Assembly (NCBI GenBank): GCA_028868855.1
Contig: JAGWTR010000003.1
Location: 310,001 to 374,000, forward strand
DNA from: Burkholderiales bacterium
GTDB taxonomy: Bacteria; Pseudomonadota; Gammaproteobacteria; Burkholderiales; Burkholderiaceae_C
Reading direction: 5' to 3'
DNA length: 64,000 nt
Shown: one piece after another, positions 1-64,000 of the stretch
Layout: each line of letters begins with the position of its first letter
Position numbering within the stretch: the stretch's first letter is position 1
Program-made: the position numbers and the translations under genes
The notes under the pieces: generated by a model
Database searches by the model: none
Seen by the model: only the letters and a program-made list of their open reading frames with translations
What the model was told of the DNA's origin: nothing

Positions 1-1500
1 GAAACCACGCAGGAAGTGGCGGGCGTCAAGGCGCCGTTTTCTGATGTGGATGAAGCCCGCCGGGCCTTGGGGCGGCGCTCCCGGGCGGGCTCACGCATGA
101 TGACGCTGGGCCTGGCGCACCAGCTGTTGCCGGGGTCTGCCTTGAGTGGCGATCCGCAAACGCCCCTGTTGCGCGTGCACACGGACACCCGCACGCTGCA
201 GCAAGGCGACCTGTTCGTGGCCTTGTGCGGCGAGCGGTTTGATGCCCATGATTTTCTGCCACAAGCACGCGGCGCTGGGGCGGTGGCGGCCTTGGTGCAG
301 CGTGGGATCGAGGCCTCCGGGCTGCCGGGCCTGACGGTGGCCGACACGCGAGCGGCCTTGGGTTGGCTGGCCGCGGCCTGGCGTTCACGCTTTGACATCC
401 CGCTGGTGGCCGTCACGGGCAGCAACGGCAAGACCACCGTCACACAGATGGTGGCCTCCATTTTTCAAGCGTGGGTGAGCGCACAAGGTCGCCCCGAGGC
501 CTCGCTGGCCACCCAGGGCAACTTTAACAATGAGATCGGTCTGCCTCTGACCTTGTTGCGCTTGCGCGAAGGCGCGCACCAGTGCGCGGTGGTCGAGTTG
601 GGCATGAACCACCCTGGCGAAATCAACCACCTGGCCGCCATTGCCGCGCCCACAGTGGCCCTGGTCAACAATGCGCAGCGCGAGCACCAGGAATTCATGC
701 ACACGGTTGAAGCGGTGGCGCGCGAAAACGGCGCCGTGTTGCAGGCCTTGTCGCGCGGTGGCGTGGCGGTCTTCCCCGCCGATGATCCGCATGCGTCGAT
801 CTGGCGGCAGCTGGCCAATGGCTGCCGCGTGATGGACTTTGCCATGGAGGGCAGCGCCGCCGTGACGGGGCAGGCCAGCTGGCAGGCCCAGCCAACCCCC
901 CATTGGGTCATTGCCCTGAACACGCCGCAAGGTGCAGCCAGCGTGAACCTGCGCATGGCCGGTGTCCACAATGTGCGCAACGCCCTGGCCGCCACGGCGG
1001 CCGCCTTGGGTGCGGGCGTGCCGCTGACCTCGATCGTGGCGGGCCTGGAGGCGTTCGAGCCCGTCAAGGGCCGCTCGCAACTGCGTTGCATTGAGCGCCA
1101 GGGGCGCGCCATCACCGTCATCGACGACAGCTACAACGCCAACCCCGATTCAGTGCGAGCCGCCATTGACATGCTGGCCGGCTTGCCCAGCCCACGCTGG
1201 CTGGTGCTGGGTGACATGGGCGAGGTGGGTACGCAAGGCCCCGCCTTTCACGACGAGGTTGGGCGCCATGCCCGCGACAGCGGCATCGAACACGTCTGGA
1301 CGGCGGGCAGCCTGTGCCTGCATGCCGCGCAAGCCTATGGCCCTGCGGCGCGCCATTTCAACAACGCGGCCGACATCGTCGCCGCCATTCACAGTGCCGT
1401 CGGAGTGCCGCAGGCCGCGTCGGTGCTGGTCAAGGGTTCACGCTTCATGAAAATGGAACAAGTCGTTGTCGCCCTGTCGGGAGGTGCCCATGCTGCTTAG
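1..1500 (+). CDS. murF: MurE-MurF fusion (3' part): UDP-MurNAc-tripeptide:D-Ala-D-Ala ligase
   Basis: MurF adds D-Ala-D-Ala to UDP-MurNAc-tripeptide in the cytoplasm, completing the pentapeptide precursor. The Mur-ligase P-loop VTGSNGKTT lies near nt 412-438 and the ligase C-terminal domain ([11 protein letters not shown]) near nt 1120. The frame is open from base 1: the first residues [15 protein letters not shown] resemble the end of MurE (usual motif GHE-x-YQE), and no stop separates them from MurF. A MurE-MurF fusion is known in some Burkholderiales, for example Bordetella. A free-standing MurF could start at the ATG pair at 97/100, but no clear ribosome site precedes it. The stop overlaps the mraY start by 11 bases. 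The MurF function is certain; the fusion is strongly suggested but its 5' part lies outside the window. Confidence 0.95.
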
Positions 1501-2668
1501 TCTGGCCGAATGGTTGCAGACCCTGCACCCCGAGTGGGGCTTCCTGCGGGTGTTTCAGTACCTCACGTTCCGTGCCGTGATGGCGGCCATGACGGCCCTC
1601 CTGATTGGTCTGGCGTTGGGCCCCTTCGTGATCCGCAAGCTGGCCGAGTTGAAGATCGGCCAGCCCATTCGCGAATACGCCATGCAGAGCCACCTCAGCA
1701 AGCGCGGCACGCCCACCATGGGTGGCGTGCTGATCCTGCTGTCCATCGCCGTCTCGACCCTGGTGTGGTTTGACTGGGCCAACCGCTTTGTGTGGATCGT
1801 GATGATCGTGACCACCGGCTTTGGCGCCATTGGCTGGGTGGATGACTGGCGCAAGGTGGTCCTGAAGGACCCCGAAGGCATGCCCTCGCGCGAGAAGTAC
1901 TTCTGGCAGTCCATCATCGGCCTGGTCGCTGCGCTGTACCTGGCCTTCAGCGTGTCCGAGACCAACAACATGCGCGTGATCGAGTTGTTCATTCGTTGGG
2001 TCAGTTCGGGTTTTTCAACCGACCTGCCTCCGAAGGCCGACTTGATCGTCCCGTTCTTCAAAGCGGTGAGCTACCCGCTGGGTGTGTGGGGCTTCATTGT
2101 GTTGAGCTACATCGTGATCGTGGGCAGCAGCAATGCCGTGAACCTGACCGACGGCTTGGACGGACTGGCCATCATGCCCGTGGTGATGGTGGGTTCTGCG
2201 CTGGGCATTTTTTGCTACGTCACCGGCAACGCTGTGTTCGCCAAGTACCTGCTGCTGCCGCACATTCCCGGGGCGGGCGAGTTGCTGGTGTTCTGCGCCG
2301 CGATGGCCGGGGCGGGCCTGGCCTTCCTCTGGTTCAACGCCTACCCGGCGGAGGTCTTCATGGGTGATGTTGGCGCGCTGGCGCTGGGCGGCGCCCTGGG
2401 CACCATCGCCGTCATCGTGCGCCAGGAAATCGTGCTGGCCTTGATGGGCGGCGTCTTCGTGCTGGAGGCCCTGTCGGTCATGGTGCAGGTGAGCTACTTC
2501 AAGTACACCAAGAAGAAATTCGGCGAAGGCCGGCGCATCTTGCTGATGGCGCCCTTGCATCACCATTTTGAAAAGTCCGGCTGGAAGGAAACCCAGGTCG
2601 TGGTCCGTTTCTGGATCATCACCATGCTCCTGTGCCTGCTGGGCCTGACCACCCTGAAGGTGCGCTGA
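1490..2668 (+). CDS. mraY: Phospho-MurNAc-pentapeptide transferase MraY
   Basis: This integral inner-membrane enzyme transfers phospho-MurNAc-pentapeptide from UDP to undecaprenyl phosphate, giving lipid I. Visible family motifs are [31 protein letters not shown] and the C-terminal [13 protein letters not shown]. There are about ten hydrophobic segments, and the length of 392 aa is usual for betaproteobacteria. The ATG at 1490 was chosen because it follows GGAGGTGCC closely and begins the typical [10 protein letters not shown]-terminus; a more upstream in-frame GTG would add eight unlikely residues. It overlaps the murF end and is followed after 3 bases by murD, so it is translated within the cluster. 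Confidence 0.97.
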
Positions 2669-2671
2669 ACC

Positions 2672-4555
2672 ATGCATTACCTTCGTGACCTCACCGTGCT
2701 GATCCTGGGTCTGGGCGACTCAGGCTTGGCCATGGCGCGCTGGTGCGCGCGCTGTGGGGCCACGGTGCGTGTGACGGATACGCGGACAGCACCGCCGCAG
2801 GCTGAGACGCTGGAGCAGGACGTGCCTTTGGCGACCCTGCATCAAGGGTTGGATGCCAGTTTGCTGGAGGGCGTCAACCTGGTGCTGAAAAGCCCGGGCC
2901 TGGCCCCCATCGCGTCGGACATCGCCGCCTTGCTGGCGCGCGCCGATGAATTGGGCATCCCCGTACGCGGCGAGTTATCGCTGTTTGCCTCGGCACTGGC
3001 CGATCTGAAAACCGAACACCGCTACGCGCCCAAGGTGCTGGCCATCACTGGCACCAATGGCAAGACCACGACCACCTCCTTGACCTCGCAATTGATCGAA
3101 CGCGCCGGCAAGCGCGTGGCCATGGCGGGCAACATCGGTCCGACCTTGCTTGACACCTTGAGCGTCGCCTTGGACCAGCAAGCCTTGGCCGACGCGGCTG
3201 ACCAAGCCGCTGCCGAGGTCGAAGCGGCTGCCGGAGTCGCCGGCGATGCGCAGGTTCACCATGAACCTGCTGCACAGTCTGCCGTCGCGGCGGCCGACCA
3301 AGCGATCCAGGCCGCCATTGATGCGAGTGCGGCGCTCGCGCTGGATGCCGCGCGTCACGCCCGCGATGGCGTGAGCCCTGAAGCGGCAGCCGAGGCCATG
3401 GAGGCCATGGAGGCAGAGGACGCCCATGATCCTGAGCCCACCACCCCCTTGCCCGATGACGCTGATGCCCCCATGGTGGTGCTGACCCCGCCGCCACCGG
3501 TCGAGCCGGTATTTTCCTGCCTGCCCGAAGTGTGGGTGCTGGAGCTGTCCAGCTTCCAACTCGATGGCGTGAGCAACTTCGAGCCCAGCGCGGCGGTGGT
3601 TCTCAACGTCACACAAGACCACCTCGACTGGCACGGTTCCATGGCCGCCTATGCCGCCGCCAAGGCCCGCATCTATGGCAAACACGCCACCATGGTCATC
3701 AACCGTGATGACCCGGCCGTGATGGCCATGGTGCCGCCGCCCGACGTCATCAAGTCCACGGTTCGGGGCCGGCCTGCCAAGGTGGTGCACCGCGCCGTGG
3801 TGCGCTTTGGCCTGGATGCCCCCAAGTGCCCCGGCGACTTTGGTCTGGTGTTGGAGGGCGGCATGGCCTGGCTGACGCGCGCCCTGGAGGCCGACCCCAC
3901 CATCAAGCGCAAGAAGGGCGATGAGGAAGAAATCTTCCTGCAACGCCTGATGCCGGTCGATGCCCTGCGCATTCGGGGGCGTCACAACGCCTCGAACGCC
4001 CTGGCGGCATTGGCCCTGGCCACGGCGATTGGCTGCCCCCTGGCGCCGATGCTGCATGGCCTGCGTGAATACCGGGGTGAGCCGCACCGCGTCGAGCACG
4101 TCGCCTCCGTGGCGGGCGTGGATGCCATCGACGACAGCAAAGGCACGAATGTGGGCGCCACCGTGGCCGCCCTGCAAGGCTTGGGTGCGGATTTGTCACC
4201 CAGCAAGTTGATCGTGATATTGGGTGGCGACGGCAAGGGCCAGGACTTCGCGCCGCTGGCCGACCCGGTGGGGCGTTATGCCCGTGCCGTGGCGCTGATC
4301 GGGCGCGATGCCGCGGCCCTGCGTCAGGCGCTGGCCGAGGTGTCGGCTCCTGATGGCTGCGCTCTGGCGATGCAAGCCCACGACAGCCTGGAGGGCGCCA
4401 CCCGCTGGGCCTTTGAGCAGGCCCAGCCGGGCGATGCCGTGCTGCTGAGCCCGGCCTGCGCCAGCCTGGACATGTTCCGCAACTACGCCCACCGTGCCCA
4501 GGTCTTTGTGGACACCGTGCGCGAGTTGGCGCTTGAGCGCGGGGAGGTGGCATGA
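2672..4555 (+). CDS. murD: UDP-MurNAc-L-Ala:D-Glu ligase MurD, with a large insertion
   Basis: MurD adds D-glutamate to UDP-MurNAc-L-alanine. It shows the Rossmann N-domain (LGLGDSGLA, residues about 13-21), the ATP P-loop [12 protein letters not shown] (125-136), GNIGPTLLD (153-161), ELSSFQLDG (291-299), [11 protein letters not shown] and the C-domain DDSKGTN. At 627 aa it is far longer than E. coli MurD (about 438 aa). Most of the excess is one Ala/Glu/Asp-rich segment at about residues 168-285, between GNIG and ELSSFQL, predicted helical and then proline-rich. A smaller lengthening lies around the [17 protein letters not shown] stretch. The reading frame is intact and all ligase motifs are kept, so the protein should be active. 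The start codon follows the mraY stop by 3 bases. Confidence 0.96.
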
Positions 4556-5820
4556 ACGCCCGCGCTTTGAATCCCGCTGGGTGGCTGCAAGGACTGCGTC
4601 AGCACATCGCTTCACGGCGCGGTGGCGAGTTAGAGGTGGGTTTGCCGGTGCGCGACCGAGTCAACATTCTGGCGCAGCCGTCCAAGGTGATGGGGTTTGA
4701 CCAGTCACTGGTGTCGGTGGTGCTGGCCTTGCTGGCCCTGGGCCTGGTGATGGTGTATTCGGCATCGATCGGTTTGCCGGACAGCCCGAAGTTTGCCCGC
4801 TACACGCCCACGTACTTCTTCAACCGCCACCTGTTCTCGCTGATCCTGGCGCTGGTGGTGGGGGCGGTGGTCACGCAGATTCCCTTGTCCACCTGGGAGC
4901 GCAGCGCGCCCTGGCTGTTCGTGGTGTCCCTCGTGCTGTTGATGCTGGTGCTCATTCCTCATGTGGGTAAAGGGGTCAACGGCGCGCGCCGCTGGCTGCC
5001 GCTGGGCGTCATGAATTTCCAGCCCTCTGAATTGGCCAAGCTGGCCATCACGCTGTATGCGGCCGACTACATGGTGCGCAAGATGGAGGTCAAGGAGCGC
5101 TTCTTCCGGGCCGTGGCCCCGATGGCCGTGGCCGTCGCGGTGGTTGGCTTGCTCTTGCTCGCCGAGCCTGACATGGGCGCCTTCATGGTCATCGCGGCCA
5201 TCGCCATGAGCATCCTGTTCCTGGGGGGGGTCAACGGGCGCATGTTCTTCCTGATCACGGCGGTGTTGATCGGTGCGTTCACCCTGATGGTGACGCTCAG
5301 CCCCTGGCGGCGCGAGCGCATCTTTGCCTACCTGGACCCCTGGACCGAAAAGAACGCCCTGGGCAAGGCCTATCAGCTGACGCATTCGCTGATTGCGTTC
5401 GGACGTGGCGAGATCTTTGGCGAGGGCCTGGGCTCCAGTCTTGAAAAGCTGCACTACCTCCCCGAAGCGCACACCGACTTCCTGCTGGCCGTGATCGGCG
5501 AAGAACTGGGCTTTATCGGTGTTGCGGTGGTGATCTGCGCCTTTTTCTGGCTGGTGCGCCGACTGTTCGTCATCGGTCGCCAGGCCATCGCGCTGGACCG
5601 TGTGTTCTCGGGCTTGGTGGCGCAGGGCGTTGGCGTGTGGATGGGAGGTCAGGCCTTCATCAACATGGGTGTGAATCTGGGCGTGCTGCCCACGAAGGGA
5701 CTGACTTTGCCACTGATGAGTTACGGCGGTTCGGGCGTGATGCTCAACTGCGTTGCCCTGGCCATTGTGCTGCGGGTGGACATTGAAAACAGGCAGTTGA
5801 TGCGCGGGGGACGCGCATGA
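4552..5820 (+). CDS. ftsW: Peptidoglycan glycosyltransferase / divisome protein FtsW
   Basis: SEDS-family septal glycan polymerase that works with FtsI at the division site. About ten membrane segments are visible. Family marks include LMVYSASIG early on, [23 protein letters not shown] in the middle (shown by its start [10 protein letters not shown] and end QPSELAKLA) and the C-terminal [15 protein letters not shown]. The 422-aa length is normal for the family. The start ATG overlaps the murD stop (ATGA), implying translational coupling. The coding sequence contains a run of eight G at about 5223-5230. The last 24 bases are nearly repeated 86 bp downstream, just before murG. Confidence 0.96.
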
Positions 5821-5906
5821 ACTGGCTGTTTCACCAGAACTGGCAGGCCACCGCGCAGCGGGGGCAGGGCGCGAAGCGACCGTTGATGCGCGGGGGGCGG
5901 GCATGA
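5797..5906 (+). repeat. 24-bp imperfect direct repeat at the ftsW and murG junctions
   Basis: Bases 5797-5820 and 5883-5906 match at 22 of 24 positions. Each copy carries the ATGCGCGGGGG core and ends in GCATGA, so each copy recreates a stop/start overlap. The copies are 86 bp apart. Confidence 0.8.
5817..5906 (+). CDS. Possible 29-aa ORF bridging ftsW and murG
   Basis: A 29-codon frame begins with an ATG overlapping the ftsW stop (ATGA) and ends with a TGA overlapping the murG ATG. The deduced peptide is Trp/Gln/Arg-rich and has no recognisable domain. Its last residues, LMRGGRA, copy the C-terminus of FtsW because the last 24 bases are a near-perfect repeat of the ftsW 3' end. It may be a translated linker that keeps ribosomes coupled from ftsW to murG, or simply the product of a local duplication with no protein role. 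I could not recognise a homologue. Confidence 0.3.
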
Positions 5907-7015
5907 GTTCGCGCCACCTCGTCATCATGGCTGCGGGCACGGGTGGGCACATCATGCCCGGCCTGGCGGTGGCCAAGGAAATGCAAAAGCGCGGCTGGAC
6001 CGTCAGTTGGCTGGGCACCCAGGAAGGCCTGGAAAACCGCCTGGTGCCGCCGTCGGGCATCCCGATGGACGCCATCTCCTTCAATGGCCTGCGCGGCAAG
6101 GGCCTGTGGCACTCGCTGACCGGCGTCGTGCGCCTGCTCAAGAGTTTTGGCGAATGCTTCAAGGTGCTGGGCTCACGCAAGGCCTCGGCCGTGCTGGGCA
6201 TGGGGGGCTATGTGTGCTTCCCCGGTGGCTTGATGGCCAAGCTGCGCGGCGTGCCGCTGGTGCTGGTCAATGCCGATGCGGGCCTGCTGATGAGCAACCG
6301 AGCCCTGTTGTCGGTGGCCGATGCCATCGCGTTCGGCTTTGACGGCCCGGCGGCCAGCAAGATCAAACGGGCACGGGTCACGGGCAATCCCGTGCGGGCC
6401 GAGATCGAGGCGATCGCGCCGCCCGCGCAGCGCTTTGCGGGCCGCGTCGGGCCCTTGCGCGTGCTGGTGGTGGGGGGCAGCCTGGGCGCGCGCGCGCTCA
6501 ACGACATCTTGCCGCAGGCCTTGGCGCAAATTCCGGTGGAGCTGCGGCCCAAGGTCATCCACCAAACTGGCATCGCCAATTTCGACGCGGTCAAGGGCGC
6601 CTACAAGCGACTGGGGATGGAGCCCGTGCACGAAGTTGAAGTGGTGCCCTTCATCAACAACATGGCGCAACGCCTGGCCGACAGCGATTTGCTGGTGTGC
6701 CGCGCGGGTGCCATCACCGTCAGTGAGCTGTGTTCGGCCGGGGTGGCCAGCATGTTGGTGCCGCTGACGCTGTCGACCACCGTGCACCAGCGCGACAACG
6801 CGCAATACATGGCGGCCCATGGCGCGGCCATTCACCTGCCGCAATCCGAGTTGACGGCTGAAATGCTGGCCGAACGCCTACAGGCCTTGACACGCGCTGA
6901 CTTGCTCACCATGGCCACGCAGGCGCGCACACTGGCCCGGCCCAACGCCGTGGGCGCCGTGGCCGATCAAATCGAGAAACTCGTGAAGACCAGTCAACAG
7001 AGGGCGTCGGCATGA
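5903..7015 (+). CDS. murG: UDP-GlcNAc:lipid I GlcNAc transferase MurG
   Basis: GT28-family enzyme on the inner face of the cytoplasmic membrane. It adds GlcNAc to lipid I, giving lipid II. The N-terminal donor-fold motif GTGGHIMPG (residues 12-20) is typical, and the C-terminal UDP-GlcNAc-binding region shows [20 protein letters not shown] and QRDNAQ. The 370-aa length is normal. The start at 5903 overlaps the preceding small frame (ATGA) and follows a GGGGGGCGGGC stretch. The stop overlaps the murC ATG. Confidence 0.97.
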
Positions 7016-8415
7016 AGCACGCGGTCAAGCGCATTCACTTCGTGGGCGTCGGCGGCGCCGGCATGAGCGGCATCGCCGAGATCTTGCACAACCTCGGGTA
7101 TGTGATCTCAGGCTCCGACCAGTCGGACAGCGTCACCTCGCGCCGCCTGGCCAGCCTGGGCATCCGCGTGTTCGTCGGTCACGACGCCGCGCATGTGGAA
7201 GGCGCCGAAGCGGTGGTCACCTCCACGGCGGTCAAGGGCGACAATCCCGAGGTCATCGCCGCGCGTGCCAAACGCATTCCCGTGGTGCCGCGCGCCGTGA
7301 TGCTGGCCGAGTTGATGCGTCTGCGCAAAGGCATCGCGATTGCGGGCACGCATGGCAAAACCACCACCACCTCGCTGGTCACCAGCATCCTGGCCGAAGC
7401 AGGGGTCGACCCAACCTTCGTGATCGGTGGCAAGCTCAACAGCGCGGGCGCCAATTCGGCCCTGGGCAAGGGCGAGTTCATCGTGGTCGAGGCCGATGAG
7501 TCTGACGCCTCGTTCCTGAACCTGTTGCCCATCCTGGCGGTCGTCACCAATATTGACGCCGACCACATGGACACCTACGGGCACGACTTCGTCCGACTCA
7601 AGCACGCCTTCGTTGACTTCCTGCACCGCATGCCCTTCTACGGCGCGGCCATTTTGTGCGGTGACGACGCTGGCGTGAGTTCCATCATTCCCCTGGTCTC
7701 ACGCCCGGTCATCACCTATGGTTTTGGCGAGGACGCCCAGGTGCGCGCCGTCAACGTCGAGGCCTTGCCCGGCGGGCAAATGCGTTTCGTGGTGCAGCGG
7801 CGCAACGGCGTGGTCCTGCCTGACCTGGCCATCACCTTGAATCTGCCCGGCGTGCACAACGTGCTCAATGCCCTGGCCGCCATTGCCGTGGCCACCGAGA
7901 TCGACTTGCCCGATGCGCCCATTGCCAAGGCCCTGGCGGAGTTCACCGGCGTGGGCCGGCGCTTCCAGCGCTATGGCGAACAGCGAGCCGCCGATGGGGG
8001 GCGCTTCACCCTGATCGACGACTACGGCCACCACCCGGTGGAGATGGCTGCGGTTATCAGCGCGGCCCGCGGCGCCTTCCCGGGGCAGCGCCTGGTGCTG
8101 GCCTTCCAGCCGCACCGCTACACCCGCACGCGCGATTGCTTTGAAGATTTCGTCAAGGTGCTGGGCACGGCCGATGCCGTGTTGCTGACCGAGGTCTACG
8201 CTGCCGGCGAGCAAGCCATCGTCGCCGCCGATGGTCGTGCCTTGACACGCGCCGTGCGCGTGGCCGGCAAGGTCGAGCCCCTGTTCGTGGACGACGTCGC
8301 CGAGTTGCCCGCCGCCATTGCGCACAACACGCGCAGCGGTGACGTGGTGATCTGCATGGGCGCCGGCTCCATCGGTGGCGTGCCCGCCAAAGTCGTTGAA
8401 TTGCTGAAGGATTGA
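7012..8415 (+). CDS. murC: UDP-MurNAc:L-alanine ligase MurC
   Basis: The first amino-acid ligase of the peptidoglycan precursor pathway; cytoplasmic. The Rossmann N-domain motif [17 protein letters not shown], the P-loop [20 protein letters not shown] and the C-domain DDYGHHPVE are all present. Length is 467 aa, as expected. Its ATG overlaps the murG stop (ATGA). The order murG-murC-ddl is conserved in proteobacterial dcw clusters, which supports the call. Confidence 0.97.
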
Positions 8416-8422
8416 GACGGAC

Positions 8423-9406
8423 ATGAGCCCGCAACCCCGCACTGCCTCTATCACCGCCCCCACGCTTGACCCACGCGCGCTGGGCAAGGTTGCCGTCCTG
8501 TTTGGCGGCACCTCGGCCGAGCGCGAGGTCTCGATCATGTCAGGCACCGGCGTCTTGAAGGCCCTGCAATCGCAGGGCGTGGACGCACAGGCCTTTGATC
8601 CGGCCAAGCAGCCCTTGCAGGACCTCAAGACCCAGGGTTTCGACCGCTGTTTCATCGCCCTGCATGGGCGCGGTGGCGAAGACGGCTCGGTGCAAGGCGC
8701 GCTCGAATTGCTGGGCATTCCCTACACCGGCTCGGGCGTGATGGCCTCCAGCATCGCCATGGACAAGATCATGACCAAGCGCATCTGGCGCTTCGAAGGC
8801 CTGCCCACACCCGACTGGCGCATGGTCTCCAGCGCCGAGGACTGCGCGCACGCCCTGGCCGTGCTGGGCGCGCCCATGATCGTCAAGCCCGCGCGTGAAG
8901 GCTCGTCCATCGGCTTGACCAAGGTGATGGATCCGGCGCAGTGCGCCAGTGCCTACGCTGCGGCGGCCCAGCACGACCCCGAAGTGCTGTGCGAGCAATT
9001 CATCGACGGCGAAGAAACCACCTGCCCGGTCCTCACGGTGCACGACCAGGCCCAGGCACTGCCGGTGATCCGCATCGTTGCCCCGGGTGGCAACTACGAC
9101 TATCAGAACAAGTACTTCACCGATGAAGTGCAGTACCTGTGTCCCAGCCAACTCGATGCCGATGAGGAAAACGAGATCCAGCGACAGGTGTTGCGTGCCT
9201 TCAAGACCCTGGGTTGCCGGGGCTGGGCGCGGGCCGACGTGATGATCCGCAAGACCGATCGCCAGCCCTTCCTGCTGGAGATCAACACCTCGCCCGGCAT
9301 GACCAGTCATTCGCTCGTGCCCTTGTCGGCCCGCGTGGCCGGTTTGAGCTACGAGCAACTCTGTGTGCATTTGCTGGCCTCGGCCAGCCTTGACTCCTCA
9401 AGGTAA
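8423..9406 (+). CDS. ddl: D-alanine:D-alanine ligase
   Basis: ATP-grasp enzyme that makes the D-Ala-D-Ala used by MurF. Motifs visible are [17 protein letters not shown] at the N-terminus, [23 protein letters not shown], and [15 protein letters not shown], which holds metal-binding residues near the C-terminus. The 327-aa length fits the DdlB type. The ATG at 8423 lies 7 bases after murC. It sits between murC and ftsQ as in other dcw clusters. Confidence 0.96.
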
Positions 9407-9421
9407 GGACAACGCCCGACC

Positions 9422-10243
9422 ATGCTGGCCGCCGCCGCCCTCAACACACCCGACGAGATGCCGCAAGACATCCGCTGGATGAACGCTGCCTCCGCTGCCT
9501 TGCTGGTGCTGGCGGTGGTGCTGTTGTTGGCCGCCGGTCTGGTCAAGCTGTCGCGCCTGCCGTTTTTCAACATTGCCCATTTGCAGCTCGAAGGTGAGAT
9601 GCAGCGCAACAACCTGGCCACGGTGCGCGCCAACGCCCTGCCAAGGCTCAGTCGAGGTTTCTTCAACCAGGATCTGGCCAAGGCCCGCGAAGCCTTCGAA
9701 GCCGTGCCCTGGGTGCGTCGCGCCGTCGTGCGCCGTGTCTGGCCCAATGAGTTGCGCGTGACGCTTGAAGAGCACCGCCCTGCGGCCTACTGGCACCACG
9801 AAGACCGTGACGATCAGCTGGTCAACACCTTTGGTGAGGTGTTCGACGCCAACCTGGGGGATGTCGAAGACGAGCCGCTGCCTACGTTGTCTGCGCCAGC
9901 CAACCCCATGCCCGATCAGGCCAAGGTCATGCTGGACATGCTCCACCGCCTGCAACCCATGGTGGCTCCGCTGCAAGCCGAGATTGATACCTTGCGCCTG
10001 ACCGACCGCGGCTCCTGGAGCGTGCTGCTGGACAACGGCGCCGACATCGAACTGGGGCGCGGCACGGCCGATGAGGTGGCGGTGCGCGTCGAGCGTTTTG
10101 TGCGCACCTTGCCCGAGTTGCAGCATCAATACCCCGCGCCCCTGGCCCACGCCGATCTGCGCTACCCGCAAGGCTATGCCGTTCGACTGCGCGGCGTGAC
10201 CACTTTGCAAGACGCTGCCAAAACGGCAGTCAAGAAACGTTAA
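9422..10243 (+). CDS. ftsQ: Cell division protein FtsQ
   Basis: Bitopic inner-membrane protein of the FtsQLB divisome subcomplex. It has a short cytoplasmic head, one membrane segment (about residues 22-42, AALLVLAVVLLLAAGLV), a POTRA-type start (FFNIAHLQLEG) and the FtsQ periplasmic fold with VRRVWPNELRVTLEEHRPAAYW. It also shows DLRYPQGYAVRL near the end, a common FtsQ C-terminal mark. The length of 273 aa is usual. It is placed directly before ftsA, as expected. Confidence 0.95.
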   Translation: MLAAAALNTPDEMPQDIRWMNAASAALLVLAVVLLLAAGLVKLSRLPFFNIAHLQLEGEMQRNNLATVRANALPRLSRGFFNQDLAKAREAFEAVPWVRRAVVRRVWPNELRVTLEEHRPAAYWHHEDRDDQLVNTFGEVFDANLGDVEDEPLPTLSAPANPMPDQAKVMLDMLHRLQPMVAPLQAEIDTLRLTDRGSWSVLLDNGADIELGRGTADEVAVRVERFVRTLPELQHQYPAPLAHADLRYPQGYAVRLRGVTTLQDAAKTAVKKR

Positions 10244-10262
10244 CCTAAACACCACAAACACC

Positions 10263-11492
10263 ATGCCCAAGGAATACAAGGATCTGGTAGTCGGCCTGGA
10301 CATCGGCACCGCCAAAGTGATGGCCGTGGTGGCCGAAGTTCTGCCCGGCGGCGACCTGCGCCTGGCGGGACTGGGCATGGCCACCAGCCATGGCCTCAAG
10401 CGCGGCGTGGTCGTCAACATCGACGCCACCGTGCAGTCCATCCAGCAGGCGCTCAAGGAGGCCGAGCTGATGGCCGACTGCAAGATCAGTCGTGTCTGGA
10501 CCGGCATCACCGGCAGCCACATCCGCGGTCAGAACAGCACCGGCATGGTCATCGTGCGCGACAAGGAAGTCGCGCCCATCGATGTCCAGCGCGTGGTCGA
10601 AACCGCCAAGGCGATCAACATCCCCAACGATCAGCGCCTGCTGTTGGTCGAGCCGCAAGAGTTCATCATTGACGGCCACGAGGTGAAAGAGCCCATCGGC
10701 ATGAGTGGTGGCCGACTGGAAGTCAAAGTGCACATCGTGACCGGCGCGCAAAGCGCCGCCGAAAACATCGTCAAGTGCGTGCGCCGCTGTGGCCTGGAGG
10801 CCGAGCAGTTGGTGCTCAATCCCAGCGCGTCCAGCGCGGCCGTGTTGACCGAGGACGAAAAGTCACTGGGTGTGGCCCTGATCGACATCGGCGCCGGCAC
10901 CACCGATGTGTCCATCTTCACCGATGGCTCGGTGCGCCACACGGCCGTCATCCCTATCGCGGGCGACCTGATCACCAGCGACATCGCGATGGCCCTGCGC
11001 ACGCCCACCAAGGACGCTGAAGACATCAAGGTCGAACACGGTGTGGCCAAGCAGATGCTGGCCGACCCCAACGACCAGGTCGAAGTGCCCGGCCTGGGCG
11101 ACCGCGCCCCGCGCATGCTCTCGCGCCAGGCCCTGGCGGGCGTGATCGAGCCGCGTGTTGAAGAAATTTTCTCGCTGGTCCACCAAGTGATCCGCGAGTC
11201 TGGTTACGAAGAACTGCTGTCCTCGGGCATCGTCATCACCGGCGGCTCGGCCGTCATGCCCGGCATGGTCGAACTGGCCGAGGACATCTTCTTGAAACCC
11301 GTGCGCAAGGGCATCCCCTTGTACTCGGGTGCACTGCACGACATGGTGGCCAACCCGCGCTCGGCCACCGTCATGGGTTTGCTCGAAGAAGCAAGGCTGG
11401 CGCGCACGCGCGGCATGAAAGCGGCACAAAAGGCCGGGTCGGTCCAGACCTGGTTTGGTCGTGTCCGAGATTGGTTCATTGGTAATTTCTAA
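10263..11492 (+). CDS. ftsA: Cell division protein FtsA
   Basis: Actin-like ATPase that tethers FtsZ to the membrane and recruits later divisome proteins. Phosphate-binding motif VVGLDIGTAKVMAVV is at the N-terminus, and the second ATP motif IDIGAGTTDVSIF and the adenosine motif VITGGSAVMPG follow. The last residues (VQTWFGRVRDWFIGNF) form the amphipathic membrane-targeting helix. The length of 409 aa is normal. It is followed by a 53-bp gap containing short repeated motifs before ftsZ. Confidence 0.97.
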   Translation: MPKEYKDLVVGLDIGTAKVMAVVAEVLPGGDLRLAGLGMATSHGLKRGVVVNIDATVQSIQQALKEAELMADCKISRVWTGITGSHIRGQNSTGMVIVRDKEVAPIDVQRVVETAKAINIPNDQRLLLVEPQEFIIDGHEVKEPIGMSGGRLEVKVHIVTGAQSAAENIVKCVRRCGLEAEQLVLNPSASSAAVLTEDEKSLGVALIDIGAGTTDVSIFTDGSVRHTAVIPIAGDLITSDIAMALRTPTKDAEDIKVEHGVAKQMLADPNDQVEVPGLGDRAPRMLSRQALAGVIEPRVEEIFSLVHQVIRESGYEELLSSGIVITGGSAVMPGMVELAEDIFLKPVRKGIPLYSGALHDMVANPRSATVMGLLEEARLARTRGMKAAQKAGSVQTWFGRVRDWFIGNF

Positions 11493-11519
11493 AAGTTCAC
11501 TGGTTCATTTATTCACTGG
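11475..11519 (+). repeat. Repeated TTCAYTGG octamers between ftsA and ftsZ
   Basis: TTCATTGG at 11475-11482 and TTCACTGG at 11496-11503 and 11512-11519 lie across the ftsA 3' end and the ftsA-ftsZ gap; a partial copy (TTCATTTA) sits at 11504-11511. They might be a regulator site or a small local duplication. No promoter could be assigned with confidence. Confidence 0.4.
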
Positions 11520-11545
11520 CAACTGCTTGATAACGGGGGTACGAC

Positions 11546-12787
11546 ATGGCAATTGAAATGATTGAAAACTTCGACCTGGGCACTCAGATCAAAGTGATCG
11601 GGGTGGGTGGTGGCGGCGGCAACGCAGTCGACCACATGATCGCCCAAGGCGTGCAAGGGGTGCAGTTCATCTGCGCCAACACGGATGCGCAGGCGCTCAA
11701 CCGCTCCAGCGCGGACACGCAACTGCAACTGGGCGACACCGGCCTGGGCGCTGGCTCCAAGCCTGAAGCCGGTCGCGTGGCGGCGGAAGAAGCGGTCGAA
11801 CAGATTCGCGCGTCGCTGGAGGGGTCGCACATGGTGTTCATCACCGCCGGCATGGGTGGCGGCACCGGCACGGGCGCCGCGCCCGTGATCGCCCGCGTGG
11901 CCAAGGAAATGGGCATTCTCACCGTCGGGGTGGTGACCAAGCCATTCGAGTTCGAAGGTGGCCGGCGCATGAAGCAGGCCGATGCGGGCCTGTCCGAGCT
12001 GGAAGCCAACGTCGACTCGCTGATCGTGGTGCTCAACGAAAAGCTGCTGGAAGTCCTGGGTGACGACATCACTCAAGAAGAGGCCTTCAAGCAAGCCAAC
12101 GATGTGCTCAAGAACGCCGTTGGCGGCATCAGCGACATCATCCACATCCCTGGCCTGGTCAACGTCGACTTTGAAGACGTCAAGACTGTGATGAGTGAGC
12201 CTGGCAAAGCCATGATGGGCACCGCCACGGCGACCGGCCCGGACCGTGCCACCAAGGCCGCCGAAATGGCCGTGGCCTGCCCGCTGCTCGAAGGCATCGA
12301 CCTGTCGGGCGCGCGTGGCGTGCTGGTGTTGATTGCCGCTGGCAAGAGCAACTTCAAGCTGAGCGAATCGCGCAATGCGATGAACACCATCCGTCGCTAC
12401 GCGGCCGATGAAGCGCATGTCATCTACGGCACCGCCTACGACGAAAGCCTGGGCGACCAACTGCGCGTGACCGTGATCGCCACGGGTCTGAGCGCGGGCC
12501 GTCGCGCGCAAGCGCCGATCTCGGTGGTGCACAGCGCTGCTCAAGCACATGGCCAGGTCTTTGCTCGCACGGGCACTGACAACATCCCGGTGCTGAACCA
12601 GCAGGTGCATGCGGGCTCGGGCCTGGGCATGGGTCACGCCTCGTCGGGTAATGACTTCAGCGGCTTGAACACGCCCAGCGTGTGGCGCAGTGGTCGCACC
12701 CAGGCCGCGGCCAAGGTTGATGCCCTGGCCAGCAATGGCATGGACGAGATCGAGATCCCCGCGTTCTTGCGTCGGCAAGCCGACTGA
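11546..12787 (+). CDS. ftsZ: Cell division GTPase FtsZ
   Basis: Tubulin-like GTPase that forms the Z ring. The tubulin signature GGGTGTG is at residues 104-110, preceded by KVIGVGGGGGNAVDHM. The synergy-loop region is in the middle (NVDFEDVKTVM), followed by a variable linker and the conserved C-terminal FtsA/ZipA-binding tail ending IPAFLRRQAD. The length of 413 aa is normal. A GGGGGTAC stretch about 8 bases ahead of the ATG is a plausible ribosome site. It is the last gene of the dcw block here. Confidence 0.98.
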   Translation: MAIEMIENFDLGTQIKVIGVGGGGGNAVDHMIAQGVQGVQFICANTDAQALNRSSADTQLQLGDTGLGAGSKPEAGRVAAEEAVEQIRASLEGSHMVFITAGMGGGTGTGAAPVIARVAKEMGILTVGVVTKPFEFEGGRRMKQADAGLSELEANVDSLIVVLNEKLLEVLGDDITQEEAFKQANDVLKNAVGGISDIIHIPGLVNVDFEDVKTVMSEPGKAMMGTATATGPDRATKAAEMAVACPLLEGIDLSGARGVLVLIAAGKSNFKLSESRNAMNTIRRYAADEAHVIYGTAYDESLGDQLRVTVIATGLSAGRRAQAPISVVHSAAQAHGQVFARTGTDNIPVLNQQVHAGSGLGMGHASSGNDFSGLNTPSVWRSGRTQAAAKVDALASNGMDEIEIPAFLRRQAD

Positions 12788-12831
12788 TCTTCGGGGCGTG
12801 CCAGCCCCGTCGTTATCAAGCCAGTGAACAC

Positions 12832-12861
12832 CAAGGCGCCCTGCATGTGCGGGGCGCCTTG
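12832..12861 (+). terminator. Hairpin after ftsZ, possible terminator
   Basis: Perfect 9-bp stem CAAGGCGCC / GGCGCCTTG with a 12-nt loop, lying between ftsZ and the next gene. There is no T-run after it, so factor-independent termination is uncertain. A second short stem (CGGGGC/GCCCCG, 12792-12809) lies just upstream. Confidence 0.4.
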
Positions 12862-12896
12862 CGTGCGTTGCACTCTGGCGCAGGTATCCTCTGCCT

Positions 12897-14612
12897 ATGT
12901 ACGCGCAATTTTTCGGCCTGAAGCGAGAGCCCTTCTCGATCGCCCCCGATCCTCGCTATCTGTTCATGAGCGAACGGCACCGCGAGGCACTGGCGCATCT
13001 GCTCTATGGGGTGGGTGGCGGTGGCGGGTTTGTGTTGCTGACCGGTGAGATCGGCGCAGGCAAGACCACGGTGTGCCGTTGCTTCCTGGAGCAGATCCCG
13101 CGGCGTTGCAATGTGGCGTACATCTTCAATCCCAAGCTCACGGTGCCTGAATTGCTCAAGTCCGTGTGCGACGAGTTCCGCATTCCCCATCAGCATCAGG
13201 GGCCCGGGGTGGAGACGGTCAAGGACTACCTGGACCCGCTCAATGAATTCCTGCTCAAGACCCACGCGGTCGGGCAGAACAATGTCCTCATCATCGACGA
13301 AGCGCAGAACCTGTCGGCCGATGTGCTGGAACAGTTGCGCCTGCTGACCAATCTGGAAACCAGCGAACGCAAGTTGCTGCAGATCATCCTGATCGGCCAG
13401 CCCGAGTTGCGCACCATGCTGGCCCGCCCGGAATTGGAGCAACTGGCCCAGCGGGTGATTGCCCGGTTTCACCTCGATGCCTTGTCCGAGGCTGAAACGG
13501 CGCAATACATCCAGCATCGGCTCACGGTGGCGGGCTTGAAAACCGCCATCCCCTTTGATCGCCAGGCTTTGCGGCGCATTCACCAGTTGACCCTAGGCGT
13601 GCCGCGCCGCATCAACCTGTTGTGCGATCGCGCGCTGCTGGGGGCCTATGCCAATGGGCAGTCCAAGGTGTCCGCCGCCATCATCGACAAGGCCGCCGCC
13701 GAGGTGTTTGACCAGTCCAGGCTGCCCGCATTGCCCGCGGTTGCGCGTGCGCGCGGACCGGCATGGGCTTGGGGCGCCATGGGCGGCGCAGCGCTGGCGG
13801 GGCTGGCCGCTTGGGCTGTGGTGGTCGGCTTGGGGGGACGATCGGGGCATTTCCCCGCGGCGGTGCTCCAGGGGGCCAATGGGCACCCGGCCAAGGCCGT
13901 GGCCTCGGCCGCCGGGCCTCTCGCTGCCCCTGTGGCGGCGCCACTCGCGCGTGATCGCAGTTCGCTTGGGCCGGCCTCCGCGCCAGCGTTGACGGCCGCC
14001 GAGCTGGTGGCCCGTTTCAAGTCGCCCATTCACCACGAAAGAGACGCCTGGCGCGAATTGGCGCCTTGGTGGCAGGTCACCGCCGGCGACGGTGATCCCT
14101 GCCTGGCGGCGGCTCAGCAACAAGTGCTCTGTTTCAAGAGCAATGGGGGATTGGCGCTGATTCGGCAGTTGGATCGACCCGCCATCTTGATGCTGCACGA
14201 CCCGAACGAGCAGGCCGTGTATGTCTTGCTCACCGGCTTGACGAGTCAGAGCGCCACTCTGCGCATGGGTGGCGTGTCCCAGACGATTGCACTGGGGGCC
14301 CTGGTCAAGATGTGGCGGGGTGAGTTCGCGACCTTCTGGCGCCCGCCGCCCGGCTATGTCAACAAGGTTCTGAGCGGCCACACCGGGCCTGCGGTGGGCT
14401 GGCTGGCGGCGCAGTTGGCCACCTTGCACGGCGAGCCTGCGCCGATCGGCAAGCCGACCTTTGACGCGGCTTTGCACTCCAAGGTGCTTGCTTTCCAGCT
14501 GGCGCAAGGACTCAAGCCCGATGGCGTGGCGGGTGCCGTCACTTTCATGCAGCTCAATCGCGCCGTCGGCGTGGCCGAGCCGCACCTGAACACCGAGCCG
14601 CCAGCGCGCTGA
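12897..14612 (+). CDS. gspA: GspA/ExeA-type AAA ATPase with peptidoglycan-binding domain
   Basis: ExeA/GspA proteins are inner-membrane ATPases that, with GspB, help insert the type II secretin through the peptidoglycan. The N-terminal ATPase has Walker A GEIGAGKT (50-57, preceded by GFVLLTG) and Walker B LIIDEAQNLS (131-140). A membrane segment spans about 289-312 and is followed by an Ala/Pro-rich periplasmic linker. A putative peptidoglycan-binding repeat near the C-terminus contains KVLAFQLAQGLKPDGVAG. The length of 571 aa fits ExeA. The next gene is the GspB partner, 11 bases away. The type II operon itself is about 18 kb downstream. Confidence 0.88.
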   Translation: MYAQFFGLKREPFSIAPDPRYLFMSERHREALAHLLYGVGGGGGFVLLTGEIGAGKTTVCRCFLEQIPRRCNVAYIFNPKLTVPELLKSVCDEFRIPHQHQGPGVETVKDYLDPLNEFLLKTHAVGQNNVLIIDEAQNLSADVLEQLRLLTNLETSERKLLQIILIGQPELRTMLARPELEQLAQRVIARFHLDALSEAETAQYIQHRLTVAGLKTAIPFDRQALRRIHQLTLGVPRRINLLCDRALLGAYANGQSKVSAAIIDKAAAEVFDQSRLPALPAVARARGPAWAWGAMGGAALAGLAAWAVVVGLGGRSGHFPAAVLQGANGHPAKAVASAAGPLAAPVAAPLARDRSSLGPASAPALTAAELVARFKSPIHHERDAWRELAPWWQVTAGDGDPCLAAAQQQVLCFKSNGGLALIRQLDRPAILMLHDPNEQAVYVLLTGLTSQSATLRMGGVSQTIALGALVKMWRGEFATFWRPPPGYVNKVLSGHTGPAVGWLAAQLATLHGEPAPIGKPTFDAALHSKVLAFQLAQGLKPDGVAGAVTFMQLNRAVGVAEPHLNTEPPAR

Positions 14613-14623
14613 AGGGACCGGCC

Positions 14624-15322
14624 ATGTCATACATTCTTGATGCACTCAGAAAAGCCGACTCGGAGCGCGAGCGGGGTTCCCTGCCCAGCATTCACGCGCA
14701 AGCGGTGCCCCCCGTGCTGGCCGATGAGCCGCCGACGCGTGGTGTCCAGCCCCTGGTTTGGGTCATTGTGGCGTTGTCGGTGTTGCTGATCGGGTCGCTG
14801 GCCTGGCATCTGCTGGGCAGTGAGGCGGGGCAGGAGTCAAGTGGGGGCGTGCTGCCCGCGCCACCCGTGCCTGGACCGGCCGCCGCGCCCCGCCCGATGG
14901 TCGGGGTCCAACCACCACCGGCCACGCCGTCACCCGTCGTCAAGGCGGTGCCCACGCCCATGCCCATGCCGATTCCCATGGCTGTGCCCACGACGGTGCC
15001 AGAGCCCGCGCGGGCTCCGGTCGGCCGCAAGCCCTCCCCGGTGACACCTCCTGCGGTCGCTCCGCCGGAGGCGCCTCAATCGGCGTCCGACGCTCGCGTT
15101 GCGGACTTCAAGGAGTTGCCCGAAGACCTGCGCCGAAGCATGCCGACGCTCACCATCGGCGGCGCGATGTATTCAGACAGTCCGACGAACCGACTGCTGA
15201 TCATCAACGGGCAGGTGTTTCACGAAGGCGACAAGCCGACGCCTGATTTGGCGCTGGAGCAGATCAAGCTCAAGTCGGCGGTGCTCAGGTACAAAGGGCG
15301 CCGTTTCTCGGTCACGTATTAG
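14624..15322 (+). CDS. gspB: GspB-type type II secretion assembly protein
   Basis: Partner of GspA in secretin assembly. The N-terminus MSYILDALRKADSERERG is characteristic of the GspB/ExeB family. One membrane segment (about residues 43-65) is followed by a long Pro/Val/Ala-rich spacer containing a repetitive PMPMPIPM stretch, and then a C-terminal domain of about 80 residues (FKELPEDLRRSMPTLTIGG onward) matching the GspB periplasmic fold. The length is 232 aa. It probably forms an operon with gspA. Its stop overlaps the convergent cca stop by 11 bases. Confidence 0.88.
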   Translation: MSYILDALRKADSERERGSLPSIHAQAVPPVLADEPPTRGVQPLVWVIVALSVLLIGSLAWHLLGSEAGQESSGGVLPAPPVPGPAAAPRPMVGVQPPPATPSPVVKAVPTPMPMPIPMAVPTTVPEPARAPVGRKPSPVTPPAVAPPEAPQSASDARVADFKELPEDLRRSMPTLTIGGAMYSDSPTNRLLIINGQVFHEGDKPTPDLALEQIKLKSAVLRYKGRRFSVTY

Positions 15323-16532
15323 CGGCCAGGGCTTCGACGCGGGCCGCGTGAATGGCCAGGCCAATGGCTGGCCCTTGCAGGCCGGCCTGCATGGCCCGTG
15401 CGGCGATCTCGGCGGTGTTGACCGCCAGGGCGGTGTCCAGCGCCGTTTGGAGGCGAACAGCCTGCGGGTAGGGCTGTTCCTGCAAGCCGCCTCGCCCTCT
15501 CGCATCGCATTCGCAGGCCTGCAGGATCTGGCGCATGCGTTGCGGCTTGCGCAGGGCATCGCAGCGCTCCAGCAGACGCAGGGTGGCGGCGGGGCTGAGG
15601 TCGGCGCTGCGGTGGATGTTGCCGTGCTCGCGGGCCACCACCTCGGCCAGTTCGCGGCAGTCCAGCGGCGCGCGCAGGCGCTCACTCAGGCGCAGCAGCA
15701 GTTTGACGCTGCGACCTTCATGGCCCAGGTGGCGTGGCAGCACATCGGCGGGGGTGGTGCCCTTGCCCAGGTCGTGACACAGGCAGGCGTAACGCACGGG
15801 CAGGTCGCAGTCCAGACGAACGCTCATGTCCAGCACCATCATCAGGTGCACGCCGGTGTCGATCTCGGGGTGGTATTGGGCCCGCTGGGGCACCCCCCAC
15901 AGGCAATCGACCTCGGGCAGCAGGTGCGCCAGGGCGCCGCACGAGCGCAGCACGTCGAACATGCGCGTCGGGTGGTCCTCCATCAGTCCGCGCGCGAGTT
16001 CCTGCCAGACGCGCTCGGGCACCAGGTGATCGACATCGCCTTGCTCGACCATGGCACGCATCAGTGCGAGGGTCTCCGGGGCGACGCTGAAGCCGTCAAA
16101 GCGCGCCGCGAAGCGGGCCAGGCGCAGGATGCGGACGGGGTCTTCCGAGAAGGCGGGCGAGACGTGGCGCAGCACCTTGTTGGTCAGGTCGCGTTGGCCG
16201 CCATAGGGATCAATGAGTTGCCCGGCCTCGTCTTGGGCCATGGCGTTGATGGTGAGGTCGCGGCGCGCCAGGTCTTCTTCCAGCGTCACATCGGGCGCGG
16301 CGTGGACGGCAAAGCCGCGGTAGCCGGGGCCAGTCTTGCGCTCGGTGCGCGCCAGGGCACATTCTTCGCGGGTGTCGGGGTGCAAAAAGACCGGGAAGTC
16401 GCGGCCGACGGGGACGTAGCCTTGGGCGACCAGTTCGTCGGGGTGGGCACCCACGAGCACCCAGTCCCGGTCGCCACTCGGGCGCCCCAGGAGTCGATCA
16501 CGAACCGCACCACCGACCAAAAAACGCTTCAT
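15312..16532 (-). CDS. cca: Multifunctional CCA tRNA nucleotidyltransferase
   Basis: Adds or repairs the 3' CCA of tRNA. The head domain begins MKRFLVGGAVRDRLLG and has DRDWVLVG, the usual class II nucleotidyltransferase start. RRDLTINAMA and RILRLARFAARFDGF follow, and an HD phosphohydrolase domain (CLCHDLGKG) lies in the C-terminal half, as in E. coli Cca. The start at 16532 was chosen over an upstream in-frame ATG at 16556 because it gives the family N-terminus and the expected length of 406 aa. It is the last gene of the lptD-surA-rsmA-cca run. Confidence 0.95.
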   Translation of the reverse strand: MKRFLVGGAVRDRLLGRPSGDRDWVLVGAHPDELVAQGYVPVGRDFPVFLHPDTREECALARTERKTGPGYRGFAVHAAPDVTLEEDLARRDLTINAMAQDEAGQLIDPYGGQRDLTNKVLRHVSPAFSEDPVRILRLARFAARFDGFSVAPETLALMRAMVEQGDVDHLVPERVWQELARGLMEDHPTRMFDVLRSCGALAHLLPEVDCLWGVPQRAQYHPEIDTGVHLMMVLDMSVRLDCDLPVRYACLCHDLGKGTTPADVLPRHLGHEGRSVKLLLRLSERLRAPLDCRELAEVVAREHGNIHRSADLSPAATLRLLERCDALRKPQRMRQILQACECDARGRGGLQEQPYPQAVRLQTALDTALAVNTAEIAARAMQAGLQGPAIGLAIHAARVEALAANT

Positions 16533-16583
16533 GCCGTGCAGTGTATCGGGCGGCACTTGGCCAGGGCGCTCAGGCCTTGGCGT

Positions 16584-17390
16584 TCAAGCTTGGCAACGTT
16601 TGGCCAATTCGATGAACTCGGCCACGGGCACTTCTTCGGCGCGGCGGGTGACGTTGAACTCGACGTCCACGCCGCGTTGGGTCAGCCAGGCGCCCAGCGT
16701 GTGGCGCATCAGTTTGCGCCGCTGTGAAAACGCCACGGCCACGATTTCGCTCAGCAGCTTGGGGTCCACATCCACGGGGTGGGCGCGGGGCACCATGCGC
16801 ACGATGGCCGAGTTGACCTTGGGCGGCGGCTCGAACGCCGAGGGGGGCACGTCCACCACCGATTCCATCTCGTAGCGCCATTGCAGCATCACGCTCAGGC
16901 GGCTAAAGTCCTTGCTGCCATGGCGGGCCACCATGCGGTCGACCACTTCTTTTTGCAGCATGAAGTGCTGGTCTTCAACCAAGTGGGCCCAGGGCAGCAG
17001 GTGAAACAGGATGGGCGTGGAGATGTTGTAGGGCAGGTTGCCAATCACCCGCAGCTTCTTGCCGGCCGTGGCGGGGCTGGCCGCCAGGGTCCGAGCCAGC
17101 TCGCCAAAATCGACCTTGAGCACGTCTGATTCGATCACGGTGAGCTCGGGGCGTAGGCGCAGTCGTTGCACCAGATCGCGGTCTAGCTCGATCACGGTGA
17201 GGTGCTCGCAGTGCTCCAGCACCGGGTTGGTCAGGGCGCCCAGGCCCGGTCCGATTTCGACCAGGGCCTGACCCGGCCGCGGCTTGATCGCCGTGACGAT
17301 GTCATCGATGACGTAGGCGTCGGTCAGAAAATGCTGGCCAAACCGTTTGCGGGCGAAGTGGCCCTTGTGGCTTTTGCGCTCAGGGTGCAT
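16584..17390 (-). CDS. rsmA: 16S rRNA (adenine1518/1519-N6,N6) dimethyltransferase RsmA (KsgA)
   Basis: Dimethylates two adjacent adenines in helix 45 of 16S rRNA during 30S maturation. The family motifs [19 protein letters not shown] (SAM binding), the IGNLPYNIS catalytic loop and [11 protein letters not shown]-type region are all visible. The start at 17390 gives 268 aa, the usual size; a longer in-frame reading would run into surA. It overlaps the surA 3' end by 11 bases. In many proteobacteria pdxA sits between surA and rsmA; it is absent here. Confidence 0.96.
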
Positions 17391-18825
17391 CGCGCATTTC
17401 CACCCAGGCGGCGGCGCGCAGTTCACGCGCCCAGTCTTCGTAGGCGGCTTCAAAGCGCTGTTCACGCAAGACGCTGCGAGCGGCTTCACGCTTTTGCTGC
17501 TCGGTCAACTCGATCTCGCGGCGCTCGACCAACTGGATGAGGTGGACACCAAAGCGGGTCACGACCGGCTCGGAAATCTGGCCGGGTTGCAGGGCGAGCA
17601 AGGCTTTTTCAAATTCGGGGACGAACTGTCCAGGCGCGGCCCAGCCCAGGTCGCCGCCATGCGTGGCGCTGCCATCGTCGGAAAACTGGCGGGCCAGTTG
17701 CGCAAAACTGGCCTGGCCACCCAGGAGTTGTCTGCGGATGTCTTGCATGCGAGCCAAGGCGGTCTGGGTGTCCAGCTTGGGGGTGGTGCGGATCAGGATG
17801 TGGCGGGCGCGTTGCTGGGTGTAGGTGGCCTTGGCGGCGTTCTCACGCTCGATGAGTTTGACGACGTGAAAGCCCGCGCCCGAACGAACCACCGGCGCGA
17901 CCTTGCCGACCGCCAGGTCCTTGACCGCGTCGGTGAACAATTCGGGCAGGCGGCGACCGTCGCGCATGCCAAATGAGCCGCCGGTGTCACGGGTGTTGGT
18001 GTCGGCTGAATTGGCCTTGGCCAAGGCTGCGAAATTCTCGCCACGGCTGGCACGCTGCTGCAGATCCTGGGCCTTGGCTTGAAGCACTTTCACCAGCTCG
18101 GGCGTGGCGTTGTCGGGCACCCGGATCAGGATGTGGGCGATGTTGTAGGACGTCTCGCCCAGCCCCTTGGCACCTTCGGCGTAAAAGGCGTCGATGTCGG
18201 CATCGGAAATCTGGATGCGGGGGTTGACTTCGCGTGAGCGGATGCGCTCGAGCATGATCTGCTCGCGCAGGCTGGCGCGGTAGCGCTGGTAGTCCAGGCC
18301 ATCGACGCGCATGCGCTCCTTCAGCTCGGCCAGCGTGATCTGGTTTTGAGCGGCGATGGTTTCCACGGCCGTGTCCAGGTCGGCTTCAGACACCTCCATG
18401 CCCATCGATTTGGCGTAGGACAGCTGCACCTTTTCGTCGACCAGCGCGTCCAGCACCTGTTGGCGCAGGGCCTCGCCCGACGGCAACTGGGTGCCGGGTC
18501 GTGCGGTCTCGATGATGCGGCGGACGCGCTTGTCCACATCCTGGTGGGTGATGATTTCCTGGTTGACCACCGCCACGATGTAGTCGGCGGTGCTTTGGAC
18601 GCCTTTGAGTTGCAATTCGGTGCTGAGGTTGCGTGCAGCGGGGATGCGTGGCGAAACCGCAGGCGCCGTGTTCAGTCGCCCGTTTTGGGCGCCGGCCGTC
18701 GGCAGGACCATCAGCAAGGCAAGGCCCAGGCACAGCCCCTTGGACAGTTGGTGTTGCCCTTGCAGAGCGGGCTTGGCGGGCCGCAAAGGCCTGGCAGGGG
18801 TGGGGGGGGTGAGGTGATCAGTCAT
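17380..18825 (-). CDS. surA: Periplasmic chaperone / peptidyl-prolyl isomerase SurA
   Basis: SurA escorts outer-membrane proteins, including LptD, across the periplasm. It has an N-terminal export signal ([16 protein letters not shown], about residues 31-46), a SurA N-terminal chaperone domain ([19 protein letters not shown]) and two parvulin domains (ARHILIR and AHILIRV starts, both with GGDLGW- or GGSFGM-type loops). The start at 18825 gives 481 aa and overlaps the lptD stop; a start 51 bases further upstream is less likely. A run of eight C lies in the N-terminal coding region on this strand. Confidence 0.95.
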
Positions 18826-21334
18826 CGGTGAAGTTGGGCAGGGCACTCGGTGTCGACAGGACGCTGTTGTCTTCACGCAGCAGTCGGTAGCCGGGGATAT
18901 TGTCCTTCAAGGCGCGCAAGGGGCTGGAGCCCAGTCGGGATAGTCCCACCAGTTCCAGTTGGAACATGAAGCGGGTGCTGGCCTGGGCACGCCCCACCGA
19001 GACACGCTCGGCGACGAAACGGCCGATCCAGCAACCGGCGTCGTATTCAAGGCCCAGCAGGGAATCGGTGAGTCGGTTGTCGCGCGTGCTGAAGTCTAGT
19101 CGGCCCACGCTGTACCACGTGCCCTGGCAACCCGTGCCGCCGGCGGCTGAGGCGTCCCGGTTGAGGCTGCGCGTTGCGGCCATGGCCTGTTGTGCCAGAG
19201 ATTCGTCCAGCGGGGGCTTGTTTCCGAAGATGGGCCATTGCCAGCCCAGCGCCACCTGTTCGCTGCTGTCGCGGGTGTATCTGTAATTAACGTTCACAGT
19301 GCGCCAGGCGCCGGGCGAATAGCGCACCCCGGCCACGGCGCGCTCGGTGCTGTGGTCTTTCGCGCTGAATTGCGCCGTGCCATCCAGGCTCCAGTGCGGG
19401 GCCACGCTGGTCGAGCCCAGCAGCAGCAGGGCCGACAGCCTCTGCGTGGCGGGTTCGGCGTCGTTGGGGCGCACCCGCTGGTCGGCAAACAGCACTTTCT
19501 GGAACACGCCCAGGCGCATGGTCTCGGCGCCGGTCGAGGGCTCGATCAGGCGGCTGGTCACCCCCAGGGTGACTTGGTTGGCGTCGGAGATGCGGTCCAC
19601 GCCGGTGAAGTCGTTTTCACTGAAGATCGAATACTGGTTCAGGTCACGCGGGGCGGTGTCAAAGAGGGGCAGCCCCGATTGATCGGTGTATGGCGTGTAG
19701 ACATACAGCGCGCGCGGCTCCAGGGTCTGGATCATGTCGCGGCCGAAGAAGCGGGCCGGACGCTCCAGGGTGAGGCCGCTGTCCAGACTCGCCGTGGGGA
19801 TCAGGCGTGTGGCATTGCGCTGCCCACTGGCGAGCGGGAGGTCCAGCGCATAGCTCACGCCGCGCAAGCTGAGTCGGGGCGTCAAGGTGATGCTGCTGGA
19901 CCCCATGGGCCGCTCCAATTGGGCCACGGCGTGGACGCGGTCGCCGCCGGTCTGGGCCGGGTCGGTGTTGCTGAAGCGATTGAACTCGGTCTGCAAGGTC
20001 CAGGCCCAGCCGTTCTGCGTGTCGCCACGGCTGCGCACGCCCAGTTGCGGTTCGCGCTGGTACGGATTGATGATCTGCGTGGCGGCGTCCGCGCTGGGGT
20101 CGAGGTCGCGCAGCGTCTGCCACTTCTGAATGTTGGCGTACAGCGTGGTCTGGGTCGCGCCCAGGCCCCAGTCGCGGTCGCTGATCTGGCGTTCGATGCT
20201 GGCATGGCTGTCGTACAGGCGCGGCGTCAAGGACGAGGGCAGGCCGCGCGGGAAATCTTTCCAGTAGTCGTCGTCCGACACGCGGCGCCAGCGCAGGTCG
20301 TAGTTGGTCACGGTGGGCGATCCCAGCGTGTTCAGGTCACCCGCGTGCTTCAAATCCACCAGCCCGCGCGAGCGCATCGCAACGCCATCATTGGGCAGGC
20401 CATACACATGCAGCGAACCGGTGTCGTGCGGCGCCAGGTAGCGGTAGTCGGCGTCCAGTCCCATGCCGCGCCGCGTGGCCAGCACCGGGGTGAGCGTGAG
20501 GTCCTTGTCGGGCGCGATGTTCCAGTAATAGGGCTCGGCCAGCTCGAAACCGCTCTTGTTGTCGATGTCGAAGCTGGGCGGTAGCCAGCCTGACTTGCGG
20601 GCGTCGGTGAGTGGGAAGGTCAGCACCGGCGCGCCCAGGATGGGCACGCCCATGAAGCGGATCACGGCGCCTTCAGCGCGGCCCTCGTTGGCGTCCACAT
20701 CCAGGGTCACGCGGCGGGTGCTCAGCACCCAGTCCTGCGCACCGGGGCTGCCGTCGGCCGTGTTCTCTGGTGTGCAGCTGCTGTACGTGGCGTTGGTGGC
20801 GCGCAAGCGGTTCGAGCCCAGGAACTCCACCAGGTCGGCCTGCCCACCCGCGCCGGTGCGGGCAAAGCGGTAGGTCGGGTGAATGAATTCGCCTTCCAGG
20901 GTGTCGAGCCTGAGCGTCAGCTCGGGTCCGCTGAAGACATCACCCCGGCGGTTGATGCGCACATGGCCCAGCGCCCGTGCGGTGTTGTCGGCCTGGCTGT
21001 GGGTGACTTCATCGGCGTGCAGGGTCAGGTCGCCCTGGCGCAGCCGGACCGATCCCGTGGCCCGCACGCGCTCATCGGGCTGGCCTTCAAGGTTGTCGGC
21101 CTCGAAGAACAAGGGCAGGGCATGACGGTCCTGCCCCGCGAGCGGAACATCCAGGCTGAACGACAGGCGCGATGGTTCGACTGGCCCTGACAAGGCCGGG
21201 GCGCCATCGGGTGCGGTGGTCACGGCATCGCCCCAGGCAGGGGGGCTGGCCAGCGCGACGAACGCCAGGGCCGCGGCCAGTGCAATGGGCGTCCAGCGGG
21301 CGGACAAAGGGGGGCGGTGAGTGGGTCGGGTCAC
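18818..21334 (-). CDS. lptD: LPS-assembly outer-membrane protein LptD
   Basis: The LptD barrel, with LptE, inserts lipopolysaccharide into the outer leaflet. It shows a signal peptide (ALAAALAFVALASPPAWG), an OstA-like periplasmic domain with LEGQPDERVRATGSVRLRQ near residue 80 and a long C-terminal barrel. The three visible Cys (SSCTPEN, GTGCQG, DAGCWIG) would allow the inter-domain disulfide known in the family, which in E. coli uses four. The length of 838 aa is normal. It is the promoter-proximal gene of lptD-surA-rsmA-cca and is transcribed divergently from the sugar kinase gene. Confidence 0.95.
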   Translation of the reverse strand: MTRPTHRPPLSARWTPIALAAALAFVALASPPAWGDAVTTAPDGAPALSGPVEPSRLSFSLDVPLAGQDRHALPLFFEADNLEGQPDERVRATGSVRLRQGDLTLHADEVTHSQADNTARALGHVRINRRGDVFSGPELTLRLDTLEGEFIHPTYRFARTGAGGQADLVEFLGSNRLRATNATYSSCTPENTADGSPGAQDWVLSTRRVTLDVDANEGRAEGAVIRFMGVPILGAPVLTFPLTDARKSGWLPPSFDIDNKSGFELAEPYYWNIAPDKDLTLTPVLATRRGMGLDADYRYLAPHDTGSLHVYGLPNDGVAMRSRGLVDLKHAGDLNTLGSPTVTNYDLRWRRVSDDDYWKDFPRGLPSSLTPRLYDSHASIERQISDRDWGLGATQTTLYANIQKWQTLRDLDPSADAATQIINPYQREPQLGVRSRGDTQNGWAWTLQTEFNRFSNTDPAQTGGDRVHAVAQLERPMGSSSITLTPRLSLRGVSYALDLPLASGQRNATRLIPTASLDSGLTLERPARFFGRDMIQTLEPRALYVYTPYTDQSGLPLFDTAPRDLNQYSIFSENDFTGVDRISDANQVTLGVTSRLIEPSTGAETMRLGVFQKVLFADQRVRPNDAEPATQRLSALLLLGSTSVAPHWSLDGTAQFSAKDHSTERAVAGVRYSPGAWRTVNVNYRYTRDSSEQVALGWQWPIFGNKPPLDESLAQQAMAATRSLNRDASAAGGTGCQGTWYSVGRLDFSTRDNRLTDSLLGLEYDAGCWIGRFVAERVSVGRAQASTRFMFQLELVGLSRLGSSPLRALKDNIPGYRLLREDNSVLSTPSALPNFTDD

Positions 21335-21393
21335 GGTGTGGTGAGCGGGCGCTGTCCTGGAGAAAGGGGCGCCGCTTCGGCAGCGGCCTTGCC

Positions 21394-21399
21394 TACAAT
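21394..21399 (+). promoter_or_regulatory. Putative -10 element (TACAAT) for the AmgK-like gene
   Basis: TACAAT in the context GCCTACAATCGG lies in the lptD/amgK divergent gap. A transcript would start near 21406. No good -35 lies at the right distance, so this is tentative. Its position favours the downstream ATG (21462) as the kinase start. Confidence 0.35.
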
Positions 21400-21461
21400 C
21401 GGCAGATTATTTCATGGGGCCGGCGCAAATCGGCTTCTCAGTGTTGTCAGTGTTGCCGGCC

Positions 21462-22571
21462 ATGACCATCGATCCCACCTCGTCGCCCCTTTCATCCGCC
21501 ATCACCTGGGCCGATCCGGCTCGTGAGCGCGCGTTTCACCAGTGGTTGAGTGGCGTGGCGCGCAGCCACGACCTGCGACCCGAGTCCTTGCGCGCAGCCA
21601 GCGCCGACGCCAGTTTTCGGCGCTACTTCCGTGTCGACACCGCCAGCAATGGGGCGACTCCCGCGTCCCTCATCATCATGGACGCGCCGCCGCAGCACGA
21701 GGACTGCCATCCCTTCGTGGCCGTGGCGCGCTTGCTGCACAGCGGCGGGGTGCGCGTGCCTGAGGTGCTGGCCTGGGACGAGGCGCAGGGTTTTTTGCTG
21801 CTGACCGACCTGGGGGAGCACACCTTCTTGTCGACGCTGGACGTGAACGCGCCCGATGCCCCGGCGAACCGCGCCCGCTACGGCGCCGCGCTGGAGGAGT
21901 TGCTGCGCTTGCAGGCCGTGGCCGCACCCGACAGCCTCCCCCCCTATGACGACGCCTTGTTGCAGCGCGAACTCGACCTCTTCCCCGACTGGTACCTGAA
22001 GCAACTGCGTGGGCAGAGCCTGAGCCCCGAGCAGCTTGCCATGCTGGACAAAACCTTTGCGCTGATCAAGGCCCAGGTGCTGGCGCAACCGACCGTGCTG
22101 GTGCATCGCGACTATCACAGCCGCAACCTAATGGTGGACCCGCTGGACGCCACAGCACGCCCCGGCGTCATCGACTTCCAGGACGCGGTGCGCGGCCCGA
22201 TCACCTACGACCTGGTGTCGCTGTTGCGCGATGCCTATGTGTTCTGGGACGAAGAAACCCAGCTTGACTACGGCATCCGCTATTGGCAGGCGGCGCGCAA
22301 GATCGGCCTGCCCATGCCGGACGATTTCGGCGATTTCTGGCGCGATGTGGAGTGGATGGGCTTGCAGCGCCACCTCAAGGTGCTGGGCATTTTTGCCCGC
22401 CTGGCCCTGCGCGACGGCAAGCAAGGCTATCTGAGCGACATCCCTCGGGTCTGGACCCATGCTCATAAAGTGTGCACTCGCTATCAAGGATTGGGGCCAC
22501 TGGCCAAACTCCTGGAGGCGGCCGAGGCCAGCACGATGGGCATTCAACGCACCGTGGGATACACCTTTTGA
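21462..22571 (+). CDS. amgK: Aminoglycoside phosphotransferase-fold kinase, likely AmgK
   Basis: AmgK phosphorylates the anomeric carbon of MurNAc/GlcNAc in the cell-wall recycling route found in Pseudomonas and many betaproteobacteria. The protein has the APH fold: nucleotide loop near the N-terminus (ADASFRRYFRV), Brenner motif VLVHRDYHSRNLM and the metal-binding IDFQDAVRGP. The position divergent from lptD is typical. The partner murU does not follow; the next gene is an RNA helicase. The ATG at 21462 was preferred over 21414, which would sit almost on the predicted transcript start. The length is 369 aa. The family is certain, the substrate is inferred from context. Confidence 0.82.
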   Translation: MTIDPTSSPLSSAITWADPARERAFHQWLSGVARSHDLRPESLRAASADASFRRYFRVDTASNGATPASLIIMDAPPQHEDCHPFVAVARLLHSGGVRVPEVLAWDEAQGFLLLTDLGEHTFLSTLDVNAPDAPANRARYGAALEELLRLQAVAAPDSLPPYDDALLQRELDLFPDWYLKQLRGQSLSPEQLAMLDKTFALIKAQVLAQPTVLVHRDYHSRNLMVDPLDATARPGVIDFQDAVRGPITYDLVSLLRDAYVFWDEETQLDYGIRYWQAARKIGLPMPDDFGDFWRDVEWMGLQRHLKVLGIFARLALRDGKQGYLSDIPRVWTHAHKVCTRYQGLGPLAKLLEAAEASTMGIQRTVGYTF

Positions 22572-22603
22572 CAGCAGGGTTGCATAAGTTTTGAGCAAAG
22601 GGG

Positions 22604-22609
22604 GATAAT
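22604..22609 (+). promoter_or_regulatory. Putative -10 element (GATAAT) just ahead of rhlE
   Basis: GATAAT with a weak TTGCAT -35 at 22580-22585 (18-bp spacer). A TTGACA at 22568-22573 is too far upstream to pair with it (30 bp). The ATG lies 9 bases after the box, leaving a leader of only a few nucleotides. Confidence 0.4.
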
Positions 22610-22618
22610 GCTCGGTTG

Positions 22619-24145
22619 ATGAATCAAAACACCTCCCCTGCGGCAGAGTTGCCGCCGACCAGCGAACCGGCTGGTGAAGATCGCCCGTGCTTTGACACGC
22701 TGCCCCTTGATCCCAAGCTCCTGCGCGCCATCGTGACGCAGGGCTACGCCACCATGACGCCCATCCAGTCCAAGGCCATCCCCTTGGTGCTGGAAGGTCG
22801 CGACGTGATGGGCGCGGCGCAAACCGGCACCGGCAAAACCGCCGCGTTCTCGATTCCTCTGCTTCAAAAGATGTTGAAGCACGAGAACCCGAGCGCCTCG
22901 CCCGCCCGCCATCCGGTGCGAGCCATCGTGCTCGCCCCCACTCGCGAATTGGCCGTGCAGGTCGCCGCCAACGTCAAGGCCTACGCCAAGCAGACCAATC
23001 TGCGCGTGGCCGTGGTGTTCGGTGGCATGAACATGAAAGAGCAGACGATCGAGCTCAAGGCCGGCGTCGAGGTGCTGATTGCCACCCCGGGCCGCCTGAT
23101 CGACCACATCGAAGCCAAAAACTGCAACCTTGGCCAGGTCGAGTACGTGGTGCTCGATGAGGCCGACCGCATGCTGGACATCGGCTTCCTGCCGGATCTG
23201 CAGCGCATCCTGAGTTACCTGCCCAAGCAGCGCCAGACCCTGCTGTTCTCGGCCACCTTCTCGCCCGAGATCAAGAAGCTGGCGCAGAGCTATTTGCAAG
23301 ACCCCATCCTGGTCGAAACGGCGCGTCCCAATGAGACCGCAACCAACGTTGAACAGCGCTTCTACCGCACCACCGACGACGACAAGCGCGCCGTGATTCG
23401 CCAGATCCTGCGCGAACGCGGCATCACGCAAAGCATCGTCTTCGTGAACTCCAAGCTGGGCGCGGCGCGGCTGGCCCGCTCGTTTGAACGCGATGGCCTG
23501 CGCACCTCGGCCCTGCACGGCGACAAGTCGCAAGACGAGCGACTGAAAGCCCTGGAGGCCTTCAAACGTGGTGAAGTCGATCTGCTGGTGGCCACCGATG
23601 TGGCCGCGCGCGGTCTGGACATCGCGGCCTTGCCGGCGGTGTTCAACTTCGACATTCCGTTTGGCGCTGAAGACTATGTGCACCGCATTGGCCGCACGGG
23701 CCGCGCCGGGGCCTCAGGCCTGGCGGTGTCCCTGGTGACGTCGTCGGATGCCCGCTTGATGGCCGACATCGAAAAGCTGATCAAGAAAAAGATCGAAGTC
23801 GAGCCCTTCGAGCTTGAAGGCGAGCGCCGTCCGGCCCGCCGTGAACAGCGCTACGACGAGCGTGGCGACAGCCGCAGCGAGGCCTTCGCGGCTTCCGATG
23901 CGACACGCGACGCTGCGCGTGAATCCCGAGAAACTCGACCCGTACGCCCGGCGCGACCGGCTTATCGCCGTGCCGAGTCCGTTGATCCGTTCTTCAACAA
24001 ACCCTACGAACCGGCGCCCGATGCCGATCCGGTCTGGGAAGACAAGACGGCCGCTGCGGGGGCCAGCAGCAGCGTATCGCGCTTCATCAAGCCCAGGCGC
24101 AAAGTGGCGGCTTTGTTGGGTGGCTTCGGGACTGTGCGTCGGTGA
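22619..24145 (+). CDS. rhlE: DEAD-box ATP-dependent RNA helicase, RhlE-like
   Basis: Helicase used in RNA remodelling and degradation or ribosome assembly. Motifs in order are the Q motif (GYATMTPIQSKAIP), I AQTGTGKT, Ia PTRELAVQ, II LDEADRMLD, III SAT, IV to VI up to HRIGRTGRAG. The Arg/Glu-rich C-terminal tail is low-complexity and typical of RhlE-type proteins. The ATG at 22619 begins MNQNTSP; about 25 residues precede the helicase core. A GATAAT box at 22604-22609 would place the transcript start almost on the ATG, so the mRNA may be nearly leaderless or the real start may lie downstream. Confidence 0.92.
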   Translation: MNQNTSPAAELPPTSEPAGEDRPCFDTLPLDPKLLRAIVTQGYATMTPIQSKAIPLVLEGRDVMGAAQTGTGKTAAFSIPLLQKMLKHENPSASPARHPVRAIVLAPTRELAVQVAANVKAYAKQTNLRVAVVFGGMNMKEQTIELKAGVEVLIATPGRLIDHIEAKNCNLGQVEYVVLDEADRMLDIGFLPDLQRILSYLPKQRQTLLFSATFSPEIKKLAQSYLQDPILVETARPNETATNVEQRFYRTTDDDKRAVIRQILRERGITQSIVFVNSKLGAARLARSFERDGLRTSALHGDKSQDERLKALEAFKRGEVDLLVATDVAARGLDIAALPAVFNFDIPFGAEDYVHRIGRTGRAGASGLAVSLVTSSDARLMADIEKLIKKKIEVEPFELEGERRPARREQRYDERGDSRSEAFAASDATRDAARESRETRPVRPARPAYRRAESVDPFFNKPYEPAPDADPVWEDKTAAAGASSSVSRFIKPRRKVAALLGGFGTVRR

Positions 24146-24161
24146 GGCGCTGGTCGGCGAA

Positions 24162-25097
24162 TCAACTGAGTTGGTTCGCCTGGCGCCAGATCGATGGTGC
24201 TTCGCCATATTCGCGTTTGAACGCCTGGCTGAACGCCGCCTCTGAGGCATAGCCGACCTGTTCGGCAATCTTGCTGACGGTCAGGGGCGTGCTGCGCAAC
24301 TGGCGCGCGGCCAGTCGCATGCGATGGCGCGTCAGGTAGGTCAGGGGGGGCTCGCCCAGGGTATGGCCGAATCGATCGGCAAATGCGGATCGGGATAAGC
24401 AGGCGTGCTGCGCCAACTCCGGGACGGTCCAGTTGTGGTCGGGCTGTTGGTGCATGCGCGCCAGGGCGGTCGACAAGGCCTTGTCCTTGAGGGCGGCCAG
24501 CCAGTTGCCCGATCCCTCGGGCACCGACTCCACATAGCCCCGCAAGCACTCGATCAACAGGATGTCCCCCACTCGGTTCAAGATCGCTTGTTGGGCGGGC
24601 CGCACGGCGGCAATTTCCTGTTCTAGAAACTGAATGCCGATGGCCAGCCACAAGGGCGGCACGCTGCTGCCTGATTGGACGTGCATCACGCTGGGCAGGG
24701 CGGTGATCAAGGGGGCCGCCATGTCAACGTCAAAGCGGGCGTGACCGCTGATGAGGTGGCAGACCGAGCCGCCGCCTTGTTGTTGCACCGGGGTGAGATC
24801 GGACTGGTCCATATAGGGCAGCAAGTCGATCGGCTCGGCGCCACTTTGCGGCTTGTCCTTGATCGTGTGCGCCATGCCTCCCGGCAAGATGACCAGGTCG
24901 CCCGCTTCAATCAAGACGGGCGCTTCACGCTCGCGCATCAGCCAGGCCTGACCTTGCGTCACCACGTGAAAACACGCCAGTCCGGGCGTGGCCAGGTGCC
25001 AGGCCCAGGGGGCCGACATTTCAGTGTGGGTGAACACCACACCACCAAAGTGCATGTCGTCCAGGATGAGGCTGAGGCTGTCCATGGGGCGCAGCAT
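24162..25097 (-). CDS. AraC-family transcriptional regulator with cupin-like sensor domain
   Basis: The N-terminal half is a cupin-like effector domain (FHVVTQGQAWLMRE and AGDLVILPGGMAHTIKD). The C-terminal AraC/XylS double helix-turn-helix contains SRSAFADRFGHTLGEPP and VGYASEAAFSQAFKREYGE. The start could be 25097 (MLRPMDSL) or 25085. The gene is divergent from alkB across a gap of about 150 bp, so it is a candidate regulator of the alkane monooxygenase. The effector is unknown; neighbourhood is the only evidence for the target. It converges with rhlE. Confidence 0.88.
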   Translation of the reverse strand: MLRPMDSLSLILDDMHFGGVVFTHTEMSAPWAWHLATPGLACFHVVTQGQAWLMREREAPVLIEAGDLVILPGGMAHTIKDKPQSGAEPIDLLPYMDQSDLTPVQQQGGGSVCHLISGHARFDVDMAAPLITALPSVMHVQSGSSVPPLWLAIGIQFLEQEIAAVRPAQQAILNRVGDILLIECLRGYVESVPEGSGNWLAALKDKALSTALARMHQQPDHNWTVPELAQHACLSRSAFADRFGHTLGEPPLTYLTRHRMRLAARQLRSTPLTVSKIAEQVGYASEAAFSQAFKREYGEAPSIWRQANQLS

Positions 25098-25251
25098 CGC
25101 ATGTCGGTTGGCCCTTGGGCATCGGGGTAAATATTGAGGGTTTACGCGCAATCGATGCCGGCGTTTGAATAAAGTCGTTCGGCTTTCCAAGTCTTCCGCA
25201 AAAGAGGGGATCGCCAGACACTGGCTCATCGAATTGATGGAGATCAAGAAC
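25098..25251. promoter_or_regulatory. Divergent control region between the AraC-type regulator and alkB
   Basis: This 154-bp gap is visibly more AT-rich than its surroundings (GGTAAATATTGAGGGTTT near 25130-25146 and TTTGAATAAAG near 25164-25174). It should hold both promoters and any AraC operator, but I could not assign -35/-10 pairs or a clear direct-repeat operator. A GGAG at 25239-25242 serves as the alkB ribosome site. Confidence 0.45.
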
Positions 25252-26433
25252 ATGAGCAATGCAGCCGCGGCGTCGCCACCCTGGACGGACAACAAGCGCT
25301 ACATCTGGCAACTGGGCATGGCCGTGCCGGTGCTGGCCGCGATCGGCCTGTGGTCGATCTGGCGGTTCCACTCGGCCTATGGCATGTGGGCCTTGTTTGT
25401 GTTTTTCTACGTCTGCATTCCGGCCATGGACTGGCTGGTGGGGGAGGATCGTGCCAATCCGCCCGACTCCATGGTGGCGGATCTGGAAAACGACCGCTAT
25501 TACAGCTGGATCCTGTATGCCTTTGCCCCCCTGCAATACGGCGTCTTGATCTTGGGCGCGTATTTGGCCGCCACGATCGACCTGAGCTGGTACGACATGC
25601 TGGGATTGATGGTCGGCGTGGGCATCGTGGGCGGCTTTGGCATCAACACGGGCCACGAGTTGGGTCACAAAAAGGATGCTTTTGATCGCTGGCTGGCCCG
25701 CATCTGTCTGGCGCAAACGGGCTACGGGCACTTCTATGTGGAGCACAACCGCGGCCACCACAAGAATGTGTCGACGCCGGTGGACCCCGCCACGTCCCGC
25801 ATGGGTGAAATCTTCTGGACCTTCCTGCCCCGTTCGGTCATTGGCAGCGTGCGTTCAGCCTGGCATCTGGAGTCCGAGCGTTTGGCGCGCCAAGGGCGTT
25901 CCGCCTGGAGCGTGCACAACGAGAACCTGCAGGCCTGGGCCATGACGGCGGTGCTGTTTGGCGCGCTGACAGCCTGGCTGGGCCCCAAGGTGCTGCCCTT
26001 CCTGGTGGTGCAAGCGGTGTACGGCTTCTCTTTGTTGGAGGTGGTGAACTACCTGGAGCACTATGGCCTGCTGCGTCGCCAAGGCAAGGACGGCCGCTAT
26101 GAGCGCTGCCTGCCGGAGCACTCATGGAACAGCAACCACATCGTGACCAATGTGTTCCTGTATCACCTGCAACGCCACTCGGATCACCATGCCCACCCGA
26201 CCCGCAAGTACCAGGCCTTGCGACACTTTGAGAACGCACCTCAGTTGCCGTCCGGTTACGCCGCCATGCTGTTGCTGGCCTATGTGCCACCGCTGTGGTT
26301 CAAGGTGATGGACAAGCGTTTGATTCAGCACTATCGGGGGGACTTCTCGCGCATCCATGTGCACGAACCCAGGCGCCAGGCCTTGATGGCCAAGTATGGC
26401 GATTACGCCAAACAGCAGCAGGCACGGGCTTGA
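25252..26433 (+). CDS. alkB: Alkane 1-monooxygenase AlkB
   Basis: Membrane di-iron enzyme that hydroxylates the terminal carbon of medium-chain n-alkanes with electrons from rubredoxin. The histidine motifs are HELGHKK (135-141), EHNRGHHKNV (164-173), the AlkB-specific EHYG (269-272) and LQRHSDHHAHP (306-316). About six membrane helices are visible. The start at 25252 follows GGAG by 9 bases and gives 393 aa, the usual size; an ATG at 25165 in the same frame would add a Lys-rich stretch with no family match. The rubredoxin gene follows after two bases. The substrate range cannot be read from the sequence. Confidence 0.95.
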   Translation: MSNAAAASPPWTDNKRYIWQLGMAVPVLAAIGLWSIWRFHSAYGMWALFVFFYVCIPAMDWLVGEDRANPPDSMVADLENDRYYSWILYAFAPLQYGVLILGAYLAATIDLSWYDMLGLMVGVGIVGGFGINTGHELGHKKDAFDRWLARICLAQTGYGHFYVEHNRGHHKNVSTPVDPATSRMGEIFWTFLPRSVIGSVRSAWHLESERLARQGRSAWSVHNENLQAWAMTAVLFGALTAWLGPKVLPFLVVQAVYGFSLLEVVNYLEHYGLLRRQGKDGRYERCLPEHSWNSNHIVTNVFLYHLQRHSDHHAHPTRKYQALRHFENAPQLPSGYAAMLLLAYVPPLWFKVMDKRLIQHYRGDFSRIHVHEPRRQALMAKYGDYAKQQQARA

Positions 26434-26435
26434 CC

Positions 26436-26615
26436 ATGGCGGGGACACAGCAATGGCAATGCGGCAGTTGCCAGTACACCTATGACGAGGCCCAGGGCGT
26501 CGAGTTCGATCACATCGCGCCGGGCACCGCGTGGTCCGAGGTGCCGCACGAATGGACCTGTCCCGACTGCGGCGCCTCCAAGGAGGACTTCATGGCCTTG
26601 CAGGCCGCAGCCTGA
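26436..26615 (+). CDS. rubA: Rubredoxin (electron donor for AlkB)
   Basis: A 59-residue one-iron rubredoxin with CGSC (C9, C12) and CPDC (C42, C45) ligand pairs and the conserved YTYD and PDCGASKEDF surroundings. It carries electrons from a rubredoxin reductase to AlkB; no reductase gene lies in the window. The ATG at 26436 follows the alkB stop by two bases, giving a clear two-gene operon. A longer in-frame reading through alkB is not meaningful. Confidence 0.95.
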   Translation: MAGTQQWQCGSCQYTYDEAQGVEFDHIAPGTAWSEVPHEWTCPDCGASKEDFMALQAAA

Positions 26616-26625
26616 GGCGCGCAGA

Positions 26626-27429
26626 TCACGGGATTTCAGCGGCCCCCATGCGCGCCGCGATCGTGGCGCCCCGGCCGGTGACATAGGCCGAACCGGGGTT
26701 CTTCTCGAAGCGCTTGGGGGCGGGTAGCATGACGGCCAGCCGCGCCGCCTGATAAGGGCTCAGTTGGCTGGCATCGACCCGGTTGTAATGGCGGGCGGCC
26801 GCTTGCGCGCCAAAAAGGCCTTCACCCCATTCCACGTTGTTGAGGTAGATGGTCAGGATGCGGTCTTTGCCCAGCAGGCCTTCGAGCATGAAGGTGATGA
26901 CAAATTCCTGGCCCTTGCGCAGCAGATTGCGTTCACTGCTGAGGAACAGGTTCTTGGCCAGTTGCTGGGTGATGGTCGAGCCGCCGATGATCTTGGGCAT
27001 GGGCGCGAGGGCCGTGCTGGCGGGGGGGGTGGGCGGCTTGCGGCCGCGTGCCCTGGCGCGGGCCACGGTGCGCTCATAGCGGGCTTGCGCCTGCTGGTGG
27101 GCCTTGTCGGCACGTGCCTGGGCCTGGTTGTTGCGCCGCCAGGCGTTTTCCACGGCGTCCCACTCCACACCGCTGTGGTCGACAAAGTTGGCGTCTTCGG
27201 AGGCGATCACGGCGCGGCGCAGGTTGTCCGAAATCTGATCGCGGTCACGCCACTCCTGCGACCACATCACCCGGCCTTGTTCGCGCAGCAGGCGCGCGAT
27301 TTCACTGCGCTGAAAGGTGGTCGATTGCGGCGCGACGACACGCATCAGGGCAATGCGACCCGCGAAGTAGAGTTGCAAGGCGATGCTGGCCAGCACCATC
27401 AGCGCGAGGACTCTCCACGCCGATCGCAT
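26626..27429 (-). CDS. mtgA: Monofunctional peptidoglycan glycosyltransferase MtgA
   Basis: GT51 enzyme that polymerises lipid II into glycan strands; anchored by one N-terminal membrane segment (about residues 7-27). GT51 marks include VIASEDANFVDHSGVEWDA with the catalytic Glu, GGSTITQQLAKNLFLS, RKGQEFVITFMLE and KDRILTIYLNNVEWG. A basic Gln/Arg/Ala-rich segment (about residues 101-145) interrupts the domain before GGSTITQQ; similar insertions occur in other Burkholderiales. The length is 267 aa. The ATG overlaps the aroE stop (ATGA). The coding strand has a run of eight C within this insertion. Confidence 0.94.
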   Translation of the reverse strand: MRSAWRVLALMVLASIALQLYFAGRIALMRVVAPQSTTFQRSEIARLLREQGRVMWSQEWRDRDQISDNLRRAVIASEDANFVDHSGVEWDAVENAWRRNNQAQARADKAHQQAQARYERTVARARARGRKPPTPPASTALAPMPKIIGGSTITQQLAKNLFLSSERNLLRKGQEFVITFMLEGLLGKDRILTIYLNNVEWGEGLFGAQAAARHYNRVDASQLSPYQAARLAVMLPAPKRFEKNPGSAYVTGRGATIAARMGAAEIP

Positions 27430-28292
27430 CAGTGGCTTCCTTGTTCAAGCTGGGCGCGCAGGGCGGCCAGCACGGGCCCGGTGTCCGGGCGCACGCCGCG
27501 CCACAGCGCGAAGCTTTCAGCGGCTTGTTCCACCAGCATGCCCAGGCCATCGCGGGCCACGGCGCCCTGGTCTTGCGCCCATTGCAAAAAGGCTTGGGCG
27601 GCGGGGCCGTACATCATGTCCAACGCCAAGCTGCCCGCGCGCAGCACCTGCGCTTGGACGGGGATGCCTTCGCCCGACAGGCTGGAGGCTGTGCCATTGA
27701 TGAGCACGTCATAGGCCAGTCCTGGGTCGTTCAAGGGCCTGGAGCTCAAGCGCACGCCGTGCTGGGCGGCCCAGGCGGCGTGGCGCTCGACCAAGGCCTG
27801 CGCCTTGTCCAGCGTGCGGTTGGCCACCACGACTTCAGCGGGATGCGTTTCAATCAAGGGGCCCAGCACCCCGGCGCTGGCGCCACCGGCGCCGAGCAGC
27901 AGCACACGCTGACCGGCCAAGGGCACGCCGGCATTGACGGTGATGTCGCGCACCAGGCCCTGACCATCGGTGTTGTCGGCCAGCCAGCCGCCTTCAGTGG
28001 GGGGGTCAAAGCGCAGCGTGTTGGCCGCTTGTGCCAACTCGGCGCGGGGGGTGCGGCGCGCGGCCATTTCAAAGGCCTCGAACTTGAAGGGCACGGTCAC
28101 GTTGCAGCCGCTGGCGCCGCTGTCGGCAAAGGTGCGCAGGGTGCGCGTGAAGGCGTCCAGTGGGCACAGCAGGCGACTGTAGTCCAGCGCCTGCCCAGTC
28201 TGTTGCGCGAATTGCGCGTGGATGGCCGGCGAGCGGCTGTGCGCGACCGGGTTGCCGGCCACGGCATAGCGTGCGATCAAAGGCGTGCTCAT
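27429..28292 (-). CDS. aroE: Shikimate dehydrogenase (NADP+)
   Basis: Reduces 3-dehydroshikimate to shikimate in aromatic amino-acid synthesis. It shows the substrate domain [31 protein letters not shown] with the catalytic Lys, [11 protein letters not shown] and the nucleotide-binding [16 protein letters not shown] followed by VANRTLDKA. The length of 287 aa is normal. It overlaps both neighbours, the TonB-like gene upstream and mtgA downstream, which indicates one transcript. Confidence 0.96.
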
Positions 28293-29185
28293 GGCGCGTT
28301 TTCTGGCTGCGGCGTCGCGGCTTGAGGGGCCGCTTCGAGGGCGGCGTCACGCGTGAACTTGAAGCGTGAGGAGATCAGCAGCAGGTCGCGGCCCTGGCTC
28401 ACTTCGGCGGGCACGACCCCAAAGGGGCCCGCCTTCTTGACGATGGACCTGGCACGCTTGTCCAGCAGTTTGTTGCCCGAGCTGTGCGTCACGATGGCGT
28501 CCACCACCTCGCCCTTGCGATTCAGCCAGGTTTCCATGACCAGGTCACCATAGAGCTTTTGCCCATTGTTGGCCGGGAAGTGCTCGGTGCCCGCCCTTTC
28601 CACGATGGTGCGGAAATGGCTGTAGTAAATCGCATCGGATGACTTGAGCGTGGCCGGGCTGAGGTAGCGTTTCTTGGGTCGGGCATTTTCAGCGCGGATG
28701 CGCTTGTCGATCTCGGCCAGCAGCTCGGTCAGCCGGCGGCGGCGCTCTTCATCGGCGCGGGTTTGCTCGCTCTCGATCTGGCGACGTGGCTGGGGCGGGG
28801 GCAGCGCGGACAACTCGTCCTTGATCTGACTGAGCAGTTGCTGTTGCTCGTTTTGCATCTGCTGCAGCATGCGCACGGTTTCTTCCTGCGCTTCGCCAGT
28901 CGCCGTCTGCGGTGAGGGCGGCAGTGGTGACGTGGCGCGGCCTGCTTCGGCCTCGCCTCCGCCGGCCAGATTTTGTTGCGCCAGGGCCTGCGCTTTTTCA
29001 GGCCGCTGTTCACTGCCGGCATTGACCAGCACCACCTCCAGCGGCGTGTCCTTGAAGACCTTGTTGAAGCTCTCGGGATCGACAAAGCGCACGGTCAGTA
29101 CCACCGCGTGCAAGGCCACTGAAATGATCAGCGTGATGCTCAGCAGACTCAGATGTTTCACGAAGGTGAGCAAGCGGGACAGCAT
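28289..29185 (-). CDS. TonB-family C-terminal domain protein, probable energy transducer
   Basis: The protein has an N-terminal membrane anchor (about residues 14-34), an ExbB/D-independent-looking periplasmic region that is Glu/Gln-rich and likely coiled-coil (about 95-165), and a C-terminal TonB-like domain with [22 protein letters not shown] (listed here by its start [10 protein letters not shown]). The classical Pro-Lys spacer is short. TonB proteins pass proton-motive energy from ExbBD to outer-membrane receptors, but no receptor or exbBD is next to this gene. It lies between rnb and aroE, overlapping aroE by 4 bases, so it is probably co-expressed with housekeeping genes. The target is unknown. 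Confidence 0.75.
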
Positions 29186-29197
29186 GGTGGGGGCGGC

Positions 29198-31270
29198 TCA
29201 GGCTTGGGGGCTGGCGGGCGGTTCGGCGTCGGTGGCATCGCTCATGTCGATGGCCAGGGTCAGCGGTCCTGCATTGTCCAGGGCTTCGTCGGCTTCATCG
29301 CCTTCGGGCTCACCCTGATCGGTGGTCGCGCTGCCAGCTTCGGCATCCAGGCGTGCGATGACACTGGCGTGCACGTCCAGGGTCAGCTCGTCGACCCCGG
29401 TGAGGCGCACCCGCACGCGGGCATTGCGCGGCAGGCTGTCGGCGCCAATGGCCTTGAAGACCAGGGGCAGGGTGTCGGCGCGCACCAGGCCGTTGACCAT
29501 CACGGCGCAATCGAGCTCGGTGATGGCCTGCTGGGCCAGGTGGCGCAGCGTCCAGTAGCGCTCCAGGCTGGACTGGAAGCCGTTGTAGGTGCTGTAGGCC
29601 GCGTCGAAATTGGAGATGATGGCGAACAGTTCGGCGTCCTTGGGCTTGAAGGGCGCGACCAGGGCGGCGGTGCGGCCATGGCGGGCCACGGCGATGATCT
29701 GCCACTGGTTGACCAGGTCAACGTAGCGGCGCAGCGGCGAGGTGGCCCAGGTGTACTGCGCCACGCCCATGCCGGCGTGCGGCAGGGCCTTGGTGCCCAT
29801 GCGCACCTTGATGCCCGGTTGCAAGCTGGCCTGGCTGCGGTAGATGCCGGGCAGGCCGAATTCGTTGAGCCAGCCGCCCCAGGTGCTGTTGGCCAGGATC
29901 ATGGCCTCGGCCACGATCAGGTCCAGCGGCGCGCCGCGCTGGCGCGTGCCGATGACGACCTGCTCCTGTCCGGTGGGCTCGATGCCGTCGTCCATGGTGT
30001 TTTCACCGGCCGAGCCCGTGAGCTTGAAGGTGTAGTCCGGGCGGTTGAAGTTCTCGGGTTTGCCGCGCACCACTTCACGCTTGGCCTTGAGGTGTCTGGC
30101 CAGGCGGAACGCGAAGGTCAACTCGGGGGCGAAGGCATAGGTGGCGTCGGCCTCTCCGGTCAGCGAGGCTTCGGTGATCACGCCGTCGAGCTGGTCATGG
30201 CGCAGATTGGCGGCGATGGGCACCACTTCGAGTCGGGTCTCGGTGGCTTTGATGTCCAGCGTGGCTTCGTCGAAGGTCACGTACAGCGACACGGCCGGAC
30301 AGTTGCGGCCTTCGAGCAAGGTGTAGCGCTGCACCACGTCATCGGGCAGCATGGTCAGCTTGTGGCCCGGCATGTAGACGGTCGACATGCGATTGCGTGC
30401 CACCTGGTCCACGGGTGTTCCCGGCGCGATGGCCAGGCCCGGCGCGGCGATGTGGACGCCATAAATGACGGTGCCGCTGCCCAGGCCTTGCACCGACAAG
30501 GCGTCGTCGATCTCGGTGGTGCTGGAGTCGTCGATCGAGAAGGCCTGCACGCTCGACAGGGGCAGTTCGTCCTTGATGGGTGGGGCCTCCAGGGGCGGAA
30601 AGCCCGTGCCCTTGGGGAAGTTCTCGAACAGAAAACGCCGCCAGTGAAACTGGTAGGGGCTGTCGATGGCGCCGGCGTCTTTCAGCAGGTCCAGCGGGGC
30701 GCGCTGGCTGCGCTTGGCGGCATCGACCACGGCCTTGTACTCGGGGCCGTTCTTGTCGGGCTTGAACAGGATCTTGTAGAGCTGGTCCTTGATGGCCGGC
30801 GGGCACTGGCCTGAGGCCAGTTCATGGGCCCATTGCTCGATCTGCGCGACCAGTTGCTTCTTGCGCTCGATGGCGACCAGGGCCTGCTTGAGGATGTCTT
30901 CGGGCGCCTTGCGAAAGCGCCCCTTGCCCCGGCGGTGAAAGTAGTGCGGGTTCTCGAACAGGCGCATCAGCATGGCGGCCTGTTGCACTGCATCGGCTTT
31001 GTCGCCGAAGTATTCGCCGGCCAGTTCTTCAAAACCGAACTCGTCGGCCGGGGCGACCTCCCAGATCAGGTCGACGTCGATGTCTTGCGCCTGGGCGGCC
31101 CCTTGCGCGAGCGCCTCGGCGGGCGAGGGCTTGGCAAACTTGATCAGCACGTTGGCGGCTTTCACCTTCACGCGCTTGCCCGAATCCAGCTCGATCTGCA
31201 TCGAACTGTCGGCTTCGGACATCACACGGCCGGCTTGGAACTTTCCGGCGTCGTCAAAGAGGGCAAACAT
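29198..31270 (-). CDS. RNB-domain ribonuclease (RNase II family)
   Basis: 3'-5' exoribonuclease that degrades RNA processively. The RNB active-site signature SIDDSSTTEIDDALSV is present with the conserved Asp residues, followed by YGVHIAAPG and the YMPGHKLTMLP region. An N-terminal cold-shock-like segment precedes it, and a short acidic C-terminal tail (DQGEPEGDEADEAL) follows. The start at 31270 (MFALFDDAG) gives 690 aa; the longer in-frame reading to 31426 lacks family similarity. I do not choose between rnb and rnr. It is first in a run with the TonB-like, aroE and mtgA genes. Confidence 0.93.
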   Translation of the reverse strand: MFALFDDAGKFQAGRVMSEADSSMQIELDSGKRVKVKAANVLIKFAKPSPAEALAQGAAQAQDIDVDLIWEVAPADEFGFEELAGEYFGDKADAVQQAAMLMRLFENPHYFHRRGKGRFRKAPEDILKQALVAIERKKQLVAQIEQWAHELASGQCPPAIKDQLYKILFKPDKNGPEYKAVVDAAKRSQRAPLDLLKDAGAIDSPYQFHWRRFLFENFPKGTGFPPLEAPPIKDELPLSSVQAFSIDDSSTTEIDDALSVQGLGSGTVIYGVHIAAPGLAIAPGTPVDQVARNRMSTVYMPGHKLTMLPDDVVQRYTLLEGRNCPAVSLYVTFDEATLDIKATETRLEVVPIAANLRHDQLDGVITEASLTGEADATYAFAPELTFAFRLARHLKAKREVVRGKPENFNRPDYTFKLTGSAGENTMDDGIEPTGQEQVVIGTRQRGAPLDLIVAEAMILANSTWGGWLNEFGLPGIYRSQASLQPGIKVRMGTKALPHAGMGVAQYTWATSPLRRYVDLVNQWQIIAVARHGRTAALVAPFKPKDAELFAIISNFDAAYSTYNGFQSSLERYWTLRHLAQQAITELDCAVMVNGLVRADTLPLVFKAIGADSLPRNARVRVRLTGVDELTLDVHASVIARLDAEAGSATTDQGEPEGDEADEALDNAGPLTLAIDMSDATDAEPPASPQA

Positions 31271-31476
31271 CAAATGGGGTTCTCTGGGGTCGTCAGAATG
31301 CAATTGTCCCATTTTGGTCGGGCGGGCTGCATTCCATGGGGTGAAAGGGGCGCACTTGTGATCCCATGTATTAGGGGTGGCGCGCCCGCACTGCGTGTGT
31401 ACCATCAAATTCATGAGGTCCGGCACGGTGCATCACCGGTCTGTTGGGTGCAGGTTGACCTTGTGGAGTCACGCTG

Positions 31477-31785
31477 ATGAAAATTGCATTGACCTTGGCA
31501 GCCGTGTTGTTGTCCTTGCTGGCGGGGCCGGCTTTTGCGGGCGGTCATGAGTCGGGTCACCCCGGCAAAGAAAAACCGCCGGCCTTTGATGGCGGTCCGG
31601 AGCATCACTCGTTCAAAGACGTCGAGTTTGATTTCGACAAACACTGGGGCAAGCATGGGTCGCACCACGGGGGTTGGGATTCTCATGTGCCCTGCGTGCC
31701 CGAGCCTGAGTCCGTCGCCTTGATGCTCGCCGGTCTCGGTGTGGTCGGCGCAGCGGCCTGGCGTCGCCGCAATCAGGGCCGTTGA
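31477..31785 (+). CDS. Small His-rich PEP-CTERM surface protein
   Basis: A 102-residue exported protein: signal peptide MKIALTLAAVLLSLLAGPAFA, a core of about 50 residues with nine His and many Lys/Asp/Gly, and a C-terminal PEP-CTERM tail (VPEPESVALML, a hydrophobic helix, then AWRRRNQ). Such tails are recognised by exosortase, which removes the anchor on the way to the surface or matrix. No exosortase is in the window. GTGGAG lies about 10 bases ahead of the ATG. The His clusters (EHH, KHWGKHGSHH, DSH) might bind metal. The tail is certain; the role of the core is unknown. Confidence 0.82.
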   Translation: MKIALTLAAVLLSLLAGPAFAGGHESGHPGKEKPPAFDGGPEHHSFKDVEFDFDKHWGKHGSHHGGWDSHVPCVPEPESVALMLAGLGVVGAAAWRRRNQGR

Positions 31786-32384
31786 CTCTCCGCCAACCCG
31801 AGCCAGCGCAATAGGTCTGGCAGGTGCAGTTCAAAGTCACTGACGGCATGGTCACTGCCATCGAGTTGCGTGATCGTGGCGCCAGCATAGTGGGCGCTCA
31901 TCTCGCGCCAGTCCAGCACCTCGTCGCCCTTGGCGATGAGTGCCCAGTAGCGTTCAAGGTGCGTGATGGGGTAGGGGTTCAAGGTTTTGAATTCATCGAT
32001 GAATTCGCGGCGGAAGAAGAATCGGTCGTCTGGGTTGTGAAAGCTGGTCTGCTCGCCAATGTGATGGGCCAGATCACGCGCCGGATCCACGGCGGGGTTG
32101 ATGACGGCGGCGCGGCAGCCGAACTGTTCGGCGGCCCAGGTCGCATAAAACCCCCCCAGCGACGATCCGACGACGGCCATGGTGTCTTGAGGCCAGGCGG
32201 CCAACAATTGTCGGATGTCTTGCGCGGCCTGGCTGGGTGAGGGTGGCAATTGCGGGCAGGCCCAGGTGAGGGTTTGACTGCGGGCGCGCAACGCTTCGAC
32301 GGCGGCGTGCACCTGCCGGGCCTTGGCTGATTTTGGCGACGACTTGAAACCGTGCAAATAGAGAAGATGGGTGGTGGTGACCAT
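31773..32384 (-). CDS. YqiA-like alpha/beta-hydrolase (esterase)
   Basis: Small serine esterase of the YqiA/YcfP family. LLYLHGFKSSPKSAKA begins the domain, GSSLGGFYATW holds the nucleophile elbow, and a distal DGSDHAVSDF carries the likely catalytic His. The length of 203 aa fits the family. The natural substrate of such proteins is poorly defined. The stop overlaps the convergent PEP-CTERM gene by 13 bases. Upstream it is divergent from gspG across about 96 bp. Confidence 0.88.
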   Translation of the reverse strand: MVTTTHLLYLHGFKSSPKSAKARQVHAAVEALRARSQTLTWACPQLPPSPSQAAQDIRQLLAAWPQDTMAVVGSSLGGFYATWAAEQFGCRAAVINPAVDPARDLAHHIGEQTSFHNPDDRFFFRREFIDEFKTLNPYPITHLERYWALIAKGDEVLDWREMSAHYAGATITQLDGSDHAVSDFELHLPDLLRWLGLAESQRP

Positions 32385-32480
32385 GGCTTGGGGTTTGTCG
32401 CGAAGCTGTCATCGATAGGCCGTTAGGATCACGCCGTTTTACCTGGTGGACCACTTCATCAGGCTCAAGGATTCCATCGC

Positions 32481-32963
32481 ATGAACTGTCAAAAAACGCC
32501 TCGATCAGGGGTGGCGGATTCGCTCGTCCGTTCGATTGTGAAGGCTTCGTCGAAGCCGCGCAGCCAGGCGGGCTTTACCTTGCTTGAATTGCTGGTCGTG
32601 CTGGTCATCATCGGATTGCTGGCCGGCTATGTCGGCCCCAAATTCTTTGCCCAGATCGGCAAGTCCGAGGTCAAGACTGCCGCGGCGCAGATTGATGCCT
32701 TGGGCAAGGCCCTGGATCAGTATCGCCTGGACACGGGGCACTACCCGAGCACCGAACAGGGCCTGGGCGCCTTGTGGGTCAAGCCCGGCGATGAGGCGCG
32801 TTGGTGGGGCCCCTATCTGCGCAAGGCTCCACCCAAGGATCCGTGGGGACGCGAGTATCTATACAAGTCGCCGGGCGACCATGGCGATTTTGACGTGTTC
32901 TCGCTGGGCAAGGATGGCCGCGAAGGCGGTGACGGCGAAGACCAGGACATCAGCAACTGGTGA
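32481..32963 (+). CDS. gspG: Type II secretion major pseudopilin GspG
   Basis: The major pseudopilin that forms the T2SS pseudopilus. A long leader (31 residues) ends in SQAG before the mature N-terminus FTLLELLVVLVIIGLL with Glu at +5, the signature cleaved and methylated by the prepilin peptidase. The C-terminal half has the GspG fold (YRLDTGHYPSTEQGLGAL, DPWGREYLYKSPG). An AAGGA lies about 10 bases ahead of the ATG. The 160-aa length is usual. It is first in the type II operon; its stop overlaps the next ATG (TGATG). Confidence 0.95.
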   Translation: MNCQKTPRSGVADSLVRSIVKASSKPRSQAGFTLLELLVVLVIIGLLAGYVGPKFFAQIGKSEVKTAAAQIDALGKALDQYRLDTGHYPSTEQGLGALWVKPGDEARWWGPYLRKAPPKDPWGREYLYKSPGDHGDFDVFSLGKDGREGGDGEDQDISNW

Positions 32964-34075
32964 TGCATGGGGACACCATGAGCCGCAGTACACCTTCCCT
33001 GTCCAAAGGCAAACGCCTGCAAGGCCCCGCGCTCACGCCAGCACGGGCCAAAGACTTCCCGCGCCGCTTGTTCTGCCAGGAGTTGGCCGTGCTGCTGGAT
33101 GCGGGCATTCCTTTGCTGGAGTCCCTCGTCACGCTGCGTGAAAAAGAGGCGTCGCCGCATGTGGTGCAGGTGCTGACCCTGTTGATTGACTCGCTGTCGG
33201 AGGGCAAGACCTTGTCGCAAGCCATGCGTCTGGCACCGACGGCGTTCAGCTCTTTGCTGATCGCGTCCATTGAGGCCAGCCAGCGCACGGGCCAGACGCC
33301 TGAGGCTTTGCGCCAGCATGCGCTCTACCTGGCGTGGTTGAGCGGCTTGCGCGACAAACTGGTCGCGGCGGCCACCTATCCGGCCATCCTGATCGGCGCC
33401 AGTTTTTTGGTGATCACGTTCTTGACGGTGTTTGTGATTCCGCGCTTCGCGGACATCTACGAAGGCATGGGTGGCGAATTGCCTTGGCTGTCTGGCGTGT
33501 TGCTCAACACCGGCAAGGCGGTGGGTGAGCACCCGTGGCTGGTGCTGATGGCGCTGGGCGCCTTGGTGGTGGCGGGGCTGGCCGCTTGGCGCTCGCCCAC
33601 GGTTCGCGCGGCGGCTTCGGCCAAGCTCTGGCAAGTGCCTTATGTGGGCGAGCGCCTGCGTCTGGTCGAACTGGCGGCGCTGTACCGCACGCTGGGCCTG
33701 CTGCTGCAGGCCGGGGTGGCCGTCGTGGCGGCCTTGGAAGCCTCCAGCGAACTGGTCGGGCCGTCGTTGCGACCGGCTGTGACGGCGGCGACGCAGCGCA
33801 TTCGCGATGGCGCGCGGCTGTCGGACAGCCTGCATCAGCATCAACTGACGACGCCGGTGTCTCTGCGCATGATCCGCGTGGGCGAACACACCGGCGAGTT
33901 GGGTCCCATGCTGGACCGGGCCGCCACCTTTTACGACGAAGAGCTGGCGCGCTTCACCGACTGGGTTGGGCGCGTGGTCAGCCCGGTCTTGATGCTGATC
34001 ATGGGGGTGCTGATTGGCGGCATCGTGGTGCTGATGTACCTGCCCATCTTTCAGGTGGCGGAGCAAATTCAATGA
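32963..34075 (+). CDS. gspF: Type II secretion inner-membrane platform protein GspF
   Basis: Polytopic platform protein that links the ATPase to pseudopilus assembly. Two T2SSF domains of about 120 residues, each starting with a CQELAVLLDAGIPLLESL- or YRTLGLLLQAGVAVVAAL-type helix, are separated and followed by membrane segments (the last near GVLIGGIVVLMYLPIF). The length of about 370 aa is slightly shorter than classical GspF. ATG at 32963 overlaps the gspG stop; 32978 (GGGGACACC ahead) is an alternative. The stop overlaps the gspE start. Confidence 0.93.
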   Translation: MHGDTMSRSTPSLSKGKRLQGPALTPARAKDFPRRLFCQELAVLLDAGIPLLESLVTLREKEASPHVVQVLTLLIDSLSEGKTLSQAMRLAPTAFSSLLIASIEASQRTGQTPEALRQHALYLAWLSGLRDKLVAAATYPAILIGASFLVITFLTVFVIPRFADIYEGMGGELPWLSGVLLNTGKAVGEHPWLVLMALGALVVAGLAAWRSPTVRAAASAKLWQVPYVGERLRLVELAALYRTLGLLLQAGVAVVAALEASSELVGPSLRPAVTAATQRIRDGARLSDSLHQHQLTTPVSLRMIRVGEHTGELGPMLDRAATFYDEELARFTDWVGRVVSPVLMLIMGVLIGGIVVLMYLPIFQVAEQIQ

Positions 34076-35637
34076 GCGCGGTCTTGCACTCCGTGCCGCT
34101 GTCAGCGGTGCCTGAACAATCGTTCAAGCCTGATTGGTCGCGCTGGCCGCTGGCCCAGGCCATGCGCTTGCGCGTGGTCGTGGCCCATGATGACAACCTG
34201 GTGCTGTGGGCCCTGAGCCCGACCCCCGATGACGTCATGCTGCGCGAAGCCGTGGGCCGCCAGGTGGCGCAGTCCCTGCGCTGGCGTGGCGTGGCCGAGG
34301 CGATGCTGTCGGACCTGCTGGCCATGGGTGAGGCCGACTTTGAAGCGCGCGGCACCTTGGCCCAGATGGGCAGCGATGCGGACGATGGTTCGGATGAAGC
34401 GACGCGCACACAGGCCCTGTCGGTCGACACCATCAGCCGCCAAAGCAGCCCCGTGGTGCGCCTGCTGGACGCGACTTTGTTCGACGCGCTCAAGGCCCAG
34501 GCCAGTGATCTGCATCTGGAATCAAGCCCGACGGGCATGGTGATTCGCCACCGCCTGGACGGCGTGATGGTGAGGGTGGGCGATGTGGGTTCGCGCGAAG
34601 TGGCCGAGCAACTGGTGTCGCGCATCAAGGTGATGGCCGAGCTCGACATTGGCGAGCGCCGCCTGCCGCAAGATGGCCGCTTCAAACTGCGCGTGCAGCA
34701 AAGCGCCGAGAGCGGCGTGCGCGAGGTGGACTTTCGGGTGTCGATCATGCCGTCCAGCTTTGGCGAAGACGCGGTGCTGCGCATCCTGGACCGATCGCGC
34801 CTGTCCACCGAAGCGCAGGCGCTGAGTCTCGAAGGGCTGGGTTTTGATGCCGATGACAGCGCGGCGGTGCGTCGCCTGGCGGGCAAGCCTTACGGCATGC
34901 TGCTGGTGACCGGGCCCACCGGCAGTGGCAAGACCACCACGCTGTATGCCGTCGTGCAAGAAATCAACGACGGTCGCGACAAGATCATCACCATCGAAGA
35001 CCCGGTGGAATACCAACTGGCCGGCGTGGTGCAGATCCCCGTCAATGAAAAGAAGGGACTGACCTTTGCGCGCGGTTTGCGCTCCATCTTGCGCCACGAC
35101 CCGGATCGCGTCATGGTCGGCGAAATCCGTGATGCGGAGACCGCGCAGATTGCCTCGCAGGCCGCCCTGACCGGACACTTGGTGCTCTCCACCATCCACG
35201 CCAACAATGTGTTCGACGTGGTCGGGCGCTTCATGCACATGGGGCTGGATCTGTACAACGTGGTCTCGGCCCTGAACGGCGTGGTGGCCCAGCGCCTGAT
35301 GCGCAAGTTGTGCACGCACTGCGCGCTGTCGTGGCAACCGCAAGGGGCTGATTTGAAGGCCGCCATGCTGCCATTGGACACGCGGGGGCAGTTCTTCAAG
35401 GCCGTGGGCTGTTCGCATTGCCGAGGCACGGGCTATCGAGGCCGCAAGGCGATCTCCGAGATTTTGTTGATGGACGATGCCCTGCGCGATTTGATCGTCA
35501 CCCGAGCGTCGCTGATCAAAATCAAGGCCCATGCTCGATCCAGTGGCACGCGCCTGTTGCGTGAATCGGCGCTGGCCTGTGTGCTGCGTGGCGAGTCCAC
35601 CTTGGAAGAACTCAACCGCGTGACCTTGGTCGAATGA
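34072..35637 (+). CDS. gspE: Type II secretion assembly ATPase GspE
   Basis: Hexameric ATPase that powers pseudopilus assembly. Walker A GPTGSGKTTT (about residues 281-290), IEDPVEYQLAGVVQ, LRHDPDRVMVGEIRD (Walker B) and the His box TGHLVLSTIHANN are present. A four-Cys zinc motif (CTHC about 414-417, CSHC about 447-450) is in place. The length of 521 aa is usual. The ATG at 34072 overlaps the gspF stop (ATGA); an in-frame open extension upstream lies inside gspF and is not part of the protein. Confidence 0.96.
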   Translation: MSAVLHSVPLSAVPEQSFKPDWSRWPLAQAMRLRVVVAHDDNLVLWALSPTPDDVMLREAVGRQVAQSLRWRGVAEAMLSDLLAMGEADFEARGTLAQMGSDADDGSDEATRTQALSVDTISRQSSPVVRLLDATLFDALKAQASDLHLESSPTGMVIRHRLDGVMVRVGDVGSREVAEQLVSRIKVMAELDIGERRLPQDGRFKLRVQQSAESGVREVDFRVSIMPSSFGEDAVLRILDRSRLSTEAQALSLEGLGFDADDSAAVRRLAGKPYGMLLVTGPTGSGKTTTLYAVVQEINDGRDKIITIEDPVEYQLAGVVQIPVNEKKGLTFARGLRSILRHDPDRVMVGEIRDAETAQIASQAALTGHLVLSTIHANNVFDVVGRFMHMGLDLYNVVSALNGVVAQRLMRKLCTHCALSWQPQGADLKAAMLPLDTRGQFFKAVGCSHCRGTGYRGRKAISEILLMDDALRDLIVTRASLIKIKAHARSSGTRLLRESALACVLRGESTLEELNRVTLVE

Positions 35638-37031
35638 GCGCGGTGAACACTCCTGTGCCGGCGTCTTCGGTCGCGTCGTGGTGGCAAGGGCCGACGCGCC
35701 GACTGCATCAGCGCTTGCTGACCTGGTGGCGCCCGGAACAGGTTTGCTTGATGCCTGCTTCTGATGCGGTGGCGGCCTCTGTGGGAAACGCCGCACAGCG
35801 CTGGGTGCCCGGTCATGAACAGGCGCTCAAGGATTGGGCGCATTGGTGCGAAGGGCATCCCGACAGCCAGTGCGAGCTGGGCTTGTCCAGTCGCTGGTTG
35901 CTCAGCTGCGTGGCCCCGGCTCGCTCGGAGCGCTGGTCAGCGATTGCCTTGCGTGAACACGCATTGCAGCAATGGGTCCGTTACTTTGGCGTGGACCCTG
36001 AGCGGGTGGACGAGGCTTGGGTGTTGCGCTGGGTGGACCAGCCTGTGGCCTCGGTGGTGTGTGCCGCCCCCCGTGATTTGATCGACGGCCTGCAAGATAT
36101 TGCCCGTGAGCATGGCGTGCAGTTGCGTTGGGTGGGGCCGTGGTGGGCGCGGGGTGCGCAGCGATGGCTGGCGAGCCGAGCGGGGCTCGACGGCCCGCAT
36201 GCTGTGAGCGTTCCTGAGGCTGGCTTGACCATCCACCTGGTGGCCCAAGCGCAAGAGGGCGCCGCGCCGCGCCTGAGTCAGCTCTGGACCGAGGTCGATG
36301 ATGATGTGGCGCAGGACCAGCGCCCGTCAGGGCCGGACGGGGCGGTGGTTTGGCCGGCCCCGCAGTTCGATGGCGGCGATGCGCGTGTCCAAGCTCGATG
36401 GGGCCGGCGGCGTGCGTCGATTGGCGCTTGGGCGGAGGCGCTCGATTTTGTCGGGCCGCGCCTGCACACGGCGCTGTGGGCATGGGCTTTGCTGGTGGGC
36501 GGCCTGGCGGCGGGCGTGTATGTCAGCGATGAGGCCCAGTTGGCCTTGAACGCACGCAACGATGGCCAGCTTGCCTTGCACCGTTTGCAGCGCGCGCAAC
36601 ATCAACTCGCCGTGGCCAAGACAGCACCGCGTGCTGCGTCAGTCGCGGCGTCGGGGGCGTCAGCGGCCAAGGCCAATGTGGCGCCTGTGTTGTCCACTGC
36701 AGCGGTGCGCCAAGCCGCACGCGTCGCCCAGTTGCTGGCCTACCCTTGGCCCACGGTGATTGAGCGCATTGAGCAGTCCGCCGCTTCCGAGCAAGCCGTG
36801 TTGACCAGCCTGAGCCTGGACTTGGCCACGCTGGGCAGCCGCCCTGATGCCCGGCCCGAAGTTCGCCTGTTGGCGGCGGTGCGAGACGATGCCTCGGCCT
36901 TGCGTTGGGCGCAAGCCCATGGCGAGGGCGCGCAACTGCTGGCCCGCACGCCGTTGAGCAACTCGTTTGACACGTCCCAGGGCCGCTATGCCTGGCAGGC
37001 CGAAGCCTCATGGTCCGGGGGGCAGCCATGA
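35634..37031 (+). CDS. GspL/PilN-like inner-membrane component
   Basis: Not a clear family match, but the layout is that of GspL-like proteins: a cytoplasmic N-terminal region of about 275 residues, one membrane segment (about 278-297, HTALWAWALLVGGLAAGVYV), a short helix, an Ala/Ser-rich linker, and a periplasmic domain. It lies where gspL is expected, after gspE and before a GspM-like gene, and overlaps the gspE stop (ATGA). GspL normally couples GspE to the inner-membrane complex. The length is 465 aa. The position supports the role; sequence similarity to GspL itself is not obvious. Confidence 0.7.
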   Translation: MSAVNTPVPASSVASWWQGPTRRLHQRLLTWWRPEQVCLMPASDAVAASVGNAAQRWVPGHEQALKDWAHWCEGHPDSQCELGLSSRWLLSCVAPARSERWSAIALREHALQQWVRYFGVDPERVDEAWVLRWVDQPVASVVCAAPRDLIDGLQDIAREHGVQLRWVGPWWARGAQRWLASRAGLDGPHAVSVPEAGLTIHLVAQAQEGAAPRLSQLWTEVDDDVAQDQRPSGPDGAVVWPAPQFDGGDARVQARWGRRRASIGAWAEALDFVGPRLHTALWAWALLVGGLAAGVYVSDEAQLALNARNDGQLALHRLQRAQHQLAVAKTAPRAASVAASGASAAKANVAPVLSTAAVRQAARVAQLLAYPWPTVIERIEQSAASEQAVLTSLSLDLATLGSRPDARPEVRLLAAVRDDASALRWAQAHGEGAQLLARTPLSNSFDTSQGRYAWQAEASWSGGQP

Positions 37032-37582
37032 TGCGCCAACTCCTGCAGCGTCTGGGTTTGCCCGGTTTGTTGGGCTTGATCATGATGGCCTTGGCCGCGT
37101 GGACGCACATCGGGTGGCTGCCCACGCAGCAAGCCGAAGCCGACGCCGTGGCGTCGCAAGCGCGCCGTCTCAGACACGAGTTGCTCGGTGCCAACGCGGC
37201 AGCCCGCAGCCCGCAGGACAAGGCCATGACGCCAGAGACCGCCTGGCCCACCCTGTGGCAGGCACTGCCCACTGCGGCACAGCGCACGCGCTTGCAAGCC
37301 GATGTGCTGGACCGTGCGCGCACCTTGGGCCTGAATGTCACCGCCGTCCAGTACCGGGGCGGCGCGGACGGTGTGCCGCATCTGTGGCGTCAGCGCATGG
37401 TCATGCCGGTGGAAGGTCCTTATCCTGTGGTGCGCGCCTGGTTGGCCCAATTGCTCAGCGAGCCATCGCTGAGCCTGGATGCCCTGGACATCCAGCGACC
37501 CGATGTGATGAGCGACAGCGTCAAGGCCCGTGTCAGCGTGTCTTTGTGGTGGCGCGACATTCCTGCCGAGGAGGCCCGCTGA
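37028..37582 (+). CDS. GspM/PilO-like inner-membrane component
   Basis: A 184-residue bitopic protein: a membrane segment near the start (LLQRLGLPGLLGLIMMALAA), a helical stretch with many Ala/Glu/Arg, then a ferredoxin-like periplasmic region (WRQRMVMPVEGPYPVVRAWL), as in GspM or PilO. It follows the GspL-like gene with an ATGA overlap and is followed by a GspC-like gene with another overlap, which supports assignment to the T2SS inner-membrane complex. No unambiguous family motif is visible. Confidence 0.65.
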   Translation: MMRQLLQRLGLPGLLGLIMMALAAWTHIGWLPTQQAEADAVASQARRLRHELLGANAAARSPQDKAMTPETAWPTLWQALPTAAQRTRLQADVLDRARTLGLNVTAVQYRGGADGVPHLWRQRMVMPVEGPYPVVRAWLAQLLSEPSLSLDALDIQRPDVMSDSVKARVSVSLWWRDIPAEEAR

Positions 37583-38124
37583 TGCGCCCGGCCGTGTTGA
37601 TCGGTCTGCTGGTGGCCCTCGCGGGGACCGCCTGGGTGGCCTCGCAAGACGACGCTGCCGAGGTGGCGCCGGTGCGCCGTGGCGGCAAGGCGGGCGCGAC
37701 CTCCCGAGCCTCGGCGCGTGGCGCGGCCTCGGCGCCAGCAACCCCCGAAGATGTCTGGTACCGCACGGCCTTGAGCCAAGGGGTCACGATGTGGCAGGCC
37801 CGCCCCACGCTCACGCCATGGCCGCCCACAGGCCCCTCGGCCTGGAGCTCGCAGCGACCACCCCCGCCGCCACCGCCTCCGGTGATCGCCGAGGCCCCAC
37901 CCCCGCCCCCGATGGCCCCGAACTTCCCGCATGCGTGGGTGGGCCGCTTCAACGACGAGGCGACTGAACGCGCCATCGTCTCTGGCCCCAATGCCACCTG
38001 GGTGGTTCACGCCGGTGATGTCATTGAAGGCCAATGGCGAATCGACCAAATCAACGAACGGCAGATGCAATTGACTTACTTGCCTTTGAAGCAAAGCCAA
38101 CTGGTCTCGATGAAAGCCCCATGA
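37582..38124 (+). CDS. GspC/PilP-like inner-membrane protein with proline-rich linker
   Basis: The 180-residue protein has an N-terminal membrane segment or signal (LIGLLVALAGTAWVAS), an Ala/Arg-rich part, a polyproline linker (eight Pro, then five) and a C-terminal beta domain of about 65 residues (WVGRFNDEATERAIVSG to LTYLPL) like the HR domain of GspC or PilP, which contacts the secretin. The ATG overlaps the previous stop, and the stop overlaps the gspD ATG. It is the expected place for a secretin-partner gene. Call based on layout and position. Confidence 0.65.
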   Translation: MRPAVLIGLLVALAGTAWVASQDDAAEVAPVRRGGKAGATSRASARGAASAPATPEDVWYRTALSQGVTMWQARPTLTPWPPTGPSAWSSQRPPPPPPPPVIAEAPPPPPMAPNFPHAWVGRFNDEATERAIVSGPNATWVVHAGDVIEGQWRIDQINERQMQLTYLPLKQSQLVSMKAP

Positions 38125-40364
38125 AGTACCGCAACCCCTTTCAACGACGATGGGCCTGGCTGGCGCTGGTGGCCACCACTGTCCTGGCGGCCTGTGCCAA
38201 CCCCGTCTTGCGTGATGCACAGCAACTGGAGCAGTCGGGCCAACACGAAGCAGCGCTGGCCCGATTGCAACAAGCGGCCGACCAAAGCCGCGGCGACACG
38301 ACCGTGCGCAATGCCCTCATCAAGCAGCGCGACACCACCGTCGCGCATCTGGTGTACCTGGCCGAATCGGCAAGGGCGGCCGGCCGGCTCGATGAGGTCG
38401 AAGCCATCCTGCGCCGCCTGGAAGTCGTCGCGCCCGGCCACCCGCGTGCGGTGTGGCTGCGCAGCGAGGTCGATCGTCTCAAGCGCCATCAAGGCTTGCT
38501 GGCCGAAGCCCGCCAGTCATTCGACAAGCAAGCCTATGAACGCGCCGAGACCGCGCTGAGAACCATCCTGGCCGAAGACAACAGCAACAACGCTGCCCGC
38601 GCCTTGTTGGACCGCATTGACGAGTTGCGCGAGCAGCAAACCCGCAACAACAGCACCTTGAAGCTGGCCACGGGCAAAAAGCCCATCACGCTTGAGTTTC
38701 GGGAGGCCTCGCTGCGCACGGTGTTCGAGGCGCTGTCGCGTGCGGCCAATGTCAATTTCGTGTTCGACAAGGATGTGCGGGCTGAGACCAAGGTGTCCTT
38801 GTTTTTGCGTGACACCACGGTGAATGAGGCCATGCGTGTCATCTTGAGCTCACAGCAGTTGAGCTTCAAGTTGCTCAACGAGAACACGGTGATGGTGTTT
38901 CCCAACACGCAACAAAAGCAGCGCGATTTGCTGGACACCGTCACCCGCACTTTCTACCTGGTCAATGCCGACCCGAAACAGGCTCAGGCCTTGGTTCGAA
39001 CCGTGGCCAAGACACGAGACATCTTCGTCGATGAGCGGCTGAACCTGCTGGTGGTGAGAGATACGCCCGAGGTGGTGCGCCTGATCGAGCGGCTCATCAA
39101 GAGCATTGACCTGCCCGACCCCGAGGTCATGCTGGAGCTGGAGGTGATGGAGGTTTCGAGCAAGCGGCTCGACACCATCGGCGTGTCGTGGCCGACCTCG
39201 GCTGCCTTGGGCGTGACCGACGCCACGGTGTCCTCCTTGACCAGTGCCAACGGCCTGCGCTGGAGCGTCGCCAACCCCTTGGCGATTGCGACGCTCAAAG
39301 GCTCGCTCAACAACACGAACCTGCTGGCCAACCCCAAGATCCGCGCCCGCAATCGCGAAAAAGCCCACGTCCTGCTGGGCGAGAAACTGCCTGTGTTCAC
39401 CACCACCTCGTCGACGCAGACCTCGGCCTTGACCGAATCGGTCACCTACATGGATGTCGGCTTGAAATTGGATGTCGAACCGCAAGTCCAGCTCGACAAC
39501 GATGTCACGATCAAGATCGCCTTGGAAGTGAGCAGCATCACAGGCGTCGTGAAAGGCTCGCAGGGCTCGACCGCCTACCAGGTGGGCACGCGTCAAGCCA
39601 CCACGTCCTTGCGCCTGAAAGACGGTGAAACCCAGATCCTGGCGGGCCTGATCAATGACAACGAAAGCCGAAATTCCGCCGGCATTCCGGGCCTGCATGA
39701 ACTCCCGATTGCCGGGCGCCTGTTTGGCACCACCAGCGACTCGCACGACAAGACAGAAATCGTTTTGCTCATCACCCCGCGCATTGTGCGCAACCTGAAC
39801 CAGCCGGCGGCCTCGGCCTCGCCCATGCCTTCGGGGACGGAGGCGCAACCCGGCGCCACCCCCTTGTTGTTGCCAGACGGAAAAGCTGGCGTGCTGCCTG
39901 CCGGCGCTGGCGCTGCGTCCGCAGGCTCGCCCGGCCGGAGCCGCTCATCGGTCTCTGACCCCAGTGCCGTGGCCCTCAGCGGGCCCGAAGAGGTGATGCC
40001 CGGTTCCGCCTTCCAGGTCAGCGTGCGCAATCCGGGCCCGGCCATCCTCAGGACATCCTTGAGCTTCGACGCCAGCTTGCTGGAGCAGGCCGTCGCGGGT
40101 GCCGTCGCCGGCAGTGCTTTGGTGGAAGTGCCCGCACGCGGCACCGCGGCGGTGACCCTCAGAGCCAAGCCCAACACCACGCTGGCCGACACCGACATCG
40201 TTCTGGACAGCGGGGGCGAACCGCTGCGTTTGCGGATTCGCTCACCCTCGGTGGCCGCCCCCAATGAGCCGGGCAGTGCGGAGCCTGCCCGAGAGCCTCC
40301 CATGGAAGAGCCCAAGCCCTACGAGCCCCTGCCCAATGCGCCCGCTGATCCCAATGACCATTGA
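38121..40364 (+). CDS. gspD: Type II secretion secretin lipoprotein GspD, with cohesin-like C-terminal tail
   Basis: Outer-membrane secretin. Lipoprotein signal with lipobox LAAC (C25) indicates that it may reach the outer membrane as a lipoprotein. An N-terminal region with TPR-like helices, an N0/STN-type module (ITLEFREASLRTVFEALS), N1-type NLLVVRDTPEVVRLIERL and the secretin core (ANPKIRARNREKAHVLLGE, then GLINDNE) follow. About residues 612-710 form an extra beta-rich domain (GPEEVMPGSAFQVSV, LSFDASLLEQ) resembling cohesin modules seen in some betaproteobacterial secretins. The final Pro/Glu-rich tail is not conserved. The length is 747 aa. The start at 38121 overlaps the preceding stop. 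Confidence 0.9.
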   Translation: MKYRNPFQRRWAWLALVATTVLAACANPVLRDAQQLEQSGQHEAALARLQQAADQSRGDTTVRNALIKQRDTTVAHLVYLAESARAAGRLDEVEAILRRLEVVAPGHPRAVWLRSEVDRLKRHQGLLAEARQSFDKQAYERAETALRTILAEDNSNNAARALLDRIDELREQQTRNNSTLKLATGKKPITLEFREASLRTVFEALSRAANVNFVFDKDVRAETKVSLFLRDTTVNEAMRVILSSQQLSFKLLNENTVMVFPNTQQKQRDLLDTVTRTFYLVNADPKQAQALVRTVAKTRDIFVDERLNLLVVRDTPEVVRLIERLIKSIDLPDPEVMLELEVMEVSSKRLDTIGVSWPTSAALGVTDATVSSLTSANGLRWSVANPLAIATLKGSLNNTNLLANPKIRARNREKAHVLLGEKLPVFTTTSSTQTSALTESVTYMDVGLKLDVEPQVQLDNDVTIKIALEVSSITGVVKGSQGSTAYQVGTRQATTSLRLKDGETQILAGLINDNESRNSAGIPGLHELPIAGRLFGTTSDSHDKTEIVLLITPRIVRNLNQPAASASPMPSGTEAQPGATPLLLPDGKAGVLPAGAGAASAGSPGRSRSSVSDPSAVALSGPEEVMPGSAFQVSVRNPGPAILRTSLSFDASLLEQAVAGAVAGSALVEVPARGTAAVTLRAKPNTTLADTDIVLDSGGEPLRLRIRSPSVAAPNEPGSAEPAREPPMEEPKPYEPLPNAPADPNDH

Positions 40365-40842
40365 GCCTCGCCAGGCGCGCGGCTTCACCCTCATCGAGAT
40401 GGTGGTGGTGGTGCTGATCGTGGGCATCCTGGCCAGCGCCGCGATGCCCTTGGCGGCCTTGAACAAGCGCCGCGCTCAAGAGGCGGAGCTGCGGCAGTCT
40501 CTGCGCACCATCCGCACCGCCCTGGACAACTACAAACACGCCTGGGACCAAGGTCGCATCGAGAAAAAGACCGATGACAGCGGCTATCCGCCGACCCTGG
40601 ACGTCTTGGTCAATGGCGTGATTGATGTCTCGGTGGCCACCCCCAGGCCAACTCGCCTCTATTTTTTGCGCAGCCTGCCACGCGACCCCTTTGCCGACCC
40701 AATGCTGCCGGCCTTTGAGACCTGGGGCTTGCGCAGCTATGCCAGCCCGCCCGATGCCCCCGCTGCGGGCCGTGATGTGTTCGACGTGCATTCCATGGCC
40801 GAAGGCGTGGGCCTGGATGGAACGCCGTACCGGCAGTGGTGA
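40354..40842 (+). CDS. Type II secretion pseudopilin (GspG/H-like)
   Basis: Prepilin peptidase substrate: short leader ending RG, then FTLIEMVVVVLIVGIL with Glu at +5. The 162-residue protein has an extended helix (EAELRQSLRTIRTALDNYKH) and a GspG-like tail including LRSLPRDPF. ATG at 40354 gives a 10-residue leader and overlaps the gspD end by 11 bases; 40336 is an alternative. Its exact position among the minor pseudopilins (GspH, I or J) cannot be decided from the sequence. Confidence 0.85.
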   Translation: MTIEPRQARGFTLIEMVVVVLIVGILASAAMPLAALNKRRAQEAELRQSLRTIRTALDNYKHAWDQGRIEKKTDDSGYPPTLDVLVNGVIDVSVATPRPTRLYFLRSLPRDPFADPMLPAFETWGLRSYASPPDAPAAGRDVFDVHSMAEGVGLDGTPYRQW

Positions 40843-40856
40843 GCGGTGATGCAACC

Positions 40857-41234
40857 ATGAAAAAAAACGGCTTCACCCTGATCGAACTCATCGTCGTCAT
40901 GGCCATCATTGCGCTGCTGGTCAGCATCGTGGCGCCGCGCTACGGCCGCACGGTGGACAAGGCCCGCGAGGCCAGCCTGCGCACCTCCCTCAACGTGATG
41001 CGCGACGCCATCGACAAGTACCAGGGTGACAAAGGCCGCTATCCAGATTCGCTGGACGAACTGGTGCAGCGCGGCTACATCCGCCAGATCCCTGAAGACC
41101 CCATCACCGGGCAGAAAGACAGCTGGCAAATGCTGCCGCCTCCGCCCAACAGCGCGGTGCAGGGCGGCATGGCCGATGTGCGCAGCGGGGCCATGGGGCG
41201 GGGCCAGAACGGCACGGACTACAGCACGTGGTAG
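40857..41234 (+). CDS. Type II secretion pseudopilin (GspG-like)
   Basis: A 125-residue pseudopilin: five-residue leader MKKNG before FTLIELIVVMAIIALLVSI with Glu at +5, then a helix and a YPDSLDELVQRGYIRQIPEDPITG stretch (start YPDSLDELVQ) like GspG proteins, ending in a Gly/Met-rich tail. The ATG at 40857 was chosen over an in-frame GTG at 40836 because only it gives the typical short leader. It follows the previous pseudopilin after 14 bases. Confidence 0.87.
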   Translation: MKKNGFTLIELIVVMAIIALLVSIVAPRYGRTVDKAREASLRTSLNVMRDAIDKYQGDKGRYPDSLDELVQRGYIRQIPEDPITGQKDSWQMLPPPPNSAVQGGMADVRSGAMGRGQNGTDYSTW

Positions 41235-41236
41235 CC

Positions 41237-41671
41237 ATGCGCACAGGTCAAGGTTCGCGCCCTGCACGGGGCTTCACTTACCTGATGCTGCTGTGGTGGG
41301 TGGCCATCAGCGGCATCGTGCTGGCGGCCTTGGGGCAGAGTTGGGCCATTGAGGCACGTCGCCAGCGGGAAATGGAACTGGTGTTTCGGGGCCAGCAAAT
41401 GGTGGCGGCCCTGCAGTCCTATTACGACGCCTCCCCCGGCGTCGTCAAAACCTGGCCGACCCGCATTGAGGACCTGCTCGAAGACGGTCGGGGCCCGGTC
41501 ATCCGGCGCCACTTGCGCCAATGGTGGCCGGACCCCATCACCGGCAGGCCAGACTGGGGTCTCATCAGGCAGGGGCCCTACATCCATGGGGTCTACAGCC
41601 CATCCAGGCAGGCGCCCTTGCGCGCACCGCCAGACGTTCAGCGCTACGACCAGTGGCGCTTTGAACCTTGA
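41237..41671 (+). CDS. Pseudopilin lacking Glu at +5 (GspK-like tip candidate)
   Basis: Leader MRTGQGSRPARG is followed by FTYLMLLWWVAISGIVLAALG: a normal prepilin cleavage site and hydrophobic helix, but residue +5 is Met instead of the usual Glu. GspK, the tip pseudopilin in classical T2SS, also lacks Glu5, so a tip role is plausible. The 144-residue protein is much smaller than classical GspK (about 300 aa). The body ends IHGVYSPSRQAP. It follows the previous pseudopilin by 2 bases. The exact role is inferred. Confidence 0.7.
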   Translation: MRTGQGSRPARGFTYLMLLWWVAISGIVLAALGQSWAIEARRQREMELVFRGQQMVAALQSYYDASPGVVKTWPTRIEDLLEDGRGPVIRRHLRQWWPDPITGRPDWGLIRQGPYIHGVYSPSRQAPLRAPPDVQRYDQWRFEP

Positions 41672-41685
41672 CGCGGCGTCTTCAG

Positions 41686-41705
41686 AAACCGTCAACAAAC
41701 CGTCA
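41686..41705 (+). promoter_or_regulatory. Tandem AAACCGTCA sites ahead of the EpsA-like gene
   Basis: AAACCGTCA occurs at 41686-41694 and again at 41697-41705, an 11-bp period (one helical turn). This is typical of paired half-sites for a regulator dimer. A TAGACT hexamer at 41717-41722 could be the -10 element. The binding protein is not known. Confidence 0.45.
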
Positions 41706-41748
41706 TCGACGCTGACTAGACTGGCTGGTCTCTGTCATTGTCTGAACC

Positions 41749-42573
41749 ATGTCATCACCCCCTATTGCGCCAGAAAATTCTGAGTGTCTGCTGCGCATCA
41801 TCGAGGCGGCGCCCCAGGTTCGTCGGCGTTCGCAGTTCTTCATGTGGAGCCAGGGTGACTTGCAACGCTGGTTGCCGCACAAGATCATGGTGTGTGGTGC
41901 GTATGACCGCGACCACCGTGAGGTGGTGTTCGACATCTTCAACAGCGTGCCCTTGCCCGATGACCTGGTGTTGTCCTTGAAGGACGCTCGCTCGACCGTG
42001 ATGACCATGGCCGTCCAGGCCTGGCGCAAAGGGCGCCAGCAAGCGTTCCGATTTTCTCTGGACCAGGGCGATTGCCCCGATGCCTTGCGCGCCGCGCTGA
42101 AGGACCAGGGCTACGACCAACTGCTGGTTCATGGCCTGTGCCGACCGGGGCGCCCGGAGGAGCTGGAGAGCTTCTTCCTGTTTGCCCAGCCCCGACACCT
42201 CTACGGCGACGACGCCATGTTGGCCCTGGACATGCTGTTGGCCTGCGTTCACATGACCTATCAGCGCGTGTGCGTGACCGAACGCCAGATGGCCGGCACC
42301 CGCTTGGATGCCAGCGCCCAGGCCGTCGCAACCTACCAGCGCCCGCCCACCATCACCCTGCGCGAGCGGGAGATCCTGGTGTGGGTTCGGGACGGCCTGA
42401 ACAACCAGCAGATCAGCGAGAAGCTGGGCATCAGCGCGCTCACCGTCAAGAACCACATCCAGAAAATCCTGCGCAAGCTGGGGGCTGCCAACCGCGCTCA
42501 GGCGGTGGCCAAAGCCATGACCATGAATGCACTCGGTGCGAGCTCGGTGGGCTCGGGCGACTCCTACATCTGA
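41749..42573 (+). CDS. epsA: LuxR-type regulator, EpsA-like
   Basis: A 274-residue transcription factor: an N-terminal domain of about 200 residues with no known ligand site recognised here, and a C-terminal LuxR/NarL helix-turn-helix (TLREREILVWVRDGLNNQQI and LGISALTVKNHIQKIL). The N-terminal pattern resembles EpsA, the regulator associated with exopolysaccharide and PEP-CTERM/exosortase loci (as in Methylobacillus). Its gene sits between the T2SS operon and PEP-CTERM genes, which agrees with that role. The family assignment by memory needs a profile search; the HTH is certain. Confidence 0.8.
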   Translation: MSSPPIAPENSECLLRIIEAAPQVRRRSQFFMWSQGDLQRWLPHKIMVCGAYDRDHREVVFDIFNSVPLPDDLVLSLKDARSTVMTMAVQAWRKGRQQAFRFSLDQGDCPDALRAALKDQGYDQLLVHGLCRPGRPEELESFFLFAQPRHLYGDDAMLALDMLLACVHMTYQRVCVTERQMAGTRLDASAQAVATYQRPPTITLREREILVWVRDGLNNQQISEKLGISALTVKNHIQKILRKLGAANRAQAVAKAMTMNALGASSVGSGDSYI

Positions 42574-42581
42574 TCACGACC

Positions 42582-43466
42582 ATGAACGATTTCAACAACA
42601 AACCGCGCGTGCTCCTGTGCGGCGTCATTCTTGGGCTGGGCATCAGCTCGGCCGGTGCTGATCAGCTCAACGCGTCTGCCGATGTCAACGAGTGGTCTTC
42701 CTTCGCGACCCCGGCCTTGGCGCCTGACCGCGATGGCCCCGTGGCCGACCATCAGTTCCAGGCCATCAAGCAGGGCGGGCCATGGCGGCAAGAAGCCATC
42801 GGCACTTTGACCCGTGCCCAAGCGCAGTTATGGACGCTGATCCGGCAGGGCCAGTGGACCGATGCCGTGGCCTGGCTCAAGCAGAACAACCCCGACCCCA
42901 ATGTGCGCGATGAACTCGGTGCCACGCCCCTGAGTCTGGCCGCTGCGGCGGGGGGCGTGCCCCTGGTGCGTGAACTGCTGCGCCGTGGGGCCGTGCCTGA
43001 CCAGGTGGGCGCGGGCGGCATGACCCCTTTGGGCGCCGCCGCCTTCCATGGGCACGACCTGGTGGTGCGTGAACTGCTGCGCCGGGGGGCCCGAACCGAT
43101 GTGCCTGGTGCCACGGGCCAGTTGCCACTGCACCTGGCGTGTGCCTCAGGCAAGCCTCGCATTGTCCAATCCTTGATGGCGGCGGGCGCGGACTGGCGCC
43201 TGCCCAACCGGCAAGGCCGACATGCTTTGGCCGAAGCCGCGTTCTTCGGGCAAGTGGGCGTGATGCAGCAGATGGTGGCCGCAGGCGTGCCTGCAGGCTT
43301 GCCTGATCAATATGGCCGCAATGCCTTGCATGCAGCGGCGCTGGGTCAGCAAGCCCAGGCCGTGGCCTGGTTGCGTCAGCACGGGGTGCTTCCCAGCACC
43401 GTCTTGACTGAAGTGCTGTTGAGCCAGGCCGATCAATGGGCGCAGCCCTCTTTGGTCACGCCTTGA
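42582..43466 (+). CDS. Exported ankyrin-repeat protein
   Basis: A 294-residue protein with an N-terminal export signal (RVLLCGVILGLGISSAGA) and about five ankyrin repeats between residues 90 and 270 (LGATPLSLAAAAGGVPLVRELLRRGA, shown by its start LGATPLSLAAAAGG; GMTPLGAAAFHGHDL; QLPLHLACASGK; GRHALAEAAFFGQ; GRNALHAAALGQQ). Ankyrin repeats bind other proteins, so it may be a periplasmic adaptor. It starts 8 bases after the regulator stop, so the two are probably co-transcribed. Partner unknown. The ATG at 42582 was chosen because it opens the signal peptide. Confidence 0.85.
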   Translation: MNDFNNKPRVLLCGVILGLGISSAGADQLNASADVNEWSSFATPALAPDRDGPVADHQFQAIKQGGPWRQEAIGTLTRAQAQLWTLIRQGQWTDAVAWLKQNNPDPNVRDELGATPLSLAAAAGGVPLVRELLRRGAVPDQVGAGGMTPLGAAAFHGHDLVVRELLRRGARTDVPGATGQLPLHLACASGKPRIVQSLMAAGADWRLPNRQGRHALAEAAFFGQVGVMQQMVAAGVPAGLPDQYGRNALHAAALGQQAQAVAWLRQHGVLPSTVLTEVLLSQADQWAQPSLVTP

Positions 43467-43469
43467 CCT

Positions 43470-43490
43470 GAGCGCTGGCGTCGCTTTTTT
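43470..43490 (+). terminator. Weak terminator after the ankyrin gene
   Basis: A short GAGCG/CGCTT stem with one wobble pair is followed by six T (43485-43490), just after the ankyrin stop. The stem is only 5 bp. Confidence 0.4.
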
Positions 43491-43570
43491 CGCCGTCATT
43501 CTTGCGCTCCCCCCGGATCAGGGGGTGCTGATGCAGCGCTTGCGTGCCGGCAAGAATTTGTCATGAACGG

Positions 43571-43586
43571 TGATCCGAACGGATCA
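43571..43586. promoter_or_regulatory. Dyad TGATCCG-AA-CGGATCA, operator-like (copy 1)
   Basis: A perfect 7-bp inverted repeat around AA, inside the larger block GTGATCCGAACGGATCATG. A second, related block occurs about 98 bp downstream, both in front of a PEP-CTERM gene, which suggests a regulator-binding site. Confidence 0.5.
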
Positions 43587-43669
43587 TGAGTCTCCCCCCT
43601 CAGCAAGCGGATGCCCGTCATCTCACGTGGTTATCTTGGCGTCAGCGCGCATGGCTCGATCGCAGGGGT

Positions 43670-43681
43670 GTCCGAACGGAC
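43670..43681. promoter_or_regulatory. Dyad GTCCG-AA-CGGAC, operator-like (copy 2)
   Basis: A perfect 5-bp inverted repeat with the same AA centre and the same flanks as copy 1 (GTG upstream, CATG downstream). The shared core is TCCGAACGGA. Confidence 0.5.
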
Positions 43682-43815
43682 CATGCTGCTTCGCAGTTCA
43701 CCCGCAACGGGTGTCACACGGTTTTTCGAAACTCCCAACCACTCGAGTCAGCAGTAGGGCTCGTGTGCACTCTAAGTATTCACTCTTTTCAATTTCACTC
43801 TCGGAGATCAAGCAA

Positions 43816-44694
43816 ATGAAACTGCAAACCATCGTGGCCGCTGTGGCCCTCATCGCCACCGGCGCCGCCAACGCTAGCCTGCAAGACGGCAGGTCTGGCA
43901 ACGGCTCTTTGACTTTCCTGGCCTTCGACAACGTTTCGACGGGCGCCAACCCCGCTGTCGGTTCGGTGTTCATCGACCTGGGCTACGAAATCAACGCGTT
44001 TGACCCGCTACTGGGCGCCAACCTGAGCACCGTGAACAACAAGGTGGTCTGGAACTTCAACAACAACACCATCACCCAGAACGGTGCCGTGGTCAGCGCC
44101 AACAACGACTTCTCGGCCTTCGCTTCCTTCGTCGCCGCCAACGGTGCTGATGCGAAATGGGTCGTGGCGGGTACCGACAGCCTGTCGATCGCTCAGCGCG
44201 TTGTGACCACGGGTACGCCCACCGCTTCAAATCTGAGCCAGCAAGTTTCCAGCTCTACGGCCAATTCGGCTGGAAAATTCAACTTCATGTACGACAACTC
44301 TGGCGTGTCCGGTGCCGTTGACAACGGTTCTTACTTTGCCCCCAACGCTGGTGATGCTTCCTACGTTGCAAAAACTTCCAATTTCAGCACGAACTTCCAG
44401 AACTCCATGAGGTGGGCCACCTCCACCGCCAATACCTCGAACAACCTCTGGATGGCGATTGGTGATGGTTCTGAAGTCCGCGTTGGCGATGTCACCGGCA
44501 TCGTTGGTGCTGACACCACCGGCTTGCTGAACGGCGCTGGCACTTTCACCTTGGACAAGGCCGCTGGCACTTTGACCTGGCAAACCGCCTCGCTGGCCGT
44601 CACGCCCGCCGTGCCTGAGCCACAGGGCTACGCCCTGGCCCTGGTCGGTCTGGCTGCCATCGGCTTCATCGCCCGTCGCCGCTCGGTCAAGTAA
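43816..44694 (+). CDS. PEP-CTERM domain surface protein
   Basis: A 292-residue exported protein with signal peptide MKLQTIVAAVALIATGAANA, an Asn/Ser/Thr/Ala-rich core without Cys, and a C-terminal sorting tail (VPEPQGYALALVGLAAIGFIARRR). The tail marks it for exosortase processing and delivery to the surface or matrix. GGAG at 43803-43806 lies upstream of the ATG; a longer in-frame reading into the upstream region was rejected because it lacks a signal peptide. The function of the core is unknown. It is likely transcribed from its own promoter and followed by another exported protein gene after 81 bases. Confidence 0.88.
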   Translation: MKLQTIVAAVALIATGAANASLQDGRSGNGSLTFLAFDNVSTGANPAVGSVFIDLGYEINAFDPLLGANLSTVNNKVVWNFNNNTITQNGAVVSANNDFSAFASFVAANGADAKWVVAGTDSLSIAQRVVTTGTPTASNLSQQVSSSTANSAGKFNFMYDNSGVSGAVDNGSYFAPNAGDASYVAKTSNFSTNFQNSMRWATSTANTSNNLWMAIGDGSEVRVGDVTGIVGADTTGLLNGAGTFTLDKAAGTLTWQTASLAVTPAVPEPQGYALALVGLAAIGFIARRRSVK

Positions 44695-44708
44695 GTTGAT
44701 TTGAATCC

Positions 44709-44734
44709 TGGCCCCGCGCCTGTCGCGGTGGCCA
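44709..44734. other. Hairpin between the PEP-CTERM gene and the next exported protein gene
   Basis: A stem CCGCG/CGCGG extended by TGGCC/GGCCA across a one-base bulge. No T-run follows, so it may be an RNA-stability or partial-termination structure rather than a full terminator. Confidence 0.35.
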
Positions 44735-44775
44735 TTGCCTTCTGAATTCGTCCATCCCCTGCTTAGGAACGTTCC

Positions 44776-46059
44776 ATGAAACTCAGCAAAATCGTGATCG
44801 CCGCCGTCGCTGTCTGCGGCGCCACCCAAGTCATGGCCGCTGGCGTGACCCGCCTGACCGGCTCGTCCGCCTCGTCCATCAACGTCGTTCGCGGCCTGAC
44901 CAATCTGTGCGCCAGTGCTTCCGGCACGGCCACGGTCTTCAAGACCACCACGTCCACCAGCAGCCTGGGCAATCAGTTCACCGTGCAATGCACGGCCGAC
45001 TTTCCGGGCACCACCGTCAACGAAGCACGCGTCAACGTGGCTGGTGGCTCTGAAAGCGCCGTGACCAATGCCGCCGCTTTCCCCACGTCGACCAACACCG
45101 GCTTCCTGGTCCCCACGGGCGCTTGCGCCACCATTGCCACCGCCGGCACCGAAGCCCTGTCCTTCCTGGCCGCTGGCCAGATGAAGAGCTGCGGCACGAC
45201 CCTGGCTGAAAGCGCCAAGTCCGACGGCGGCTACCTGGACGTTGAAGGCCCCGTCTTCAGCAGCACCAAGTACGATGCGGCCGACTTCACGCCTGCTGGC
45301 TTCAGTCAAGTGTTCGGCATCGCCGTGAACAGCACGCTGTACAACGCCCTGCAAACCTACCAGAAGACCGCCGCTGGTGGCGCCATCGTGGCCTCCACCT
45401 GCGCTGCTGGTGACACCACGCCTGCGTGCCAACCCAGCCTGTCGCGTGCCCAAGTCGCCTCCTTGATCAATGCCGACAACTTCAACGCCGCCAAGACCAC
45501 GGGCGGTGCTTTCCTGGTTCCCGGCAGCGCGGTCAGCAAGATCAGCTATTGCATGCGTCCCCAATCGTCGGGCACCCAGCAATCGGCTCAGTTGTATTTC
45601 CTGGGCGCCGCTCTGAACGGTACCCTGGGTGGTGCTGACCTGGTCGTGGCTCCTGGCGTGTCGCTGGCCAAGTACTCGTCCATCCTGAACAACGGCTCGT
45701 CTGACGTGAAGTCCTGCCTCAACTCGGCCACGGATTTCCGCATGGGCGCCCTGTCGCTGGAGAGCAACCCCATCGGTGGCACCGACACGTACCGCTTCGT
45801 CAAGCTGAACGAAGTCCCCGGCACCGAAGGCGTCAGCTTTGCCGCAGGTGCGTCGCAAACCACGACCGCCATCGCGGGTCGATATGACTACGTGTACGAA
45901 CTGTCGGCCTACTGCCCTGGTGGCCTCTGCTCTGACATCCTCACCGCCCTGAATGGCGCTGTCACCGCTGGCACCTCCAGCCCAGGCATTTTCCTGACGG
46001 GTGTTGAGTCCAAGTTCGGTCGCGCCGGCAACTCGGCAAGTCCTTACGCCAGCCGCTAA
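44776..46059 (+). CDS. Exported Cys-rich protein of unknown function
   Basis: A 427-residue secreted or periplasmic protein: signal peptide (KIVIAAVAVCGATQVMAA), a Thr/Ser/Ala/Gly-rich body and ten Cys in the mature part, which suggests disulfides. The beginning VTRLTGSSASSINVVRGL loosely recalls periplasmic phosphate-binding-type proteins; this is weak and I do not assign a ligand. No PEP-CTERM tail, lipobox or membrane segment is present after the signal. It follows the PEP-CTERM gene after 81 bases and is followed by two strong hairpins ahead of tpsB. Codon usage is heavily biased to C-ending codons (GCC, ACC, AAC), which suggests high expression. Confidence 0.72.
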   Translation: MKLSKIVIAAVAVCGATQVMAAGVTRLTGSSASSINVVRGLTNLCASASGTATVFKTTTSTSSLGNQFTVQCTADFPGTTVNEARVNVAGGSESAVTNAAAFPTSTNTGFLVPTGACATIATAGTEALSFLAAGQMKSCGTTLAESAKSDGGYLDVEGPVFSSTKYDAADFTPAGFSQVFGIAVNSTLYNALQTYQKTAAGGAIVASTCAAGDTTPACQPSLSRAQVASLINADNFNAAKTTGGAFLVPGSAVSKISYCMRPQSSGTQQSAQLYFLGAALNGTLGGADLVVAPGVSLAKYSSILNNGSSDVKSCLNSATDFRMGALSLESNPIGGTDTYRFVKLNEVPGTEGVSFAAGASQTTTAIAGRYDYVYELSAYCPGGLCSDILTALNGAVTAGTSSPGIFLTGVESKFGRAGNSASPYASR

Positions 46060-46073
46060 GTCGGGTGCGGGTT

Positions 46074-46133
46074 CCCTTCGAGGCTTCGCCCTCGAAGGGC
46101 TGCACTTCAAGGGCTGATGTCTGGCCTTTTTTT
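46074..46133 (+). terminator. Strong hairpin and T-run after the exported Cys-rich gene
   Basis: A perfect 10-bp stem CCCTTCGAGG/CCTCGAAGGG (loop CTTCGC) lies 15 bases past the stop. A second weak stem ends in a run of seven T (46127-46133). Confidence 0.7.
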
Positions 46134-46135
46134 GC

Positions 46136-46163
46136 ACAGTCCCCACCCGGGGACTGTTGTTTT
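46136..46163 (+). terminator. Factor-independent terminator only 14 bases ahead of tpsB
   Basis: A perfect 9-bp stem ACAGTCCCC/GGGGACTGT with loop ACCC is followed by TGTTTT. It is the classical form. The next gene starts at 46178, so there is almost no room for a promoter after it. Confidence 0.8.
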
Positions 46164-46177
46164 GTGTGATGTGCGAA

Positions 46178-47797
46178 ATGAAAAAACTGGCTTTTTTATG
46201 GGTGTCTGTGGTGTTCGGGGCCACCCCTTATGCCGCCACGCCGACAGCCACTGCGAGCCCAAGCTTTGACGTCATGGAGTACGTCGTTGAAGGCAACACC
46301 GTGCTGCCCAATGAACTGGTCGAGCGCGCGCTCAATCCTTATCTCGGCCCTGACAAATCGTTCAAGGACATTGAGGCCGCACGCACCGCGCTGGAAAAGA
46401 TCTACCAGGACAGCGGCTTCCTGTCCGTGGTGGTGAGCTTGCCCAACCAACGCGTGGACACAGGCGAGGTGCGGCTGGAGGTGACCGAGGCCACGGTTGA
46501 AAAATTGAATGTGACCGGTGCGCAATACCACCTGCCCAGCGCCATCAAGGCCAAGGTGCCCAGCTTGACGCCGGGGCAAACGCCCTATTTCCCGCAGGTG
46601 CAAGAGGAATTGGCGCAGCTGCAAACGGGTGATCAACAAGTGACGCCGCTGATTGGCGCAGGGGATGACCCCGCCAAAATTCAGGTCGACCTGAAGGTTG
46701 AAGACAAGCTGCCCTGGCACGGCTCCATCGAGGCCAACTCACGCCAGAGTTTCAACACGCGTCGGGGTCGTCTGGAGGCCGTGGCCAGCTACAGCAACCT
46801 GTGGCAGCTCGGCCATACCGTTGGCGTGAGTTGGCAATATGCGCCCACCCGACCGGCCGATGCCAATACCTTGACCTTGATTTACGGCCTGCCGCTGTCC
46901 AGCAGCGACGACCTGAACTTGTCGCTGACCGACAGTCGAAGCGACACCCCCACCAACACCAGTCTGGGCGGCGCGACGCTGACGCGAGGTCGCTTCTACG
47001 GCCTGCGCTGGCAGCATCAGCTGGATGCGCAGGACTGGCCGGTGCGTCACAGCCTGTATGGGTCGCTGGATTACAAAGACAACCACGACAGCAATCAGGA
47101 GATTGGTGGCTTCACCACGGCCAAGCCGCCGCTGCGCTACCCCGTGCTGTCGCTGGGCTACAACCTGGCGTGGCAGGGCGCGCAAGACCAGCTCGTGACG
47201 GTCAACACCTCGTGGGCCACCTCCAGCAGTGCCCTGGCCGGACGAACCGTTGACTGCAATGGCCGGTCGATGGATCAATTCGAATGCAAGCGCGCGGGCT
47301 CCAGCCCCGACTTCCTGGTGTGGAAGGCGGGCCTGGGTCTGCGCCAACCGCTGTTCGGCCACTGGCAGGTCAATGCGCACGCGGACGCGCAGATCGCCTC
47401 GGGCCCCCTGGCGTCTGGCGAGCAATACAGCCTGGGCGGCGTCGATTCCGTGCGTGGCTATTACGACGCCGAACAAGCCGGCGACATGGGTTGGGCCACC
47501 CGGCTGGAATTGATCTCACCGGTGTGGGCGCCCTTTCCTGACCTGAACGTCACCGGGCTGGCCTTTTTTGACCGGGGCTTTGTCTTGTTGAAAAACCCCC
47601 TGCCCAGTCAGAAGTCCCACATCCACCTGGGCAGCACCGGTTTGGGCTGGCGCGCGGACAACAGCCGCGGTCTGCAGCTTTCATTGGATGTCGCTTTGCC
47701 ACTGCTGGAAACGCAGCGCGCTGCCGACAGCGGTGCTTACGAAAGTGCGACCAAGCGTCGCGTTCGTGTTGATTTGAGCCTTCGTCAGTCGTTTTGA
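46178..47797 (+). CDS. Two-partner secretion transporter TpsB (ShlB/FhaC/HecB family)
   Basis: Outer-membrane Omp85-type transporter that exports its TpsA partner. It has a signal peptide (KLAFLWVSVVFGATPYAA), a POTRA domain (YVVEGNTVLPNELVERAL to VTEATVEKLNVTG), a linker, and a 16-strand-barrel-like C-terminus with the conserved loop-6 motif GGVDSVRGYYD (VRGY). A two-Cys extracellular loop (VDCNGRSMDQFECK) is visible. The ATG at 46178 (MKKLAFLW) was chosen over in-frame TTG at 46157. The length is 539 aa. tpsA follows after 37 bases, which identifies its substrate. A terminator lies directly upstream. Confidence 0.93.
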   Translation: MKKLAFLWVSVVFGATPYAATPTATASPSFDVMEYVVEGNTVLPNELVERALNPYLGPDKSFKDIEAARTALEKIYQDSGFLSVVVSLPNQRVDTGEVRLEVTEATVEKLNVTGAQYHLPSAIKAKVPSLTPGQTPYFPQVQEELAQLQTGDQQVTPLIGAGDDPAKIQVDLKVEDKLPWHGSIEANSRQSFNTRRGRLEAVASYSNLWQLGHTVGVSWQYAPTRPADANTLTLIYGLPLSSSDDLNLSLTDSRSDTPTNTSLGGATLTRGRFYGLRWQHQLDAQDWPVRHSLYGSLDYKDNHDSNQEIGGFTTAKPPLRYPVLSLGYNLAWQGAQDQLVTVNTSWATSSSALAGRTVDCNGRSMDQFECKRAGSSPDFLVWKAGLGLRQPLFGHWQVNAHADAQIASGPLASGEQYSLGGVDSVRGYYDAEQAGDMGWATRLELISPVWAPFPDLNVTGLAFFDRGFVLLKNPLPSQKSHIHLGSTGLGWRADNSRGLQLSLDVALPLLETQRAADSGAYESATKRRVRVDLSLRQSF

Positions 47798-47834
47798 TGC
47801 TGGCCCCAGCGGGCATGGTTTGAGGAGTTTTGTC

Positions 47835-50800
47835 ATGAATAAGCAAGTTCATCGTCTGGTGTTTGACCGTCGTCGTGGCATGCGGGTGCCAGCGGCCGAA
47901 CATGTGCGCTCGGCCGGCAAGGCCGCAGGCGGAGAACGCCGAGCCACGGCTCGGGTGGTCAGCCGATGGCTGGTCACGGCAAGCATGGCTGGGCCCCTGA
48001 CGTTGGGGCTGGCGGGCAGTGATGCGATGGCCCAGCAACGCACCATGAGTGGCAGTGCCACGCGATCGGTGTCGGCGCTGGTCAACATCCCGCAGACGCA
48101 ACGGTCTCTGCCCCAGCCCACTTTTCAGCCCAAAGGCATGCTCGATGCTGATCCGCGCAAGAACTACGGCAGCTTCTCTCTGAACTACGGCGCAGCGGGC
48201 TTGAACATCAACCAGCAAGACGACAAGGTCATCATCAACTGGGACAGCTTCAACGTGGGGCAAGGCTACACCGTTCGCTTTGTTCAGCCGCAAAGCACGT
48301 CGTCTGCCCTTAACAACATTTGGGATGCCAATCCCAGCGTCATCCTTGGCCAGATTCAGGCCAATGGCGAAGTGATTTTGCAGAACCACAATGGCGTCAT
48401 TTTTGGCCCAACGGCCCGCGTGGACACGGGTCGATTCGTGACCACGGCACTCAAGCTGGCCAACGACACCTACCTGCGGGGCATTCGCGCCAATGCGCGA
48501 GCAGGGGCTGCGACCTTTGGTGACGATGAGTCCTTGCCAACGGGCTTCATCACCGTCGAGCGTGGCGCCGAGATCAAGACCTTGGCCGGTGGCGACGTCA
48601 TGATGGTGGCCCCCAAGGTGTACAACGAAGGCAGCATTGAAACGCCGAAAGGCCAGACCATTCTGGCGGCGGGGCAGAAGGTGTATTTGTACAACGCCAC
48701 CGATGCCGCGCAACGCGGTCTGGTGGTGGCGGTGGATGCGTTTGCCGATGGTTCCAACGAGGTCAACACCGTTGAGCAAGCCGCCAAGGGCAATTACAAA
48801 ACCGTCCATGGGCAAACCGTCAGCGACGGCACGCCCGACACAACGGACGGACTGAGCACCAAGATCAATCAGATTGTGGCCGAGCAAGGCACCATCAACC
48901 TGGTGGGCATGACGATTCGCCAAAACGGTGTCTTGACGGCAACCACCGCCGTCAAGGGACAAAATGGCGCCATCTATCTGCAGGCGCAGAAGAACACGAC
49001 GCCCTATAACGAAAAGAACGTGGCGGCCGAGCTGGGGACGGTCGAGTTCGGCAAAGACAGCCAGACGTTGGTGACGCCGGTCGCGGACAGCAGTGCCAAA
49101 CAAAAAGATGCCGAGGTCTTCTACCGATCCAGAATTGAGGTGATCGGCAAGGACATCCGTGTTCGCTCAGGCGCCGAGATCACGGCGGTGTCGGGCAATG
49201 TCAGTTTGCGCGCTGGCGCCAACATGCAGACCGCCTCGGTCTTTGACAACACCAAGGAAACGGGGGCCGCCGATGGCAGTCACCTGGTGGTTGAAGGGGG
49301 CGCCACCATCAGTGCGGCAGGTCTGCGCGATGTGGCCGTGCCCATGAGCCGCAATCAACTCAGTGGCCGTCTGTTCGCCACTGAGTTGGCAGATTCGCCC
49401 GTGCAGCGCGGCGGTGTTCTGTACCGAAGCGACTTTTTGACCGATGCGCGCCGCCAGGTCGGCGTGGCCAATGTCACCGGGCAATACAAGCTGATTGAGC
49501 GCACGGCCCAGGAGTTGTCCACCCGCGGCGGCAATGTGCGCCTGTTGTCGCAAGGCGATTTGGTGATCGCCGATGACGCCCGGCTGGATGTGTCCGGGGG
49601 CAGCATCAAGTACGACGCGGGTCAAATCACATCGTCCCTGGTGCGTCGGGGCAATCAGCTCATTTCTCTGGAGAATGCCAAGGCTGGCGATAAATACGAC
49701 GAGTTGATCACCCCGACGGTGAACGCACTCACGCAGCAGGTGCCCAGTTTTGTCCAGGGCGCCGATGCGGGCCTGGCCTGGGTGGCGGGTGCCAACACCT
49801 ACCTGGGTGCGCATGTGGTCAAGGGCGATGTGGTGGTGGGCGCCAATCAGCGCACGGGGCAGGTCGTGGGCGCCTACGTCCCGGCATCGACCGGACTGGC
49901 CCTGTCTCCCATTGATCTACCGGACGAGTTGGGTGTGGCGGACATCCTGAAAACCCGACCCGAGCTGTACAGCTCGCTGCGTCCGCTGGGTGCCACGCTC
50001 ATGGTGGGCTACAAGTCCGCGCCGGTGGATCGCTCCTACAGTCAACTTACCCCCGAAATTGATCTCACCGGGTCGCGCCAAGCCCCTTTGTTGGCGATTC
50101 CTGAACTGGGCACCTCACAAGCCGATCAGTTCTTTGCGGCTTTGGGCACCACTCAGCTGATGGCGAGTGATGTGCAGTCAGCGGGCGTGGCGACCTTGTC
50201 ACTGAATGCACAAACCGTGCGCATGTCCAAAGGCGCTTCTCTGGACTTGGGTGCCTCCGGCCAGTTGGCCGTCGACGCCGAACACATTGACCTGGATGGG
50301 AAGCTGCGGGCGGCCGGGGGCAAGGTGCGACTGACGAGCTATACCGCCCCGGGTGACGCCAGCTTTGGCACGGTGGAGATCGGGCCAGATGCCCGCATTG
50401 ATTTGTCGGGCACACGCCGTGATGAGCGTGGGGCATTCTCTGCAACGGGCACGGGCAATGTGAATGGCGGCGATTTCAACATTGATGCCGACCATTCGGC
50501 CACCTTGGCCGAAGGCAGTGTGGTCGATGTGTCTGCCGGTGTGTGGCGAACCAGCGCTGGCAGCACCAGCACGGGCGCGGCAGGCAGCGTGACGCTGGGC
50601 GTCAACGGTACGCTGGATCGGAACAGCGAGCCGACAGGCCAATTGTTTTTGAAGGGCGCGCTGTCAGCCTTTGACTTCAAGTCGGGGGGCACCTTGTCCT
50701 TGAGTGGCCTGCACTCGCTGGTCATCGGCGGGATCGCGCAGGACGACTGGGGCCTGTCGCTGGGCGAGGCGTTTTTCTCGGACCATGGCTTTGGCACCTT

Positions 50801-53800
50801 CAAGCTGTCGGCCCTGGGTGACGTCAACGTCGCCGGCAGCCTGACGCCGGTTCTGCGCAACTTCGTCCTGAGTTCCAGCCGCATGGCGCTGGCGCCCGAG
50901 GCCCTGACCAGCACCGGGGTGCTGGATGCCAGCAGCCGCCAAGCCATTGCCCTGAACCTGACGGCCACGCTGCAGCCTAGGCAAGGGCTGTATGGCAGCT
51001 TGGAAACGGGCGGCAATGTCAAGGTGGCGCAGGGCGCCCGGGTGGATGTGGGTGCCGGCGGGCAGATTGGCTTGAAGGCTGGCGGCAACATCGAAGTGGC
51101 GGGCCAGTTGCTGGCCCATGGCGGGAGAATTTCGCTGGGGCTGTCGGGCGATCGTGGCGGTGGTGATGCAACCGGCACCGTGGATGCCGCCGGCTTCATC
51201 GATGGTCAGGAGGTTCGGTTGACCGCAAGCGGCGTGTTGGACGTGTCGGGGCTCGCCCTGTCGGCCACCACGGCAACGCTGGGTGGCGATCTGGTCCGAG
51301 GTCGTGTGCTGGGCGGCGGTACCGTCAACCTGAACGTCAATCCCGGTAAGCCATCGCGAGGCCGCGTGGTCACCGAAGTGGGATCGACGATTGATGTCAG
51401 CGGCGCTTCCGCGGACCTGGACCTGAGCAGAAGCCCAGGCGCCAAGGTGCACCTCAGCCAGGGTGCGGGTAGCGTCAGTGTGGCCTCGGCCGATGGCTTT
51501 TCGCTGATGGGCAACTTGGTGGCGGCGCGACCCGACGCGTCGGTGTCGGGCGGTCAATTCAGCGCGTCCATCAGCCGTGAGGGGGTGGCCGACTTCACGT
51601 CGAATTCCGACCAGGACAAGCAATACCAATCGGCCGCGCACCAGCTGACACTGCTGGGCAGCAGTGCCGAGGTGGCGCAGCACCCGCATGCCTACAACGA
51701 GGGCGTGCTGTCTGCCAATCAATTGCTGGACGCGGGCTTTGACCAAATTCAATTGCGGGCCGACGACCGCATCGTGCTGGGTCATGGCGTCAATCTGGTG
51801 TCTGACACCCAGAAGCCAGGATCGACGCAAGTGGCCTTGCGCTCGGTTCAGTTGACGGCGCCCGTGCTCCAAGCCACGGACGGCGGGCTGCACACCGTGC
51901 GGGCTGCTGCCGTGTCGCTGGGCGACCGGGATCTGACGCCGCAAAAAGCGTTGACCACTCCCATCGTCCCCTCCGCCATGTTGGGCGATGCCGGTTTGTC
52001 GGTGCAGGCCGGTTTGATCGAGGTCTTCGGCCACAGTGCCTTGCAAGGCTTTGGCCAGGCCAAAGGCGTGACGCTCGATGCCACGCTGGACACCCATGGG
52101 CAGCTCGACCGCCGACAAGATGGCGAGATCCGTTTCATCGGGCGCTCCTTTGCGCAAGACGCCGACGCGAAAAAACGCAGCGACCTGCAAGGCAGTCTGA
52201 GCTTTGGCGGTGATTTGACGCTGAAGGCAGGCCAGGTCTATGCATCGACCTTGTCGAACTTCACGGTGCAAGGTATGCCAGGCGCATCGTCCTTGACGGT
52301 GGCCATGCCGACAGGCGGCTCAAGCAGCGCAACACCCTTGTCTGCTCTGGCGCAATTGACCCTGCAGGCGCGTGATGTGGTCGTCAGTGGCGTGATCCGC
52401 CAGCCCTTTGGCAGCATCACCATCAACGGCGAGAACATGCCAAGGCTGGAGGCCGCCAGCGTGCTGTCCGTGTCGGGCGATGGCGTCACGGTGCCGGTGG
52501 GCACCACCATCAACTCGCGGCAATGGGTGTATGCCACCAATGGCACCGCCGATGGGGTGAGCCCTGCCGCCGATGACAGCGTGAAAACGCTCAACGGCCT
52601 GCCGGTGGCCAAGGGGATTTTGGTGAAAGGCGCAGGCCTGAGCATCAGCAATCAGACCCTGGTGCAGGCCCAGGCCGGGGGCGATCTACAAGCGTGGGAA
52701 TTCATCGCGGGCGTGGGGGGATCCACCGACACACTGAACCGCAGCAATGTGTTCGCCATCCTGCCTGGCTACCACTACGACTTCGCGCCGTTTGACACCG
52801 AAATCGCCGCCAGCACCAAGGCGGTGGGCACGCGCTTGTCCGCCGGAGACCAGGTTCAGATCAGCACCGGCAGCGCGGTGTTGGCCGCGGGCCTCTATAC
52901 CTTGCTGCCGGCCCGCTATGCCACCTTGCGTGGCGCTGTGCTGGTGTCGGCCACCAGCTTGAATGCGACCCAGCCCTTGTCCCAGGCCATCGCGCGTGAC
53001 GATGGCAGTGTGCTGGTGTCCGGCCATCTAACGGCCGTCGGCACCGACATCAACGGCGGCCATGACCCTCGCCAAGCCTTGATTCTGGAGCCTGAGTCCA
53101 CTTACCGCGCCAAATCGGCCTTGCAGGTGTTGTCGATCAATGACTACCTGGCCGACCAGGCCGCGCGCCATGCCACGGCCCTGCCATCGCGCCCCGGCGA
53201 TGCCGGTCGGGTGTCCTTGCAGGCGGACCAGTCCTTTGCGTGGGCGGCGCAGTTCAATCTGGCCGGCGCCGCCGGATTCCAGGCCGGTCAGTTTGACCTG
53301 TCCATGCCCGACATGGCATTGCTGGGGCAGGGCGAGTCCTCGACCAGTGGCACCACGGCCATCAGCGTGAAAGCGTTGAACGCCACCGGCGCACAAAGCA
53401 TCTTGCTCGGCGGCATCCGCACTGGCACGGCCGAGAACACGCACGTCACCACCCTGGCCAGTCAGGTCAGCCTCAGCGGGGAGCTTGCGGTGGGTGAGTT
53501 GATCGCGGTGGCGACGGACTCCGTGCACGTGAACCAGGGCACCTCGATCGTGTCCAACGGCGCAAGCAATGGCCTGTCCAACACCCTCACGGTCGATGGC
53601 ATGGGCGCTGCCCTGGTGGTGAGTGACCATGCCAATACCGACCTGCGCCGTGACCTGTCCACCGTGCCCAAGGGCGCTGTGCAGACGGGCACGCTGACGG
53701 TGGATGCGGGCGTGACGCTGCAAGGCGCGGCCGTTCAACTCGATGGAAGCAAACGGGTGAAGCTCGACGCTGACACCAAGCTGCTCACCTCGTCCATTGG

Positions 53801-56800
53801 AGTGGGGGCACCGCACATTGCCTTGGGCGGCCTCTCGGAGGATGCCAATGCCTTGTCCGTTGCGGGCCCATTGCTGGAGGCCTACAGCCAGGTCGAGCGG
53901 CTGCAATTGCGCAGCTACAGCAGCATTGATCTGTTGGGCAGCATGACCTTGGGCGCGCGTTCCGCCAACAATGCCCCGTTGATCCAACACCTGGTCCTGG
54001 ACGCGCCGGAGTTGCTGGGTCTGGGGCATGCGACCGACACCGCCACCGTGTTGGCTCAACACGTGGTGCTGCGCAATACCTCGGGCCTGAAGGCCAGCGG
54101 CGCGCAGCACGGCGATTCAAAACTCCGGGTGGTGGCTGAACCCGTCCTGAAAGATGGCGTCACTGGCGGCATCACCGTGGCGGGCGCCCAAGGCGAGAGT
54201 GCGCAAGGCCTGGCCTTTGCCTCGGCCACCCTGGCCACTGCGGGTGATGTGGTGTTCAGTGGGAAAGGGCTTCTGAATGCGCAAGGGGATGTCACCATTT
54301 CCAGCGCGCGTGTCACGGCGGACAAGACCGCACAGCATGGCGTGAACAGTCAAGGGGTGCTCACCATCGAGCAAGCCCTCAACCGCCACAGTTTTGGTGA
54401 ACAGCTTGGTGCGGGTGCCAGCCTGTCCCTGACCGGACAGCGTGTGGTGCAGGACGGCACCATTGATTTGCCATCGGGCTCTGTGAGCCTGACCGGCCTT
54501 GGCCAGACCGACCAGGCCGACACCGTCGTCTTCACCGAGCGTTCCAGCACCCAGGCCAAAGGCTGGGTGGCCAATGCGGGCAGTACCTGGTCTGCATCGG
54601 CCCCTGGTGGCCAGATCAAGGCCACGGCCTTGACGGGTGACGTGGTGGTGCGCGGCGTGCTGGATGTGTCGGCGCCGCAGCCAAACTCTGCGTCAGACAC
54701 CGCCAAGTCAGCGGGCGCCATAACCTTGACGGCCACCACGGGCGCTGTGCGTCTTGGCCAGAGCGCACGCCTGAAGGGCAGCGCGGCCACGGACACCTTG
54801 TCGGGCCGCCTGGTGGTGGATGCTCAAACCTTGGTCAACGAAACCGCACCCGGGGTCAATGGCCTGGCCGTGGCCAGCGCGGCTGCGGCACAAGGGACAC
54901 TGGACCGCCTGATCGGTGCCGCCAATGCGGGCGGCCTGCATGGTGAGGTCGATGTGCGTGTCCGCCAGGGTGATCAATCCCTGAACACCACCCTCAAGGC
55001 CGTGCGTGCCAGCCTGAGCGCCGATGCCGGCACACTGACCTTGCTGGGCGCCGCCACGATTGATGCCACGGCACCGCAAGGGGGGGTGGTGCAACTGGCC
55101 GCCGGTCAGGATCTGACGGTCAGTGCGGGCGCCCAGATTCACGCGGACTCCAGTCGGGCGGGCGCCAATGGCGGCGACGTCCTGTTGGCGTCCACCTCAG
55201 GGCGGGTGAAGCTCGAAGAAGGCGCGACCATCACGGCGACCGGCGACGACGCCCTGGATGGTCGCGTGGTCATCAGCGCCCAGCGCGAGGTGTTGACCGC
55301 ATTGGCCAACGCCCATGCGGCCGATGCGACGGCGGCCCCCGTCAAGACCGCCCGCATTGTGGCCGGCGAAATCGATGTCGTGGGCAACCGCGTGTACCAG
55401 GGTGACACGGTGGCCGAAGGCAAGTCAGGGGCGGTGCGCACCGAAACCGGCACCACCACCGAGCTGTCGCCGGTCAGCCAATACGCGGGTCTGGCCGACA
55501 TCGCCAGCCACGCAGAAGACTTCATGGGCACGCAGGCCAAGGTGCTGTCGGCCCTGGGTCTGACGGACCAGGCAAACCTGCGCGCAGGGGTTGAGATTCG
55601 GTCGGCTGCCGATTTCACACTCAGCAGTGACTGGTCTCTGGCGGATGCGCTTCACCCCGGCGCCCAGCCCTTGTTCCTGACCATTCGGGCGGGCAGGAAT
55701 CTGAACGTCAAGGGCAGCCTGAGCGATGGCTTTGCGACGGCCGACCGGGCGGCATCGATCAACCCTGGTGAGGGCGCTTCTTACCGCCTGGTGGCGGGTG
55801 CTGACACCACGGCGGCCAACGTGCTCAAGACCGATGCCGCCTCAACCGGCAGCATCACCATCGAGGCCGGCAAGCTGGTGCGAACCACCTCGGGGTCCAT
55901 TGAGATGGCCGCGGCGCAAGACATCGTCCTGAACACGAACTACGCGACCAACCCGAGCGCACCGGTTCAAGGGGTGGCCTATGTGGCCGGGCGTCTGCCT
56001 GATTTGCCGGCGGGCGTCACCTTTGACGTGGCCCCATCGAGCGCCGCTGACTTCACCGGCCATGGCGGGCGATTGGAGGCGTCTGCTGGGCGCGACATCG
56101 TCTCGCCCGGAGCCTCTCAATTGTTCGGCAGTTGGTTCAACCATGCGGGCTTCACCGATCTGGATTCCGGCCAGCAAGTGCCGGTGGCGTGGTGGGCCAC
56201 CTTCTCGGCGTTCAAGCAAGGCTTTGGCTCATTTGGCGGCGGCAACATCAGCGCCGTGGCCGGACGCGACATCAGCAACCTGGGCGTCGTGGCGCCCACT
56301 TCGGCGCGCACCCTGACGACGACGGTCACGGATGAGGCCGGCAACTTCGTGGCGCAGCACAATGACCTGGCCGTCGACAACGGTGGTGACGTGACCGTCC
56401 GGGCGGGGCGGGATGTCCGTGGTGGCCACTATTTCCTGGGCCGGGGCAACGGTGCCATCCAGGCGGGTGGCGCCATCGCCCTTGGCGACAGCCTGGACAA
56501 AGCCAAGTTCCAGCCCCTGGGCGCGATACTGGGCCAAATGGACGGCAACTGGTCCATGCAGGCCGTGGCCGATGTCAATCTGGCGATGGCCTTCAACCCG
56601 ACCATGTATGTCAACGCCACGCGATCCAAGAGCGACGGTGGCCTCTACCTCACCTATGGTGAAGACGCTGCACTGGCCCTTTCCAGCGTATGGGGTGACA
56701 TCAATTGGTGGGGCAACAGCCGATCCACCAAAGGCACAGCCACCACGAACACTTACTTGGTCCAAATGGCAAAGCTGGCGCCCAAGGATGAGCAGTTGAG

Positions 56801-58847
56801 CTTGCCGGGTAGCAGCCAGCAATTCATCAACAGTTCGACCGGCTTGAGCGCGCCGGTCGTGCACCTGGCGGCCATGCAGGGTGATGTCTCCTTTGATTTG
56901 CCCACCGGTAGCGCCCTGACGTTGACCCCTTCCGCCAAGGGGGACTTAAGTGTCTATGCCGGCCAGAACGTGTTGCTGAAATCGGCAGGGACTTCCAGCC
57001 TGAACCTTGGCGACGGGTTGTTCTCGGACAGTTACGCCGTCTCCGCCCCGAAGAAGGAAATCGGCGTCGGAGGAACGGCTGATTTGAAGGCCCTGAACAA
57101 TCACGTCACTCGATCGGCCGGTGCCAGCCTGCTGCATGCGCCGGACACCAACCCTGTGCGAATCTATGCAGGCGGTGACCTGAGCGCTTCTTCCAGCGGC
57201 GTGAACGGATCGGTCACATTGACCGTCTCCAAACCCGCAGACATCGTGGCCGCTGGGGACATTCGCAATTTGTCGTTCATCGGCCAGAATTTTGTGGACA
57301 CCGATGTGACCCGCATTGCCGCGGGCGGCGATTTTGTCGGGGCGACAAATCCCCCCAATGCGGTGTCCTCCAAGCGCGGCGCCGGCTTGATCAGTGTGAG
57401 CGGTCCTGGCGAGCTCCAGGTCGAAGCGGGCAGGCAGTTGGACCTGAGCACCTCGGCGGGCCTTGAAAGCGTGGGGAACCAGTACAACGCCGCCTTGCCG
57501 GATCAGAGCGCCAAGATCAGTGTCGCAGCGGGCATGGCCAAGTCGGTCAATGTGCCTGAGTTTGCCCGCCTGTACCTGGCCCATGACGCGGCGGCGCAAG
57601 CAAAGCTGGTCAGCTATGTCAAACACACCTTGATGTTGAGTGACGAGCTGTTGGCCGACTACCCTGCCAGCAACGGACCTGAGCAGGCCGCGGTCTACGC
57701 CCAGGCCTTGGCCTACTACCAAACGTTGGCGCCCCAGCATCAGCTCGCCTTGGCCGACCAGGTGATCTCTGATGTCTTTGTGGGCACCTACTTGTCCGGC
57801 CAGGGGGCTTATGCCGGGGCATGGGCTGACCTGGCCAACCGGGCACAGGTGTCGGTGTCCGACCATGCGTCCTTGCTGTTCAAGCGCTTCAGAGACGACG
57901 TCCTGATGGCGGAAATCAAACGACTGGGCAGTCAGGCCGTCGCCATTGCCGACAGCACCGATGCGGCAGAAAGCGCCAGGCGAAAGGCGCAACGTCAGGC
58001 CCTGTGGGATCAGGTCCGCACGGCGGTCAGCCTGGCAGGACTTGGGCAAGGATTTGCCTTCCGTGGCGACATCGATCTGGCGGGCAGCATGGTCTACACC
58101 AAGGCGCCAGGCAACTTGAACTCAGGCGGCATCGACCTGTTCGCGCCCGGTGGCCAGGTCGTGGTGGGTCTCAGCACCCTGACGGCCATCGACAAACTGC
58201 AGGCCGACAGCCGTGGCCTGGTCACCATGCAGGGCGGCAGCATCCGCTCGGTGTCTGATGGCGACTTCCAAGTCAACTCGCAAAAAGCCTTTGTGGTGGG
58301 CGAGGGCGATTTGATGGTCTATTCGGCCAACGGCAGCGTGGACTCGGGCCGCGGCTCCAACACGGACGTGACGGTGCCGAAAGCCATGCGCACTCCGGAT
58401 CCCCTGACCGGCATTGTGAAAGTGGTGGTGCCGGCGGCGACAACGGGCAGCGGCATTGGCCGATTGAACGCGGGCGATACCGTGTCCAAGGGCAGCGTGT
58501 TGCTGGCGGCGCCCAATGGCGAAATTCGCGCCTTGGATGCCTTCATCCGTAATGACTCCGGCGGTGACATCGCCGTGGCCGGGGTGGTCAAAGGCGGCGA
58601 CAACATCAAGGGCAATGTCGCTGGTCTGGCGCCTGCGCCCGCAGTGACGGTCGCGCTCAACGTGAACTCGGCCTTGCCAACCGATGCCAGCGCAGGGGCA
58701 CAAGCGGCGGTTGATGGGGCTCAGGGCAAGAAAGCCAAAGACCCCAGCTCCATTTTGACGGTTGACCTTCTGGGCATGGGCGATGACGAATCCGCTCCCG
58801 CCGCCAAGCCCTGCCCGAAGGAGCAAAAAGACGACTGCCAACGGTGA
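47835..58847 (+). CDS. Giant filamentous-hemagglutinin-type TpsA adhesin
   Basis: A 3,670-residue exoprotein. The N-terminus MNKQVHRLVFDRRRGMRV is an extended signal peptide region (ESPR); cleavage is expected after AMA (A66). A TPS secretion domain follows (about 67-330), with NPSVILGQIQANG and NHNGVIFG at 184-191 where most family members have NPNG. A long beta-helix body has many short degenerate motifs. Near the C-terminus (about 3150-3590) a DUF3739-like region includes VAAGMAKSVNVPEFARLYL (start VAAGMAKSVNV). There is no LPXTG or PEP-CTERM tail. GAGGAG lies about 8 bases ahead of the ATG. It should be surface-exposed or released, used for adhesion or biofilm, but could have another role. 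Confidence 0.9.
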   Translation: MNKQVHRLVFDRRRGMRVPAAEHVRSAGKAAGGERRATARVVSRWLVTASMAGPLTLGLAGSDAMAQQRTMSGSATRSVSALVNIPQTQRSLPQPTFQPKGMLDADPRKNYGSFSLNYGAAGLNINQQDDKVIINWDSFNVGQGYTVRFVQPQSTSSALNNIWDANPSVILGQIQANGEVILQNHNGVIFGPTARVDTGRFVTTALKLANDTYLRGIRANARAGAATFGDDESLPTGFITVERGAEIKTLAGGDVMMVAPKVYNEGSIETPKGQTILAAGQKVYLYNATDAAQRGLVVAVDAFADGSNEVNTVEQAAKGNYKTVHGQTVSDGTPDTTDGLSTKINQIVAEQGTINLVGMTIRQNGVLTATTAVKGQNGAIYLQAQKNTTPYNEKNVAAELGTVEFGKDSQTLVTPVADSSAKQKDAEVFYRSRIEVIGKDIRVRSGAEITAVSGNVSLRAGANMQTASVFDNTKETGAADGSHLVVEGGATISAAGLRDVAVPMSRNQLSGRLFATELADSPVQRGGVLYRSDFLTDARRQVGVANVTGQYKLIERTAQELSTRGGNVRLLSQGDLVIADDARLDVSGGSIKYDAGQITSSLVRRGNQLISLENAKAGDKYDELITPTVNALTQQVPSFVQGADAGLAWVAGANTYLGAHVVKGDVVVGANQRTGQVVGAYVPASTGLALSPIDLPDELGVADILKTRPELYSSLRPLGATLMVGYKSAPVDRSYSQLTPEIDLTGSRQAPLLAIPELGTSQADQFFAALGTTQLMASDVQSAGVATLSLNAQTVRMSKGASLDLGASGQLAVDAEHIDLDGKLRAAGGKVRLTSYTAPGDASFGTVEIGPDARIDLSGTRRDERGAFSATGTGNVNGGDFNIDADHSATLAEGSVVDVSAGVWRTSAGSTSTGAAGSVTLGVNGTLDRNSEPTGQLFLKGALSAFDFKSGGTLSLSGLHSLVIGGIAQDDWGLSLGEAFFSDHGFGTFKLSALGDVNVAGSLTPVLRNFVLSSSRMALAPEALTSTGVLDASSRQAIALNLTATLQPRQGLYGSLETGGNVKVAQGARVDVGAGGQIGLKAGGNIEVAGQLLAHGGRISLGLSGDRGGGDATGTVDAAGFIDGQEVRLTASGVLDVSGLALSATTATLGGDLVRGRVLGGGTVNLNVNPGKPSRGRVVTEVGSTIDVSGASADLDLSRSPGAKVHLSQGAGSVSVASADGFSLMGNLVAARPDASVSGGQFSASISREGVADFTSNSDQDKQYQSAAHQLTLLGSSAEVAQHPHAYNEGVLSANQLLDAGFDQIQLRADDRIVLGHGVNLVSDTQKPGSTQVALRSVQLTAPVLQATDGGLHTVRAAAVSLGDRDLTPQKALTTPIVPSAMLGDAGLSVQAGLIEVFGHSALQGFGQAKGVTLDATLDTHGQLDRRQDGEIRFIGRSFAQDADAKKRSDLQGSLSFGGDLTLKAGQVYASTLSNFTVQGMPGASSLTVAMPTGGSSSATPLSALAQLTLQARDVVVSGVIRQPFGSITINGENMPRLEAASVLSVSGDGVTVPVGTTINSRQWVYATNGTADGVSPAADDSVKTLNGLPVAKGILVKGAGLSISNQTLVQAQAGGDLQAWEFIAGVGGSTDTLNRSNVFAILPGYHYDFAPFDTEIAASTKAVGTRLSAGDQVQISTGSAVLAAGLYTLLPARYATLRGAVLVSATSLNATQPLSQAIARDDGSVLVSGHLTAVGTDINGGHDPRQALILEPESTYRAKSALQVLSINDYLADQAARHATALPSRPGDAGRVSLQADQSFAWAAQFNLAGAAGFQAGQFDLSMPDMALLGQGESSTSGTTAISVKALNATGAQSILLGGIRTGTAENTHVTTLASQVSLSGELAVGELIAVATDSVHVNQGTSIVSNGASNGLSNTLTVDGMGAALVVSDHANTDLRRDLSTVPKGAVQTGTLTVDAGVTLQGAAVQLDGSKRVKLDADTKLLTSSIGVGAPHIALGGLSEDANALSVAGPLLEAYSQVERLQLRSYSSIDLLGSMTLGARSANNAPLIQHLVLDAPELLGLGHATDTATVLAQHVVLRNTSGLKASGAQHGDSKLRVVAEPVLKDGVTGGITVAGAQGESAQGLAFASATLATAGDVVFSGKGLLNAQGDVTISSARVTADKTAQHGVNSQGVLTIEQALNRHSFGEQLGAGASLSLTGQRVVQDGTIDLPSGSVSLTGLGQTDQADTVVFTERSSTQAKGWVANAGSTWSASAPGGQIKATALTGDVVVRGVLDVSAPQPNSASDTAKSAGAITLTATTGAVRLGQSARLKGSAATDTLSGRLVVDAQTLVNETAPGVNGLAVASAAAAQGTLDRLIGAANAGGLHGEVDVRVRQGDQSLNTTLKAVRASLSADAGTLTLLGAATIDATAPQGGVVQLAAGQDLTVSAGAQIHADSSRAGANGGDVLLASTSGRVKLEEGATITATGDDALDGRVVISAQREVLTALANAHAADATAAPVKTARIVAGEIDVVGNRVYQGDTVAEGKSGAVRTETGTTTELSPVSQYAGLADIASHAEDFMGTQAKVLSALGLTDQANLRAGVEIRSAADFTLSSDWSLADALHPGAQPLFLTIRAGRNLNVKGSLSDGFATADRAASINPGEGASYRLVAGADTTAANVLKTDAASTGSITIEAGKLVRTTSGSIEMAAAQDIVLNTNYATNPSAPVQGVAYVAGRLPDLPAGVTFDVAPSSAADFTGHGGRLEASAGRDIVSPGASQLFGSWFNHAGFTDLDSGQQVPVAWWATFSAFKQGFGSFGGGNISAVAGRDISNLGVVAPTSARTLTTTVTDEAGNFVAQHNDLAVDNGGDVTVRAGRDVRGGHYFLGRGNGAIQAGGAIALGDSLDKAKFQPLGAILGQMDGNWSMQAVADVNLAMAFNPTMYVNATRSKSDGGLYLTYGEDAALALSSVWGDINWWGNSRSTKGTATTNTYLVQMAKLAPKDEQLSLPGSSQQFINSSTGLSAPVVHLAAMQGDVSFDLPTGSALTLTPSAKGDLSVYAGQNVLLKSAGTSSLNLGDGLFSDSYAVSAPKKEIGVGGTADLKALNNHVTRSAGASLLHAPDTNPVRIYAGGDLSASSSGVNGSVTLTVSKPADIVAAGDIRNLSFIGQNFVDTDVTRIAAGGDFVGATNPPNAVSSKRGAGLISVSGPGELQVEAGRQLDLSTSAGLESVGNQYNAALPDQSAKISVAAGMAKSVNVPEFARLYLAHDAAAQAKLVSYVKHTLMLSDELLADYPASNGPEQAAVYAQALAYYQTLAPQHQLALADQVISDVFVGTYLSGQGAYAGAWADLANRAQVSVSDHASLLFKRFRDDVLMAEIKRLGSQAVAIADSTDAAESARRKAQRQALWDQVRTAVSLAGLGQGFAFRGDIDLAGSMVYTKAPGNLNSGGIDLFAPGGQVVVGLSTLTAIDKLQADSRGLVTMQGGSIRSVSDGDFQVNSQKAFVVGEGDLMVYSANGSVDSGRGSNTDVTVPKAMRTPDPLTGIVKVVVPAATTGSGIGRLNAGDTVSKGSVLLAAPNGEIRALDAFIRNDSGGDIAVAGVVKGGDNIKGNVAGLAPAPAVTVALNVNSALPTDASAGAQAAVDGAQGKKAKDPSSILTVDLLGMGDDESAPAAKPCPKEQKDDCQR

Positions 58848-59018
58848 TCGGGTGCACCGCATGAAAGCCCCACCCTCATCCAAGGGGGAGGGGTGACAAA
58901 TGACAGATTCGTGACGGCTCATGAGCCGAGTGAGTAGGCCATTCGGCCTAGTGGGCGACCCGATGCCGACACATGCGCTTTTGACAATGGCGTTTTGTGT
59001 AGCGATGGACCAAGTCCC
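58848..59018. other. 171-bp gap with palindromes between tpsA and the motor genes
   Basis: It contains a G/C-rich hairpin (58871-58895), a perfect palindrome CGGCTCATGAGCCG (58915-58928) and TAGGCC-ATTC-GGCCTA (58935-58950). TTGACA at 58981-58986 is a possible -35, but no good -10 lies at the right distance. A separate promoter for the motor genes is possible. Confidence 0.5.
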
Positions 59019-60725
59019 ATGAATGCAATGAAGTCTTTGATGATGGGTGCCGCCCTGTGCTGTGGGCTGGCGTCGACCTCGGCCAAGGCCTGGTGGAATG
59101 GGGACTGGACGCATCGAGCCAAGATTTCCTTGAACACCACGGCCCAGGGCATTGAAACCAAAGAAGCCCTGTCCGGCACGGTGGTGCCGGTGCGTTTGCA
59201 CTCCGGCAACTTTGACTTCCTGTCGGCCAAACCCGATGGCTCCGACCTGCGCGTGGTCGCCGCCGACGACAAGACCCCGCTCAAGTTCTGGGTGGAGCGC
59301 TTTGACGGAGGCAATGAACTGGCCGTGGTTTGGGTGCAGGTGCCCAGCGTGGCCCCGGGCACCGACAAGAACCTGATCTACGTTTATGCCGGCAACGAGA
59401 AGGCAGCCGCCGAAGCCAGCACGCCAGCCTTGTATGACGGCTCGACCGTGCTCGCCATGGCCTTCGCTGAAAAGCAGGGCGAGGCGGTGGATGCAACGGG
59501 TCAGATCAAGACCAGCGAAGCGGTCAATCGTGACGCCAATGGATTGATCGGCGCGGCGGCCAAGCTTGATGGCCAGCGCGCGTTGATCGTTCCTGCCAAC
59601 GCCAAACTCAAGGCGCCTGGCTCGGGTCCCTACAGCGTCAGTCTGTGGGTCAAGCCGGAGGTGGTGGCCGGGGAGCTGTTCAAGCAAGGCCCGCTGGCCT
59701 TGTCCATCAATGGCGGCAAGTTGGCCCTTGTCTATGGCGGTGCGCAAGCCGTGGGTGGCGATCTGCCCGCGTCGGCGTGGGCGCATGTGGCGCTCACGCT
59801 GGGCGCCGGCAAGTTGACCTTGTACGTCAATGGCGCGCAGGCCGCGCAAGCTGACTTGCCCACCACGGCGCCTGCGATTGAAGGCGATGTGCAGTTGGGC
59901 AAAGGCATGAGCGGCTTGATTGACCAGTTGGAAGTGGCCAGCACCGTGCGCAGCGCAGACTGGGTGAAGTTTGCCCACGCCGCGCAAAGCGCCGATGCCA
60001 AGTTGGTGGCGGCCGTTGGCCAGACCGAAGCGAGCGCCAAGGAAGGCGACGGCGGCAGCCCTGGATACTTCAGCATCCTGGTGGGCAACCTGACGGTCGA
60101 CGCCTGGGTGGTGATCGGCATCCTGGCCGTGATGTTCCTCATCTCCGCATGGGTGATGTACGCCAAGGCGATGTTGGTGACGCGCGCCGACAAACACAAC
60201 CGCATGTTCCTGCAGAAGTTCCGCGAGGTGCGTGACGTGATGATGGTGCCACCCAAAGGGCTGCAACATTCTTCATTGCAGCGTCTCTATGCGGCGGGCC
60301 TGCACGAGTTGACCAAACGTGATGTGGGCACGGCAGGGGCCAAGCCGCTGTCGGGCGCGTCCATCGATGCCGTCAAGGCCGCCATTGATGCCGACCTGGT
60401 GCGCGAAAACCAGGACCTCAACTCGCAGATCGTGCTGCTGACCATCGCCATTTCGGGCGGCCCCTTCCTGGGTCTGCTGGGGACGGTGGTGGGCGTGATG
60501 ATCACCTTCGCCGCCATTGCGGCGGCGGGCGACGTCAACGTCAACGCGATCGCCCCAGGGATTGCGGCGGCGCTGCTGGCCACGGTGGCGGGCTTGGCGG
60601 TGGCCATCCCTGCGCTGTTTGGCTACAACTACCTGGCCGCTCGAATCAAGAACATTTCCTCGGACATGCAAATCTTCATCGACGAGTTCGTGACGCGCGT
60701 GGCCGAAACCCACGGCGCCCGCTGA
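59019..60725 (+). CDS. DUF2341-LamG-like domain fused to a MotA/TolQ/ExbB proton channel
   Basis: A 568-residue fusion. Signal peptide (about 1-24), then a DUF2341-type domain (25-130, WWNGDWTHRAKISLN with LIYVYAGN), a LamG/concanavalin-like beta domain (about 175-320, YSVSLWVKPE and LTLYVNGAQAA), a linker, and a TolQ/ExbB-type channel with three membrane segments (363-382, 471-500, 513-537; GPFLGLLGTVVGVMITF is the conserved stretch). ExbB/TolQ proteins form the stator with ExbD/TolR and use proton flow. The N-terminal region would be in the periplasm and could bind polysaccharide or protein. Two exbD genes follow directly. The ATG at 59019 opens the signal peptide. Confidence 0.88.
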   Translation: MNAMKSLMMGAALCCGLASTSAKAWWNGDWTHRAKISLNTTAQGIETKEALSGTVVPVRLHSGNFDFLSAKPDGSDLRVVAADDKTPLKFWVERFDGGNELAVVWVQVPSVAPGTDKNLIYVYAGNEKAAAEASTPALYDGSTVLAMAFAEKQGEAVDATGQIKTSEAVNRDANGLIGAAAKLDGQRALIVPANAKLKAPGSGPYSVSLWVKPEVVAGELFKQGPLALSINGGKLALVYGGAQAVGGDLPASAWAHVALTLGAGKLTLYVNGAQAAQADLPTTAPAIEGDVQLGKGMSGLIDQLEVASTVRSADWVKFAHAAQSADAKLVAAVGQTEASAKEGDGGSPGYFSILVGNLTVDAWVVIGILAVMFLISAWVMYAKAMLVTRADKHNRMFLQKFREVRDVMMVPPKGLQHSSLQRLYAAGLHELTKRDVGTAGAKPLSGASIDAVKAAIDADLVRENQDLNSQIVLLTIAISGGPFLGLLGTVVGVMITFAAIAAAGDVNVNAIAPGIAAALLATVAGLAVAIPALFGYNYLAARIKNISSDMQIFIDEFVTRVAETHGAR

Positions 60726-60737
60726 TCGGACCAGATC

Positions 60738-61145
60738 ATGTCGGGCGACATCAAGGAAGACAACCAGCCGTATGACGAGATCAACATCACTCCGATGTTG
60801 GACTTGGCCTACGTGCTGCTGGTCATCTTCATCATCATGACGACCGCCTCGGTGCAAGGAGTCAAGGTGCAGTCCCCGATCACGCAGGCGGCCAACAACC
60901 TGGCAAAGCCGCAGACCAAGGGCATCACCATCACGGCCGAGGGGCAGGTCTACCTGGACGCCTACCCCGTCAGCATGGACCAACTCAAGTCCACCCTGGC
61001 GCAGTACAAGGCGGCCAACCCCAATCTGCCGGTGGTCCTGAAGGCCGATGCGGCCACGCAGTACGACAAGGTGATGGAGGTGCTGGAAATTGCCAAGCGA
61101 CTGGACATCACCGAAATCGGCCTGGCCACCAAGCGTGTGCAGTAA
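60738..61145 (+). CDS. exbD: ExbD/TolR-type stator protein 1
   Basis: A 135-residue bitopic protein: cytoplasmic head, one membrane segment with the conserved Asp (NITPMLDLAYVLLVIFIIM) that takes part in proton flow, and a periplasmic ExbD domain (GQVYLDAYPVSMDQLKSTL). It follows the fusion channel gene by 12 bases, so they probably act as one complex. A second exbD is 12 bases further on. Confidence 0.93.
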   Translation: MSGDIKEDNQPYDEINITPMLDLAYVLLVIFIIMTTASVQGVKVQSPITQAANNLAKPQTKGITITAEGQVYLDAYPVSMDQLKSTLAQYKAANPNLPVVLKADAATQYDKVMEVLEIAKRLDITEIGLATKRVQ

Positions 61146-61157
61146 GGAGCGCTGGCG

Positions 61158-61559
61158 ATGAAAGTTCAAAACGAGACCAAGCCCTACGACACCATCAACG
61201 TGACACCGATGCTGGACCTGGCCTATGTGCTGCTGGTGGTGTTCATCTTGATGACGACCGCCTCGGTGCAGGGCTTGCACGTCAGCATGCCCAAGCCCAG
61301 CAACAAGCCCAGCACTGAAAAGCACGAGCTGAAAATCATCCAGGTGATGCCCGATGGCGCCTTGATGATCAACGGGGTCAGTGTGAACCTGGCGGACCTG
61401 GAGTCGCAATTGCAGCAGGCCAAGTCGCGTGATTCCAAGATGAGCGTGGCCATCAAGGGTGATGCGCGTGCGCAGTACGCCAAGGTGGTGGCCATCATTG
61501 ACCTGTGCAACAAGATCGAAGTGCCGATGGGCCTGATCACCTCCCGCATCGGGGCTTGA
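61158..61559 (+). CDS. exbD: ExbD/TolR-type stator protein 2
   Basis: A 133-residue ExbD-like protein with the same Asp-bearing segment (NVTPMLDLAYVLLVVFILM) and a periplasmic domain (GALMINGVSVNLADLESQL). It is clearly related to the previous gene but diverged, mostly in the periplasmic part. Two ExbD paralogues side by side occur with some TonB systems, where they may form a heterodimer. Confidence 0.93.
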   Translation: MKVQNETKPYDTINVTPMLDLAYVLLVVFILMTTASVQGLHVSMPKPSNKPSTEKHELKIIQVMPDGALMINGVSVNLADLESQLQQAKSRDSKMSVAIKGDARAQYAKVVAIIDLCNKIEVPMGLITSRIGA

Positions 61560-61562
61560 GCC

Positions 61563-62222
61563 ATGAACAGCAGCACTGATCAAGCGTGGATTCGCTGGGC
61601 GATGGGCGCCATGGCGCTGGCGACGATCGGAGGCTTGATCTATTGGGCGGCCACCTCCTTCAAAGGCACGAGCGGCCGGCACAAAACGCAGACGGTCAAG
61701 ATCGCGGTCTTGCCGGACACCCCGCCACCGCCGCCGCCGAAAGAAGAGAAAAAGCCTGAGCCACCCAAGCAGGAAGACAAGCCACAGCCTCAGCAGCAGC
61801 CCAAGCCTCAGGAAGCGCCGCCTGCGCCTCAGCAACTCAAGATGGACGGGCCGGCCGGTGATGCGCCAAGTGGCTTCGCCGCCGGCCAGGTCACGCAAGA
61901 GTACAAGGGCGGCGATGTCGGTACCGGCTCGGGCGGCAACGGCCTGCAATTTGCGCTGTTCACCACGCAAGTGCAACGACACCTGCAAAGCGCCCTGGCA
62001 AGGAACCGTGACATCAAGCTGGGTGACTACCGCGTCCGCGTGAGTGTGTGGATCGCTCCCTCCGGCGAATTCAAGCGGGTGGAGTTGATGTCGCCCTCCG
62101 GTGACGAGAAGGTCGACGCGGCCCTGCGTCAGGCCTTGGCGCAACTGCCGCCCATGAACGACGTGCCTGCCAACTTGCCGCAACCGATCCGTTTGCGAAT
62201 CACCAACCGGATGACCGGTTGA
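61563..62222 (+). CDS. TonB-like energy-transducing protein
   Basis: A 219-residue protein: a membrane segment (about residues 12-31, WAMGAMALATIGGLIYWAA), a Pro/Lys/Glu/Gln-rich periplasmic spacer that includes six consecutive Pro and PPKEEKKPEPPKQ, then a TonB-family C-terminal domain (YRVRVSVWIAPSGEFKRVEL). TonB couples the ExbBD motor to an outer-membrane protein; the next gene encodes a predicted porin, the obvious candidate. It lies 3 bases after exbD2. Confidence 0.88.
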   Translation: MNSSTDQAWIRWAMGAMALATIGGLIYWAATSFKGTSGRHKTQTVKIAVLPDTPPPPPPKEEKKPEPPKQEDKPQPQQQPKPQEAPPAPQQLKMDGPAGDAPSGFAAGQVTQEYKGGDVGTGSGGNGLQFALFTTQVQRHLQSALARNRDIKLGDYRVRVSVWIAPSGEFKRVELMSPSGDEKVDAALRQALAQLPPMNDVPANLPQPIRLRITNRMTG

Positions 62223-62238
62223 TTTCTGAAGTGACTTT

Positions 62239-63948
62239 ATGAACTCCTTGAAAAAATCCTGGTGGCCGACCTTGACGGCCTTGAGCCTGGCCGTGGTCGG
62301 TACGCTGGCCCACGCCGATGAACGCGAGTCCCTGGAAGCCATCCGTCAAACCACCATCGGCTTGATCGATGCCCTGGTGGACAAAGGCGTGTTGTCCCGT
62401 GAAGCGGCCGACGGCATGCTCAAACAGGCGCAACAACGCGCGGCTGAGGTCAGCACTTCGTCGGTCGCCAGTCCTGCCTCGGCTGGCAAGCCGGTGTTGC
62501 GCGTGCCCTATGTGCCCGAGTCCATGAAGGCGCAGATCCGCAATGAAGTCAAGGAAGAGGTGTTGACGCAGGCTCGTGCCGAACGATGGGGGGTACCCAA
62601 CGCCACGCCGTCCTGGGTGGATCGCATCAAGATTGACGGCGACTTCCGCTTCCGCTTCCAGTCCGATCGTCCGGGCAAAGACAATACATTGCCGGCCGAC
62701 TATCTGGCCGCCGAAGTGAACAACAACAATGGCTTGTCCCGCGCGCCGGATTTTGCGTCTTATGCCGCAACGCAAGTCAACAGCGTGATCCCAACAGCGT
62801 CGACGGTGGACAACCGCGATCGTGAGCGGATTCGCTTGCGCCTGGGCCTGTCCGCCAAAGTGGCTGACGAAGTGGGGGTGGGGGTGAGATTGGCGACCGG
62901 CAGCGCGACGGATCGCGTCTCGACCAATCAGACGCTTGGCCAGAACTTCAACAAGTACCAGTTGTTTGTGGACCGTGCCTTCGTGCGCCTTGATCCCGCT
63001 GAATGGTTGACGGTGCAGGCTGGACGCATCCCCAATCCATGGTTCAGCACCGACATGGTGTGGAGCGAGAACCTGAATTTCGATGGTTTGGCCGCGACCA
63101 CGCGGTGGGCGCCGCAGGGCAGCGACTTGACGCCCTTTGCCACCGTGGGGTGGTTCCCCTTGCGCGAGCAAACGCCACCCAGCCGCTCATCGCGCTGGCT
63201 GGTTGGCGCGCAATTGGGCACCGGCTGGGAGGTGGCCGCGCGAACCAAGCTCAAGCTGGGCATGGCCTACTACAGCTACAAAAATCTTGAAGGGCGTGTG
63301 GACCAGAACTATGACACCGGCCTCAACAGCAGCAACCAGCCAGTGGTGGTCCCCAGGGTCAACTATGGTGAGTCTGAATACCCCACAGGGCTGCGCCAAA
63401 AAGGCAACACGGTCTTCGAAACCAATCCGCTGTTCTCGCCGGACATCGCCCCGGTTTGGGGCTTGGCCTACGCGTTCCGGCCGCTGGTCCTGACCGCGTC
63501 GGCTGAGCTGACCCATTTCAGCCCGTACAGCCTGCTGCTGTCCGCCGAGTACGTCAAGAACACGGCCTTTGATGCCGCGAACTTTCACAGCCGCGCAGGA
63601 TCGGCTTACGACAATGTGAACCCCGCAGGCAAGTCCACGGGCTACCACCTCAAGTTGGCATTCGGTGCGGCCGAGGTGCGTGAAGCCGGTCAATGGCAGT
63701 TGTCCACCAGCTACCGCCACATCGGCTCCGATGCCGTGCTCGACGCCTTCACCGACAGTGATCTCGGGCTGGGGGGCACCAATCTGCAGGGCTACACCCT
63801 GGGCGGCGTTTATGGCCTGTACCGCAACACCAACCTGGGCATGCGCTACCTTTCTGCCAAAACCATTGACACCCCTTTGAACGCGGCCTACCCCAATGCC
63901 AGCTACAAAGTCAACTCCTTGCAGGTGGATCTCAATGTTCGCTTCTGA
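62239..63948 (+). CDS. Putative outer-membrane porin
   Basis: A 569-residue protein with a signal peptide (LTALSLAVVGTLAHA), an N-terminal helical stretch (ERESLEAIRQTTIGLIDALV and IRNEVKEEVLTQARAE), a WVDRIKIDGDFRFRFQ start of a beta-barrel and a C-terminal end NSLQVDLNVRF with a terminal Phe typical of outer-membrane proteins. It resembles proteins annotated as putative porins in betaproteobacteria that lie next to TonB-ExbBD genes. A plug domain or TonB box is not evident. It follows the tonB-like gene by 16 bases. Confidence 0.82.
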   Translation: MNSLKKSWWPTLTALSLAVVGTLAHADERESLEAIRQTTIGLIDALVDKGVLSREAADGMLKQAQQRAAEVSTSSVASPASAGKPVLRVPYVPESMKAQIRNEVKEEVLTQARAERWGVPNATPSWVDRIKIDGDFRFRFQSDRPGKDNTLPADYLAAEVNNNNGLSRAPDFASYAATQVNSVIPTASTVDNRDRERIRLRLGLSAKVADEVGVGVRLATGSATDRVSTNQTLGQNFNKYQLFVDRAFVRLDPAEWLTVQAGRIPNPWFSTDMVWSENLNFDGLAATTRWAPQGSDLTPFATVGWFPLREQTPPSRSSRWLVGAQLGTGWEVAARTKLKLGMAYYSYKNLEGRVDQNYDTGLNSSNQPVVVPRVNYGESEYPTGLRQKGNTVFETNPLFSPDIAPVWGLAYAFRPLVLTASAELTHFSPYSLLLSAEYVKNTAFDAANFHSRAGSAYDNVNPAGKSTGYHLKLAFGAAEVREAGQWQLSTSYRHIGSDAVLDAFTDSDLGLGGTNLQGYTLGGVYGLYRNTNLGMRYLSAKTIDTPLNAAYPNASYKVNSLQVDLNVRF

Positions 63949-64000
63949 TCAACGCCTTCGCGTGTGGACACGCGCTGTGCTGGTCCTGGCCTGCGTGGCC
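63935..64000 (+). CDS. 5' end of an exported protein (cut by the window edge)
   Basis: An ATG at 63935 overlaps the porin 3' end by 14 bases. The 22 codons visible encode a short polar head followed by a hydrophobic stretch (WTRAVLVLACVA), as in a signal peptide or lipoprotein signal. The overlap suggests that it belongs to the same transcript as the motor genes. Too little is visible to name it. Confidence 0.55.
   Translation, partial: MFASDQRLRVWTRAVLVLACVA

What the first reader, a model, noticed from the sequence alone, without database searches (positions are those of the whole stretch)
47835..64000. Candidate PMF-energised surface system around a giant TpsA adhesin
Seen: tpsB and a 3,670-aa tpsA are followed on the same strand by a DUF2341/LamG-TolQ fusion, two ExbDs, a TonB-like protein, a predicted porin and an exported protein start, mostly with 3-16 base spacing. 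Known: TPS export itself needs no energy source. Inference: the motor could energise adhesin display, release or retraction, or drive uptake of a ligand bound by the adhesin, through the porin. I know of no named system with this exact set, though similar neighbourhoods may exist.
Basis: partly seen in the sequence, partly recalled or inferred. Interest (0 to 1): 0.82.

Follow-up and report, generated by a model that had tools for sequence, protein, structure and literature searches.

The report
Motor-linked giant adhesin locus, Pdt-type
A bacterial gene block that pairs a giant surface protein with its own proton-driven motor, an outer-membrane porin and a phosphate-binding-like protein; it matches a gene set known, but not understood, in Pseudomonas aeruginosa.

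Summary
In detail: tpsB, a 3,670-aa DUF3739 TpsA, a DUF2341/LamG-TolQ fusion, two ExbDs, a TonB-like protein, a Porin_5 porin and an exported coiled-coil protein lie on one strand. Of 150 order genomes, 17 have full-length Porin_5; 16 of these carry DUF3739 on the same contig and strand. Of 398 phylum genomes, the same 14 carry both, and DUF2341 occurs in 13 of these only.

The set is not unnamed. P. aeruginosa PA7 has it in the order published for PAO1 pdtA-phdA-pdtB-exbB2-exbD2-tonB4-PA0696-PA0697, part of a phosphate-starvation regulon whose TonB genes a 2020 paper calls uncharacterised.

New here: a PstS-like exported protein upstream of tpsB in 14 of 14 readable beta-type loci (window 44776-46059); a conserved strand in the porin N-terminus, absent from 8 stand-alone relatives; a conserved strand at the TpsA C-terminus, absent from 11 other TpsAs.

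Best reading: a TonB-type motor dedicated to a TPS/porin complex for phosphate-linked capture and uptake (about 0.4). Rival: the motor acts on TpsA display or release (about 0.3). No experiment was run.

The parts
44776..46059 (+). PstS-like exported substrate-binding-type protein, subfamily found with this block
   Evidence: Family profile matches PDB phosphate-binding proteins (best E 3.7e-5); PF12849 in 6 of 13 family members, best 2.3e-7, but the window's own copy alone has no Pfam match and no credible PDB match; homologue next to tpsB in 13 of 13 other beta-type loci with flank
46166..47797 (+). tpsB, two-partner secretion outer-membrane transporter
   Evidence: POTRA_2 and ShlB; first possible start TTG 46157
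47835..58847 (+). tpsA, 3,670-aa exoprotein with extended signal peptide, TPS domain and DUF3739
   Evidence: Pfam
58749..58781 (+). TpsA C-terminal conserved strand (SILTVDLLGMG)
   Evidence: position; relaxed motif in 50 of 52 DUF3739 TpsAs, 0 of 11 other TpsAs
58995..60725 (+). DUF2341 + LamG domains fused to a TolQ/ExbB channel subunit
   Evidence: Pfam; PDB TolQ 9e-19 and a match of the LamG part to an extracellular arabinanase 2.6e-5
60738..61145 (+). ExbD/TolR 1, transmembrane Asp retained (INITPMLDLAYVLL)
61158..61559 (+). ExbD/TolR 2, transmembrane Asp retained (INVTPMLDLAYVLL)
61563..62222 (+). TonB-like energy transducer (TonB_2 C-terminal domain, Pro-rich linker by eye)
62239..63948 (+). 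Porin_5 outer-membrane porin
   Evidence: PF16930 1.9e-153
62497..62520 (+). porin N-terminal conserved strand (LRVPYVPE)
   Evidence: position; conservation
63896..64000 (+). start of exported coiled-coil protein (PA0697 position), runs past the window end
   Evidence: L003:897-1589; homologues beside the porin

Best explanation
This is the betaproteobacterial form of the Pdt-type module known from P. aeruginosa (PdtA/PdtB with ExbB2-ExbD2-TonB4 and PA0696). Shown: gene content, order, conservation and the retained ExbD aspartates. Inferred: the TolQ/ExbD channel uses the proton-motive force and passes the energy through the TonB-like rod to the outer membrane, where its client is the complex of TpsB, the Porin_5 barrel and a surface-held TpsA. 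The most likely role is capture and uptake of a phosphate-containing ligand under phosphate limitation. The giant TpsA and the PstS-like protein bind it outside or in the periplasm, and TonB, docking on the conserved N-terminal strand of the porin, opens or drives the porin. This would work like HxuA with a TonB-dependent receptor, with a porin in the receptor's place.
For: Co-occurrence: order sample 16 shared of 17 and 17 (hypergeometric 2e-19), phylum sample 14 of 14 (4e-26) (kinship not corrected). Same order in P. aeruginosa PA7. Around the porin of 80 named loci, where flank allows: TpsB 76 of 76, TolQ fusion 77 of 77, ExbD 78 of 78, TonB 78 of 78, coiled coil 79 of 79. Published PhoB and sigma-VreI control, with phdA, pdtB, exbB2D2, tonB4 and PA0696-PA0701 from one promoter, and a co-regulated secreted phosphatase. 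PstS-like protein beside tpsB. Porin strand in linked porins (24 of 26 by the strict pattern, the other two as variants) and in 0 of 8 stand-alone relatives. Pairwise distances of TolQ, ExbD, TpsB and porin correlate, Spearman 0.70-0.87, as expected of co-inheritance but also of shared ancestry.
Against: No experiment was possible. No TonB-dependent receptor with plug was found among the block proteins scanned. The porin could be a passive pore. PHO-box-like matches in the window equal chance (4 against 3.95 expected). The PstS-like profile matched none of the Pseudomonas-type or alphaproteobacterial-type loci held, including G511, a genome of the window's own family, and not G138 as a whole genome. 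The window's own PstS-like copy alone has no Pfam match and only a chance-level PDB match. Published transposon mutants in tpsA, tpsB, PA0695 and PA0696 were as virulent to zebrafish embryos as the wild type.
Confidence: 0.4

Rival explanations
1. Energised display: the motor acts on the TPS pair itself. The TpsA C-terminal tail stays in the periplasm, its terminal strand docks on the TonB-like rod (or on TpsB), and motor force holds, tensions, releases or retracts the fibre. The porin and coiled-coil protein are structural partners.
For: TpsB is the invariant neighbour of the motor (76 of 76). Two genomes have three DUF3739 matches and one full-length Porin_5 each (G342, G511); 5 of these 6 TpsA tails were read and all 5 keep the terminal strand. 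Strand in 50 of 52 DUF3739 TpsAs, 0 of 11 other TpsAs from the same genomes. Precedent: the SiiAB proton channel, not needed for secretion of the giant adhesin SiiE but needed for invasion (PMC12607715 passages).
Against: Type V secretion is reported to need no external energy (PMC5422565 passages). It does not by itself explain a porin, PhoB control or the PstS-like protein. The motif patterns were written after seeing the sequences.
Confidence: 0.3
2. Envelope bracing or surface sensing: a Tol-like motor with a periplasmic lectin-like domain that tethers or tensions the envelope around a giant surface fibre, or reports contact.
For: TolQ-like channel subunit (NCBIfam tolQ 131 bits); LamG and DUF2341 domains; long exported coiled-coil partner.
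Against: The tolQ score is below its cut-off of 221; none of the six proteins scanned is a TolB or Pal; no regulator lies inside the block.
Confidence: 0.12
3. Plain neighbours: an ordinary adhesin operon next to an unrelated TonB/porin operon.
For: 147-171 base gap between tpsA and tolQ; co-transcription in this organism untested; TpsA C-terminus within 9.5 kb in only 26 of 65 named loci.
Against: Co-occurrence and co-location in the order and phylum samples and constancy of TpsB with the motor in 80 named loci; published shared promoter for pdtB, motor and PA0696 in P. aeruginosa.
Confidence: 0.03

Closest known systems
P. aeruginosa pdtA-phdA-pdtB-exbB2-exbD2-tonB4-PA0696-PA0697 (PUMA3 / sigma-VreI regulon)
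   Same: TpsA, TpsB, DUF2341-TolQ, ExbD, TonB, Porin_5 and coiled-coil homologues in conserved order (PA7 locus L156; PAO1 gene list from paper passages).
   Different: The window has tpsA between tpsB and the motor, two ExbDs, a PstS-like gene upstream, and no FecR-type (VreR) gene at the locus (the one FecR match in the genome is on another contig).
HxuCBA haem uptake of Haemophilus influenzae
   Same: TPS surface protein coupled to TonB-powered uptake (PMC5422565 passages).
   Different: HxuC is a TonB-dependent transporter; here a Porin_5 barrel, and a motor is encoded in the block.
SiiAB-SiiE of Salmonella SPI-4
   Same: Mot/Exb/Tol-type proton channel dedicated to a giant adhesin (PMC12607715 passages).
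   Different: SiiE uses a type I secretion system; no TonB or porin is mentioned in those passages.
DUF2341-bearing generic ion transporters
   Same: DUF2341 on the channel subunit is noted in PMC12505986 (two passages).
   Different: Those passages give no partner or function; here LamG is present as well and the neighbours are defined.

Membership tests
Pdt-type module (PdtAB-ExbB2D2-TonB4-PA0696) | TpsA related to PdtA, with DUF3739 | tested here: met
   DUF3739 1.4e-14 in the window TpsA; window TpsA 3357-3656, which spans DUF3739, matches the PA7 TpsA end at 6e-15
Pdt-type module (PdtAB-ExbB2D2-TonB4-PA0696) | TpsB, DUF2341-TolQ, ExbD, TonB and Porin_5 homologous to the P. aeruginosa genes, in the same order | tested here: met
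   tblastn to PA7 locus L156: 2e-83, 2e-98, 2e-31, 5e-7, 4e-83; tpsA position differs
Pdt-type module (PdtAB-ExbB2D2-TonB4-PA0696) | phosphate (PhoB) control | tested here: inconclusive
   PHO-box-like matches at chance level
PUMA3 cell-surface signalling system | VreA-VreI-VreR at the locus | tested here: not met
   the one FecR match of the genome is at C1:547741, not at this locus; VreA and VreI were not searched separately
TonB-dependent transport system | plug-barrel receptor with TonB box encoded with the motor | tested here: not met
   Porin_5 only; no Plug domain in the block proteins scanned
Tol-Pal system | TolQ equivalog score | tested here: not met
   131.4 bits against a cut-off of 221
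Two-partner secretion (type Vb) | TpsB with POTRA/ShlB and TpsA with TPS domain | tested here: met
PstS / PBP_like_2 phosphate-binding family (44776-46059) | profile match to phosphate-binding proteins and conserved anion-loop residues | tested here: inconclusive
   Family profile hits PDB phosphate-binding proteins from 3.7e-5 and PF12849 in 6 of 13 members, but the window copy alone has no Pfam match and only 2a9f at 0.18 in the PDB; invariant R...SG, GS and D columns resemble PstS contacts as recalled

The most novel reading that the evidence does not exclude
An energised two-partner system: the TonB-like rod grips the conserved C-terminal strand of a giant TpsA retained in the periplasm, and the proton-driven motor pulls or releases the fibre, with several TpsAs in one cell sharing one motor. 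TPS would then have a powered branch, against the textbook view that type Vb needs no energy source.
Probability: 0.2. Interest if true: 0.85.

Novelty: new variant of a known kind. Interest (0 to 1): 0.55.

Why it matters
A gene set induced by phosphate starvation in P. aeruginosa, with its TonB and porin genes still unassigned in the 2020 paper, gets a defined core, a wider distribution, a PstS-like partner in the betaproteobacterial form and two candidate docking strands that can be tested directly. It bears on whether TonB-type motors can power porins or giant adhesins rather than only plug-barrel receptors.

Tried and rejected
PHO-box search: 4 matches against 3.95 expected, so no claim; one lies in the tpsA-tolQ gap on the minus strand.

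C-terminal cysteine hook on TpsA (as in CdrA, recalled): rejected; a cysteine pair near the end is seen in the window, L053, L167 and L169 copies but not in the other tails printed.

Two ExbDs as the signature: rejected, 4 of 27 loci.

Structure prediction of the PstS-like protein: switched off. Profile searches against PDB sequences and Pfam were used instead. The PDB sequence search with the porin profile found nothing credible (best E 0.66).

hhalign of the first PstS-like alignment (8 rows) against a PBP_like_2 protein beside tpsA in G439 was weak (probability 14, E 0.002), and the profile did not match that protein, so it is another subfamily.

Caveats on counts. Order and phylum samples share some genomes, and kinship is not corrected. 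Rows dropped: L016 and L061 porin ORFs were read in a wrong frame and left out of the strand count; L016 in another frame has VRVQYVP, L061 gave no match when re-read. L161:8193-19901 was cut by the locus end and left out of the TpsA tail count. Among the 11 control TpsAs, the ORFs of L183 and L185 look like wrong frames by eye, so a strict count is 0 of 9. With the first, narrower pattern the TpsA strand count is 44 of 52 (shuffle mean 0.12); the relaxed pattern gives 50 of 52 (shuffle mean 0.39). Both patterns were written after viewing the sequences, and 26 of the tails come from the 80 named loci, mostly Pseudomonas. A first porin alignment ignored the strand of the match and was redone; a first TpsA tail search found 8 and was redone by iteration.

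Exceptions to co-occurrence: G082 (porin only, at a contig start), G135 (DUF3739 only, 398 bases from a contig end), G052 (TolQ fusion only, on a 3.5-kb contig), G422 (no DUF2341 found; porin on a 3.8-kb contig). These were not resolved. In the phylum sample, DUF3739 and porin are on one contig in 12 of 14 genomes (not in G275 and G422; in G407 on opposite strands).
Full report
Observation. tpsB starts at 46157/46166, before the stated interval. The spacers from tolQ to the porin are 12, 12, 3 and 16 bases (coordinates). The gap between tpsA and tolQ is 147 bases to the TTG start and 171 to the first ATG, with no terminator-like site reported there. The exported protein at the end is a 230-aa ORF, coiled-coil by eye, that continues past the window (L003:897-1589).

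Is the block real? In 150 genomes drawn from the order, full-length Porin_5 (E < 1e-100) occurs in 17, DUF3739 in 17 and a long DUF2341-TolQ match in 17; 16 genomes have all three, with porin and DUF3739 on one contig and strand. In 398 genomes of the phylum, full-length Porin_5 is in 14, DUF3739 in exactly the same 14, and DUF2341 in 13 of these and in no other genome of the sample. The hypergeometric values are 2e-19 and 4e-26, without correction for kinship. The four exceptions (G082, G135, G052, G422) lie at contig ends or on short contigs and were not resolved. Weaker Porin_5 matches (E 7e-4 to 2e-34) lie in genomes without a DUF3739 match.

Named relatives. Where the flank is long enough, TpsB is present in 76 of 76, DUF2341-TolQ in 77 of 77, ExbD in 78 of 78, TonB in 78 of 78, and homologues of the PA7 coiled-coil ORF and of the next two ORFs in 79 of 79 each; the TpsA C-terminus lies within 9.5 kb in only 26 of 65. 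So the tight unit is TpsB plus motor plus porin, with TpsA looser. In P. aeruginosa PA7 (L156) window proteins match, in order, the TpsA end, TpsB, DUF2341-TolQ, ExbD, TonB, Porin_5 and the coiled coil. The other ORFs there I named PhdA, YbjN, isomerase and LysR from their place in the published PAO1 order (PA0690-PA0701); they were not scanned against families, and PAO1 itself was not read.

What is in print. Passages of PMC2729926 list tpsA, tpsB, exbB2, exbD2 and PA0696-PA0699 as regulated by VreI and say that TPS, ExbBD and PA0696 homologues accompany PUMA3 in the other bacteria it names. Passages of PMC7035377 call exbB2-exbD2-tonB4 a still uncharacterised putative TonB system and PA0696 a putative outer-membrane porin. 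[quoted passage not shown] Passages of PMC9769906 list PdtA and PA0696 among the proteins most enriched under phosphate limitation. In PMC2729926, mutants in tpsA, tpsB, PA0695 and PA0696 were as virulent to zebrafish embryos as the wild type. Searches showed, by titles and starts of abstracts, no paper on what this motor does; several of these lists were capped (for example 25 of 735), most subscription papers are not in the library, and Faure et al. 2014 could not be read.

A missed component. The ORF at 44776-46059 alone has no Pfam match and only a chance-level PDB match. A profile of this protein and its neighbours' homologues finds a relative directly upstream of tpsB, same strand, gaps -52 to 542 bases, in all 13 other beta-type loci that hold that flank. 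It matched none of the other loci held then, which include the Pseudomonas-type loci, the alphaproteobacterial-type ones and G511 of the window's own family. The 13-row profile has five PDB matches at E up to 1, from 3.7e-5 to 0.02; three are annotated as phosphate transport or phosphate-binding proteins, the others as a periplasmic substrate-binding protein and Sll0540. An earlier 8-row profile gave 7.5e-5 for the same top entry, and its first five matches are all annotated as phosphate transport or phosphate-binding proteins. Six of 13 members match PBP_like_2, best 2.3e-7. Invariant columns include G29, G91-S92, D155, R261 and S265-G266, which resemble the anion contacts of PstS as I recall them. 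Across 150 order genomes the profile hits 17, of which 16 carry at least one marker of the system. Thirteen of those helped to build the profile; of the 4 others (G016, G052, G118, G137) 3 carry a marker, although G016 had been a row of the earlier profile, and in G052 and G118 the hit is on another contig. In G439 a PBP_like_2 protein of another subfamily lies just upstream of tpsA, next to a type II secretion gene. The window has a type II secretion-like cluster at about 32.5-41.7 kb (secretin and pseudopilin motifs by Pfam; GspF and GspG by similarity; others by eye), and P. aeruginosa has hxc genes in the same regulon.

Two candidate docking strands. (1) Linked porins carry a conserved N-terminal segment, V-R-V-P-Y-V-P-E in consensus: 24 of 26 by a strict pattern, the other two (window LRVPYVPE, L057 RHVTYVPE) as variants; 0 of 8 stand-alone Porin_5-like proteins have it. 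(2) DUF3739 TpsAs have, near the C-terminus, a strand of the type T-V-x-V-L-G-F-G: 50 of 52 in the last 120 residues by the relaxed pattern, against a shuffle mean of 0.39, and 0 of 11 TpsAs without DUF3739 from the same genomes, two of which have doubtful frames. In five loci (L028, L043, L045, L047, L051) the protein ends within five residues of the matched core. Both could be partners of the TonB-like domain or of TpsB; this is inference. Twenty-six of the tails come from the named loci, mostly Pseudomonas, and the patterns were chosen after the fact.

Motor. Both window ExbDs keep the transmembrane aspartate in the motif INITPMLDLAYVLL / INVTPMLDLAYVLL. The fusion matches TolQ structures over its C-terminal 200 residues and, before that, a LamG-type stretch of an arabinanase. 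The genome has one FecR match, on another contig, so the VreR-type regulator is not at this locus.

How it most likely works. The motor is dedicated to the outer-membrane side of this block. Phosphate control in P. aeruginosa, the secreted phosphatase in the same regulon, the PstS-like partner here and the porin together favour a capture-and-uptake role (0.4). The invariant TpsB linkage, three DUF3739 matches to one full porin in G342 and G511 with the same strand in the 5 of 6 tails read, and the SiiAB-SiiE precedent favour direct action on TpsA (0.3). Envelope bracing or sensing takes 0.12 and chance neighbours 0.03; the rest is unassigned. The two leading models can be told apart by the deletions listed under next steps.

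Verdict. A conserved system whose gene set has been published in P. aeruginosa and whose function is open; the window holds a betaproteobacterial variant.

Noticed in passing
window 32481-41671: Type II secretion-like cluster (pseudopilins, GspF, GspE-like frame by eye, GspD 38034-40364) just upstream of the block; type II genes also beside the block in G037 (L035), G082 (L055) and G439 (L172).
   Followed up: partly
window 46074-46157: Two hairpin-like stretches between the PstS-like gene and tpsB, the first by eye, the second scored as terminator-like (46136-46157); the two genes may be separate transcripts.
   Followed up: no
window 43702-44694: PEP-CTERM protein (PF07589, 1.7e-5) upstream, while the region after the window (L003) looks by eye like an exopolysaccharide/exosortase-type cluster, mostly on the minus strand.
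   Followed up: no
L161:5682-6392, L163:9714-10562 (G342): VreA-like proteins there combine an STN domain with a TonB_2 C-terminal domain.
   Followed up: no
L171:94-3210 (G439): A full TonB-dependent receptor with STN, plus a FecR gene, near the porin; a possible client of the motor in that lineage.
   Followed up: no
G028:C4:176244-177497, G037:C31:30149-31519, G137:C18:4362-5645: Copies of the PstS-like subfamily away from the block, G137 in a genome without a detected block.
   Followed up: no
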